Below are positions 1 through 39,645 of a stretch of DNA of 39,645 nucleotides, in pieces (the stretch's first letter is position 1; the number at the start of each line of letters is the position of its first letter). Source of the DNA: Exiguobacterium marinum DSM 16307 (GTDB lineage Bacteria > Bacillota > Bacilli > Exiguobacteriales > Exiguobacteriaceae); the NCBI RefSeq assembly GCF_000620845.1, contig NZ_JHZT01000004.1, positions 1-39,645 on the forward strand. The letters run 5' to 3'. The position numbers and the translations under genes were made by a program. Below the pieces are notes generated by a model that was not told the DNA's origin, ran no database searches, and was given only the letters and a program-made list of their open reading frames with translations.

Positions 1-38
1 TACAAATCTACATGTATACAAATCTACATGTATACATT
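1..38. repeat. Iteron array, left part (continues from the right end)
   Basis: Two full copies of the 16-bp unit TACAAATCTACATGTA (1-16, 17-32) are followed by a decaying half copy. Together with 39551-39645 they form one array if the molecule is circular. It lies between the partition operon and rep, so it may be the parS centromere, an origin iteron set, or both. Sharing a palindrome with the parA promoter favours the centromere. Confidence 0.85.
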
Positions 39-139
39 GATTTTTATGAGCACAAACTCGAAAAAAAGCTGTTGTGAAGCGATTTCTTTTATGAAAACAT
101 AGGGTTATGAAGTTCTTTCCAGTAGGAAAATCGGCATAA

Positions 140-169
140 AAAAATCTGATAACCTGGCCGTTATCAGAT
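140..169 (-). terminator. Intrinsic terminator for a minus-strand transcript in the rep leader
   Basis: A perfect 10-bp stem (144-153 with 160-169, loop CTGGCC) is flanked on its left by a run of A, which is a U-run when transcribed on the minus strand. No minus-strand gene precedes it, so it most likely ends an antisense RNA. Confidence 0.7.
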
Positions 170-343
170 CCAAATCATCTAACTTAATAGTCAGACTGTG
201 TATTTAACAACGCTTCACCCTAAACCAGCCATCATGAATAGATTTGTAGAAACCTAGATTTCTAAAAACATAATACGATGAACTGATCCTTTTTCATGCG
301 TTGTTCAAAAGAAAAACGTGACGAAAAAAGGCGTCTTTCTTAT
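140..343 (-). ncRNA. Predicted antisense (countertranscript) RNA of the rep leader
   Basis: A minus-strand promoter (-35 at 373-378, -10 at 350-355) and a terminator at 140-169 define a transcript of about 200 nt, entirely opposite the rep leader. The region holds further inverted repeats (206-213 with 298-305; 247-252 with 259-264) that could form the loops of a kissing complex. Countertranscript control of Rep is common in Firmicute plasmids. The RNA is inferred from promoter and terminator; no expression evidence is available. Confidence 0.5.
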
Positions 344-349
344 GCAATC

Positions 350-378
350 ATTTTAGCATTGTTCTTTCTTCTCGACAA
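350..378 (-). promoter_or_regulatory. Promoter of the putative antisense RNA
   Basis: On the minus strand the sequence reads TTGTCG, 17 bp, TAAAAT, with a TG one base before the -10 (extended -10). This is one of the best sigma-A-like promoters in the leader and it points away from rep. Confidence 0.6.
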
Positions 379-454
379 TGTTCATCGTATCTCAGAGAAA
401 TGGATACTCAACAATTTACGATGAGGCATAGAAAAGAAGAGAGGAGAATGTAGC

Positions 455-1780
455 ATGGAAGTATTGAGAAATCTTTATCGAGACCAATTAACGGAAGCTC
501 CGAAACGGGCCTCTCAGGTCGAGAGAACCGGATACAGTAAAGAGCTAGGATGGATCTTTGTCTGCCAGGAGTTCACACAACCGCGTGCCATCCGTACATA
601 CCGCTCACTCTTTGGGGCAAAAGAGAAGTATACATATTTCACACCGAACACTTTTTACCGCAACGACCAACGTCATGCGGGCTCTTTGCGTTGGTTAAAC
701 GCCATGGTGATTGATATCGATGTCAAGACGTCGCAGAATGCAGGAATGATTTTTCCGGACGTCATGGATCGGGTGACGAGTGCAGGCCTGCCGACACCAT
801 CACTCGTCGTCCAGACGCCTTCAGGCGGATTCCATGTGTATTGGTACTTGAAAGAACCAAGACGCGCATTTCCAAAAGTCGTGGATCACTATAAGCGCGT
901 TCAACGAATGATTGCTGAGGAGATGAACGCTGACGTTCAAGCAATCGGCGCTGAACGTTGGTTCCGATTACCGACAGAAGAAACCACAGTTTTTCGTTCG
1001 GGAGAACGTATCTCTTTTGACGACCTTTGTGATTGGTTGACCGAACAGCAAGAGAATCAGTCGAAGAAAGGGAACGTAGCATTGGGATCGATTGATTTAT
1101 TGTCCCACCCAGCAATTCTAAAGTTGTTAGAGGGCGTGGAAGAAGGACAACGCGACAACACATGCTACACCCTTGCTCTCGCTTACAAGGTTGCAGGATA
1201 CGAAGAAGACCAAGCCTTGTCGTTACTTTATCAATGGAATGAAAAGAATAGTCCCTCACTTCGTCAAATTGAAGTTAAACGTAAAGTAAAGAGCGCCTTC
1301 AAACCTGGTTCTCCGCTCGGTCCTTCATCGTATTGGATCGAGACATTGTCTGGTATCGAGTTTAGGTATCAGGTCTGGGAAGGCGCAAAACCGCGCGAAG
1401 AACGTACATATAGTCATCTAGATGAATGGAAAGAAGACATCCTTACAGTTTTACGCAAAAACGGAGGGTGTATTTGTGGTGCGCAACGAACTCTTGTTTC
1501 TTTAATCACATCATCAGTAGACCCTTCCAAGTGCTTGTCATACTCAACATTCAAGCGCTTAATTGCTGTTATGGTTGAAGAAGGACTCGTAACAAAGGAA
1601 ATAGAAGGAAGAGGAAGAAGCGCCAAGACAACGATAATGTTGGTTAAGAAAGACAATGTAGTTCTTTTCCCTGTTTCAATCAAATTTAATGGGCTCAATC
1701 CCAATACATTTATAGATACGGTGGTGGGGGGGTCCCTCTCCTATTCCTACGGTATGAGAAATACTTGGCGTGGCTCTTAG
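455..1780 (+). CDS. rep: Plasmid replication initiator (AEP primase-like, PriCT domain)
   Basis: Likely the replication initiator, acting at the adjacent origin. Residues 80-180 resemble an archaeo-eukaryotic primase/Rep fold: an hhhDhD strand with D87 and D89, a glycine-rich SGGFH motif with H127, and a basic WFRLP motif near 169-173. Residues about 235-285 look like a PriCT helical domain, and 325-400 look like a winged helix for origin binding. The start has a strong AGAGGAG site 9-10 bp upstream. Its position beside par and the iterons, behind a predicted antisense RNA, supports the assignment. A run of seven G at 1726-1732 near the 3' end is a possible slippage site. It could alternatively be a primase helper for a Rep I missed, but no other initiator is visible. 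Confidence 0.8.
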   Translation: MEVLRNLYRDQLTEAPKRASQVERTGYSKELGWIFVCQEFTQPRAIRTYRSLFGAKEKYTYFTPNTFYRNDQRHAGSLRWLNAMVIDIDVKTSQNAGMIFPDVMDRVTSAGLPTPSLVVQTPSGGFHVYWYLKEPRRAFPKVVDHYKRVQRMIAEEMNADVQAIGAERWFRLPTEETTVFRSGERISFDDLCDWLTEQQENQSKKGNVALGSIDLLSHPAILKLLEGVEEGQRDNTCYTLALAYKVAGYEEDQALSLLYQWNEKNSPSLRQIEVKRKVKSAFKPGSPLGPSSYWIETLSGIEFRYQVWEGAKPREERTYSHLDEWKEDILTVLRKNGGCICGAQRTLVSLITSSVDPSKCLSYSTFKRLIAVMVEEGLVTKEIEGRGRSAKTTIMLVKKDNVVLFPVSIKFNGLNPNTFIDTVVGGSLSYSYGMRNTWRGS

Positions 1781-1804
1781 TTTTTATTATTCTGGAGGTG
1801 TCTC

Positions 1805-2605
1805 TTGACGTTTTTTGAATTCTTTACCTTGTGGCCTTTTATTGTTTTATTGTTTTTTTGTTCTCTAATTTATTTTGATATTGTTATAGTTCCTAAGCGA
1901 TTTAAAGATCAACAGTATGCGTTTAAACTAGGGTCAGATATATTGCTTTATGCTTCTGAACTTATCTTTTTCTTTCTTTTATTTTTATGGCTTACAAGAA
2001 GCGAGTGGTTTCTTATCTATAGTAGCAATGAACCTTCTCTTTTAAAAACATTTATAGACTTTTTTACGCTTTACCAAATTGGTATTTTGGTTTTATTAAA
2101 AATGCTTAATTCCCGTATAATTCAAGAATACTACCGTTGCTTAACTTTTCTTCAATCGATTAGGAATATGATTGAAGCTGATCAAAGTGTATTTTCTGCG
2201 TTGAATGAATTAAAGAATAAGCAAGAGGAAGTTATCCCTTTAAAAGTGAAAGAATATTATAGAGATGTATATTTTGTTGCTCTAAACCATGAATTTTTAA
2301 AAACAGCGGAAATGTTTTCTCGTAATTCAAATCCTTTAGTTCTGAATGATATAAAACAAAAAATTATAAGCTCAAACAATAAAGCAATTTCTAATCTGAA
2401 TGCAACTGAAATTTCAATTACTTCATTGGTCACAGATAAGCAGAATGAATGGGAAGTTAGTATGTTTATTAAAGTTATTAAAAGATGGGAGAACACTCTG
2501 CAAAGAAAAGACGTTGGCGATGAAGAATATTGGTTAGAGAGGGAAGGGATAATTGTATTTTTAGAAAATGAGATTAAAAAACTTCGTTCATTAATGAATA
2601 AATGA
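1805..2605 (+). CDS. Membrane protein with long cytoplasmic tail, unknown function
   Basis: I do not recognise this 266-aa protein. It starts with TTG, preceded by GGAGGTG at 1793-1799. Three hydrophobic segments are visible (about residues 6-28, 44-68, 80-100), followed by a charged, mostly helical soluble region of about 165 residues. It lies 24 bp after rep, probably on the same transcript, but its AT-rich codon use is unlike rep and suggests separate acquisition. The stop falls inside the terminator hairpin. Possible roles such as exclusion or abortive infection are guesses only. Confidence 0.65.
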   Translation: MTFFEFFTLWPFIVLLFFCSLIYFDIVIVPKRFKDQQYAFKLGSDILLYASELIFFFLLFLWLTRSEWFLIYSSNEPSLLKTFIDFFTLYQIGILVLLKMLNSRIIQEYYRCLTFLQSIRNMIEADQSVFSALNELKNKQEEVIPLKVKEYYRDVYFVALNHEFLKTAEMFSRNSNPLVLNDIKQKIISSNNKAISNLNATEISITSLVTDKQNEWEVSMFIKVIKRWENTLQRKDVGDEEYWLEREGIIVFLENEIKKLRSLMNK

Positions 2606-2612
2606 ACGAAGT
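2576..2612 (-). terminator. Terminator of the resolvase gene
   Basis: A 12-bp perfect stem (2581-2592 with 2601-2612) is followed on the minus strand by a U-run (A-run at 2576-2580). It overlaps the last codons of the convergent membrane-protein gene. Confidence 0.8.
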
Positions 2613-2673
2613 TTAAAAGATGCGTTTACTAATTGATCTGATATAAATATTCTTAATAGAAAGTAACATGGAG

Positions 2674-3219
2674 TTACTGTTTGTTTTTGTATTTATAGAA
2701 TGTTGATCTCGAGATATCTAAAGTCTTTGTAATGTCGTCTACTGTCATGTGAGCTTCATACATCATCATTGCTCTGGCCATGATTTGTTCATCAATTGGT
2801 TTTCTTCCACCCATTCTTCCTCTGGCTCGTGCAGCCTGAAGTCCAGCGTTTGTACGTTCGCGAATCAATTCACGTTCCATCTCTGCCAACCCAGCCATCA
2901 TGGTGAAAAATAGTCGGCCGGCAGCCGTAGAGGTATCGATACCTAGTGTGATGATTTGAAGATTGATTCCGCGATCCTTCAAATCATCAATTAATTCAAG
3001 AAGCTTCTTTGTGGTTCTCCCTAACCGATCTAGCTTCCAGACGACTAGGGTATCACCTTCTCGTAAATAATCTAAGCACTTCTCAAATTCTGGCCTCTTT
3101 TTAACACTGGATGCCTTCTCTTGAAAGATTTTAGTACAACCAGCTTTATTAAGTTCATCTAGTTGTGAGTCCAAGTTCTGATCGAGGGTCGACACTCGTG
3201 CATAACCAATTTTCGTCAT
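2674..3219 (-). CDS. Serine recombinase, resolvase/invertase family
   Basis: This 181-aa small serine recombinase probably resolves plasmid multimers or is left from a transposon. The catalytic Ser10 sits in the N-terminal YARVST motif, and the LDRLGR motif and the GRLFFTMMAGLAEMERELI helix of the family are intact. The C-terminal 45 residues form the DNA-binding helix-turn-helix, beginning after GRMGGRKP. The length is typical. The start has GGAGGTG 5 bp upstream. No transposase or transposon ends lie next to it, which favours a multimer-resolution role, with a res site expected in 3220-3300. Confidence 0.9.
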   Translation of the reverse strand: MTKIGYARVSTLDQNLDSQLDELNKAGCTKIFQEKASSVKKRPEFEKCLDYLREGDTLVVWKLDRLGRTTKKLLELIDDLKDRGINLQIITLGIDTSTAAGRLFFTMMAGLAEMERELIRERTNAGLQAARARGRMGGRKPIDEQIMARAMMMYEAHMTVDDITKTLDISRSTFYKYKNKQ

Positions 3220-3303
3220 GAAGCACCTCCATTTGTTTGTTTACTCGTTAACTATAACAGAAAATGAACATTGATAAAAAGATGAGTTAAAAGACACTTG
3301 AGG

Positions 3304-3341
3304 GAAAATGAAAAGGGCTTTAAATAGCCCTTTTCATTTTC
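3304..3341. terminator. Bidirectional terminator-like hairpin
   Basis: A perfect 16-bp stem (3304-3319 with 3326-3341) has a 6-nt loop and U-rich ends in both directions. It terminates the minus-strand gene at 3396-3671 and separates it from the resolvase promoter. Confidence 0.8.
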
Positions 3342-3395
3342 ATGTGAATAAATTAATAAATATGTCTTTTTAACATTCCTTTTATGGACGGTAAT

Positions 3396-3671
3396 TTATA
3401 AAAATTGTATCTCCTCATCATTATTTTCAAGTCTAGTCAAAAGTTTATTAGCCGCTTCCATGACTTTCTTAAAATCATCACTTCCCACCGGGTAAGAAGG
3501 GCTTCTTCTACCAGCGATATCTCCGTTGTATACCATTTGAACTTTTAAGACATGATTTTTCTTCTCATCCCACAATTCTTCCCCGATAGAAACTCTATAC
3601 TCTGTGTTGGGGGGATGTGGGTGACTTGCCGGAACCATAATAAACATTTTAGGGAAAAAGATTTTTGCCAA
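3396..3671 (-). CDS. Hypothetical protein, 91 aa
   Basis: I do not recognise this small protein. It has a hydrophobic N-terminus (MAKIFFPKMFIMVP), a proline/histidine-rich stretch, a central beta-like part, and an acidic helical C-terminus. It is divergent from the HNH gene and shares a regulatory region with it that holds a 13-bp inverted repeat. The start has the ribosome-binding candidate AAAGGGTGG. No transmembrane helix is convincing. Confidence 0.6.
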   Translation of the reverse strand: MAKIFFPKMFIMVPASHPHPPNTEYRVSIGEELWDEKKNHVLKVQMVYNGDIAGRRSPSYPVGSDDFKKVMEAANKLLTRLENNDEEIQFL

Positions 3672-3691
3672 TCAAACCACCCTTTACTTTT

Positions 3692-3722
3692 GGAATACCT
3701 TTAGAATAACTAAAGGTATTCC
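3692..3722. promoter_or_regulatory. 13-bp inverted repeat between divergent genes
   Basis: Perfect arms GGAATACCTTTAG (3692-3704) and CTAAAGGTATTCC (3710-3722) surround a 5-bp spacer. There is no U-run, and the site lies 20 bp upstream of the minus-strand start. It looks like an operator rather than a terminator. Confidence 0.5.
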
Positions 3723-3809
3723 AAAGGTAAATTGAAATATTTTCAACTATTGAAACGCTTTATGGTATCTTTTTTGTTGACTAGTTAAACGTATCGAAAG
3801 GTGATGATT

Positions 3810-4643
3810 GTGTTGGGGAATCTAAAAGACGAGCATCTGGCCTTAAGCTCGGGAATCGGTTTAGGTGGCTTCGCTATTACTAATTTTTATGACTGTTCGG
3901 AAACTGTCTTTGAAGAGTTTAAAGATGAAATTATTGACGCCATAGTTAAGCCCAATAAAATTTCAGCAGTACATGTTTATTTAAGTCACTTTCAAGATGT
4001 TTCAGAGGAAATCTATCAATTGCGAGATGCCGGTCAAACATTAGAGTATAGTTTGGACTTCATCGTTCGCACGTTAAAGGAGGTAAACTTACATCCCGAT
4101 CTGCCTACACCAGACTTTCATAGTTGTGCGGACGAATGGCACGAGGAATGCGATTGTAGCGAGAAATTCGACAAATGGAAGGCGTATGTACATCAAAATG
4201 CCGATGAAATTGACAAAAAAATTATTCATTCTGCGTTTCAAGTGATTTTTTTAGACAGAAATTTCCTCCGAGATTTTCATTTGGAACTTTCCAAATTTAT
4301 TAAATCTAATATTAGTGATATTCAAAAAAAACATCCTGATTTTGTGACTGCTAAAGGGCGAATCAAACGATCTCGCTTTCCTAAGTGGTTAACTAACGCC
4401 GTATTCTATCGAGACAAGGGAACTTGTACAATTTGTCGTTGTGACCTTTCTAATTTAATGAGGTCACAAAATACTGTTCACATCGACCATATCGTCCCCT
4501 TAGATGTTTTCGGAAGCAACGACTCCTCTAATTTTCAGTTATTATGTGAATCTTGTAACACCTCCAAAGGAGCAAGGGCGACGACCACGAGTTCAATGAA
4601 TGTTCCATTTTGGAATCTCCCAAGTTCTTATTTCTATGTTTAG
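3810..4643 (+). CDS. HNH endonuclease-domain protein
   Basis: The C-terminal 90 residues form a classical HNH nuclease. A CTIC pair begins the zinc knuckle, HIDHIVPL supplies the catalytic His, a conserved Asn lies in NDSSNFQLLC, and CESCNTSKG supplies the second Cys pair. The N-terminal two thirds is acidic and I do not recognise it. It includes a His/Cys-rich stretch (HSCADEWHEECDC) that might bind metal. The start is uncertain: AGGTGAT at 3799-3805 best serves GTG 3810, while GTG 3801 and ATG 3804 are also in frame but too close to it. Next to a restriction-modification cluster it may be a modification-dependent or anti-phage nuclease; that role is inference. Confidence 0.8.
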   Translation: MLGNLKDEHLALSSGIGLGGFAITNFYDCSETVFEEFKDEIIDAIVKPNKISAVHVYLSHFQDVSEEIYQLRDAGQTLEYSLDFIVRTLKEVNLHPDLPTPDFHSCADEWHEECDCSEKFDKWKAYVHQNADEIDKKIIHSAFQVIFLDRNFLRDFHLELSKFIKSNISDIQKKHPDFVTAKGRIKRSRFPKWLTNAVFYRDKGTCTICRCDLSNLMRSQNTVHIDHIVPLDVFGSNDSSNFQLLCESCNTSKGARATTTSSMNVPFWNLPSSYFYV

Positions 4644-4658
4644 TAAGAGGAAAGAAAT

Positions 4659-4697
4659 AAAAAGCGATCTTTCTCCGAATGAGAAAAATCGCTTTTT
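4659..4697. terminator. Bidirectional intrinsic terminator
   Basis: A long stem (AAAAAGCGAT at 4659-4668 with ATCGCTTTTT at 4688-4697, inner pairs extending it) lies between convergent genes. Confidence 0.85.
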
Positions 4698-4761
4698 ATT
4701 TTGGAGAGATTTAAAAAACTGAACATTCTAATGGTTACTAACAAGCACGTAATGACAGTGA

Positions 4762-5847
4762 CTACAATTTTGACAGAAATGTCAGAACTCCATACCTGGG
4801 GTTGTAGCTAGAACTCTCAAACACATATTCAGACTCCGAAGCGTCTTTGATCCATACATGGGATGCAATTTTTTTACTGCGTATTCTTTTTTCGTTCCCA
4901 CCTTCATTGTTTAATTCGAAGGCTAGACTCTGTGACGGTAAAGGGTCATTTTTCACAAAAGAGACGTTGCTGCTATGAACGTTTTCGATTACTCCGTTTT
5001 TAGAAGTGATCACGTTGAATCTTGCTTTATCGAATTCCACTAATCTGTTGCAAAACATCGTCACTGAAACATCGTATTTATTGATCGCAAGATCCTCTAA
5101 ATGTTCAATATTGATTTCACCGGAAGGTAACTTAGAGAAATCTTCTTCTAGCATTTTTGACGGCGTGAGCAATGACTTTGCGAACATCATCGCTTCTTGA
5201 GACTCCACATCTTCGGAAGTCGTTGTGGAAGCTCCATGTTTTCTGTGATAGTAAGTTTCTTTAGTGTGCCAAGGTAAAATGAAGTGACCGACAAGCGTGG
5301 CGAGAGTGAGTTTTTGTCGTGCTTGGTTTCCGATACTTTTATCGATGATGATAGTTCCACTTTGCTTCAATAACATGGCCTCGGTTCCGTTTCCCAAAGA
5401 AGCGTCGAAAATTTGAATGCTTAATAACGAGGCGACTTCCTCGATACGGATGGGGAAAGCCTCCTTCAAGATGTTTTGAAAGAAATGGTCCGCATATTTT
5501 TTAGGGTTGGTTGAATTAAGGTTGATTATTGTATTTTGTCCTGTCAGCAAGCGTAAGAAATTCATAATATCATGTTTCTTTGTTCCATCCAAAGATTGGA
5601 TGATTTTTGAGATGAGGAGTGACTCAGGGTCACTGATGTCTTCCTCGCTTTCATGACCCGATACCAGGTAATCCACGGAAACGTTTAACGCTGCGGAGAG
5701 TTTCACTAACGCTTCATAAGACGGATTTCTATTTCCTGATTCGTATTGGCTGATGGAGGGAGCCGTTAGGCCAGCCTTTTTCGCTAAAGCTGCTTGGTTC
5801 AGATTAAGTTCTTTTCTTCTATTAATAATCCTTTTATCTATAGACAT
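4762..5847 (-). CDS. XRE regulator fused to a degenerate ImmA/IrrE-like domain
   Basis: Residues 1-65 are an XRE helix-turn-helix closely matching Cro/CI repressors. After a linker, residues about 125-270 follow the ImmA/IrrE (COG2856) layout, including the late ESQEAMMFAKSLLTP helix. The zinc-peptidase motif, normally LAHELGHFIL, reads LATLVGHFIL here, so the catalytic His-Glu pair is gone. It is probably a non-proteolytic sensor domain. It is divergent from the 231-aa gene, and the region between them carries ATAACA-based repeats that it may bind. ICEBs1 ImmR/ImmA is the closest known logic, there with separate proteins and an active protease. Confidence 0.8.
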   Translation of the reverse strand: MSIDKRIINRRKELNLNQAALAKKAGLTAPSISQYESGNRNPSYEALVKLSAALNVSVDYLVSGHESEEDISDPESLLISKIIQSLDGTKKHDIMNFLRLLTGQNTIINLNSTNPKKYADHFFQNILKEAFPIRIEEVASLLSIQIFDASLGNGTEAMLLKQSGTIIIDKSIGNQARQKLTLATLVGHFILPWHTKETYYHRKHGASTTTSEDVESQEAMMFAKSLLTPSKMLEEDFSKLPSGEINIEHLEDLAINKYDVSVTMFCNRLVEFDKARFNVITSKNGVIENVHSSNVSFVKNDPLPSQSLAFELNNEGGNEKRIRSKKIASHVWIKDASESEYVFESSSYNPRYGVLTFLSKL

Positions 5848-5887
5848 ATAAATAACACCTACTCTGTTTAATTTTCGTTATGTAAAA

Positions 5888-5937
5888 AATAACATATGTG
5901 AACTTGGATTGACAAAATAAATAACAGGTGTTATCGT
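5888..5937 (+). promoter_or_regulatory. Promoter with ATAACA operator repeats
   Basis: TTGACA (5909-5914), 17 bp, TATCGT (5932-5937) point toward the 231-aa gene. The inverted repeat ATAACA-GG-TGTTAT (5921-5934) overlaps the -10. The 12-mer AATAACATATGT occurs at 5888-5899 and again at 6030-6041, over the start codon of the target gene. These are probable binding sites for the divergent XRE regulator. Confidence 0.6.
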
Positions 5938-5965
5938 AAAGTTAAGAAATGTTATTACAGACGAC

Positions 5966-5994
5966 GCAAAAAAAGCACGACGGCAATCGTGCTT
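5966..5994 (-). terminator. Minus-strand terminator in the 5' leader
   Basis: An 8-bp stem (5973-5980 with 5987-5994) is followed on the minus strand by a run of U. It would stop transcription entering the XRE gene from the right, or could fold in the leader of the 231-aa gene. Confidence 0.55.
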
Positions 5995-6037
5995 CGATAA
6001 CGCTGGAATATGTTTTCACTGGTAACAATAATAACAT

Positions 6038-6733
6038 ATGTCCAGCAATCATACTACAATAAATAAGGACGTGATTGCGCTGAATATTCGCTTGCAAGAT
6101 GTGAGTGTCATTATTACCGGGACCTCACGATATAATAATAACGCTTTCGATACAGTACGTGTCGAAACTTTGTTGGTTACCGATGAACCAATCCCGGCAG
6201 AAGAAACCTGGTATGTTCCCAATGGTAACGCCGTACCACCAGAGGTGCTTGAATTCTTTAAAATCTCTAACGTTGAGATGAACCCTAAAAAAGCATCTAC
6301 GATTTTAGAAGGAACCGAAGATATTCGGGATCAGGCCGAAGCCGAAAACTTACCTGGAGTTATGGAGGACGCCGCTCGTTTGATGCTTCGCGCGATTTTG
6401 AAGAAATCATCCTTAACACCTGTGGCGGGAGCCACAAACGCCTACTTACTGTCCTACGACTACAAGATTTATCCGATTGGTAATACTAACGAGTATGCCT
6501 TTTCAATCCGAGTTCCGTTTGACGGACTTCAAGTGGCATCGAACGGAGGAAAGGTTCAAGTGAACGTTCTTACTCCGATAGGAGCTCAAATCGACACGGC
6601 TATCACTAAAGGTGTAGACGAAAACGGACTGGAAATCACTGAGGTCGTAGCTCCCATCACCAACACGAATCGTCATCTGGTATCGTTCTATTACCAAATC
6701 GATCCCGAGTTCGTCGTTCATTACCGCTATTAA
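6038..6733 (+). CDS. Hypothetical protein, 231 aa, controlled by XRE/ImmA-like regulator
   Basis: I do not recognise this protein. It is soluble and rich in beta-strand patterns, with no signal peptide, membrane helix or cysteine. A central Lys/Glu-rich part (residues 85-120) separates two beta-rich halves, and the C-terminus ends in an aromatic FVVHYRY strand. The start lacks a clear Shine-Dalgarno sequence and sits inside a copy of the putative operator, so a regulator bound there could block both promoter and start region. It stands between the XRE/ImmA-like gene and vsr and has its own terminator. It may be a defence or anti-defence effector, but nothing in the sequence proves this. Confidence 0.65.
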   Translation: MSSNHTTINKDVIALNIRLQDVSVIITGTSRYNNNAFDTVRVETLLVTDEPIPAEETWYVPNGNAVPPEVLEFFKISNVEMNPKKASTILEGTEDIRDQAEAENLPGVMEDAARLMLRAILKKSSLTPVAGATNAYLLSYDYKIYPIGNTNEYAFSIRVPFDGLQVASNGGKVQVNVLTPIGAQIDTAITKGVDENGLEITEVVAPITNTNRHLVSFYYQIDPEFVVHYRY

Positions 6734-6762
6734 TCTTAATCTATAAAGATAGCATTTCTAGT

Positions 6763-6800
6763 CCCCCGTGATCAGCGTCGGTCACCGGGGATGTTTTTTT
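6763..6800 (+). terminator. Intrinsic terminator after the 231-aa gene
   Basis: A GC-rich stem (CCCCCGTGA with TCACCGGGG, one bulged C) is followed by seven T. Confidence 0.85.
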
Positions 6801-6931
6801 ACTTATCACTGGCATTGCCACAATTCTTTGAGCAAGAAAGCATGAACTACACGAATGACTCACTATTCAAATTAAGGGAATATTAGAGGACATCGAATGC
6901 TATGAGGTTATAGGCTTAGGAGGAGAGTAGA

Positions 6932-7387
6932 ATGTCGGCTACCAATAAAGGTATCCAAAAAGTGCGAGGTAAAGATACTAAAATGGAGCTGAAAGTTAGG
7001 AAAGCACTTTGGCATAGAGGATTACGGTACAGAAAAAACTACAAAAAGCTGCTAGGTACACCTGACATAGCGTTTCCGAATCAGAAATTGGTTATCTTTT
7101 TGGATTCTTGTTTTTGGCATGGATGCCCGCTTCATTATAGGGAGCCTAAGTCTAATCAGGAGTTTTGGAACGAAAAAATTAAAAGAAATCAAGAACGTGA
7201 CGCGGAACAAACAGAGCACTATGTTTGCCAAGGCTGGACCATACTTCGATTTTGGGAGCATGAAATAGCATCAGACTTTGAGCGGGTAATAAATGATATT
7301 GTGACAACTTACGACCAATTAAATAAAAAACGTGACCGAGATGAAAATCGTCAGGAACTATTAGACGTGGATGATCTTTGTGATTAA
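6932..7387 (+). CDS. vsr: Very short patch repair endonuclease (Vsr)
   Basis: Vsr nicks next to T:G mismatches that arise when a 5-methylcytosine deaminates, protecting sites of the neighbouring C5-methyltransferase. The 151-aa protein has all family marks: N-terminal SxxNKxIQKVRGKDTKME, GTPDIAFP with the catalytic Asp, the FLDSCFWHGCP zinc/active-site strand, and a WNEKI..N helix. Length is normal. The start is preceded by GGAGGAGAG. It lies about 110 bp upstream of the methyltransferase, as is common for vsr in type II restriction-modification loci. Confidence 0.93.
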   Translation: MSATNKGIQKVRGKDTKMELKVRKALWHRGLRYRKNYKKLLGTPDIAFPNQKLVIFLDSCFWHGCPLHYREPKSNQEFWNEKIKRNQERDAEQTEHYVCQGWTILRFWEHEIASDFERVINDIVTTYDQLNKKRDRDENRQELLDVDDLCD

Positions 7388-7501
7388 GAGTTTCAATCAT
7401 TAGTCAACGTGTATGAGCTCCAGGAAATAATAATCAATTCATTACCCACATCACTGATATTTTAGTTAGAATATAGCTTGTAAAGAAATGAGGTGTTTAC
7501 T

Positions 7502-8845
7502 ATGACGGTTAAAACTGTCTCGGAAGTACAAAAAGAATCTAACTCAACAGTCACAACGAAAAATAGAAATGTATTATCTCTATTTTCTGGTTGTGGTGGA
7601 ATGGATTTAGGGTTTGAGGGCGGATTCGAAGTTTTAAAAGAATCAATCAACTTAAATGTTAACAAGCATTGGAATATAAAAAAAGTAAACGGAAAGTGGG
7701 TCGAACTACCAGAAACCCGATTCAAAACGGTTTTCGCCAACGATATCAGACCTGATGCTCAACGAGCGTGGACCCGTTATTTTGGTAACAAAGGTATCGA
7801 GTCAGAAGTTTATCACCTCGAAAGTATCGTCGACGTCGTGAAGGCTTACCGCGAAACAAAAATCAATCCATTTCCGGAGGACATTGAGGTCGTGACCGGT
7901 GGCTTCCCTTGTCAGGATTTTTCTGTGGCGGGAAAACGTAAAGGGTTTGAATCTGACAAATCACATGATGGGAAATCGGTCGAGATTGATGAGGCTGACA
8001 TCGATAAGCCGAACGTAGAGAATCGTGGCCAACTATACATGTGGATGCGCGAAGTTGTGGAAATTGTTAAGCCTAAGGTTTTTGTGGCCGAGAACGTTAA
8101 GGGTCTGGTCAATCTTGGCGACGTTAAAAAAATAATCGAGAATGATTTTTCTAACATTGGGGATGGTTATATAGTCGTTCCGGCCAAGGTGCTACACGCC
8201 GCCGAATTTGGGGTTCCACAATCTAGAGAGCGTGTGATTTTTTATGGTTTCGAGAAAGGTGCTTTGAAGAAAGAGGCAATTGAAGAGCTACAGAATGAAA
8301 ATATTTCCGCAAAGTATGATCCATATCCGTTCAAGACTCATTGTTTGCCGACTAAAGTTCCGACAGAAAACCTTCTTCCACATGTTTCGGTCAGAAGCGC
8401 TTTAGAAGGTTTGGTTGAACCTGAGAAAAGTTCTGACTTGTCTCAACAAAAATATTCTAAAGCCAAATACATGGGAAAACATTGTCAAGGTCAGACTGAG
8501 GTTAATCTAGACGGAATCGGGCCGACCATTAGATCTGAACATCACGGGAACATTGAATTCCGTCGACTTGGTTTGGAAAAAGGAGGAAAACGTCTGGATG
8601 AGCTAGAACAAGGTCTTGAGGAAAGAAGGTTGACCGTTCGTGAGTGCGCTCGTATTCAGACATTCCCTGATGATTACGAATTTGTTTGGTCCAAAAAAGG
8701 AGAAGACCCAGGATTGTCTGCTTCTAGCGCATATAAGATCATAGGGAACGCGGTACCTCCTTTACTCGCATATCATATTGCGAAGAGGCTCGAGGATAAT
8801 TGGAGTCTCTATTTCGAAACGGAGATGGAGAATTTTGACGAATGA
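7502..8845 (+). CDS. DNA (cytosine-5) methyltransferase, type II R-M
   Basis: The modification enzyme of a type II system. All key motifs are present in order: motif I LSLFSGCGGMDLGF (residues 26-38), motif IV GGFPCQ with catalytic Cys137, motif VI AENV (196-199), motif VIII VPQSRERV, motif IX RRLTVRECARIQTFP and motif X KIIGNAVPP. The target-recognition region, between VIII and IX, is about 120 residues, so specificity cannot be read by eye. ATG 7502 is preferred because AGGTG at 7491-7495 is spaced for it; an in-frame GTG at 7493 overlaps that site. The endonuclease follows within 8 bp. Confidence 0.93.
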   Translation: MTVKTVSEVQKESNSTVTTKNRNVLSLFSGCGGMDLGFEGGFEVLKESINLNVNKHWNIKKVNGKWVELPETRFKTVFANDIRPDAQRAWTRYFGNKGIESEVYHLESIVDVVKAYRETKINPFPEDIEVVTGGFPCQDFSVAGKRKGFESDKSHDGKSVEIDEADIDKPNVENRGQLYMWMREVVEIVKPKVFVAENVKGLVNLGDVKKIIENDFSNIGDGYIVVPAKVLHAAEFGVPQSRERVIFYGFEKGALKKEAIEELQNENISAKYDPYPFKTHCLPTKVPTENLLPHVSVRSALEGLVEPEKSSDLSQQKYSKAKYMGKHCQGQTEVNLDGIGPTIRSEHHGNIEFRRLGLEKGGKRLDELEQGLEERRLTVRECARIQTFPDDYEFVWSKKGEDPGLSASSAYKIIGNAVPPLLAYHIAKRLEDNWSLYFETEMENFDE

Positions 8846-8852
8846 GTTGGCG

Positions 8853-9881
8853 ATGGAATTACAGTATGAACAATTTGGTCAATTAGTGACGGGCGCTTGT
8901 GAAATCATGAATGAGAAAGCGCAAGTGAATCCATCCTTCTACCGTTCTAACGAAGGTAGAAGGATGGAGGGACTTGTTTGTGAAGAGCTTGCGGAATTAG
9001 CGGTAGGTACAATTTTTGAAGGAACGGTTCGCTTGGTTCAATCGACTCGAAGTTTTCCTGATATTCTCATAGGAGATAGTTTCGGGGTTGAAGTGAAAAC
9101 TTCTAGATCCGGGTGGAGAAGTCTAGGGAGCAGTATCATGGAGTCCACACGTATCCAGGGCGTCGATCATATTGCGATGTTCTTCGGGAAAATGGGACCT
9201 GGCGACGTGGAATTTAACGTTAGACCATATGAACATTGCTTGAGCGATATTGGTGTCACGCATTCTCCTCGCTACGATATCGACATGACTTTAGAGGAGG
9301 GGGATACCATATTTGAAAGAATGGAGATCTCCTACGATGAGTTCAGGAATCATCCAGAACCGGTGGAGATACTGAAATCTTATTATCGTCCACTGTTATC
9401 TGAAGGGCAGACGCTTTGGTGGATGGGTAATGATGAGGTTGCGGCGCCCCCGGTCTTAACGATGTGGAATGCTTTAGAAAGTGATGCTGAAGATTATTTC
9501 ACGGCCATGGGATTTGCTCTATTCCCTGAACTCATCGCTGGCGATAGCCGGACTAAATACACACGCATGGTGTTTTGGTTAGTCACGAATCACGGAGTCA
9601 TTAACCATGCGCTTAGAGACAAGTACTCTGGTGGAGGAAGAAAAGACTTCACAGTTAATGGAAGAGAGTACCAAGGCAGACCTAAAGTAATGTATGTCTT
9701 GAACAGTAAGAAAGAATTTGTAAGACAATTGATTCTCCAAGCCGACCCGGAAGAGTTGAGAGAGCATTGGGAAGAGGCGTACATACATGAAGGGGATGAA
9801 AGACTTCGTCAATGGATTAATCTTGTGGCGACACAAGGTGACGTCGAAATGTCCCTTCTATACGACATGTTCGAAGTCTAA
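8853..9881 (+). CDS. Type II restriction endonuclease, PD-(D/E)XK fold
   Basis: Presumed cleaving partner of the preceding methyltransferase. A PD-(D/E)XK core is visible near residues 69-82: SFPDIL, then GVEVKTSRS, preceded by a helix with a candidate Glu (GLVCEELAELAVG). The rest, about 340 residues in total, matches no subfamily I can name. The reading frame is open upstream to 8778, overlapping the methyltransferase. Possible starts are TTG 8835, after GGAG at 8827-8830, and ATG 8853; I chose the latter without strong preference. Close coupling to the methylase suggests translational linkage. Confidence 0.85.
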   Translation: MELQYEQFGQLVTGACEIMNEKAQVNPSFYRSNEGRRMEGLVCEELAELAVGTIFEGTVRLVQSTRSFPDILIGDSFGVEVKTSRSGWRSLGSSIMESTRIQGVDHIAMFFGKMGPGDVEFNVRPYEHCLSDIGVTHSPRYDIDMTLEEGDTIFERMEISYDEFRNHPEPVEILKSYYRPLLSEGQTLWWMGNDEVAAPPVLTMWNALESDAEDYFTAMGFALFPELIAGDSRTKYTRMVFWLVTNHGVINHALRDKYSGGGRKDFTVNGREYQGRPKVMYVLNSKKEFVRQLILQADPEELREHWEEAYIHEGDERLRQWINLVATQGDVEMSLLYDMFEV

Positions 9882-9902
9882 AATAAGAATGCAAGGACCT
9901 GT

Positions 9903-9940
9903 ACGAGAACCCGACCATTATGGTCGGGTTCTCGTTTTAT
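9903..9940 (+). terminator. Strong intrinsic terminator after the R-M operon
   Basis: A perfect 15-bp GC-rich stem (9903-9917 with 9921-9935) has a 3-nt loop and is followed by T-rich sequence. Confidence 0.9.
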
Positions 9941-10086
9941 TAGATTTGAAATTGCAAAATTGATTTTGAAATCAATAAAAAATCGTTCCACTTGAACAAT
10001 TTCTTCAAATGAGACATGGATGGTTCCGCCCCACTCAGCCCGTGCATGTTATTTCTACCAATTCCTCACTGAAAATAAAATAAAAA

Positions 10087-10146
10087 TTGACTAGAAAAAA
10101 AAGCTATGGTAAATTAAAGAAAATAACACATTACATCACATTACAT
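10087..10146 (+). promoter_or_regulatory. Promoter with tandem CACATTACAT operator repeats
   Basis: TTGACT (10087-10092), 17 bp, TAAATT (10110-10115) is followed by two exact tandem copies of the 10-mer CACATTACAT (10127-10136, 10137-10146). Short tandem repeats just past the start site are typical operators of ribbon-helix-helix autorepressors, and the gene downstream may encode one. Confidence 0.55.
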
Positions 10147-10216
10147 CGCATAACTGAATAATTGTGAAGGCTGCCTTTGCTAGAGTTGTACAAGCGATGA
10201 CTAAGGAGGAAAAATA

Positions 10217-10711
10217 ATGTCAAATGAAAAAAAAGAGTATGGACCTGGTGACACGCTAGTGTTACGAATTAGGAAAAATGAACATTTTTTAGCAGAATGG
10301 GCAGGGAAGCAGACTGAAATTGGAGAATCAATTCGTTACTTGATTGAGAATGATATTAGTCGAAACGGAATGTCAGATGTTTCACGAGAAATTATGAAGA
10401 ACCGACCGGAATTACCGACAGCTAAAGATATTAAGACTGATTTATTCATGTTTATTGGGGATAATGAAAAAGTTACACCTAAAGAAGCATACGAATATTT
10501 AGCTGATAAATATCAATTGGATGATTGGAGTCGTACGATTATTACTCGTAGCGGCAAGGAGCCGAAGTGGAACAACATTGTTCGTTGGGCTAAAAAAGAT
10601 TTACAAAATGAAGACTTGGTAGAGAGTATTGAGCATGGTGTTTGGGTACTTACTGATGATGGTAGATATGTGCATAAACGGTTAAGTGAAGATTCTCAAA
10701 AAAAAGATTGA
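10217..10711 (+). CDS. Putative RHH/winged-helix DNA-binding protein
   Basis: Residues 12-50 (TLVLRIRKNEHFLAEWAG, then ESIRYLIENDI) fit a ribbon-helix-helix: one strand and two helices. Residues 70-155 resemble the winged-helix domain found at the N-terminus of Mrr-type proteins, with a PTAKDI helix and a VWVLTDDGRYVHKRL wing. No nuclease domain follows, so it is probably a regulator. It is monocistronic, with its own promoter, tandem-repeat operator and terminator, which suggests autoregulation. Start: ATG after AAGGAGG. Confidence 0.65.
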   Translation: MSNEKKEYGPGDTLVLRIRKNEHFLAEWAGKQTEIGESIRYLIENDISRNGMSDVSREIMKNRPELPTAKDIKTDLFMFIGDNEKVTPKEAYEYLADKYQLDDWSRTIITRSGKEPKWNNIVRWAKKDLQNEDLVESIEHGVWVLTDDGRYVHKRLSEDSQKKD

Positions 10712-10740
10712 CAACTTGTTTTTTGGGGTCTTAAGCTGTT

Positions 10741-10783
10741 GACGAACCAATTCGTAAAAAGCGAATTGGTTCGTCTTTTTTTG
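10741..10783 (+). terminator. Intrinsic terminator
   Basis: A perfect 14-bp stem (10741-10754 with 10762-10775) is followed by seven T. Confidence 0.9.
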
Positions 10784-10860
10784 TTTGACGTGTTTGAGAT
10801 GATTTACGAGACACAAGATTGAAAAATGATATGTACTGGTCCTTCTAAGACGATGGCGCT

Positions 10861-11160
10861 CTAGATTTCCTCACGGCCCCGATAGGACAAGAGGGGTAGC
10901 CCATGAACCTTCTTTGCGTCGGTGAACGAACGCACCAACATATCGTCCTCGACCACTCCGACTTCAACATTAGCAGTGTCGAACTTCTCCTTGTTGGCGT
11001 TCGCTCGGATATGGGTACAGTCGGTGAGGAAGATTCGTCCTAATTCGAGGTTGTCCGCATATGTCTCTGGTGGATGATGTCATCAAAAATTCTTGGAAGG
11101 CGTCTTTCCCAGTGAATCGGTGAGTGACCAGGTACCCTCTTTTCTTTTCTGAGGAACTGT
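10861..11160 (-). pseudogene. IS1182-like transposase relic with internal deletion
   Basis: Read on the minus strand, 11040-10861 encodes FLTDCTHIRANANKEKF, matching the first catalytic Asp region of IS1182-family DDE transposases. It runs straight into VRSFTDAKKVHGLPLLSYRG, which matches the catalytic Glu region near the C-terminus. Some 200 residues normally between them are missing. A frameshift separates the upstream part (TYADNLELG) from the preceding helix (FPRIFDDIIHQ). No terminal inverted repeats are visible, so this is a dead fragment left by a past insertion. Confidence 0.65.
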
Positions 11161-11464
11161 TTGTATGCGAGGCTCGTTATAGTCTGGCGTCCTGTTTCCG
11201 TACTCTAGCTCGCTGGTCGTCGGTACAAGGGACGTCAAAAAAATGACGCGCCCTCCGGCCCGTCTTCCTTCGCTTCAGGCTCAAAGCAAGGCTTTTCGCT
11301 CGTTGGCTACGGAAGCCTGGTCCTCCGTTTGCTCTACGCATTTTTTTGAGGCTCTCCCTGCGGTCGCCCTTGCACCGTCTCCCGACGCTCGCTGCGTTCC
11401 CGTCAACAGGACGCACAACGGTGTTCGTTCTGAGGACAGCTTATCCGAAAGGGGACAAACCATC
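11161..11464. other. GC-rich spacer/leader upstream of radC
   Basis: About 300 bp without a credible gene. The radC frame is open upstream to 11243, but the predicted extension has no family match and no ribosome-binding site. Composition is much GC-richer than the preceding cargo, and several short repeats are present. I see no clear promoter. Confidence 0.5.
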
Positions 11465-11920
11465 ATGGAACTATCGTCAATCATCGAGGTCATCCGTATC
11501 AAACAAGAGGTTCGCGAGGAAATGGTCGCTCTCGAGCACGCCGTCATCCAATCACCCGACAATGCCCGACAAATCGGGGCATCCTTCATCGGGGATGATG
11601 ACCGTGAGGTGTTCCTCGTCATCATGTTGAACACGAAAAATCGGGTCATCGGCGTCCATCGGGCGCACGTCGGGAGCGTCAATTCGAGCGTCGTTCACCC
11701 GAGAGAAATCTTCAAATGCGCCATCTTGAACAATGCCTCGTGCATCATCGCCTGTCACCAACATCCGAGCGGGGACCCGACACCGAGCCGGGAGGACATC
11801 CTCGTCTCCGAACGGTTACATGAAGTAGGCGACCTCATCGGCATCCCGGTGCTCGACCATCTCATCCTCGGTGCGGACGAGTCATACGTCAGCATGAAAC
11901 AGCGGGGTTACATGGGTTGA
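11465..11920 (+). CDS. radC: RadC-family JAB/MPN protein
   Basis: This 151-aa protein is the short, plasmid/prophage type of RadC, lacking the N-terminal helix-hairpin-helix of chromosomal RadC (about 230 aa). The JAMM metal motif is intact: H98-x-H100 in ACHQHPSGD, then S108 and D111 in PTPSREDI. HVGSVNSSVVHPREIFKCAI precedes it, as in the family. The biochemical role of RadC is unsettled; the motif predicts a zinc isopeptidase-like fold. ATG 11465 was chosen because family similarity begins just after it and AAGGGGAC lies upstream. Confidence 0.85.
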   Translation: MELSSIIEVIRIKQEVREEMVALEHAVIQSPDNARQIGASFIGDDDREVFLVIMLNTKNRVIGVHRAHVGSVNSSVVHPREIFKCAILNNASCIIACHQHPSGDPTPSREDILVSERLHEVGDLIGIPVLDHLILGADESYVSMKQRGYMG

Positions 11921-11936
11921 ATGGAATGGAGTGGGG

Positions 11937-12079
11937 CCGGGGGACCGGTCCCGGTCCGTCCGGTAAGGGCAAGGACGAAAAACGTGCGTTTTTCTTTGAC
12001 GAGAGGGGCGACTCGCGTTGCTCTCGCCTGGATCCAGAATTCGGATCCGGGAAAAGGAATGTTTTCGCGTGGCGAAAAC
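11937..12079. repeat. Cluster of palindromes downstream of radC
   Basis: Five self-complementary elements lie within 145 bp. They are GGGACCGGTCCC (11941-11952), an 8-bp stem GAAAAACG/CGTTTTTC (11977-11984, 11987-11994), CGAGAG/CTCTCG (12000-12005, 12021-12026), GGATCC twice around an EcoRI site (12030-12048), and GTTTTCGC/GCGAAAAC (12061-12079). The second is followed by TTTG and may act as the radC terminator. The role of the others is unknown. Confidence 0.6.
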
Positions 12080-12210
12080 AAATAATTTGGTGAGAAGTCA
12101 AAGGCATAAAGAAATCATGTTGCTCTGTCTTTTCATGAATGTGTATTTGAGATGTTTGGATTGATGAAGAAATGAGTGCTTGTTTGGTGAAAATCATCAT
12201 TTTTCCTACG

Positions 12211-12247
12211 TAAGCCCTGGGCTTGTTTCAAACAAGCCCAGGGCTTA
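12211..12247. repeat. 37-bp near-perfect palindrome
   Basis: Two 18-bp arms (12211-12228, 12230-12247) surround a single central C. No U-run follows on either strand, so it is not an obvious terminator. It could extrude as a cruciform or form a single-strand origin-type hairpin. Confidence 0.7.
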
Positions 12248-12321
12248 TATGAAATAATCCAAGATGTTGAGTGTTCATATTCGAGGTATCGTTGAGCTAT
12301 CAACAGGAGAGGATGATTCAA

Positions 12322-12519
12322 ATGAGTCACACATTGGACCAGCAAACGATCAAAGAGATGAAAGAGGTATTGCTTAGAAGACTTCCTGAACGGATGGACG
12401 TCGATCCTGAAGCCTTCGAGTTAGTAAGCATGGATATCCTTTGTGAGGTGAAAGAAGGAGAACGTTTAAAACAAATGACGGTCTTCTTCAATACGAACAC
12501 GCTTCAAGTACATAACTGA
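12322..12519 (+). CDS. Small hypothetical protein, 65 aa
   Basis: I do not recognise it. It is an acidic, soluble protein with an N-terminal helix (TIKEMKEVLLRRLPERM) and a C-terminal beta-like part ending VFFNTNTLQVHN. ATG 12322 is preferred because GGAGAGG at 12306-12312 is spaced for it. ATG 12313 is in frame but abuts that site. Confidence 0.5.
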   Translation: MSHTLDQQTIKEMKEVLLRRLPERMDVDPEAFELVSMDILCEVKEGERLKQMTVFFNTNTLQVHN

Positions 12520-12619
12520 TCGTTTCAAAATGTATACATTTTTATTTAGTGAGTCTTTGAACGAAGCGTGAATCGCATAAGTATCGGGAATTGGTCTATA
12601 AAAACTGAAAGGGTGAGAC

Positions 12620-13006
12620 GTGGTGGACGAGCGGCTACTTGATGACTATGCGTTCGATGGATTGGATCCATTCGTCCGGACCGTGTTCTCGGAACTGATG
12701 GAACATCCCGAGTGGCTACGTGTCGTCGACAGGGAACATTGCGTCGAGAAGGTCGTCCGGTTCGATGAAGAACGGAACTCGCCTTACTTCCGCGTGGTGA
12801 TCTATCTGGATGCGGAAGAGTGTCCGATCAAGAGCGTATATCTATATGGGACATGGGTGGTGGCGAAGGGGGACGTCAGTTTCGTCGTCTCAGAGCTATC
12901 CAAAGGTGTATTCGAATATGAGGTGATGCATGTCCATTGGCTCACCAAGTATCGATTTGAGGATTGGGGCGTGTCTGAAGACAGGGCATGGGAGAAGGAG
13001 TGGTGA
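12620..13006 (+). CDS. Hypothetical protein, 128 aa
   Basis: I do not recognise this acidic protein. It is rich in aromatic residues, with alternating strand patterns (FRVVIYLDAEECPIKSVYLYG) and a Trp-rich C-terminus. It starts at one of two adjacent GTG codons (12620 or 12623) after AAAGGG. GC-rich third positions match the transfer backbone rather than the AT-rich cargo. Confidence 0.55.
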   Translation: MVDERLLDDYAFDGLDPFVRTVFSELMEHPEWLRVVDREHCVEKVVRFDEERNSPYFRVVIYLDAEECPIKSVYLYGTWVVAKGDVSFVVSELSKGVFEYEVMHVHWLTKYRFEDWGVSEDRAWEKEW

Positions 13007-13202
13007 TTCGGGCTCATGCGTGAGCGTCTAGCGCCTGATGGCGAAGTCGCTCATCGCACCGCTGCCTCCCTGACGGCCCGATAACAAGAGCTGCTGGCTC
13101 ATAAGCCGCATCTCTATGTTCCTGGCCCTTTCTAACGGGAGGCACGGAGCGTAAGAGCAAGGTCAAAACCAAAAACTGGGGCGTGTCTAACGTCACGCGA
13201 GG
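13007..13202. other. GC-rich structured non-coding stretch
   Basis: No credible gene. Short complementary elements are visible, for example GCTCA/TGAGC around 13014-13027. It directly precedes a terminator and could be a 3' structured UTR or a small RNA. No promoter is clear. Confidence 0.35.
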
Positions 13203-13232
13203 AACACCATTCGGCCGAATGGTGTTTTTTAT
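13203..13232 (+). terminator. Intrinsic terminator
   Basis: A perfect 24-bp palindrome (AACACCATTCGG and its complement, 13203-13226) runs into T residues. Confidence 0.85.
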
Positions 13233-13245
13233 AAATGATTTTGAC

Positions 13246-13266
13246 TTAGATCATTTAATGATCTAA
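13246..13266. repeat. 10-bp inverted repeat, AT-rich
   Basis: TTAGATCATT (13246-13255) and AATGATCTAA (13257-13266) flank one T. It sits between a terminator and the 3' end of a minus-strand gene and could be that gene's terminator or a protein site. Confidence 0.4.
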
Positions 13267-13337
13267 ACCTCACTGTAAATTTCTTTTTTCGATGTTTTCC
13301 TAAGTACCCGACATCTTAAAATGCTTATTTGATGCTA

Positions 13338-14078
13338 TTAAAAGCGGATGAAGGTCGGGATATTTTGCTTCAGATTAGTAAATCGTTCGATATTGTATAT
13401 ATCGTCAGGATCAATAACCGATTCGAGCTCATGAAGCGCATCAGGTAGACTATCCAATATTGTTTTCTTTGCCTGCAGGATAGCATTGGCAAGTGCATCG
13501 GATGTAGCATACCGCTCCAGAGGCAACTGAATTGTGAGTTTGATATCGCTAGAAGCATTGAGGTCATCGTCAAATATTACGTAACTAGCGAGTGCATCCA
13601 ACATTTTGGTCGTATATGAGAAGGATGGAAGTTCAGCAAAATAGTTGGTGCCATCGTCTAAATCATGTCTAATCTCTAAATTACTGTGGCCATGTGAAAT
13701 TTTAAATTCTGACTCATCTACATACAACAGTACTTCGACAGTTTGTATTTTGCTTATTACATTGACTTGCGTGTACTCTCGATTCCCTCGGTTATGTCGA
13801 CGGATTTCACGACGTGCTAGAGAAGCGAGTGCTTCAGGTATATCGTCTTCAAAGAAGAACACGTTTGCGGCTACCCAGGTAGGTTCATTCTTGTCATTTT
13901 TCACTTGAATTTGTCCCCAGCGTACGTCTTGAACTGTATAGGTGTTTAGGTGCGAAATGGATTGATGGGTATATGTTCGCGCGACAACACGTTCGCTGAT
14001 TTTAGGTGCACGAGCTTGGGTGAGGCAATTCTTGCATCTGGATAATGCTCTCATCTTTTCTTCACGTGTATAAGCCAT
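13338..14078 (-). CDS. Hypothetical protein, 246 aa
   Basis: I do not recognise it. It is soluble, with no signal peptide or membrane helix. A CKNC pair lies near the N-terminus; residues 20-130 look beta-rich (RTYTHQSISHLNTYTVQDVRWGQ) and the last 90 are helical. ATG 14078 is preferred over TTG 14087 because AGGAG lies 8-9 bp upstream. It stands alone between non-coding spacers. Confidence 0.6.
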   Translation of the reverse strand: MAYTREEKMRALSRCKNCLTQARAPKISERVVARTYTHQSISHLNTYTVQDVRWGQIQVKNDKNEPTWVAANVFFFEDDIPEALASLARREIRRHNRGNREYTQVNVISKIQTVEVLLYVDESEFKISHGHSNLEIRHDLDDGTNYFAELPSFSYTTKMLDALASYVIFDDDLNASSDIKLTIQLPLERYATSDALANAILQAKKTILDSLPDALHELESVIDPDDIYNIERFTNLKQNIPTFIRF

Positions 14079-14422
14079 AAACAACATCTCCTATTCAAAC
14101 GTGCTGGTAAGCACCTTATTTAGTATTAGTTTTTTAAGTGATCTAATCGTTTAAATGATAACTGCTTCCTTATGTATGTAATGTATTTTTTGTTATGAGA
14201 GGGCTAGATCAGGTGATTAGGTATGTCGTCGTAAGTTTTAGAGGCTATTGAACTGATTATGATCATTATCAATTCTCTAAAATAGCTAAATATGCATAAA
14301 AGAAACCTGTGTTCTTTTTATACAAGGTTCCATGTGAAATGTTAAAGAAATATGGTTAAAATCCGATTATAATGAGACTATGTTGAATAATTTTACAATA
14401 AATTCATAAGAGGTGATAGAGG
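14079..14422. other. AT-rich spacer with promoter region of the MBL operon
   Basis: No gene is seen. A perfect TATAAT lies at 14368-14373, about 50 bp before the next start, with no convincing -35 at normal spacing. A loosely Fur-like segment (14258-14273) is present but does not meet the consensus. Confidence 0.4.
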
Positions 14423-15265
14423 ATGAATAAATTGATCAAGATCGGGAGTGCCGTTCTATTTAGTGGAGCGCTATTGGTATCGCCATATGGTGAAGTATCT
14501 GCAGCTTCAAGTATCAAAGTCCATTACATCGACATCGGGCAGGGTGACGCTATCTATATCAAGATGCCGAGCGGTGAGGACGTTATCATCGACGGCGGGA
14601 ATAAAGGAAAGGGCGATGCCATCGTCGCCTATCTCAAGAAGCAAAAAGTGGATGATATCGAGGTATTGATCTCGACGCATCCGGATGCGGACCATATCGG
14701 TGGATTGGATGAGATTCTAGATGCCTATCGTGTCGAGAACGTCTACGCGCCAAAAGTGAAGCATACGACCCAGGCTTATAAAGACTTCCTTAAAGCCGTC
14801 AAACGAGAGGGTAAGACAATCAAAACCGCTCAAATGGGCGTATCACTCCCAATCAAAGGTGTGAGTGCGAAGTTTGTCGGCCCAGTCAAATCCTACTCGA
14901 ACAGTGACTTGAACAACTGGAGTGCGGTCCTTCATGTCACATATAAAAAGAATACATTCCTGTTCACCGGTGACGCAGAACATGTAGCAGAAAAAGACAT
15001 GATGTCGAAGAAACAGACACTCCGTGCTGACGTTCTCAAGGTGGGGCATCACGGAGCCAAGACATCAACAAGCAGCACGTTCTTGAATGTGGTGAAACCG
15101 AAGTATGCCATTCTAAGCGTTGGAAAAAACAGTTACGGTCATCCGACATCGGAAGTCGTGACGAACTTGAAGCGAGTAAAGGCGACAACGTTACGTACTG
15201 ATAAGAACGGCACAATCATCATCACGGGGAACGGTTCGAGCTATACCGTGAAAAAATCAAAATGA
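14423..15265 (+). CDS. Secreted metallo-beta-lactamase-fold protein, ComEC/Rec2-like
   Basis: A signal peptide (residues 1-28, ending VSAA) precedes a metallo-beta-lactamase domain similar to the C-terminal domain of ComEC. YIDIGQGDAIYI and DGG come first, then the metal motif THPDADHIGG, the FTGDAE strand, VGHHGAKTSTS and YGHPTSE. Stand-alone secreted proteins of this class are proposed hydrolases of DNA or other phosphoesters outside the cell. The stop overlaps the DUF3006 start by 4 bp (ATGA), so the two are translationally coupled. GC-rich codon use contrasts with the HEPN gene that follows. Confidence 0.85.
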   Translation: MNKLIKIGSAVLFSGALLVSPYGEVSAASSIKVHYIDIGQGDAIYIKMPSGEDVIIDGGNKGKGDAIVAYLKKQKVDDIEVLISTHPDADHIGGLDEILDAYRVENVYAPKVKHTTQAYKDFLKAVKREGKTIKTAQMGVSLPIKGVSAKFVGPVKSYSNSDLNNWSAVLHVTYKKNTFLFTGDAEHVAEKDMMSKKQTLRADVLKVGHHGAKTSTSSTFLNVVKPKYAILSVGKNSYGHPTSEVVTNLKRVKATTLRTDKNGTIIITGNGSSYTVKKSK

Positions 15266-15486
15266 AGCGGTGGCGAGGAATCATTGATCGGTTTGAAGGG
15301 GACTTGGCTGTGGTCGAGTTCGGAGAAGTGATGGAGGATATTCCGAAGTCACGACTCCCTCATTCGATTAAACTTGGTGACGTGCTTTGGTTTTACGAAG
15401 ATGGGCGAGTTGAAGTGGACGTTGAGGAAAAGCAACGATTATCGAAAGAAATTGATGAGTTAATGAGTGAGCTTTGGGAGGACTGA
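15262..15486 (+). CDS. DUF3006 family small protein
   Basis: This 74-aa protein has the DUF3006 pattern: GIIDRFEGDLAVVEF followed by a conserved DIPKSRLP and LGDVLWFYEDGRV. DUF3006 genes are often found next to ComEC-like metallo-beta-lactamase genes, as here, with an ATGA overlap. It is cytoplasmic by sequence. Its role is unknown; a partner or regulator of the neighbour is inference. Confidence 0.8.
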   Translation: MKRWRGIIDRFEGDLAVVEFGEVMEDIPKSRLPHSIKLGDVLWFYEDGRVEVDVEEKQRLSKEIDELMSELWED

Positions 15487-15490
15487 ATAT

Positions 15491-17182
15491 ATGATTAGAT
15501 TTGTATTTATAGATTCAAAAGGTGAGATTGAAAGAAAACAGATTGAAAAAACAATCATAGATTTATTAAATAACCAGCGTATATCATTTCGTGATATTGG
15601 AGACGAAGAGTATTTAGGGTTTAATATTTTTGAGACATCAGATCATGAAATAATAGATGTGTGTAATATCTATATAGAACTAGCTACATTTAATGACACA
15701 AAAGAAATGAATATTCAAATATCTTATGATGAACAGTCGTCAGATAATTTTTCAACTATCTACTCAATAAAAAAAGAGCTAAAACAACTGTTTAGAGGCA
15801 CCTGGAAAGAATGTATATGGTTAGAAGATCGCCAATCGCAACATTTTGCTGAAGAATTATATGCAAAAACTTACAAAGTAGAGAATGACTTAAGGAATTT
15901 TATCAATATTCTAATGACTAGAAAATTGGGAGTGAAATGGTGGGAAAACTATGTTGATAACAAGATTGCAAATACCTCAAATACTCGGCAAGGACCATAT
16001 CGTTTAATTGCACCTTTATATAGAAATGTAGATTCAAATTTATTATCAATTGACACAGATCATCTCAAAGATATTATGGTGTACAAGCAAAAAAAATGGG
16101 TCCCTAGTTACGACTCGAAAATAGAAGAATGGTTAAAATCAAATGATACAAATGATTTGATAAAGCTAAAGAATAAAATTCTAAATGATCAATTCCAAGT
16201 AGAGGTTGATCTTTGGAAAGATATATTCAGTAAATACTTTGAAGAGGATTTTATTTCTCTTTGGGATGAATTAAGTAAAAATAGAAATCATATAGCGCAC
16301 AATAAACTAATTGATTTAGAAGCCTATCATACAATAACAAACAATATTGAAGAGGTTTCAAAACAAATAATTAAAGCTAATAAGCAATTTAATAGAACTG
16401 ATAAATCTTCTGAAGAACAAGAGAAGTTGAGGCAGTTGCAAATGGATTACGAATCTTATGTCGCTGAATTAGAATCTGGGATAAATATACGTGGTACAGA
16501 TGAAATTTCAGCTATATTTGAGGAAGAAATTAATAGTTTGATAGAAGCGGTTCATGATACATTTTATTTCAGATTAGACCTTAAAATTTCTGAGATTTCC
16601 GAATATCAAGGAAGTTATATAAATACTTTCCTGACTATTAATAGTCGGATTTCTGACGAATATTCATTAGTCCTCGCTCCAGATGACTTTAATATTGATG
16701 AATCTAATGGAGGAGAAAGTAATGCTTGTGTAAGATTGTTTATAGAGAATCATGAAGGTGAATTGCAAGAATTGGAGGCTTACACTATATCCTATAGGAA
16801 TGGTTATTATTATTTTAATGAGGAACAAGGTAATTATATGCCGGAGAGTGACAGTGAATTATCTGGTATAGATTTTGATAAAGTGATTGAAAAAATCGAA
16901 GAATTTATCGAGTCTTATTTCCCAAATAAATTAGGTGAACTTTCAGACTGGAAAAGAAGTGAGATGGTTGATGACGGACCAAAAGTTGTAGGTGATTTTG
17001 CATGTGAAGAGTGCGGAGAGCATACGGTTTCTATTTATGAAGAGTTCTTGGAATTTGGAAAATGTGCTACTTGTGGACATGAGCAAGAAATGGATCAGTG
17101 CATTAGATGTGAAACATATACTAATGACTTAAGTGCCATGGGTCTTTGCGAAATTTGTAATGAGAGATTTGAAGCAGAATAA
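15491..17182 (+). CDS. Large HEPN-motif protein with C-terminal zinc ribbons
   Basis: A 563-aa protein of no family I can name. A central helical domain carries RNHIAH with R265-x4-H270, the catalytic signature of HEPN ribonucleases. The flanking sequence (WDELSKNRNHIAHNKL) fits HEPN domains of abortive-infection and ApeA-like proteins. About residues 490-560 hold four Cys pairs (CEEC, CATC, CIRC, CEIC), suggesting two zinc ribbons for nucleic-acid or protein binding. The N-terminal 100 residues are beta-rich. ATG 15491 follows GGGAGG by 9 bp and lies 5 bp after DUF3006. It is strongly AT-rich, unlike the two upstream genes, so probably a separate acquisition. RNA cleavage in phage defence is likely but inferred. 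Confidence 0.7.
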   Translation: MIRFVFIDSKGEIERKQIEKTIIDLLNNQRISFRDIGDEEYLGFNIFETSDHEIIDVCNIYIELATFNDTKEMNIQISYDEQSSDNFSTIYSIKKELKQLFRGTWKECIWLEDRQSQHFAEELYAKTYKVENDLRNFINILMTRKLGVKWWENYVDNKIANTSNTRQGPYRLIAPLYRNVDSNLLSIDTDHLKDIMVYKQKKWVPSYDSKIEEWLKSNDTNDLIKLKNKILNDQFQVEVDLWKDIFSKYFEEDFISLWDELSKNRNHIAHNKLIDLEAYHTITNNIEEVSKQIIKANKQFNRTDKSSEEQEKLRQLQMDYESYVAELESGINIRGTDEISAIFEEEINSLIEAVHDTFYFRLDLKISEISEYQGSYINTFLTINSRISDEYSLVLAPDDFNIDESNGGESNACVRLFIENHEGELQELEAYTISYRNGYYYFNEEQGNYMPESDSELSGIDFDKVIEKIEEFIESYFPNKLGELSDWKRSEMVDDGPKVVGDFACEECGEHTVSIYEEFLEFGKCATCGHEQEMDQCIRCETYTNDLSAMGLCEICNERFEAE

Positions 17183-17212
17183 CATTTAAGCTTAGCCTTA
17201 ATAGAAGTAGAC

Positions 17213-17251
17213 ATTAAACTGAGCCCGACAGAATCGATAGCTCAGTTTAAT
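17213..17251. terminator. Bidirectional terminator between HEPN gene and ArdC gene
   Basis: 12-bp arms ATTAAACTGAGC (17213-17224) and GCTCAGTTTAAT (17240-17251) lie between convergent genes and end the leftward mobilisation operon. Confidence 0.75.
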
Positions 17252-17254
17252 TCA

Positions 17255-18691
17255 TTAAATTAATCGTTCTATATTTAACAATGCAGTTCTTGATGAAAGT
17301 TTTTTTTCTTCTTCGAGCAACACATTATGCCAACTATCTTCAAGATTTTTGAGGGTTGGTTTTTCAACCTTATTGTTCTTTTCTAAATCATGTAAAGGAT
17401 GCACGGTTCTTTCAGGGTCGAAGTGACCACTAATCAAAGGTTGAGTGGGTAGCGCGACAGTGTAGGCAACGAGTGCATCTTCATTGAAGTCATGACTATT
17501 TGCAATACCGAACTGTTGAAACCCAAGTCCCTTACCATGAATATACATAAGCGGCTCATCGACGCGATCCATCATCAGGTTCGTTTCGAGGGTCGCTTTT
17601 GCATTTAGATAGGATTCTACTTCTTCGGGAAACACACTTTGTACGGCGTGAACCCGTTCGTAGAGTGTTAGGTCGGAGTCTTTCCATCCCATACGCCGAT
17701 CTAGTTGCTCGATATATTCAAGTGGAGTCTGTTCCTTTTCTTGCTCCAACGCGCGTACCTTTTCTAAGTGTGACTCGATATGATTAAGAAAGGTTGAGGA
17801 TGTCTGATGGACCTCATGCAACAGTTGTTCCTTGTCGAGGAGCTCTTTATCTTTCGTCCAACCGACCAAGTAAGACAGGGAAAAGTCGTCCGTCGGAAAC
17901 CTGAGCTGATGCGAGACGACATAGGCGACCATCTCGGCTTGGAATTCCTTCTCAGGCGTGGTAAGTGGTTGATCACGTTTGAGGTTCCGCTCTTGGTTGT
18001 GTAGCTCTGCGTGGGCGAGCTCGTGGATCAGGACGCTAATGTCCTCAATCGATTTGTTCCGCGGGTTCAAGGCGATCGCATGCAATTCCGGATAATAACA
18101 ACCCTTCGCCGTCCCGATCTCGTCGAGCGGTTCATCCAATAGCGTCACATTCCGGGCATCCGCGAGCGTCATCAAGGCGTCACGGATGTCTTGTTCGTTC
18201 TCGAGCCCGCCGTCCCGGTGATACCGTTTGAAGATGTCCGAGACCTCAATTCCTTTCTCTCGCGCGTCGGTCTGCGTGTACTCGAACACGTGACCGATTT
18301 TGAAGTACATCATCTTACGTGACGGGATGCGTCCTTGTTTCACGCCGTCTTTGATTGGCTTCGGTGCCTTGCTGAGCGGCACCCACTCATCCTTGTGAAG
18401 GGCGTACGTCACCGGGTTCGGGACGAATACCTTGATGCCACGCTCACCTTTTTGTACCTGTGCGCCTTGTTTCTCCCAGAACAGATAAGAGCCGACCGCG
18501 ACCGCGCCGGGGAACTGGGACTCAATTAAGACCGCGTTCCGCATCGAGTATTGATGGAACTTACCGAGGAACTGTAGATGTTCCCGGATTTTCTCCGGAC
18601 TCTCGAAGTAGCTGTCGATCTGTTTCCCCATCTGCTCGGTCAAGGCTTCAAGCTCGGCCTTCCGTTCTTCGTTCGTCTTCATCTTGGTCAT
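17255..18691 (-). CDS. ArdC/LtrC-like antirestriction protein
   Basis: The N-terminal domain (residues about 10-135) matches the ArdC ssDNA-binding domain, including SMRNAVLIESQFPGA, GSYLFWEKQGAQVQKGERGI and IPSRKMMYFKIGHVFEY. Then comes an ImmA/IrrE-type zinc peptidase domain with intact HELAH at 223-227 and the downstream FQAEMVAYVVSHQL helix. A 200-residue C-terminal extension follows. Proteins of this design (LtrC, ArdC) travel with conjugation genes and can protect incoming DNA from restriction. It is last in the relaxase operon, behind GGAAGGAG. AT-richer codons in the last 60 residues hint at a joined tail. Confidence 0.85.
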   Translation of the reverse strand: MTKMKTNEERKAELEALTEQMGKQIDSYFESPEKIREHLQFLGKFHQYSMRNAVLIESQFPGAVAVGSYLFWEKQGAQVQKGERGIKVFVPNPVTYALHKDEWVPLSKAPKPIKDGVKQGRIPSRKMMYFKIGHVFEYTQTDAREKGIEVSDIFKRYHRDGGLENEQDIRDALMTLADARNVTLLDEPLDEIGTAKGCYYPELHAIALNPRNKSIEDISVLIHELAHAELHNQERNLKRDQPLTTPEKEFQAEMVAYVVSHQLRFPTDDFSLSYLVGWTKDKELLDKEQLLHEVHQTSSTFLNHIESHLEKVRALEQEKEQTPLEYIEQLDRRMGWKDSDLTLYERVHAVQSVFPEEVESYLNAKATLETNLMMDRVDEPLMYIHGKGLGFQQFGIANSHDFNEDALVAYTVALPTQPLISGHFDPERTVHPLHDLEKNNKVEKPTLKNLEDSWHNVLLEEEKKLSSRTALLNIERLI

Positions 18692-18695
18692 CGTG

Positions 18696-18992
18696 TCAGA
18701 CTCCTTCCTTCAACAAGTCGGTGACAGATTCTTCAGTATCCGTAAATTCGTTCAGTTCACGTTCGAATTGTGGCGCCGTTTCCGGGATGTCGAGTAACAG
18801 TCGTGTCCGCTCGAAATTGACGGGAAGCAAGACGATCTCGTCTTGCACGATGTTGGTCAAAAGTTGGTGCTCGGAAACGGACACCGGGATGTCGTACCGC
18901 TTTCCATAGATGAGGACCGTGACGGTATCAAATTGAAGTGTCAACAATTGTCCCATCGTGAAGGGACGTTCAAGTGGTTGCATAAGGTTCAT
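18696..18992 (-). CDS. Hypothetical protein, 98 aa, mobilisation operon
   Basis: I do not recognise it. It has a beta-rich first half (LTLQFDTVTVLIYGKRYDIPVSV) and an acidic helical tail. It overlaps the upstream gene by the ATGA pattern at 18989-18992 and lies just before the ArdC-like gene, so it is translated as part of the relaxase operon. Confidence 0.65.
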   Translation of the reverse strand: MNLMQPLERPFTMGQLLTLQFDTVTVLIYGKRYDIPVSVSEHQLLTNIVQDEIVLLPVNFERTRLLLDIPETAPQFERELNEFTDTEESVTDLLKEGV

Positions 18993-19438
18993 CCTCTCTC
19001 AAAAGTTAATGTGTCCTTCTTCTGTTTTTGGTGCTCGATGCGTTCCTGGACGACACGTTCCGTCGTCGCGAGGAACGTCGGCTTGAATTGGTCCGTCGTC
19101 ATGATGTCCTCGATGCCCTCAGTCTGCATGAGCGCCTGCAGAAGCTCTGTCAGGATCTGTCCTTGACGGTCGGAGCGGTTCGCTGCGAGTCGAATGCGTT
19201 CAAGTTCCGTGGACACTTGCTCGTTTATCAACTTCTCGATATGAAATGCAACCTGAGTGCTGATTGAGCGGGTGAGGAACTGCATGTCCCATTTCTCGTC
19301 GGCCACTTGTCTATGCTCGTCTGCGATATGGTCGATGACCTGGCCGAGATGACCGAAGCGTTTGTCGTCGGCGAACTCCTCCAAATACACGACCGTCTCC
19401 GGTTTCAACCGAAGGCGGATCTGTCTCAACTTTTCCAT
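18989..19438 (-). CDS. RHH-like accessory protein, 149 aa
   Basis: The N-terminal 45 residues (QIRLRLKPETVVYLEEFA, then LGQVIDHIADEH) fit a ribbon-helix-helix; the remainder is helical and probably coiled. It lies 9 bp downstream of the relaxase gene and overlaps the next gene. A relaxosome accessory or regulator of transfer genes is the likely role. No exact family recognised. Confidence 0.6.
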   Translation of the reverse strand: MEKLRQIRLRLKPETVVYLEEFADDKRFGHLGQVIDHIADEHRQVADEKWDMQFLTRSISTQVAFHIEKLINEQVSTELERIRLAANRSDRQGQILTELLQALMQTEGIEDIMTTDQFKPTFLATTERVVQERIEHQKQKKDTLTFERG

Positions 19439-19447
19439 CGTCCTCCC

Positions 19448-20602
19448 TCACTTTCCATATTCGATGTCTTGTTCCAGCTGTTCGAAAGCACGTTGATTCT
19501 TCAAATGTTCGAATTCGTCGTTCATATGCCGCTCGATTCGATAGAGTGATTCGTTGAATATCTTTTGTTGGTTGAATGCACGTCGGACTGGATGTTTGCG
19601 AGCTTCATTTTTCTCAACTGTCGCCTGTTCTTTTGACAAGTCGCGCATCTCGGAGAGGATGGCATTCCCCATCCGGGTGTATAGGTCCTGTCGTTTCGTC
19701 GTCCTATAACGCTCAGCCTTCTCCGTGTCGCCGTAGCTGCGACGATGGAACGACACTTCCTGTTCGAGCCGCTCGTTGAAAGCCTGGAACTCTGATTTGA
19801 AGTGAATATCGATATAGTGATCGGTCAGACGGTCGAGTGATTCCCGGAGCGGCTGCATCCCGTTCATGTTGTAGCGCCACTGTCGTTTGTCTTCCGGCAA
19901 CCGCTCATAGATGTCCTTGAATTGACGGACGAGCTCGGGATGCAGGACACGGTTCGGCAGCGTCGGAATTTTCCGGTTCCGTTTATGGGCGACCAGTTCG
20001 TCTCTTATGAACGCGTTCAGCTTCTCCTGTTCTTTCGTCCGGTCGGCGAGGGAATGGATGACCTTCGACTTCATCAGCTCGATCGATTTTGGTTTTCGTT
20101 TGCCACGCTCGCGCATGTGGCTCGTCTCGACGATGGCGACATGCACGTGGATATTATCGGTGTTGTAATGCACGGCACCGGTCCAGTAGGCGTGGACCAT
20201 CTTTTCTTTTTGGAGCATCGAATCGACCGCGTTCCGCGTCGCCTGGATCAATCGTTTCTCGTCGACGAGGTCGTCGTGGAGCACACCGGTCTCGCGTAGC
20301 CAAGCGTTGTCGAACGAGATGACGTCTTGCCAGAGGATGCTTCCGTTCGCTTGCGCATGCTTGAAGATGTCGCGGACGGCACGGCGCTTCTCGTCGCTCA
20401 ACCGGTCGTCCTCGCGTGTGAACAGACCGCTCGACTTCGTCTCGTCTTCCATATAGTCGTGATACGTCTCGAACTGATCGTGGCTGTCTTTCGCGTCCGG
20501 TCGATTGATGTAATCGAGGTATGTCGTGTAGCGACGCGACTTCTTTTTCGTGCTCGGCACCTTGAACTTCGACTTGATGACGACACCCGGCGTCTCACGC
20601 AT
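19448..20602 (-). CDS. MobP2/MobL-type relaxase
   Basis: The relaxase nicks oriT and leads the DNA strand into the recipient. The metal-binding motif is HYNTDNIHVHVAI, with H145, H152 and H154, as in MobP relaxases. A candidate nucleophile Tyr lies in RRYTTYLDYINR (25-31) near the N-terminus. The C-terminal 150 residues are charged helices. Length 384 aa is normal for the Firmicute MobL group. The start overlaps the upstream RHH gene by 8 bp, and the putative oriT lies just beyond that gene. Confidence 0.88.
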   Translation of the reverse strand: MRETPGVVIKSKFKVPSTKKKSRRYTTYLDYINRPDAKDSHDQFETYHDYMEDETKSSGLFTREDDRLSDEKRRAVRDIFKHAQANGSILWQDVISFDNAWLRETGVLHDDLVDEKRLIQATRNAVDSMLQKEKMVHAYWTGAVHYNTDNIHVHVAIVETSHMRERGKRKPKSIELMKSKVIHSLADRTKEQEKLNAFIRDELVAHKRNRKIPTLPNRVLHPELVRQFKDIYERLPEDKRQWRYNMNGMQPLRESLDRLTDHYIDIHFKSEFQAFNERLEQEVSFHRRSYGDTEKAERYRTTKRQDLYTRMGNAILSEMRDLSKEQATVEKNEARKHPVRRAFNQQKIFNESLYRIERHMNDEFEHLKNQRAFEQLEQDIEYGK

Positions 20603-20846
20603 CCTGCATCACCTCGTTTAACAAACGGGTCACTGCGGCGAGTTCGTCCGTGCTCCGTTTCAGGTATAGCGTGTTCGCCTCGAGCTGTCGTTCGAGCCGC
20701 TCGACCTGCGTCGATTGGATTCCGTTCGCGCACCAGGACGCGAGCAGTTCTTTCAAATATTGTTGCCGGGAGCAGTTGTGTTCCTTCGCCCATTCATCGA
20801 TCTGCTTCACGATGACGGGGTCGATGTCGCGGAGTAAAAGGTCCAT
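20595..20846 (-). CDS. RHH relaxosome accessory protein (MobC-like role)
   Basis: An 83-aa protein starting at ATG 20846, with AAAGGTGG 8 bp upstream. MDLLLRDIDPVIVKQIDEWAKEHNCSRQ-type sequence gives a strand and first helix of a ribbon-helix-helix, and YLKELLASW the second; a coiled coil follows. The open frame continues upstream to 21038, but that part covers the palindromes of the putative oriT and has no protein-like character. It overlaps the relaxase gene by 8 bp. Confidence 0.75.
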   Translation of the reverse strand: MDLLLRDIDPVIVKQIDEWAKEHNCSRQQYLKELLASWCANGIQSTQVERLERQLEANTLYLKRSTDELAAVTRLLNEVMQDA

Positions 20847-20849
20847 CTG

Positions 20850-21038
20850 CCTGACCACCTTTCTAGAGGCTGTATATTGCTGAGATCCTAAAAGTTCGTT
20901 CAAAGAGCATAAGGGGAAACTGCTATCACTTGTCGTGATAGCCCAGGCAGAGCCTGGGGTTTCCGTGATATCACCAAAAGTCCGAAAACGGCACGAAATG
21001 TACCGGTGAAACCAGCGATTTGGCACGAAATGTGCCAC
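20850..21038. other. oriT: Putative origin of transfer (oriT)
   Basis: The 190-bp gap between the transfer operon and the relaxosome genes is packed with symmetry. There are hairpins CTATCAC/GTGATAG (20923-20941) and CCCAGGC/GCCTGGG (20942-20958), and an outer stem GGAAAC/GTTTCC (20915-20920, 20959-20964) encloses both. The palindrome GTGATATCAC is at 20965-20974. A direct repeat GGCACGAAATGT occurs at 20990-21001 and 21022-21033, the second copy inside TGGCAC/GTGCCA. Position and structure fit oriT; the nick site cannot be placed. Confidence 0.65.
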
Positions 21039-21878
21039 TTAAATCGACAGTTCCCGGAGCCGGACGCGCAATTTGTCGTGCTTTTCTTCGAGCGCTACGA
21101 CCGACTGTTCGAGCTTCTCGAGTTCAAGTGTTAGCTCGTCACGCTTCCGGCCGATGTCAAAAATCTCGTTCTCCTGTTCGACCTGTTCGTCGAGCGAGAG
21201 GTAGGGAAGTTCTTCTTCGAGTTCCTCTTTGTCACGGTCGATCCGTGTGATCTGTTGCCGCTGCGCTTCGACTGACTGCTGCGCTTTTTCTAACTGGCGT
21301 TCGGTCTCCGTGAGCTCATCCTCGACGAATAGTCTCGTGAAAGTTGTCTCGTCAGATGAGGTGTGGTTCGCCTGTTCGATGGTCCGACGGTCGGCATAGA
21401 GGGACGTCAAAAGACTGTTCTCTCGTTCCTTGGGTGTGAGTGCATCGATTGATTGTGACTCATCCAATCCGTAGATTCGGACGGCAAGTTGGTCAAAGTC
21501 GTTCGGCACGTCTTTCAATTCGAGCACGTACTGGTCGCTCCGGTCGTGGAGCAACACAACTTCCTTCTCGGAATCCGGACGTGCCTTATAGACGTAACGG
21601 AAGAGATGATCGTTCGTGTTACCTGGTGTCTCATCGAGTGTAAGTCGGATGCGCATCGTCCGCATTTCCGTGTCATAACTCCAGGCATGGAGCGTCACAG
21701 TCTCCCCGTTCGAGAGCCGGATTGTCTCGTTGATCGGCGTCTGATTGACCGGTGCCTCTTCAGCAAAGAAGAACGACGAGGTGCCGAAGAAGAGAAAGCC
21801 GATGACGAAGAATATGCCGAGTCCGAGGTAGAACCGGGAGACGTTCTGGGTGAGGCGTCGTCGCGTTTGCCGTCGCAT
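21039..21878 (-). CDS. Membrane-anchored coiled-coil protein of the transfer operon
   Basis: 279 aa. A basic N-terminus and one membrane helix (residues about 17-40) are followed by a beta-rich extracellular part (to 165). A long charged coiled coil fills about residues 195-279 (ETERQLEKAQQSVEAQRQQ and on). No family recognised. As last gene of the T4SS operon, abutting the next gene with no gap, it may be a scaffold or cell-contact protein; that is inference. Confidence 0.65.
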   Translation of the reverse strand: MRRQTRRRLTQNVSRFYLGLGIFFVIGFLFFGTSSFFFAEEAPVNQTPINETIRLSNGETVTLHAWSYDTEMRTMRIRLTLDETPGNTNDHLFRYVYKARPDSEKEVVLLHDRSDQYVLELKDVPNDFDQLAVRIYGLDESQSIDALTPKERENSLLTSLYADRRTIEQANHTSSDETTFTRLFVEDELTETERQLEKAQQSVEAQRQQITRIDRDKEELEEELPYLSLDEQVEQENEIFDIGRKRDELTLELEKLEQSVVALEEKHDKLRVRLRELSI

Positions 21879-22457
21879 CTAGATCCCTCCTTCCGCTGTC
21901 AGGTCGTCCATCTCGGTGACGATCAAATGTCCGTCGATGGACTCGAACGTCAATGCCAACAGTTCTTGCGTCGTCTCTTCATAACCCGTCTCGGTGATCA
22001 ACAGATCTTGTTCGAACCGGACGAGACAATCTTCTCCGGAGGCAGAAGGGAACACCTCGATGTCGCGGACGTTCGTCTCGAACGTGCCGACGTCACTGCC
22101 GTCCGCACCGAAGAGCGTGGCCGCAAGTTCCTCTGACATGACATCTTTCGCTTGTCGTTTCTGGGTCGTGTAACTGTCTTTCGTGATGGTGAAGGCATAC
22201 TCGACGAAGCGTGTCGCGCGTGTCACCAGCTCTTCCATTCGTTCCATCTCCGTCGAAGCGACGACTGGTGCAGTGTCTGACGGCGTATCCTCGGAGGTTT
22301 CCGATTCAGAGGGAGTGACGCTCTCATGTTTCGTCTCACTAGGGTCTGAAATACTCGTGACAGCCGTCACTTGTTGATAGAAAAAGGCGTTCGCCGCGAG
22401 TGAAATCAGAAGCAGTACCCCGAACAGATACGCGAGGTGACGTGCGGTGAAGTTCAT
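21879..22457 (-). CDS. Bitopic transfer protein, VirB8/TcpC-like candidate
   Basis: ATG 22457 follows AGGAGGAGG closely. One membrane helix (residues about 8-28) and a Ser/Thr/Glu-rich linker precede a 120-residue C-terminal domain. That domain begins with helices (ELVTRATRFVEYAFTI) and continues with strands (CLVRFEQDLLITE, LLALTFESIDGHLIVTEM). This layout fits the NTF2-like fold of VirB8/TcpC assembly proteins, but no diagnostic motif is visible. Confidence 0.6.
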   Translation of the reverse strand: MNFTARHLAYLFGVLLLISLAANAFFYQQVTAVTSISDPSETKHESVTPSESETSEDTPSDTAPVVASTEMERMEELVTRATRFVEYAFTITKDSYTTQKRQAKDVMSEELAATLFGADGSDVGTFETNVRDIEVFPSASGEDCLVRFEQDLLITETGYEETTQELLALTFESIDGHLIVTEMDDLTAEGGI

Positions 22458-22487
22458 TCCTCCTCCTCCTTTCCATACATCCATGAC

Positions 22488-23594
22488 TCAAAATCCGAAG
22501 ACCGGTGCGGGGTCGATATGTCCGGACCATTCGCTCGTCTTGATTTCGAAATGCAAGTGGTTCCCGCTCGATCGGCCGGTCGTGCCGCAGTACCCGAGCG
22601 CTTGCCCAGCGTTGATCGGTTGCCCGGTCTGGACGCCGAGACGACTCAGGTGCGCGTACGCCGTGATGTAGTTGTCGTGCCGGACCTGGACGAGATTGCC
22701 GTACGGTCCACGGTCCCCACTATAGATGACGGTGCCACTCTTGACCGCGTGGATCGTGTCGGACGGGGTGCAACTGAAGTCGATCCCGGTGTGGTTGTCC
22801 CGTTGTCCGAAGACGACGCGCCATCCGAAACGCGATGTCACGTTGAGCGGGATGGCGAGCGGGGAACGTAACCCCGACAACAGTTCTTTCGTGATGACCC
22901 CGTCGGCGACGGCGACCGGCGCAAGATATTTCAGCACCGCGTCGACGTATTCGATGTCCCCATAACAGGCACCATGCTGGACCGCGCTCGGGCGATGACA
23001 ACGATAAATGCCGGTGTGTTTCACACGTTGGTACATCATCTGCGAGAACGAGATGGCGAGTTCTTTCGAGTAGCGTCCGCCGTTCTTCTGGACGTAATCG
23101 ATGAAGCCGCCGCCGAAGTTGTAGCTCTGTAGCGTGAGCTGCACGTCGCGGTTCGCCCGTTCGAATACGGAGGCGAAATGTTCGACGCCGTAGCCGATGC
23201 TCTCCTCGGGGGAGGTGATGCACCCGATCCGTCCACACTTCGATTCGCTCGCCTGCATCGGGTCGTTCCCGCGTCCGCCACTCTCCTGCATCATGAGCGC
23301 GAGTACGAGGTTCGTCTGTTCGGCCAGTCCGTGCTTCGACAGTTCCGATTCGACCAAGGCTCGATATTGGAGCACCTGGTCGCTCACTTGAAGACCGCCC
23401 GCCGTGTCGAACGTGACGTCGGTCGGTAGTTCGTTCTGGACACCCGTGAGCGTGTCGAGGATGCCGACGACGAGGATGACAAGGAACAAGACGAGTGCCG
23501 CGATGCCGAGCAGGATGAGTCGCCACTTGAGCGTCGCGAGCTGCCATTTCGCTGTGATGGCAAAGTGAGCGGTCCGTTTCGCGGCCGCCCACAT
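22488..23594 (-). CDS. Bifunctional wall hydrolase: lytic transglycosylase + M23 peptidase
   Basis: VirB1/TrsG-type enzyme that opens peptidoglycan for the transfer channel. One membrane helix (28-47) anchors it. The lysozyme-like domain (75-225) has its catalytic Glu in LALMMQESGGRGNDPMQ. The C-terminal M23 domain (250-368) has NHTGIDF and GNHLHFE as zinc ligands. Domain order is membrane helix, SLT, M23. It overlaps the VirB4 stop by one base, so it is co-translated. Confidence 0.9.
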   Translation of the reverse strand: MWAAAKRTAHFAITAKWQLATLKWRLILLGIAALVLFLVILVVGILDTLTGVQNELPTDVTFDTAGGLQVSDQVLQYRALVESELSKHGLAEQTNLVLALMMQESGGRGNDPMQASESKCGRIGCITSPEESIGYGVEHFASVFERANRDVQLTLQSYNFGGGFIDYVQKNGGRYSKELAISFSQMMYQRVKHTGIYRCHRPSAVQHGACYGDIEYVDAVLKYLAPVAVADGVITKELLSGLRSPLAIPLNVTSRFGWRVVFGQRDNHTGIDFSCTPSDTIHAVKSGTVIYSGDRGPYGNLVQVRHDNYITAYAHLSRLGVQTGQPINAGQALGYCGTTGRSSGNHLHFEIKTSEWSGHIDPAPVFGF

Positions 23595-25546
23595 CAGGCA
23601 CCTCCACCGAACAAGGCGAGCTCCTCGGGTGCGACATCGACGTCAAAGATGAGGTTCTGCACGCCGGAGATGCTGAGGACGACACGCCCCGTCTCGAGCG
23701 AGGGGATGATGCGCATCTCGGAGTTTGAGAGTTGGCCATCAAACACCGTCTGGATGATTGGGATGCTCTCCGCGTCCTGCTCGCCGATAATCTTGTATTG
23801 CGTCAATTGGAAGAGCGACTTGACGTTCTCGGCGTTCTCGGACTTCGATCCGGCCGGCACGAAGTCGGTGATCAAGTGCGACACGAAGAAGATGCCGCCG
23901 AAATACTTGCGCGCCTCGCGCATACAACGTTGCAGATACAGGATGGCCGGTTGGGCGATGTCGCGCGTGTTGATCAAGTGGTGCGCCTCGTCGATGACGA
24001 TGAGGTACTTGCATGCCTCCTCGGTCCGGAGCACGCCCTGGTTATAGGCCTTCAGTTGACTCGAGCCGTTGGCGATCATCCCGTCCCACAGCATGTTCAT
24101 GAGCGAGAACACCTGCGCCTGGAACACCTCGTCTCTGAGGCTCGTCAGGTTTCTTAGCGGGAACGACACGATGAGTTCCTCATCGAACCGGTCGATCGAG
24201 GAGTGTCCGTCGAAGATGTTGCCATAGTTATGGACGAGGTTCGTGACAGCGAGTTCGATGTTCTCGAGACGTTGCACCCGGTTCGGACTGATGGCCTCCT
24301 TGAGCGAGGTGCGTGTGTCGTCCGTGTAGAGCTCGCGACGCACGAGTTTCAAGAAATCGGAGAACGTCGGGTACCGGTTCGCCGGATGCGTCGTGATCGG
24401 CAGTTCGCCCTGTTCGTCCCAGAGCCCGTGCCGAACGTACAAGTCCCGGAGCAGGATCTCGAACTCGTTCGTCTCTTCCTGTGTCGCCGCCGGGTTGATG
24501 TAGTGATAGAACACGGCCATCTTCGACAGATGCTGCATGAACGAGAGCGCCTCGTTGGCGCTGCCGTCGTTGTTCGTCACCGTCTTATAGACATGGAGCG
24601 GGTTGATGAGCCCGGCCGACCCGTCGAGCGCGATTTCTTTCCCGCCGAGCTGACGCACGAGGTCGGAGAACTCGCCCGTGACGTCGAGGATGCGGATCTT
24701 GTTGCCTTTGATTGCCTGATCGAGCACGGTCTTCTTGAGGAGCGTCGACTTCCCGGACCCCATCTTGCCAATCATGAGTGCGTTATAGAACTTGCGCTGT
24801 TTATCCTTATGGAACAGGTCGAAGATGACGCTACCGTTCGTATCAGTCGTCCCGTAATACGTGCCGGTCGCGTCCTGGAGCGACGTGAAGTGGAACGGGT
24901 AGCCGCCGGCGATGGAAAGGGACGGGATCTCTTTCCCTCGGCGCCGGTTCGGGAGCTTTTGTTGTTGATCATAGCTCGTAAACAGGCTCTGCCATTCCCA
25001 TTCCTGTTCGTTCAGGAAGATCGTCGAGCGGAAGTTCCGAGCCTCGAGTTCTTCCATCACTTCCTGTACTTTCACCTCGAGCGTGTCGAGCGTCTTCGCC
25101 TTCACATAAAGGCGAAGATGCAGATATTTCATCGTCTCGCCCTGGGTGATCTGTTCGTAGAGCTCGTTCAGTTCTTTGTATGTTTCCCGTGCGTCGATGC
25201 GGTCGATGTTGTCCTTCGCGTTTTCGAAGCGCGTGTTCTGTTCGGCCATCGACTTGTTGATGGTTTGGATGATCTCGCGCTTGTCGGCCGTCCCGATGTC
25301 GAGCGTCGTCAAAACGCTCGGCATGTTTAAGATGGGTTCGAGCCAGTAGTCATAGACGAGCGACTGATATTTATAGACATGGAGACAGGACAGGTAGCCG
25401 TCACCGAGCCGGACGAAGTTGGCCTCGAATCGAATGCCGCCTTGCGGCTGGATCTTGGCGATGACGTCGGGGTTATAGCCTTTCTCGATCTTGACGGTCT
25501 CCGGGTCCTGTTGTTTGGACAGTCGTTCACGCAGGCGCTGCCACAT
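23594..25546 (-). CDS. VirB4/TrsE-like T4SS ATPase
   Basis: Energises assembly of the type IV secretion channel. Counted from the upstream in-frame GTG at 25555, the Walker A motif GKMGSGKST spans 263-271 and Walker B is YLIVIDEAHHL near 520. A VirB4-type N-terminal domain fills the first 200 residues, and the C-terminal motor ends with the SKSENAENVKSLFQLTQYKII sensor region. ATG 25546 is preferred over GTG 25555 because AAAGGAG is spaced for it. About 650 aa is normal for TrsE/VirB4 of Gram-positive systems. Confidence 0.92.
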   Translation of the reverse strand: MWQRLRERLSKQQDPETVKIEKGYNPDVIAKIQPQGGIRFEANFVRLGDGYLSCLHVYKYQSLVYDYWLEPILNMPSVLTTLDIGTADKREIIQTINKSMAEQNTRFENAKDNIDRIDARETYKELNELYEQITQGETMKYLHLRLYVKAKTLDTLEVKVQEVMEELEARNFRSTIFLNEQEWEWQSLFTSYDQQQKLPNRRRGKEIPSLSIAGGYPFHFTSLQDATGTYYGTTDTNGSVIFDLFHKDKQRKFYNALMIGKMGSGKSTLLKKTVLDQAIKGNKIRILDVTGEFSDLVRQLGGKEIALDGSAGLINPLHVYKTVTNNDGSANEALSFMQHLSKMAVFYHYINPAATQEETNEFEILLRDLYVRHGLWDEQGELPITTHPANRYPTFSDFLKLVRRELYTDDTRTSLKEAISPNRVQRLENIELAVTNLVHNYGNIFDGHSSIDRFDEELIVSFPLRNLTSLRDEVFQAQVFSLMNMLWDGMIANGSSQLKAYNQGVLRTEEACKYLIVIDEAHHLINTRDIAQPAILYLQRCMREARKYFGGIFFVSHLITDFVPAGSKSENAENVKSLFQLTQYKIIGEQDAESIPIIQTVFDGQLSNSEMRIIPSLETGRVVLSISGVQNLIFDVDVAPEELALFGGGA

Positions 25547-25563
25547 GCACGTCACTCCTTTCT

Positions 25564-26184
25564 TCAGGCGTCGAGTTGCGGTTTCGTATTCGGGTTGTTC
25601 AGCTGATAGAGCACATGTACCTTCTGGTCGAGTGTCAGCTCGCGCATCGGGTTTGAGCGGCGGAGCAGTTTATAGAGGTGTGTCTTCCGCTCCCGTAACG
25701 TCCGCTCGTCGTCGGCATAAAAAAAGAGGAGATAATCGCGATTGGTGCGATGCTCCTCGAGGTATTCAAGTTCCTGTTTCTTCTTCAATAGAAAGGGCAG
25801 GTAGGCCGGTGTCTGATTTTGTCGAATCTGTCGTTCGATGCTGATTTTCTGCCGCTCGAGACTGAGCGGTGTATTCAGTGGCACGACCTTGAGCGGGTGC
25901 GTGTACGCTTGCAGAAGATAGGCGAGGGAGAACACGTCATGGTCTTTTTCCTCCTCATTCAAGGAGTAGATGTCCTTTGAGGTGAGCTGGACCATGTCAA
26001 GATAGGTCCCGTCGCGCATTTCAAACGCCTCGGTCCCGGTGATGTCGACGACTGGCATCAGTTCGGCGACCGTCGGTTTGACTACGACCTTATCTTTGAC
26101 CTTCTGTTTCTCGACCACGTCATGTTCGTCGAGCCAGGTGCCTGTGCGTCTCGGTTCCCTTAGCGTATCTTCAATGAAAGCCAT
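25564..26184 (-). CDS. TrsD-like conjugation protein
   Basis: 206 aa. Residues 45-180 (FEMRDGTYLDMVQLTSKDIYS and the following helix-strand pattern) resemble the extreme N-terminal domain of VirB4 ATPases. The place between a VirB3-like protein and VirB4 is that of TrsD in pGO1/pSK41. It likely binds VirB4 at the membrane face. ATG 26184 is preferred after AAAGGACG; an upstream extension in the same frame overlaps the previous gene and lacks a ribosome-binding site. Confidence 0.7.
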   Translation of the reverse strand: MAFIEDTLREPRRTGTWLDEHDVVEKQKVKDKVVVKPTVAELMPVVDITGTEAFEMRDGTYLDMVQLTSKDIYSLNEEEKDHDVFSLAYLLQAYTHPLKVVPLNTPLSLERQKISIERQIRQNQTPAYLPFLLKKKQELEYLEEHRTNRDYLLFFYADDERTLRERKTHLYKLLRRSNPMRELTLDQKVHVLYQLNNPNTKPQLDA

Positions 26185-26185
26185 T

Positions 26186-26485
26186 TCACTCACGTCCTTT
26201 CGTCTGCGCATCGAGCGCGAGATAGGTGTCTTTGCGTTTGATGAGCGCGTAGTAGAGCGCATGGACCATCCGCTTCTGCGGGTTCGTGGCCGGCCGGAGT
26301 ACCATGAACAGCCCGAAGATGATGAGGAAGACCGTGAACGGGATGTGTAGCACGGACGGGATGAACGGGAGCGTCACGAGCCGGAGCACGATGAGCCCGA
26401 CGAGGAACAGGAAGTCATGAAGATAGAGCATCTTGTTGATCTTCAGTTCGGTCGTGACCTCGTTCGGGATCCGATAGTTGCGCAT
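26186..26485 (-). CDS. VirB3/TrsC-like membrane protein (DUF5592)
   Basis: 99 aa with two close membrane helices (residues about 23-42 and 46-64), then a conserved RPATNPQKRMVHALYYALIKRKDTY tail split by a turn. This matches the DUF5592 group found in Gram-positive conjugation operons next to VirB4, functionally like VirB3. The gene ends 1 bp before the TrsD-like start. Confidence 0.8.
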   Translation of the reverse strand: MRNYRIPNEVTTELKINKMLYLHDFLFLVGLIVLRLVTLPFIPSVLHIPFTVFLIIFGLFMVLRPATNPQKRMVHALYYALIKRKDTYLALDAQTKGRE

Positions 26486-26491
26486 GGGTCA

Positions 26492-28450
26492 TCACTCCTT
26501 CTTCTTCGTGTTGTCAGATTTTGGTGGCGAGGTCGGGTAGATTCGTCGCGTCTCTTCATGGTTCTGCGTGTGACGGTGCATCTGATTCTCGCGCACCTGT
26601 TCGATGACCTCAGTCTCAACATCAATCACGGTGTCCTGATGGATAGTTCGTCTGGCGCGGCCTTGACGCTTCTCTGATACCGTGTCATTTGAATCCGGTG
26701 CAGATGACGTAGATGAGTCGTTTGAATGTTGTGTTTTTTGTTGCGTCGGTGACATCGGGGCTTCTCCGGCTACCGATTCGCTTTGACGATTGTCAGGTCC
26801 GGATGCGGTATCGATGGACCCAGTGACCTGTTTGATAGGCGACGTACTAGGGCTTGGAGAATGACCAGAACTTGAATGATCGTGAATCGACTCCGGTCTT
26901 GATGTCTCCGATGATGTTGTTTGATGGTCTGGCCTACGTTCGGTATTTGATTCAGGGTTCGTCGCATGAATCGATTCTGGAGACGAAGTACGCTCTGACG
27001 TTTCTTTTAGGTGTGTAGAGTCTTGCGATTCCGGTTCTGATTCTTGACCACTGATTGGTTGCGCAACGTCCTTCGGATTTGTCGGTTTCTCTTTGTCGGT
27101 CTGCGTGCGACTTGCGGTTTGATTCTCTTGAGCGACATTGTCTGGATCAATGTGTCTCTCGGCATCCATCCGTTGTGAAGCTTGTGTTGCCACATTAGGC
27201 AGTGAGCCATTCTGAGGCACGGTGTTTGAATCCATCCGCGTCGTCGCGGCCTCATGGAGTGAGGGCATCTTTGGTGCGCCTTGTGCGGCACGCGCGACCT
27301 TCGAGACCGCGTGGGCACCGACCGAGGTCACACCTTTCCCGGCGGCATAGGCGCCGAGCGCGACACCCCAGCCCCGTTTGAGCCCGGCATCGATCCCGAA
27401 CAGCCGCTCGACCATGTTCGGCCCATCGATCAAAGCGACCGAGAAGGCGATAAGGGCGATCAGATAGGCGAATCCGTCCAACGTCTCCGCGAGATAGGCG
27501 GTCCCGATTGTGTATAGCTTGATGGAGACAAAAATCAAGATGATCACGAGGAACGTGTTTAGAATACTTTGGATGACCTTCTTCGTCTTTTGACCACTGT
27601 GCAGGTCGGCCGGTGCGACGAGAATCGCCAGGACATAGTTGAAGGCAAGCTCGAACGAGAGACGCGCCAGTTTGTAGGCGATCGAGAATAACGTGAAGCC
27701 CATGATCCCGAGCGTCACGAAGATAGTCAACCAGTTCGGCTGATAGCGGTAGTAATACTGGTTGTTCCACTCAACGCCACCTTGGTCGAGTTTACCGAGA
27801 CTTGTCTCTTTTCCGTTCCATAGAATGTAGGACTCGGCCAATTTGTTTCCGGTTGCCGATAAGTCATAGTTGTTCTTGTCGAAAATCTCATTGATTCGGA
27901 TATTATCAATCAACTCAGTCGGAATGGCATTTAATGATTCTCCTGTAGCAGCATCAAAATTTTTCGAATCGTGCTCAATCAAATCATGTACATTCCGTTT
28001 TAAGATACTCTCAGATAATGAGGCTTCCCCGTCATAAAGCGAATCTGTCCCGATTTCTGCGATTGCTTCATCAGAGAACTCCTGAATTTGGCTCATAGTT
28101 GGTGAAAGTAAACCTAAGATTAATAGTGTGATGAACAGGTTGATCAAAAAACTCTCACGTTCAAATTTCTTTTGAAAAATCAACAAGTACCCAGTGAGCA
28201 AGAAGCTTCCTGCTAAAAGAACATACAAAAAAGGTTGAATCGTAAGAACGAATTCAACCACTTGGTCATTATTGAAGAATGTATTGGTTAATAGGATTTG
28301 ATTCGTGATTGATTCAAGGCCGTCAATCAAGACTGATAGTCCTCTGACAAGAATCCATCCCATTGAGCGCAGTGCGTCATTGACCATACTACTTATTTGG
28401 AGTACATCTTCGTATTCCTGTAATTTGGTGATTAAATCGGAATCAGCCAT
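26492..28450 (-). CDS. VirB6-like polytopic membrane protein with disordered tail
   Basis: Similar to the pLS20_p028/CD3337-type transmembrane component of Gram-positive T4SS. Hydrophobic segments lie near residues 27-50, 66-90, 100-118, 240-262, 270-285, 305-325 and 330-350. A 120-residue extracellular loop (118-240) is rich in Asp/Asn. After residue 385 a tail of about 265 residues is Ser/Thr/Gln/Pro-rich and clearly disordered, ending in a basic segment. It probably forms the inner channel. Base composition of the first third is AT-richer than the rest. Confidence 0.85.
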   Translation of the reverse strand: MADSDLITKLQEYEDVLQISSMVNDALRSMGWILVRGLSVLIDGLESITNQILLTNTFFNNDQVVEFVLTIQPFLYVLLAGSFLLTGYLLIFQKKFERESFLINLFITLLILGLLSPTMSQIQEFSDEAIAEIGTDSLYDGEASLSESILKRNVHDLIEHDSKNFDAATGESLNAIPTELIDNIRINEIFDKNNYDLSATGNKLAESYILWNGKETSLGKLDQGGVEWNNQYYYRYQPNWLTIFVTLGIMGFTLFSIAYKLARLSFELAFNYVLAILVAPADLHSGQKTKKVIQSILNTFLVIILIFVSIKLYTIGTAYLAETLDGFAYLIALIAFSVALIDGPNMVERLFGIDAGLKRGWGVALGAYAAGKGVTSVGAHAVSKVARAAQGAPKMPSLHEAATTRMDSNTVPQNGSLPNVATQASQRMDAERHIDPDNVAQENQTASRTQTDKEKPTNPKDVAQPISGQESEPESQDSTHLKETSERTSSPESIHATNPESNTERRPDHQTTSSETSRPESIHDHSSSGHSPSPSTSPIKQVTGSIDTASGPDNRQSESVAGEAPMSPTQQKTQHSNDSSTSSAPDSNDTVSEKRQGRARRTIHQDTVIDVETEVIEQVRENQMHRHTQNHEETRRIYPTSPPKSDNTKKKE

Positions 28451-28465
28451 TGAAAGACCCCCAAT

Positions 28466-28882
28466 CTACTGAGTCCTAGTAAAGAAGTCTGCTAACTGTT
28501 GTTTGTAATTATCCGCCGTCAACATTCCAACATTGATTTCATCTGTGACGTTTCCATCTTGAATCGAGTATAGAACGGCACCTTTTAGTTCGTCAGTGTA
28601 TTCAAAGTTACCACGATCGACAAGTTCTTCGCCATCTGGCTGAAACGTATTATAGAGCGTGACTTGTTGACTCTCTTCGTTCGCTACCTCTTTTACGAAT
28701 TCAACGAACTCTTCGAATTCACCATCTTCTTCTTTTACAATCAGCAAATAATCATCCTCTTCGGCTGTCATGACCTTCTCAACGTGTTCAATATCACGTT
28801 GAACCAAAGACTCATTGGAATTTGAGCAAGCTCCAAGTAAAAACAAGCTGATTCCTAAAGTACCCGCAAGTAGTTTCCTCAT
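28466..28882 (-). CDS. Putative lipoprotein of the transfer operon
   Basis: 138 aa with a lipobox (LLGAC, Cys19) after a short hydrophobic leader. The mature part is very acidic (VMTAEEDDYLLIVKEEDGEFEEF) with a beta-alpha pattern. Family not recognised; small lipoproteins are common in T4SS operons and may serve at the cell surface. Confidence 0.7.
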   Translation of the reverse strand: MRKLLAGTLGISLFLLGACSNSNESLVQRDIEHVEKVMTAEEDDYLLIVKEEDGEFEEFVEFVKEVANEESQQVTLYNTFQPDGEELVDRGNFEYTDELKGAVLYSIQDGNVTDEINVGMLTADNYKQQLADFFTRTQ

Positions 28883-28898
28883 AACGTTTACCCCTCCG

Positions 28899-29141
28899 TC
28901 AGACGATTTTCCCCTTCAATAGATCCGCGACTTTCAGGTTGACGCGGAAGTCGAACTTATCTATTAGTGTAACAGTTTTCGGGGTGTCTGAGGTGTCGTC
29001 CTGATAGACGGTCAGAAAGCCATCGGTCGTCTGAATGTTGAGCACGTCGCCCCGCTCGAGGCGGACGCGCTGCGTCTCGATGATCCTCGCGACGACACGC
29101 AATTCGTTCTGGATTCGCTTCTCTCTCGCACTCTCGGCCAT
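28899..29141 (-). CDS. Small hypothetical transfer-operon protein, 80 aa
   Basis: A helical, basic N-terminus (AREKRIQNELRVVARIIETQ) is followed by a strand-rich C-terminal part. No membrane helix. It sits between the coupling-protein and lipoprotein genes, with 16-bp gaps, so it is almost surely translated within the operon. Function unknown. Confidence 0.65.
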   Translation of the reverse strand: MAESAREKRIQNELRVVARIIETQRVRLERGDVLNIQTTDGFLTVYQDDTSDTPKTVTLIDKFDFRVNLKVADLLKGKIV

Positions 29142-29157
29142 GGGTTCGGCCTCCTCT

Positions 29158-31521
29158 CTACGGTGTGCCTTGCTTCAGTTTCTCGAGTCGTTTCGCAATC
29201 ATTGTGCTCAAAAAGCTCTTCTGGCTGTCGGTGACGTCGTAAACTCCTAGGTTCAGGTTCGTCTCGAACTCGGGGAGGGACATCCCACCGATGTCATGCC
29301 CTTCGAACATCGAACGGAGGATGCTGTCCTGAAGCACGTCACGTACCGTCAAGGACGTGTCTTTCTGATTCGATGGCGCGTTGCTATCCGTCTTGTCTTC
29401 CTTCTTCGCGAAACGGACACGGATTTGCTCGAAGTCGAGACCGGCGTGACGGCAGGGGATGTCGATATCATGCAGCGAGCGGTCCGTGTCAAAGTCGTCC
29501 GCCAGGTATTCGTAGCGGTACTTCATCGCCGTCTTGCCGCTCAGGAAGATTGGATACGACTGGATGCGTCGCTTCTTCATGTCCTGACGTTTGGTGACAC
29601 GGATGATGAGCATCTCGCCTTCTTTGAGTCCCATGACCTCGGTCGCTGTCATGAGCCGACGACCGTCCACGTTCTCCGTTTTCGATTTCTTGAACGAGAA
29701 CGTTTGACCGGACCGCGATTTCGTGACGATGGTCGCCTCACCGAGCTTCTTCGAGATCAGTTCGGCGGTCGACTCGTCCGCGGTCAAGAGATAGTGCGTG
29801 TTCCCACAGTTGCCGTCGATCGTCTTCCAATCCTCTCCGTATAGGTTCTCGAGTTGGGAATAGGCTTGGATGACGAGATTGAAGCGCATGTTGCGCCCGA
29901 GACAGACGGTGATGATGTTGGCCATGCCCTCAATCGGCGGCATGTTGCCGAATTCATCGAGTAAGAAGACGACCTGACGCTCGCATTTGCCTTGTATAGT
30001 CTGCGAGGCGACCCGGGCGAGCGCCGTGTACACCTGTTTGATATAAAGGGATGCGATGACGTTGAATGTCGGGTCATAGTCCGGGACAATCAGGAACACC
30101 GCCACAGGTTGGAGTTGATGCATCACCTCACGGATTTGGATGGCACCGTCGATGGCGTAGTGGAACCTCCCACTCTCCTCGTCATGCGCTTCTAGTTGGA
30201 TCGTCGCAGTGCTTGAGTCGGTCGAGATTTGAACGGTGTTTCCAGATTGAAGCGACGACGTATGATACACGATGAAGCTGCCATCGTCATCGGTCGTGAG
30301 CGCATGGGTTGTCCCATCTGGGAATTTGAACGTGATCCGTGTCAAAGGTTCAGTCCGTCCACTGATCCAGCGGTTGAATCCGATGCGTCGCATGTCGAGC
30401 GAGTTCATCGACGTCAGTTTCCCGGTCCCGTTCAACGTGAAGATCCCGAGTTTCGCATTGGTATTGGCTAAAATACTCGCTCGTGTCTGACCACCCGAGA
30501 AGTGGAGCGTCGCGAACTGGAGCCGGGCCGGATGGTTCTCCGGGAACCGTTGAAAGAACTCGTCTAGCGCGGAGATTTCCTGTCCTTGTCGCGTCACGAC
30601 CATTCGTGAGCCGAGGTCCGAGAGCATGAGCGCGACGTTGTACATGTTGATCTTCTCCGGCGTGTCCTTCGACTCCTCGCAAAGTCCGAGGATGAGCGCC
30701 GTACACAGGTCGATTGACGAGTTGGCCCAGAACGGGTCCCGCGCCTTCGGGTCATGGTACAACATGAACGCGACCGAGCGCGCATATTGTTGGGCGAGCG
30801 AATAGTTCTCCTCGAGAAATGCGTCGATCGTCAGTTGCAACAGGTTGTACGACATCGATTGGAGCGGGTTCATCAGGTTCAACACCTCGACCTGATAGCC
30901 GCGTTGCTCGAGCGTCTCCTTCGAAGCGGCGAAAAGCTCACCTTTCGGGTCGTTGATGATCAAACTCGCCTGGTCACGCGCCCGGCTGTACAGGTCGATC
31001 GTCGAGAAGACGAACGTCTCGCCCTTCCCGGACCGGGTCGTCCCGATGACGAGGTTGTTGACGGGCGAGTCATCGATGAACAGCTCATTCTTGACCCGTC
31101 CGACGGGGACACCGCCCAATCCGTCATAGCGCTTCTTCCGGTCCGGGACGCGACGGTACTGTTGTTTCAATTCATCGAACGAGGTGAAGCGGGCGCTCCC
31201 TTTCTGATTCTTCCGCAGATCCCGGAAGTTCAGCCATACCTTGCCGAACACGACCATTCCGATGAACAGACTGGACACGATCAGCCCGATCAAGACGGTC
31301 GAAGAAGGAAGACTCACCTCCACAAACAGGGAGGGTGAGAGCGCCGGGATCGTCGCTCCGGACAACAGCCCGTCTTGTACGATTGGGGTCATGATTTGTC
31401 GAATGATATTGAAGACCCCGTTCAGCAGATAAAAAATCCCGACCGGCAACACCAACAGGCAGAACAGGGCGGGGAAGATCAAACGTATCGGAAATCGTAG
31501 TGATCGAGACAAAGTTCTCAA
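29158..31521 (-). CDS. VirD4/TrsK-type coupling protein with inserted domain
   Basis: Delivers the relaxase-DNA complex to the channel. Two N-terminal membrane helices (13-36, 74-96), Walker A GTTRSGKG (160-167), Walker B VFLLDEFGN (518-526) and the ANIITVCLGRNMRFNLVIQAYSQ region all fit the TraG/VirD4 family. At 787 aa it is longer than TrsK. Between MNSLDMRRIG (about 380) and the next core strand VAVFLIVPD (473-481) lies an extra stretch of about 90 residues, beta-rich and Thr/Ser-rich. Start is TTG, with AGGTG 7 bp upstream. Confidence 0.9.
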   Translation of the reverse strand: MRTLSRSLRFPIRLIFPALFCLLVLPVGIFYLLNGVFNIIRQIMTPIVQDGLLSGATIPALSPSLFVEVSLPSSTVLIGLIVSSLFIGMVVFGKVWLNFRDLRKNQKGSARFTSFDELKQQYRRVPDRKKRYDGLGGVPVGRVKNELFIDDSPVNNLVIGTTRSGKGETFVFSTIDLYSRARDQASLIINDPKGELFAASKETLEQRGYQVEVLNLMNPLQSMSYNLLQLTIDAFLEENYSLAQQYARSVAFMLYHDPKARDPFWANSSIDLCTALILGLCEESKDTPEKINMYNVALMLSDLGSRMVVTRQGQEISALDEFFQRFPENHPARLQFATLHFSGGQTRASILANTNAKLGIFTLNGTGKLTSMNSLDMRRIGFNRWISGRTEPLTRITFKFPDGTTHALTTDDDGSFIVYHTSSLQSGNTVQISTDSSTATIQLEAHDEESGRFHYAIDGAIQIREVMHQLQPVAVFLIVPDYDPTFNVIASLYIKQVYTALARVASQTIQGKCERQVVFLLDEFGNMPPIEGMANIITVCLGRNMRFNLVIQAYSQLENLYGEDWKTIDGNCGNTHYLLTADESTAELISKKLGEATIVTKSRSGQTFSFKKSKTENVDGRRLMTATEVMGLKEGEMLIIRVTKRQDMKKRRIQSYPIFLSGKTAMKYRYEYLADDFDTDRSLHDIDIPCRHAGLDFEQIRVRFAKKEDKTDSNAPSNQKDTSLTVRDVLQDSILRSMFEGHDIGGMSLPEFETNLNLGVYDVTDSQKSFLSTMIAKRLEKLKQGTP

Positions 31522-31535
31522 TTATTTCACCTACC

Positions 31536-32636
31536 TTAATCGGAATAAAGAATCGTTTGCAGTTTAACTTCTTCTGCAGCGATAGCGGCTTGAATCTTCT
31601 CACGGGCCGAAGTGTCCTTGCTAGAGGTTTTCTTCAGTTTCTCGTTCAGTTTGTCGATTGCGGCCATGCTGTCTTGATAGTTGTCCACTTTTTCTTGTAC
31701 GGCAGTGTCGTTCGTCTTAGACGCCCACCCCTTTGCGGACTCGATATCTCCAAGATAGAGATAGGCGGTCACTTTTGCCGAGATGCGAGGAGCGGTCCAT
31801 TCCACGTCATCCGTCTTGGCCACGGTTTCATGGTCCCGTTCTAGTGCGGCAATATCGAACACGCCCTCATCGGTGGGGTGTGACGCTTGGAAGTCCTGGA
31901 GCCGTTCCAATTTTTCCTTATCGGATAACTCTAGCCCGACCAGCTTCGTCTCGATCAGGATGGGGTCATCCGTGAGCTCGAGCGCCTTCTGGTCTTTTCC
32001 TTCCGCCAGATAGAGGTCGATCAATAGGGCATCCTCTTCCTCGGACCGATCTTTTCGTTCCAGTAAATTGATTAATGAGGCTTCCTCACCTTGGAGCGCT
32101 TGGTCGTAAGCATCTAGCCACACCTGTTCGCCCCCGGTTACCTGCTCAGCGTGCGCCTCTTTATCGATAAACCATTGGGTGGCAGTGAACAACGATGTGA
32201 AGAGAATCCCGGCTGTGGCCGCCCCGTAGATGAGGCGGCGTTGCAGGCGGTTCAAGCGTGACTGATAGGTCGACGAGACAGTCGTGATTTGTCTAACGGA
32301 TTGGCGCTTATAGTCGTCCGGGGTCTCAGTCTCAATCTCGTCGAGGAGCCACATCTTCTTCGCGTTGTCCTCCTTCTTCGTTCGAATCCGTTGCACCCGG
32401 TCCTGCACTTGATGATACAGGTTCGGATAGGTCCCTCCGGTCCCGAACGTGAACGTCCCCCGATATAGCAGTTCGTCTTTCTGGTCGAAGAGCCGGAAGT
32501 CACCGGAACAGCTCGTCCCTTCGCTACTGAGCGCATGATGCAGGTCATGTGTCGCGACGACGGCCTCGGCGAAAGTAAACCGCTCATAGTTCTGGATCCG
32601 TGTGTCCGGGACGTCGGTGAATCGTACAAACAGCAT
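31536..32636 (-). CDS. Bitopic transfer protein with EssB-like layout
   Basis: 366 aa. A cytoplasmic N-terminal domain (1-130, with beta-strand pairs and a glycine turn TFTFGTGG) leads to one membrane helix (about 135-155). An extracytoplasmic helical domain of 210 residues with TPR-like helices follows, rich in Glu/Lys. The layout recalls EssB/YukC of type VII secretion, but I see no kinase motifs and do not claim homology. It lies between the pilin and the coupling protein, just after an internal terminator. Confidence 0.6.
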   Translation of the reverse strand: MLFVRFTDVPDTRIQNYERFTFAEAVVATHDLHHALSSEGTSCSGDFRLFDQKDELLYRGTFTFGTGGTYPNLYHQVQDRVQRIRTKKEDNAKKMWLLDEIETETPDDYKRQSVRQITTVSSTYQSRLNRLQRRLIYGAATAGILFTSLFTATQWFIDKEAHAEQVTGGEQVWLDAYDQALQGEEASLINLLERKDRSEEEDALLIDLYLAEGKDQKALELTDDPILIETKLVGLELSDKEKLERLQDFQASHPTDEGVFDIAALERDHETVAKTDDVEWTAPRISAKVTAYLYLGDIESAKGWASKTNDTAVQEKVDNYQDSMAAIDKLNEKLKKTSSKDTSAREKIQAAIAAEEVKLQTILYSD

Positions 32637-32663
32637 CTCCTTCCTCCTCTCGTTTCAAGTAAC

Positions 32664-32689
32664 AAAAAAAGCCTTCCGATTGGAACGCT
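32664..32689 (-). terminator. Intrinsic terminator inside the transfer operon
   Basis: On the minus strand AGCGTTCC, loop AATC, GGAAGGCT (8 bp, one mismatch) is followed by seven U. It lies between the pilin gene and the 366-aa gene in the middle of an otherwise unbroken operon. Confidence 0.75.
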
Positions 32690-32702
32690 GCGTGAATTTG
32701 CA

Positions 32703-32927
32703 TTAGAATTTGATATTCTGGTCGACCATCTCGGCGAGCGTGAACGCGCCCATGACGATGATCAGACCGACGGCGCCCCCGACAAGCCAGCCGACGGCCT
32801 TCGAGCGTCCGCGGTCCCCGCCGAAGATGAAGTAGAAGCCCCCGATGGCGAAAGCGATGGCTGCGGCGATGACGGCGAGTCCTTGGAAGAACTGAAGCAA
32901 GCTGAGTCCTGTCTCATTGAGTCCCAT
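32703..32927 (-). CDS. VirB2/TrbC-like pilin subunit
   Basis: 74 aa with two membrane helices (about 12-36 and 47-65) joined by a short basic loop GGDRGRSK, the typical two-helix build of VirB2/TrbC pilins without a cleaved leader. It is near the head of the transfer operon and followed by a terminator, which would raise its expression above downstream genes. Confidence 0.75.
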   Translation of the reverse strand: MGLNETGLSLLQFFQGLAVIAAAIAFAIGGFYFIFGGDRGRSKAVGWLVGGAVGLIIVMGAFTLAEMVDQNIKF

Positions 32928-32939
32928 GTCGTTCCCTCC

Positions 32940-33122
32940 TTAGTCCTGGTGCGCCGGTGACTTGAAGCTGAGTTTCGCTTCGAGCGCCTCCAAAATGAGT
33001 TCCTGGTTGTCCTGGATGACTTGTTGATGTTGCTCGTCGAGCCACTCCTCATAGTCCTTCCCACGGATGCGTAAGAGTTTCTCAGCGAAGCTACGGTTCT
33101 GTTTCTGTTCTTTTGATGCCAC
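32940..33122 (-). CDS. Small charged protein, 60 aa, head of the transfer operon
   Basis: GTG 33122 follows GGAAGGAAG by 8 bp. The protein is helical and charged (SFAEKLLRIRGKDYEEWLDE), with no membrane segment. The frame stays open further upstream, but that part is the structured leader. It is a candidate small regulatory partner for operon read-through; this is speculation from position and size. Confidence 0.6.
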   Translation of the reverse strand: MASKEQKQNRSFAEKLLRIRGKDYEEWLDEQHQQVIQDNQELILEALEAKLSFKSPAHQD

Positions 33123-33154
33123 AGTACACACTTCCTTCCCTTGATCTCTTGATG

Positions 33155-33411
33155 TGCAGCAGCACATCATTAAGGACAGTCGGATTCGGTGCGGTGGGTT
33201 TCTAGCCGTTCCCCCACGAACTCTGCTCCTCGCTGAGATGAGAAGCTGTACAGGGTTTTTCGATGACCCGGAACGATGAGGTGACCTTGTGGCGAGTTTT
33301 AGGCGACTCTCGCCGAACCATCTGTGCGTAGATCCCACCCACCCGGTCACTGGTGAGGGACACGCCGGTATGTGATTGGAGGAGACCATCCTTAAGGATG
33401 TGCTGCTGCGT
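33155..33411 (-). ncRNA. Structured leader RNA of the transfer operon
   Basis: About 300 bp between the XRE gene and the 60-aa gene has no good coding frame. Two inverted copies of a 26-bp element (33155-33180 and 33385-33410, a few mismatches, each with the core GCAGCAGCACATC) would pair across it, enclosing some 200 nt of GC-rich sequence with further local stems. One end also holds the palindrome CATCCTTAAGGATG. An RNA scaffold for antitermination or attenuation is the most economical reading. Confidence 0.5.
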
Positions 33412-33420
33412 CGATGTCGG

Positions 33421-33909
33421 TTACTGGCGGACTCTTTTCCGCTTCTTGACGTGGATGAGTTCGTCATCCGGGTTCTTTCGCTTGGCGAGCACATGGGCGT
33501 CACAGACGACCGTACGGATCCGGTAGTAGAGTTGCGTCAACTGGATCGTCTCGCCGCTCGCCTTCTCGATGCCGATGAAACCGTGCAGTTCATACGTCTT
33601 ACCGTCGAACGTGCGAACCGAGTCGGCCTGCGGCAACTCCTTCAGGTCGAACCGACGTCGCTCGAGCTTGGTGACGGAGCGCTTCGCCCCGTAGCCGAAG
33701 TCGATGGCGTCCCACGGCACCGTCGCGAGCGTATGTCCGAACGCACGGGCCATGTGATCGATGTCGGCAATCGACGGCACCGAGCGATTCTGTTCATACT
33801 GACTGATAGCGGGTTGCGAGATCTCCCCGAATGTCTTTTCTGATAGTTCGATCTGTGACCAGCCTGAAAGCCGACGGTTCTCCTTCAACCACTCCCCGAA
33901 TCGATACAT
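33421..33909 (-). CDS. XRE-family regulator at the head of the transfer operon
   Basis: 162 aa. Residues 1-65 form an XRE helix-turn-helix (FGEWLKENRRLSGWSQIELSE, then ISQPAISQYEQNRSVPSIADI). The C-terminal half is basic and ends KKRKRVRQ. It is probably the repressor or switch of the conjugation operon. About 90 bp upstream lies a pair of overlapping inverted repeats that could be its operator. Confidence 0.8.
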   Translation of the reverse strand: MYRFGEWLKENRRLSGWSQIELSEKTFGEISQPAISQYEQNRSVPSIADIDHMARAFGHTLATVPWDAIDFGYGAKRSVTKLERRRFDLKELPQADSVRTFDGKTYELHGFIGIEKASGETIQLTQLYYRIRTVVCDAHVLAKRKNPDDELIHVKKRKRVRQ

Positions 33910-33998
33910 AAGCCTTCCCCTTTCTGTAAACCAGAGCGGCGACCAAACAGATGTTTCCTTTTGTTGGTTCCAATATAGCAGGAGTAGGAATAAAAATC

Positions 33999-34020
33999 AT
34001 CAGTTTTCTGATATGTCAGA
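33999..34020. promoter_or_regulatory. Overlapping inverted repeats, operator candidate
   Basis: ATCAG-TTTT-CTGAT (33999-34012) overlaps TCTGA-TATG-TCAGA (34007-34020). A TATATT at 33973-33978, read on the minus strand, could be the -10 of the transfer-operon promoter, so a protein bound here would cover its upstream region. Confidence 0.5.
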
Positions 34021-34252
34021 AATTTTACATTTGACGATTCTTGTCGAATCCGCTCTGTACAAGGGATGAAGAGCAACAGTAACTCAATATTTTCGGTTTT
34101 GTAGCACAACTGTAAAAAAATAAAGCTTTGAGTATAGAAAATAATGACAATTATTTTGATTTCAAGAGATTATGGTAGGGTAGAGGAATAGAAGACTTCA
34201 TAAAGAATAAGTGATGAAGAGAGTACTTGGATCGTGGGGTGAGGAAGTGGAG

Positions 34253-34468
34253 TTGAACGAGGCAATCATCGAGCGGATGAAGGAGCTCGCAGCGGAACGG
34301 AATATGACCATCCATCAAGTGATTCAAAAAGGTGGATTGAATCAAGCTACGATTTCAGAGCTGATGAGCGGACGAACAAAACATCCGAAGGTAAGTACAA
34401 TTCAGAAGTTTTGTGATGGTCTAAATATCAATCTAAATGATTTCTTTAATGATCAAAGATTTACTTGA
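34253..34468 (+). CDS. Small XRE (Cro-like) DNA-binding protein
   Basis: A 71-aa helix-turn-helix protein: ERMKELAAERNMTIHQVIQ, then LNQATISELMSGRTKHPKVSTIQKFCDGLNI. It is divergent from the transfer-operon regulator, an arrangement like CI/Cro switches. The start is uncertain: TTG 34253 is best spaced from GTGAGG, while GTG 34247 and GTG 34211 are in frame. It shares the 33910-34210 control region. Confidence 0.7.
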   Translation: MNEAIIERMKELAAERNMTIHQVIQKGGLNQATISELMSGRTKHPKVSTIQKFCDGLNINLNDFFNDQRFT

Positions 34469-34483
34469 GTTTATCCATAAACC

Positions 34484-34529
34484 AAAAGAGTCAAAGATAC
34501 TCGGATGTGAGGCTATCTTTGACTCTTTT
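34484..34529. terminator. Bidirectional terminator
   Basis: A perfect 16-bp stem (34484-34499 with 34514-34529) with A- and T-runs at its outer ends separates the Cro-like gene from the convergent protease gene. Confidence 0.9.
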
Positions 34530-34548
34530 CATATGCCTATTTCAATAG

Positions 34549-35457
34549 TTAATCCACTGCTCTTAATGTTTTTTCTGCATTTAAAATTATACCTGATTTA
34601 TTATTTATTTCTATTTGACTGCCATTGCGCTTCATTAACTCTAGAATTTCTTTAGAATCTAGATCTGGTTTTTTTGATTTGAGTACAGAAATAAAAGCTG
34701 TGACCAGAGGTGCTGTTGCAGAACTTCCAGTGAAATAAGTTAGACCATTGTCTGAGGACTTAGTAGTCAGTAAATCAGAACCAGATGCAAAAATATCGAT
34801 GTTATCGATATTAGGTGTATCAACTACACGTCTATTGTTATCGACTGCTCCGACGCCGATAACACCTTCATAGGAAATAGGATAATAGTCAAGTGATGGA
34901 TCATTATTTTCAGCGGCTGCTACAACAATTATATTTTTATCTATAGCAGATTTGATTGCATTTTCTAGCTCAATGGTATTTTTAGGTGTAGCTAAGCTTA
35001 TATTGATGATGTCTACATTTTTTGAAACAGCCGTATTAATGGCTTTAGCTAATTGTTCAGACGTCATACCCATGTCAGTTCCAGCCTGAATAGACAATAT
35101 AGAGGTATTTGGTATAAGGCCCCCAGGTGTCGTGTGTCCATTTCCTGTACTTACTAAAATACCGCCTACCATGGTTCCATGCATTTGTTGGGAAAGACCT
35201 TGGTTACTCTCTAAATATTCTTGATTAATTTTTGCATCTTTTAAAAATTTATTAGTTGTATTTATACCGGTATCAATCACTGCAATTTTTAAATCAATTG
35301 ATTGTGTATGGGGAAAAATATCTTGTGCATTTATGGTTTTAAGCGTTTCCCCATATAAGCCCTTGTTTTTAAAATTATTATAATACTCTGTACCCATAAA
35401 AATAAGCGTTGAGAGTGCTATTACAAGCAACATATAGTTAAAGATTTTTTTTTTCAT
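34549..35457 (-). CDS. Membrane-anchored subtilisin-like (S8) serine protease
   Basis: 302 aa. An N-terminal membrane helix (5-22) places the protease outside the cell. The S8 triad is complete: D62 in AVIDTG, H93 in MHGTMVGG, S246 in GSSATAP (canonical GTSMAAP), with oxyanion Asn184 in AAENN. There is almost no propeptide. It is AT-rich and divergent from a small regulator with a strong operator array. Beside a bacteriocin-like precursor it may process that peptide, as proteases do in lantibiotic loci; that link is inferred. Confidence 0.88.
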   Translation of the reverse strand: MKKKIFNYMLLVIALSTLIFMGTEYYNNFKNKGLYGETLKTINAQDIFPHTQSIDLKIAVIDTGINTTNKFLKDAKINQEYLESNQGLSQQMHGTMVGGILVSTGNGHTTPGGLIPNTSILSIQAGTDMGMTSEQLAKAINTAVSKNVDIINISLATPKNTIELENAIKSAIDKNIIVVAAAENNDPSLDYYPISYEGVIGVGAVDNNRRVVDTPNIDNIDIFASGSDLLTTKSSDNGLTYFTGSSATAPLVTAFISVLKSKKPDLDSKEILELMKRNGSQIEINNKSGIILNAEKTLRAVD

Positions 35458-35476
35458 AGATTGACCTTCTCCCTTA

Positions 35477-35524
35477 GTAAAGTTACCTTTACGTAAAGTA
35501 AGCTTTACGTAAAGGTAACTTTAC
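35477..35524. promoter_or_regulatory. Three tandem GTAAAG-N4-CTTTAC operators
   Basis: The 48 bp consist of exactly three contiguous 16-bp palindromes, GTAAAG-TTAC-CTTTAC, GTAAAG-TAAG-CTTTAC and GTAAAG-GTAA-CTTTAC, giving a perfect inverted repeat overall. A TATAAT at 35527-35532 has its -35 (TTTACG, 35504-35509, 17-bp spacer) inside the array, so a bound repressor would block the rightward promoter and very likely the leftward one. Confidence 0.85.
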
Positions 35525-35575
35525 TGTATAATTCTTATTAGAGCAATGAAGTTGAAACGAAAAGAGGTGAAATTA

Positions 35576-35785
35576 TTGTTAAACAGGTTAGCAGAAGTTA
35601 GAGGAAGTTTTAATTGTTCTCAAGAACAATTAGCGTCTGATCTTAAAGTGTCGCGTCAAACAATCATTTCTATTGAAAAAGGTCGATATAACCCCTCACT
35701 GCCCCTTGCTTTAAAAATTGCTAAAAAATTCAATTTACATGTAGAAGATATTTTCATTATCGAGGAGGACAACGATGATTTATAG
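35576..35785 (+). CDS. Small XRE regulator of the bacteriocin-like module
   Basis: A 69-aa helix-turn-helix protein (QEQLASDLKVSRQTIISIEKG, then a second half NPSLPLALKIAKKFNLHVEDIF) of the compact type often paired with a small membrane protein. TTG 35576 follows AGAGGTG by 6 bp and gives the usual family length; ATG 35546 in the same frame has no such site. It overlaps the membrane-protein start. Likely binds the tandem operators just upstream. Confidence 0.8.
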   Translation: MLNRLAEVRGSFNCSQEQLASDLKVSRQTIISIEKGRYNPSLPLALKIAKKFNLHVEDIFIIEEDNDDL

Positions 35786-36152
35786 AAAATTATATTTAGG
35801 ATTAGGGGTATTTTTCTCCTTATCTACAATCTTGTTATTGTCATTCAGCGTATTTAGTAAAACATCTGATTTAGGTATGGCATTTTTGTCACAGCTCTCT
35901 CTTGCTTTAATTTCTTTGACCATGTGGCACTTATACCCAGAAATGAAAGAAAATGATGAAAGAATTAAAAATATTAAACGAAAAATGCTTTCTATTTTAA
36001 GTGTGACACTAACTGTTCTTATTTTAATTCTTTTCACATGGATGACTTTTTTTGAATTACCTTTTAAAGCTTCCGATGTTTTAAATATAGTTCTCTTTTT
36101 AATTGTTTTAGTTGCAACTTCCACTTTAGTTTTTTTATCAAAAAGATATTAA
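35775..36152 (+). CDS. Four-TM membrane protein, immunity or sensor candidate
   Basis: 125 aa with four hydrophobic helices (about 8-27, 36-54, 72-92, 99-119) and a charged loop EMKENDERIKNIKRK. The gene overlaps the XRE gene by 11 bp, with GAGGAGG upstream of its start. Regulator plus small membrane partner recalls SdpR/SdpI, where the membrane protein confers immunity and senses toxin. No sequence relation to SdpI is evident, so this is analogy only. Confidence 0.65.
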   Translation: MIYRKLYLGLGVFFSLSTILLLSFSVFSKTSDLGMAFLSQLSLALISLTMWHLYPEMKENDERIKNIKRKMLSILSVTLTVLILILFTWMTFFELPFKASDVLNIVLFLIVLVATSTLVFLSKRY

Positions 36153-36183
36153 AAAAGCTTTCTATTTTATAGAAAGCTTTTTT
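36151..36183. terminator. Bidirectional terminator
   Basis: A perfect 14-bp stem (36151-36164 with 36170-36183) with A and T runs lies between convergent genes and overlaps the stop of the membrane protein. Confidence 0.9.
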
Positions 36184-36186
36184 TTA

Positions 36187-36882
36187 TTATGATTTTGCTT
36201 TTGCGATGCAGTATCCCCAGTTGAATCCTGAGATTGCTGCTGCTCCTGAAAGACATGCGATACATCCAGCGCCTGCAGTGATTACACAAGCTCCTCCACA
36301 AATAACACCGATAGTAGATGCAGTAGCCCAGCTAATTCCTAAGTCATTAGTCATACATTTTTTGAATTTTGACCATGACCATTGTGGCTGTACATCTGGC
36401 TTCACTAAAGTTTGATCAATGGTTTTGTTACCTTCAGACCATACCTGAAGCGATGCATTTTCTTCATCAATATGTTTGAGGTTGATTTCATATACTGAGA
36501 TGATTTTTAAATCTGAGTCTAAAACGAATGAAACACTGCTAATTGCTTCGAAATTTGAGCTTTCGCTTACAACATACTGGACAAAAAAGTTTCCATTATC
36601 CAAAGACAATGCTTTGACATTTTCTGAATCTAAATCTTTAGTTTTTAGACCGCGTAATTCTTTATTCAATTGTTTTTTAGTTGCCTTTACTAAATTACTT
36701 TCTAAATCTGAGGATACAGAACTAGTTGTGTCTTCAAAGTTAGAAATTGCCTCTTCAATACCTGGAGTGACTGAAGTGTTATCCTGTGCAGAAACTGAAG
36801 AAGAGAACCCGGAGAAAACCAGTGTAAGGGCCATAGTCATGAGGAAAATGAGTTTGACCGTTTTATCAAAATTGAGTGTCAT
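36187..36882 (-). CDS. Secreted bacteriocin-like precursor with Cys/Gly-rich C-terminus
   Basis: 231 aa. A signal peptide (1-32, ending SVSA) is followed by a soluble domain (33-165) with no cysteine. A C-terminal segment of about 60 residues begins at WSWSKFKKC. It is hydrophobic and Gly/Ala-rich and contains all six cysteines (176, 195, 199, 207, 210, 225). This layout, secreted precursor plus hydrophobic Cys-rich peptide, resembles halocin C8 and, without the cysteines, SdpC. The neighbours are an S8 protease, a regulator and a four-TM protein. I think it is a bacteriocin precursor but cannot assign a class. AAAGGACG lies 9-10 bp before the start. Confidence 0.65.
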   Translation of the reverse strand: MTLNFDKTVKLIFLMTMALTLVFSGFSSSVSAQDNTSVTPGIEEAISNFEDTTSSVSSDLESNLVKATKKQLNKELRGLKTKDLDSENVKALSLDNGNFFVQYVVSESSNFEAISSVSFVLDSDLKIISVYEINLKHIDEENASLQVWSEGNKTIDQTLVKPDVQPQWSWSKFKKCMTNDLGISWATASTIGVICGGACVITAGAGCIACLSGAAAISGFNWGYCIAKAKS

Positions 36883-36906
36883 CTTAGAAATACGTCCTTT
36901 TTTATT

Positions 36907-36918
36907 CTTAACGTTAAG
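36907..36918. promoter_or_regulatory. Palindrome CTTAACGTTAAG upstream of the precursor gene
   Basis: A perfect 12-bp palindrome lies 25 bp upstream of the bacteriocin-like gene. It could bind a regulator, but it is not the GTAAAG motif of the neighbouring operators. Confidence 0.3.
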
Positions 36919-37072
36919 ACTGTGATATTTGTACTAGCTAGGTACATCTGTATACTAACAAAGGGATTATCATTAAAAAATGGTTATATAATACCAATTT
37001 TCAATAATAACCCCTATAATGTGATGGAAATTAAATAAATAACATAAAAATATATTATGATGTAAATTAAAG

Positions 37073-37303
37073 CTATTTAATATCTTTTATTTTATAGCGA
37101 TTTATAGCCTTTCTATACATTTCATGTGTTTTTCCGTCAATACAGTTTGTTTCGTATAAAAAATTCACTTCTTGAACGAGTAAGTCTATGGTTTCAAATT
37201 CTTTTTTAAAGATATTTCTCTTGATTCCTGAATTTGTTTGTTCTAAACAAATGTAATTGCCATCTCTTTTTTTAGCAACACCGTTGTGTAAGAAGATTGA
37301 GAG
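37073..37303 (-). pseudogene. C-terminal remnant of an unknown gene
   Basis: An open frame of 76 codons runs on the minus strand from just after a TAA (37304-37306) to a TAG at 37073-37075. It has protein-like composition (FLHNGVAKKRDGNYICLEQ, then helical Lys/Glu-rich sequence) but no start codon near its beginning. It is probably the tail of a gene lost by rearrangement. Family not recognised. Confidence 0.45.
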
Positions 37304-37404
37304 TTAATGTAGGATGTCAAGCAAATAGTTAACAATACAACACTACTTATTACTTGAGTTAAGTGTATAGGGCGAATAAGTGCTATATGTGAACTTATAA
37401 CGTC

Positions 37405-38049
37405 TTATAAATTTTCGAATGAAACATTAAATAACGAAACTGAAAGTGAATACATAAAAAGGTTTACAAGATTCAATATTTCTCCAACTATAAATGGAAT
37501 AAACGAAGTATTTTCAATCTCTATTTTGGTTCCGATTAAGCATAGAGTGGTCAAATAGGAGAAAAATATTATTTCAATTAAGCTGTTTAAAGCTAAATTT
37601 GCTCTGTTTCGTTTAGTTAAGTTTGATTTTTTATCAATTTCTTTATCATGAAGGTCTGTATAAAAGGAATAACATATTTCCACAGATCGCATTAAAAGTC
37701 GTATAAAAATTAATACGAACATAAGGTCCAAGAAATTTTGAAAAACTGATAAAGGCAAGACTTCCCAAACAACTACAAGTGATTTTGTTATTAAATAAGC
37801 AATCAGAAAAACTATGAGTGTCCAAACAGCTATATACAAATTATCTTTATTTCTATTGGATATGTAATTTGCTCGAGCATCTTTCATCTGCTCTACTGGG
37901 AGAACACAGTTTGATATTAACTTATTAAACTCAGAAATATCTTGTTTTTTCGAAATGTATTCTAAAAATGTGAGGAGATTTTTACTTTCGGTCAGTGACC
38001 CAGAATTTTTAAGAAGATAATAGTTTATGTCACTTTCAGATCGATACAT
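37405..38049 (-). CDS. Membrane protein, unknown function
   Basis: 214 aa. A soluble N-terminal part (about 1-70) is followed by hydrophobic helices near 72-90, 100-125, 155-175 and 185-205, with a charged loop (DLHDKEIDKKSNLTKRNRAN) between the pairs. AT-rich, without a good Shine-Dalgarno sequence; ATG 38049 is chosen over TTG 38055. It is divergent from parA. Like the 266-aa membrane protein at 1805-2605 it lies in the AT-rich flank of the replication/partition region. Role unknown. Confidence 0.6.
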   Translation of the reverse strand: MYRSESDINYYLLKNSGSLTESKNLLTFLEYISKKQDISEFNKLISNCVLPVEQMKDARANYISNRNKDNLYIAVWTLIVFLIAYLITKSLVVVWEVLPLSVFQNFLDLMFVLIFIRLLMRSVEICYSFYTDLHDKEIDKKSNLTKRNRANLALNSLIEIIFFSYLTTLCLIGTKIEIENTSFIPFIVGEILNLVNLFMYSLSVSLFNVSFENL

Positions 38050-38090
38050 ATACAATTCTTTAGGATTAAAGGGAAAGATGAAAATACACT

Positions 38091-38104
38091 TGTATACATG
38101 TATA
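38091..38104. promoter_or_regulatory. Partition-protein operator GTATACATGTATAC
   Basis: This 14-bp palindrome upstream of parA is identical to 39551-39564 at the edge of the iteron array, and both continue into ACAAAT-type sequence. The RHH partition protein probably binds both places and represses its own operon. Confidence 0.65.
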
Positions 38105-38159
38105 CAAATGGAGAAAAGTTTGATACGTTGAACTTACAAATAAAAAAGGAGGCACTAAA

Positions 38160-39008
38160 ATGACCAATCAGCTTGATCTCTCACAGCAAGAAGCGATTGT
38201 TGTGACGTTCGGAAACTTTAAAGGCGGCACGGGAAAGACGACAAATAGTACGATGCTCGCTTATGCACTGGCCAAGAAAGGCTATCGTGTGTTGCTCTGT
38301 GACCAAGATCCGCAGGCGAACGCTACTACCTTGTTCTTGAAGACAAAGGCTGCACGAGAAGATGATTACATAACCTTCGAAAAGACATTGATGGCAGCAA
38401 TGCAAGAAGGCGATTTAAGTAGCATCGTCACAGAAGTTACGGACAATCTGTTCCTACTACCTTCATTCAGTGATTTCGCGCAGTACCCGAAGTTTCTTGA
38501 GAAAAAGTTTGAGAAAGAAGTGGACCGAGTGACGTATCTGTCTACTTTACTTGAACCTCTGAAGAGCGAGTTCGATTTCATTTTTGTGGACGTTCCTCCG
38601 ACTATCTCCATCTATACTGACTCTGCCCTCTATGCCTCTGATTTCGTTGTCGTTGTACTTCAGACACAGGAACGAAGCTTGCAGGGAGCCGAGGTGTTTA
38701 CACAGTACCTGCAGACATTGCTGGATGACTATGGTGCTGATTTTGATATTCTTGGAATCCTACCGGTTCTTCTCAAAAATGGTGCAGCCGTAGATATGGC
38801 AACGCTTGAAAATGCCAAGAATGTATTCGGATCGCACAACCTTTTTGAAGGCGTGATCAAGAACATGGAGCGTTTGAAGCGATATGATATCACTGGAATC
38901 GTCGAGGAAGATATGCACGACAAACGTGTCATGGAGACATATGCAAAAGTTGCAGAGGAGTTCTTAAACCGTCTCGAAGCAGAAATGAATTACGTGGAAC
39001 AGGGGTGA
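38160..39008 (+). CDS. parA: ParA-type partition ATPase
   Basis: 282-aa Walker-type ATPase that moves plasmid copies apart. The deviant Walker A KGGTGKTT is at residues 21-28, with switch/Walker A' DQDPQANAT (48-56) and Walker B FIFVDVPPT. There is almost no N-terminal extension, so it belongs to the short ParA class that relies on a separate ribbon-helix-helix partner. AAGGAGG lies 9 bp before the start. The stop overlaps the alternative GTG start of the next gene. Confidence 0.93.
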   Translation: MTNQLDLSQQEAIVVTFGNFKGGTGKTTNSTMLAYALAKKGYRVLLCDQDPQANATTLFLKTKAAREDDYITFEKTLMAAMQEGDLSSIVTEVTDNLFLLPSFSDFAQYPKFLEKKFEKEVDRVTYLSTLLEPLKSEFDFIFVDVPPTISIYTDSALYASDFVVVVLQTQERSLQGAEVFTQYLQTLLDDYGADFDILGILPVLLKNGAAVDMATLENAKNVFGSHNLFEGVIKNMERLKRYDITGIVEEDMHDKRVMETYAKVAEEFLNRLEAEMNYVEQG

Positions 39009-39013
39009 ATAAT

Positions 39014-39379
39014 ATGTCAGATTTGATTCAAAAACCAGCGAAAAAGCGGTTGCTGGACCGTAAGGGTGCAGCGGCGCCGCAACAAACATATAAAGCTGAA
39101 GTATCTGAAGACAAAACAGTGGAATCGAAAGCTACTGTTCAGAAAGAAACTTCAAACAAACGATCAGCCAAGAACTCCGTCAACATGGGTTCAAGCACTG
39201 TTCGTGTATCGAACCTCACAAAAAACAAATTGTCAGCGTTAGTGACGATGGGCAAAGCGGATTCGGCAGATGCGATTATTTCTACGATGATTGACGAGTA
39301 TCTGGAGCTATTCTCTTCCAATGAGAGAAAAGAATATGAACTGATTCGAGACGTTTTGATGATGAAGCATAGTAAATAA
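39014..39379 (+). CDS. RHH centromere-binding partition protein
   Basis: 121 aa. A long flexible basic N-terminus (1-60) could stimulate the ParA ATPase. The C-terminal 60 residues form a ribbon-helix-helix: STVRVSNLTKNKLSALVTMG, then ADAIISTMIDEYLELF. It plays the role of ParB/ParG. ATG 39014 is preferred, with GGGG 8 bp upstream; GTG 39005 is in frame and overlaps the parA stop. Its likely target is the array starting 170 bp downstream. Confidence 0.85.
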   Translation: MSDLIQKPAKKRLLDRKGAAAPQQTYKAEVSEDKTVESKATVQKETSNKRSAKNSVNMGSSTVRVSNLTKNKLSALVTMGKADSADAIISTMIDEYLELFSSNERKEYELIRDVLMMKHSK

Positions 39380-39419
39380 AAAAGGCAGTCCATAATGAAC
39401 TGAGCCTTAGATATTGATG

Positions 39420-39456
39420 AACGAGCATGCTCCAGTAGAGCATGCTCGTTTTTTAT
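39420..39456 (+). terminator. Terminator of the partition operon
   Basis: A perfect 13-bp stem (39420-39432 with 39438-39450) is followed by T-rich sequence. Confidence 0.9.
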
Positions 39457-39550
39457 GTGACGACAATTCATCTAAATATTTTTAAGGTATACTCCTTTGC
39501 TGGATATTCAGCCACGTTGATCTAACAAAGATAGATATTCAAAAAAAACG

Positions 39551-39645
39551 GTATACATGTATACGCGTATACAAATCTACATGTATACAAATATACATGT
39601 ATGCAAAACTACATGTATACAAATCTACATGTATACAAATCTACA
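39551..39645. repeat. Iteron/centromere array, right part
   Basis: The palindrome GTATACATGTATAC (39551-39564) is followed by 16-bp units at 39570, 39586, 39602 and 39618, the middle two slightly diverged, and a 12-bp partial unit to the end. The last 28 bases equal bases 1-28. The array is probably parS for the adjacent RHH protein and may also serve the origin. Confidence 0.9.

What the first reader, a model, noticed from the sequence alone, without database searches (positions are those of the whole stretch)
34549..36882. Possible new bacteriocin locus: precursor, S8 protease, regulator and four-TM partner
The precursor has a signal peptide, a Cys-free proregion of 130 residues and a C-terminal Cys6, Gly/Ala-rich hydrophobic peptide. 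The neighbours suit processing, control and immunity. It recalls halocin C8 (whose proregion is the immunity protein) and the SdpC/SdpR/SdpI logic, but matches neither. The module is AT-rich and flanked by terminators, and it looks self-contained.
Basis: partly seen in the sequence, partly recalled or inferred. Interest (0 to 1): 0.7.

Follow-up and report, generated by a model that had tools for sequence, protein, structure and literature searches.

The report
Plasmid-borne secreted bacteriocin-like peptide cassette
A plasmid of an Exiguobacterium-type bacterium carries a small gene cassette that probably makes a secreted, disulfide-stapled killer peptide together with a self-protection protein, its control switch and a possible activating enzyme; the peptide belongs to a scattered, unnamed family of Gram-positive bacteria and their phages.

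Summary
At 34549-36882 lie a 231-residue precursor with a signal peptide and six Cys in its last 56 residues, an S8 protease, an Xre regulator and a membrane protein. They sit in a 3.7-kb AT-rich segment (34420-38090) that two sister Exiguobacterium plasmids replace with other DNA. The precursor belongs to a real, unnamed family: 19 of 398 genomes of the class (own genome included), plasmids, SPbeta-like phages, with near-invariant Cys6. It does not match the halocin C8 model. 16 of 30 family loci have a small two-TM protein just downstream (control 6 of 200). The window's membrane protein recurs downstream of the precursor in two other loci; elsewhere it forms autonomous Xre-4TM pairs with a conserved operator. 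In the window that operator also abuts the S8 gene. The S8 is not a family trait (0 of 26 other loci examined), but similar S8 proteases sit beside a different secreted pro-toxin family (SAR2788) in Exiguobacteriaceae.
Most likely: a Sec-exported, disulfide-bonded bacteriocin freed from its proregion (perhaps by the S8), with the 4TM as immunity and Xre as repressor. No activity is shown. New variant of a known kind.

The parts
34420..38090 (.). cargo segment (about 3.67 kb) between the conjugation-side HTH gene and parA
   Evidence: blastn: backbone matches pEspB at 21041-34419 and 38091-39645 (about 91%), pE52 up to 34413 and from 38087; pEspB has 743 bp and pE52 3519 bp of other DNA in the slot
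34484..34529 (.). inverted repeat, two 16-bp arms 14 nt apart, terminator-like, at the downstream end of the S8 gene
   Evidence: I16; not listed by the terminator scan
34549..35457 (-). S8 (subtilase) serine protease P0002, 302 aa, N-terminal membrane segment, no long propeptide; proposed activating protease
   Evidence: PF00082 E 3.4e-32; motifs; one N-terminal hydrophobic segment
35476..35525 (.). operator: three tandem 16-bp units GTAAAG-N4-CTTTAC (35477-35524) within a 23-bp perfect inverted repeat, between the divergent S8 and Xre genes
   Evidence: same kind of unit upstream of Xre-4TM pairs in other genera
35546..35785 (+). Xre-type (HTH_3) repressor P0003, 79 aa
   Evidence: PF01381 E 1.4e-13; close relatives next to P0004 homologs
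35775..36152 (+). membrane protein P0004, 125 aa, proposed immunity protein
   Evidence: family member is the next annotated gene downstream of the precursor in pFL5 (E 8.5e-24) and lies 231 bp downstream of it in G247 (E 5e-11)
36151..36183 (.). possible bidirectional terminator between the 4TM gene and the precursor
   Evidence: number of such sites not above shuffles
36187..36882 (-). preproprotein P0001, 231 aa: signal peptide, Cys-free proregion, C-terminal Cys6 peptide
36787..36882 (-). signal peptide, residues 1-32 (SPase I-like site SVSA|QD, read by eye)
   Evidence: sequence
36190..36390 (-). proposed mature peptide region, residues 165-231 (start of mature peptide not known)
   Evidence: Cys positions and conservation
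36907..36918 (.). 12-bp dyad CTTAACGTTAAG upstream of the precursor; weak resemblance to the operator, noticed post hoc
   Evidence: not a match to the 16-bp operator unit
37405..38055 (-). membrane protein P0006, 216 aa, four hydrophobic segments, unknown role; alternative immunity candidate
   Evidence: no Pfam family over its cut-off and no NCBIfam match, no plasmid relative at E<=0.01

Best explanation
The cassette makes and handles a secreted bacteriocin. P0001 is exported by Sec. The six Cys of its C-terminal ~60-residue hydrophobic, cationic domain are oxidised to three disulfides outside the cell. A cut between the proregion and residue ~165-175 frees the active peptide, which acts on the membrane of competitors. 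In this plasmid the cut is most likely made by the co-encoded, membrane-anchored S8 protease P0002. P0004 protects the producer. P0003 represses its own gene, P0004 and, through the shared divergent operator, the S8 gene, so that protection and activation rise together. Shown here by sequence comparison: gene family, conserved Cys, physical linkage of a membrane partner, conserved operator, cargo status. Inferred: export, disulfides, killing, immunity, cleavage by P0002, binding of P0003 and its control of S8.
For: Family with six Cys conserved across genera. Downstream small two-TM ORF in 16 of 30 loci against 6 of 200 control genes, Fisher 4e-12, not corrected for related loci; about 8 groups by eye. 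In B. velezensis pDMB05-1 the precursor is decayed but the two-TM gene is intact, as expected for immunity (L029). A profile of the P0004 family built without them finds the next annotated gene downstream of the precursor in pFL5 (where no P0003-like Xre was found) and a gene 231 bp downstream of it in G247; the family is rare: 9 of 199 other genomes of the class at E<=1e-6. Thiol-oxidoreductase genes next to the precursor in pFL5 (thioredoxin plus DsbB), L. brevis (thioredoxin) and G217 (glutaredoxin). Mobile setting: SPbeta-like phages, 5.7- and 9.2-kb plasmids. Operator conserved across genera; its inverted repeat begins 18 nt from the S8 start codon, so the S8 promoter should overlap or lie beyond it (inference). 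Similar S8 proteases near SAR2788-type pro-toxins in five of the six best Exiguobacteriaceae loci. Published precedent: an extracellular serine protease (HlyR4) frees the C-terminal active part of halocin H4, and the HalC8 protease is unidentified (PMC12893001, abstract and passages).
Against: No S8 in any of 26 other precursor loci, and P0002 falls outside the SAR2788-partner S8 clade, though on a long branch. Xre-4TM pairs are mostly far from any precursor, so P0004 may do something else, and tblastn with P0004 found no plasmid match at E<=0.1. The 4TM operon is convergent with the precursor, and the 16-bp operator is not upstream of the precursor. 14 of 30 loci have no two-TM ORF by my criterion, the window among them. 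No thiol-oxidoreductase family was matched by the cassette proteins. Only the window's own genome, 1 of 19 of the genus, has the precursor. No activity data.
Confidence: 0.55

Rival explanations
1. The precursor is a bacteriocin, but the S8 protease and the Xre-4TM pair are an unrelated neighbouring module; maturation uses general extracellular proteases, as it presumably does in family members without an S8.
For: 0 of 26 other loci have the S8; Xre-4TM pairs are autonomous elsewhere; the operator is at the S8/Xre promoter, not at the precursor.
Against: A P0004-family gene recurs downstream of the precursor in two other loci; all genes sit in one segment replaced as a block in two sister plasmids; S8 plus secreted pro-toxin pairs exist in the same bacterial family.
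Confidence: 0.27
2. Halocin C8-like self-immunity: the proregion itself is the immunity protein and P0004 is only a sensor for the repressor.
For: The precursor has a long proregion, as in halocin C8 (PMC11509114 passages); pBP6000 carries a precursor on a 5.7-kb plasmid with few other genes; the window and 13 other loci lack the two-TM ORF.
Against: No match to the halocin C8 domain; 16 of 30 loci carry a separate small membrane protein, and pBP6000 too has a 59-aa two-TM ORF on the other strand upstream.
Confidence: 0.08
3. The secreted Cys6 peptide is not a weapon but a signal, adhesin or surface component, and the membrane partners are sensors.
For: I know of no tested member; the annotated relatives that I opened read 'hypothetical protein'.
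Against: Patchy occurrence on phages and plasmids, adjacent small membrane proteins, intact partner beside a decayed precursor (L029), hydrophobic cationic Cys6 core.
Confidence: 0.1

Closest known systems
Halocin C8 (HalC8/ProC8; NCBIfam TIGR04449)
   Same: Exported precursor with a long proregion and a C-terminal peptide freed by proteolysis; activating protease of HalC8 unidentified (passages).
   Different: No match to TIGR04449; Sec-type rather than Tat signal; separate membrane partner genes; six Cys (HalC8's count of ten is recalled, from no call).
SDP/YIT cannibalism toxins (SdpC with SdpAB, SdpR, SdpI; PMC6818787, passages)
   Same: Signal peptide plus hydrophobic toxin cut from the C-terminal part of a ~200-residue precursor; autorepressed regulator plus integral membrane immunity protein.
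   Different: No SdpA- or SdpB-like gene among the cassette ORFs by Pfam/NCBIfam names; regulator is Xre type; Cys6 core.
SAR2788 family putative toxins (NCBIfam NF038340) with a neighbouring S8 protease
   Same: Secreted two-domain precursor near a small membrane-anchored S8 protease on Exiguobacterium and other plasmids.
   Different: P0001 scores 10.7 bits against a cut-off of 50; profile comparison gives 20% probability; tips are larger and poor in Cys, with soluble immunity-like partners; P0002 lies outside their S8 clade.
PHROG 33667 (unknown function, SPbeta-like phage proteins)
   Same: P0001 matches along 34-229 of 231 (E 1.6e-5) and the plaBV1 relative matches along its whole length.
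   Different: No function assigned; the Goe14 copy has a two-TM partner and no P0002-like S8 in the 10.7-kb stretch read.
Sublancin 168 of SPbeta (PMC8270828 passages)
   Same: Prophage-borne bacteriocin whose disulfides are made by BdbA/BdbB, with an immunity protein SunI.
   Different: Sublancin is a glycocin exported by SunT with leader cleavage; this family has a signal peptide and a long proregion.

Membership tests
Halocin C8 domain family | C-terminal match to TIGR04449 (halocin_C8_dom) | tested here: not met
   P0001 and four relatives: no hit at E<=1 (filters drop most matches above 0.1); 0 of 19 genus genomes at E<=1; in 22 genomes that hold family members, 5 weak matches at E<=5, none at a precursor
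Halocin C8 domain family | Tat export | tested here: not met
   No twin Arg in MTLNFDKTVK... (by eye); Tat for ProC8 from PMC11509114 (passage)
Halocin C8 domain family | Proregion acts as immunity protein | not testable with these tools
   needs a protection assay
SDP/SdpC system | SdpC-like precursor with SdpA/SdpB and SdpI/SdpR relatives | tested here: inconclusive
   No Sdp-named family for P0001-P0006 in Pfam or NCBIfam; presence of models for every Sdp protein not checked
SAR2788 family (NF038340) | Score over the curated cut-off (50 bits) | tested here: not met
   10.7 bits, E 0.34; hhalign probability 20%
SAR2788 family (NF038340) | Partner S8 protease of the same clade | tested here: not met
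   Six SAR2788-partner S8 form a clade (100/98); P0002 outside it, on a long branch whose place is unsure
Xre-4TM pair with GTAAAG-N4-CTTnAC operator | P0003-like Xre adjacent to P0004-like membrane protein | tested here: met
   Window; 4 of 4 loci and 6 of 9 further loci, two of which are one inverted place
Xre-4TM pair with GTAAAG-N4-CTTnAC operator | Operator upstream of the Xre gene | tested here: met
   3 exact units in window, 0.12 expected with one mismatch allowed; unit present in 3 of 4 loci and 5 of 9 loci
Unnamed Cys6 precursor family (with PHROG 33667) | Secreted precursor with C-terminal C-x(14-20)-C-x3-C-x(5-11)-C-x2-C-x(14-17)-C (spacings by eye) | tested here: met
   21 of 27 precursors aligned: five Cys in 21 of 21, sixth in 20 of 21
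Bacteriocin (functional class) | Inhibits other bacteria; producer immune | not testable with these tools
   no assay possible

The most novel reading that the evidence does not exclude
A pan-Gram-positive class of Sec-exported, prodomain-caged, three-disulfide bacteriocins spread by SPbeta-like phages and plasmids, with exchangeable membrane immunity proteins (two-TM or four-TM) and, in this Exiguobacterium-type plasmid, a dedicated S8 activating protease brought under the same operator as immunity, so that the producer switches on protection and activation together.
Probability: 0.38. Interest if true: 0.75.

Novelty: new variant of a known kind. Interest (0 to 1): 0.55.

Why it matters
If right, a recurrent but unnamed secreted family (19 of 398 sampled genomes of the class) becomes a testable new bacteriocin class with named immunity candidates. 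The window would supply a protease gene physically paired with a precursor, which is what is missing for halocin C8. It would also suggest a function (immunity) and an operator for the Xre-4TM pairs found alone in chromosomes of several Bacilli genera.

Tried and rejected
Halocin C8 membership was tested with TIGR04449 and rejected; a direct profile-profile comparison was not possible because no halocin C8 sequence was obtained (searches found no such records).

Homology of the proregion to SAR2788 pro-toxins: rejected as unproven.

P0002 as a member of the SAR2788 S8 clade: rejected. Its nearest tree neighbour (G204) joins on long branches with weak support.

A shared operator at the precursor: the 12-bp dyad at 36907 was found with a pattern made after seeing it; with two mismatches allowed the pattern gives 8 matches against 5.1 expected, and it is not a copy of the 16-bp unit. 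I do not rely on it.

Promoter-like sites in 34000-38200: 16 against 19.2 expected, so not used.

Viral contigs: 0 relatives of P0001 by peptide patterns. Genome contigs with P0002: 3 distant S8 hits, not used. Plasmids with P0004 and P0006: no match. Solved structures: nothing significant, best E 0.15. G152 and G516 membrane neighbours are not P0004 relatives. One weak precursor-profile hit beside an Xre-4TM pair (L146, E 0.0025, 10.9 bits) is a 101-residue lipoprotein-like ORF and was taken as chance.

Base rates are rough: the recurrence of P0004 in 2 of 29 other loci was noticed first and tested afterwards, and related loci were not collapsed in the Fisher test.
Full report
What is there. 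The window is the whole 39,645-base contig C1 of a two-contig, 2.81-Mb genome. It is a plasmid: it has conjugation genes (VirD4-like coupling protein, a TraG-type ATPase, MobL relaxase), and 18000-39645 matches 17 plasmid records, all Exiguobacterium, the best at about 91% over up to 76% of the query. The ends of the window match one tandem-repeat stretch in pEspB and in pE52, which fits a circle.

The four ORFs of the finding are real in position and reading frame. P0001 (36187-36882, -) has a signal peptide, a proregion without Cys and six Cys at 176-225. P0002 (34549-35457, -) is a 302-residue S8 protease with the usual motifs and an N-terminal membrane segment. P0003 (35546-35785, +) is an Xre-type HTH protein and P0004 (35775-36152, +) a small membrane protein.

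Cargo status. Backbone homology to pEspB runs 21041-34419 and resumes at 38091; pE52 gives 34413 and 38087. The slot holds 743 bp in pEspB, and a 735-residue protein plus a RelE/AbrB pair in pE52. In an E. mexicanum plasmid the homology stops at 34453 and DUF262 and HEPN proteins follow; its right border was not in the stretch read. In the stretches fetched from these three plasmids, phmmer at E<=1e-4 found only P0005 of P0001-P0006. So the cassette is one of several exchangeable loads, and it is larger than the finding: it includes P0006 (37405-38055) and a possible remnant ORF.

The precursor family. P0001 has no match over a curated cut-off in Pfam or NCBIfam; PHROG 33667, function unknown, matches at 1.6e-5. 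tblastn at E<=1 found six plasmid records (four Bacillus, one Streptomyces, one Terribacillus) and, at E<=0.1, three SPbeta-like phages. A profile found the family in 1 of 19 genomes of the genus and 19 of 398 of the class, the window's own genome counted in both. With a wider profile it was found in 9 of 398 of the phylum, own genome included; three of these nine are near the threshold of 0.001, and the G022 match is a 79-residue ORF without the Cys part. Of 27 precursors collected, 21 were aligned: five Cys occur in 21 of 21 and the sixth in 20 of 21. The six left out were one near-duplicate (L038), one decayed copy (L029) and four short ones (L044-L047); of those L047 lacks two of the Cys (by eye). 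Rows were found with a profile that already contained these Cys, so the conservation is partly selected.

The partner. On the same strand and within 200 nt downstream, 16 of 30 precursor loci have a 40-95-residue ORF with at least two hydrophobic segments (Kyte-Doolittle, 19 residues, 1.6); 6 of 200 other ORFs of at least 150 residues in the same loci do. Nine of these small ORFs fall into two similarity groups of four and five; the rest were not grouped, so exchange of partners is likely. The B. velezensis locus L029 keeps an intact partner beside a decayed precursor. The window has no such small ORF. In its place P0004 stands convergent to the precursor. A profile of P0004 and four chromosomal homologs found, among 1097 ORFs of the 30 loci, only P0004 itself, the next annotated gene downstream of the pFL5 precursor (E 8.5e-24) and a gene 231 bp downstream of the G247 precursor (E 5e-11). 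The family is rare: 9 of 199 other genomes of the class at E<=1e-6, with a profile that by then included the pFL5 and G247 proteins. tblastn with P0004 alone missed the pFL5 gene. I read this as evidence that P0004 is the cognate partner, with immunity the most likely role.

The regulator. One search gave 11 genomes besides the window's own with a P0004 match; four are full-length homologs and seven are partial matches in a 787-residue frame. All four full-length ones have a P0003-like Xre beside them, and none of the four has a precursor or P0002-like S8 within about 4 kb. Of nine more loci, two of them one inverted place, six have the Xre. The unit GTAAAG-N4-CTTnAC, tandem in several, lies upstream of the Xre in 3 of 4 and is present in 5 of 9 loci. 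The window has three exact tandem copies at 35477-35524, against 0.12 expected with one mismatch allowed. This is a phylogenetically supported operator; that P0003 binds it is inferred. Its inverted repeat starts 18 nt from the S8 start codon, so repression of S8 by P0003 would follow. pFL5 has the 4TM without a P0003-like Xre, so the membrane protein can serve without the regulator.

The protease. No P0002 relative was found among ORFs of 26 other precursor loci at E<=1; the four loci fetched later (L119-L122) were not searched for it. So S8 cleavage is not a defining part of the family. The link in the window rests on position, on the shared operator and on an analogy: in Exiguobacterium sp. 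Helios and A. pseudofirmus OF4 plasmids a similar S8 directly precedes a SAR2788 family putative toxin. In Exiguobacteriaceae 21 of 38 genomes match the SAR2788 model at E<=0.01, but only 4 over its cut-off. I opened the six best places: five have an S8 nearby (G220, read as the Helios plasmid from identical coordinates; G012; G382; and truncated S8-like ORFs in the near-identical loci of G262 and G070), G340 has none. The G382 and G340 toxin hits are below the cut-off, and the other weak hits were not opened. In G270 a second toxin tip and second immunity-like ORF follow (by eye), the layout of polymorphic toxins. But the six SAR2788-partner S8 in the tree form their own clade without P0002, and their pro-toxins are not detectably related to P0001.

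Thiol chemistry. pFL5 has a thioredoxin and a DsbB gene upstream of the precursor, L. brevis a thioredoxin downstream, and G217 a glutaredoxin upstream. Two loci from outside the class (G557, G696) have four-segment proteins with CxxC that Pfam does not name. This favours disulfides in the mature peptide. The window cassette has no recognised gene of that kind.

Literature. No account of this family was met in ten searches; they used related names (halocin C8, SAR2788, SPbeta, SDP and others), since the family has none, and cover only the held open-access library. The mBio 2026 paper PMC12893001 (abstract and passages) reports extracellular serine proteases freeing antimicrobial fragments from haloarchaeal precursors and states that the HalC8 protease is unidentified.

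Verdict. A real, mobile, bacteriocin-like cassette. The precursor and membrane-partner part is well supported by comparison. The S8 as activator is plausible and unproven. It works like halocin C8 or SDP in outline; it fails the halocin C8 model, and nothing here makes it an SDP system.

Noticed in passing
window 1-36 and 39551-39645: The two ends of the contig match the same tandem repeats (16-bp steps) in pEspB and pE52, so the contig is probably a circular plasmid cut within its iterons.
   Followed up: partly
window 6932-8845: Vsr-type endonuclease next to a C-5 cytosine methylase.
   Followed up: no
window 17255-18691: ArdC N-terminal plus M78 (IrrE-like) metallopeptidase protein at the edge of the conjugation block; possible anti-restriction protein.
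   Followed up: no
window 14423-15265: Metallo-beta-lactamase-fold protein with a signal-like N terminus; 14365-15479 is 84% identical to a stretch of the E. mexicanum plasmid with a gene annotated ComEC/Rec2 family; the Helios plasmid has a gene of that name too.
   Followed up: no
window 37094-37300: Short open stretch upstream of the precursor that looks like the end of a decayed gene; Pfam gives only weak hits.
   Followed up: partly
L027 4983-5902; L002 5995-6914: SPbeta-like phage Goe14 and B. velezensis plasmid plaBV1 carry the Cys6 precursor with a 54-residue two-TM protein overlapping its stop codon; tblastn finds the precursor in Goe11 and Goe13 as well.
   Followed up: partly
L029 5998-6335: B. 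velezensis pDMB05-1 has a decayed precursor beside an intact two-TM gene, as expected of a kept immunity gene.
   Followed up: partly
L074 3727-7034: G270: S8 protease, secreted pro-toxin, immunity-like ORF, then an orphan toxin tip and a second immunity-like ORF: a polymorphic toxin layout with a neighbouring S8.
   Followed up: partly
L105 2657-5845: G012: SAR2788 toxin and partner, an Xre protein with its own hydrophobic segment, and an S8 in one locus; a second case in the genus of S8 plus Xre plus membrane element.
   Followed up: partly
L145, L147, L149, L150, L151, L129, L130, L134: Autonomous Xre-4TM pairs with the operator unit GTAAAG-N4-CTTnAC in several genera of the class; function unknown.
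   Followed up: partly
L154, L155, L156 beside the HTH gene (P0005): The plasmid slot is a cargo site: a small membrane ORF (pEspB), a RelE/AbrB pair with a large protein (pE52), or DUF262 plus HEPN proteins (E. mexicanum; right border not seen).
   Followed up: yes
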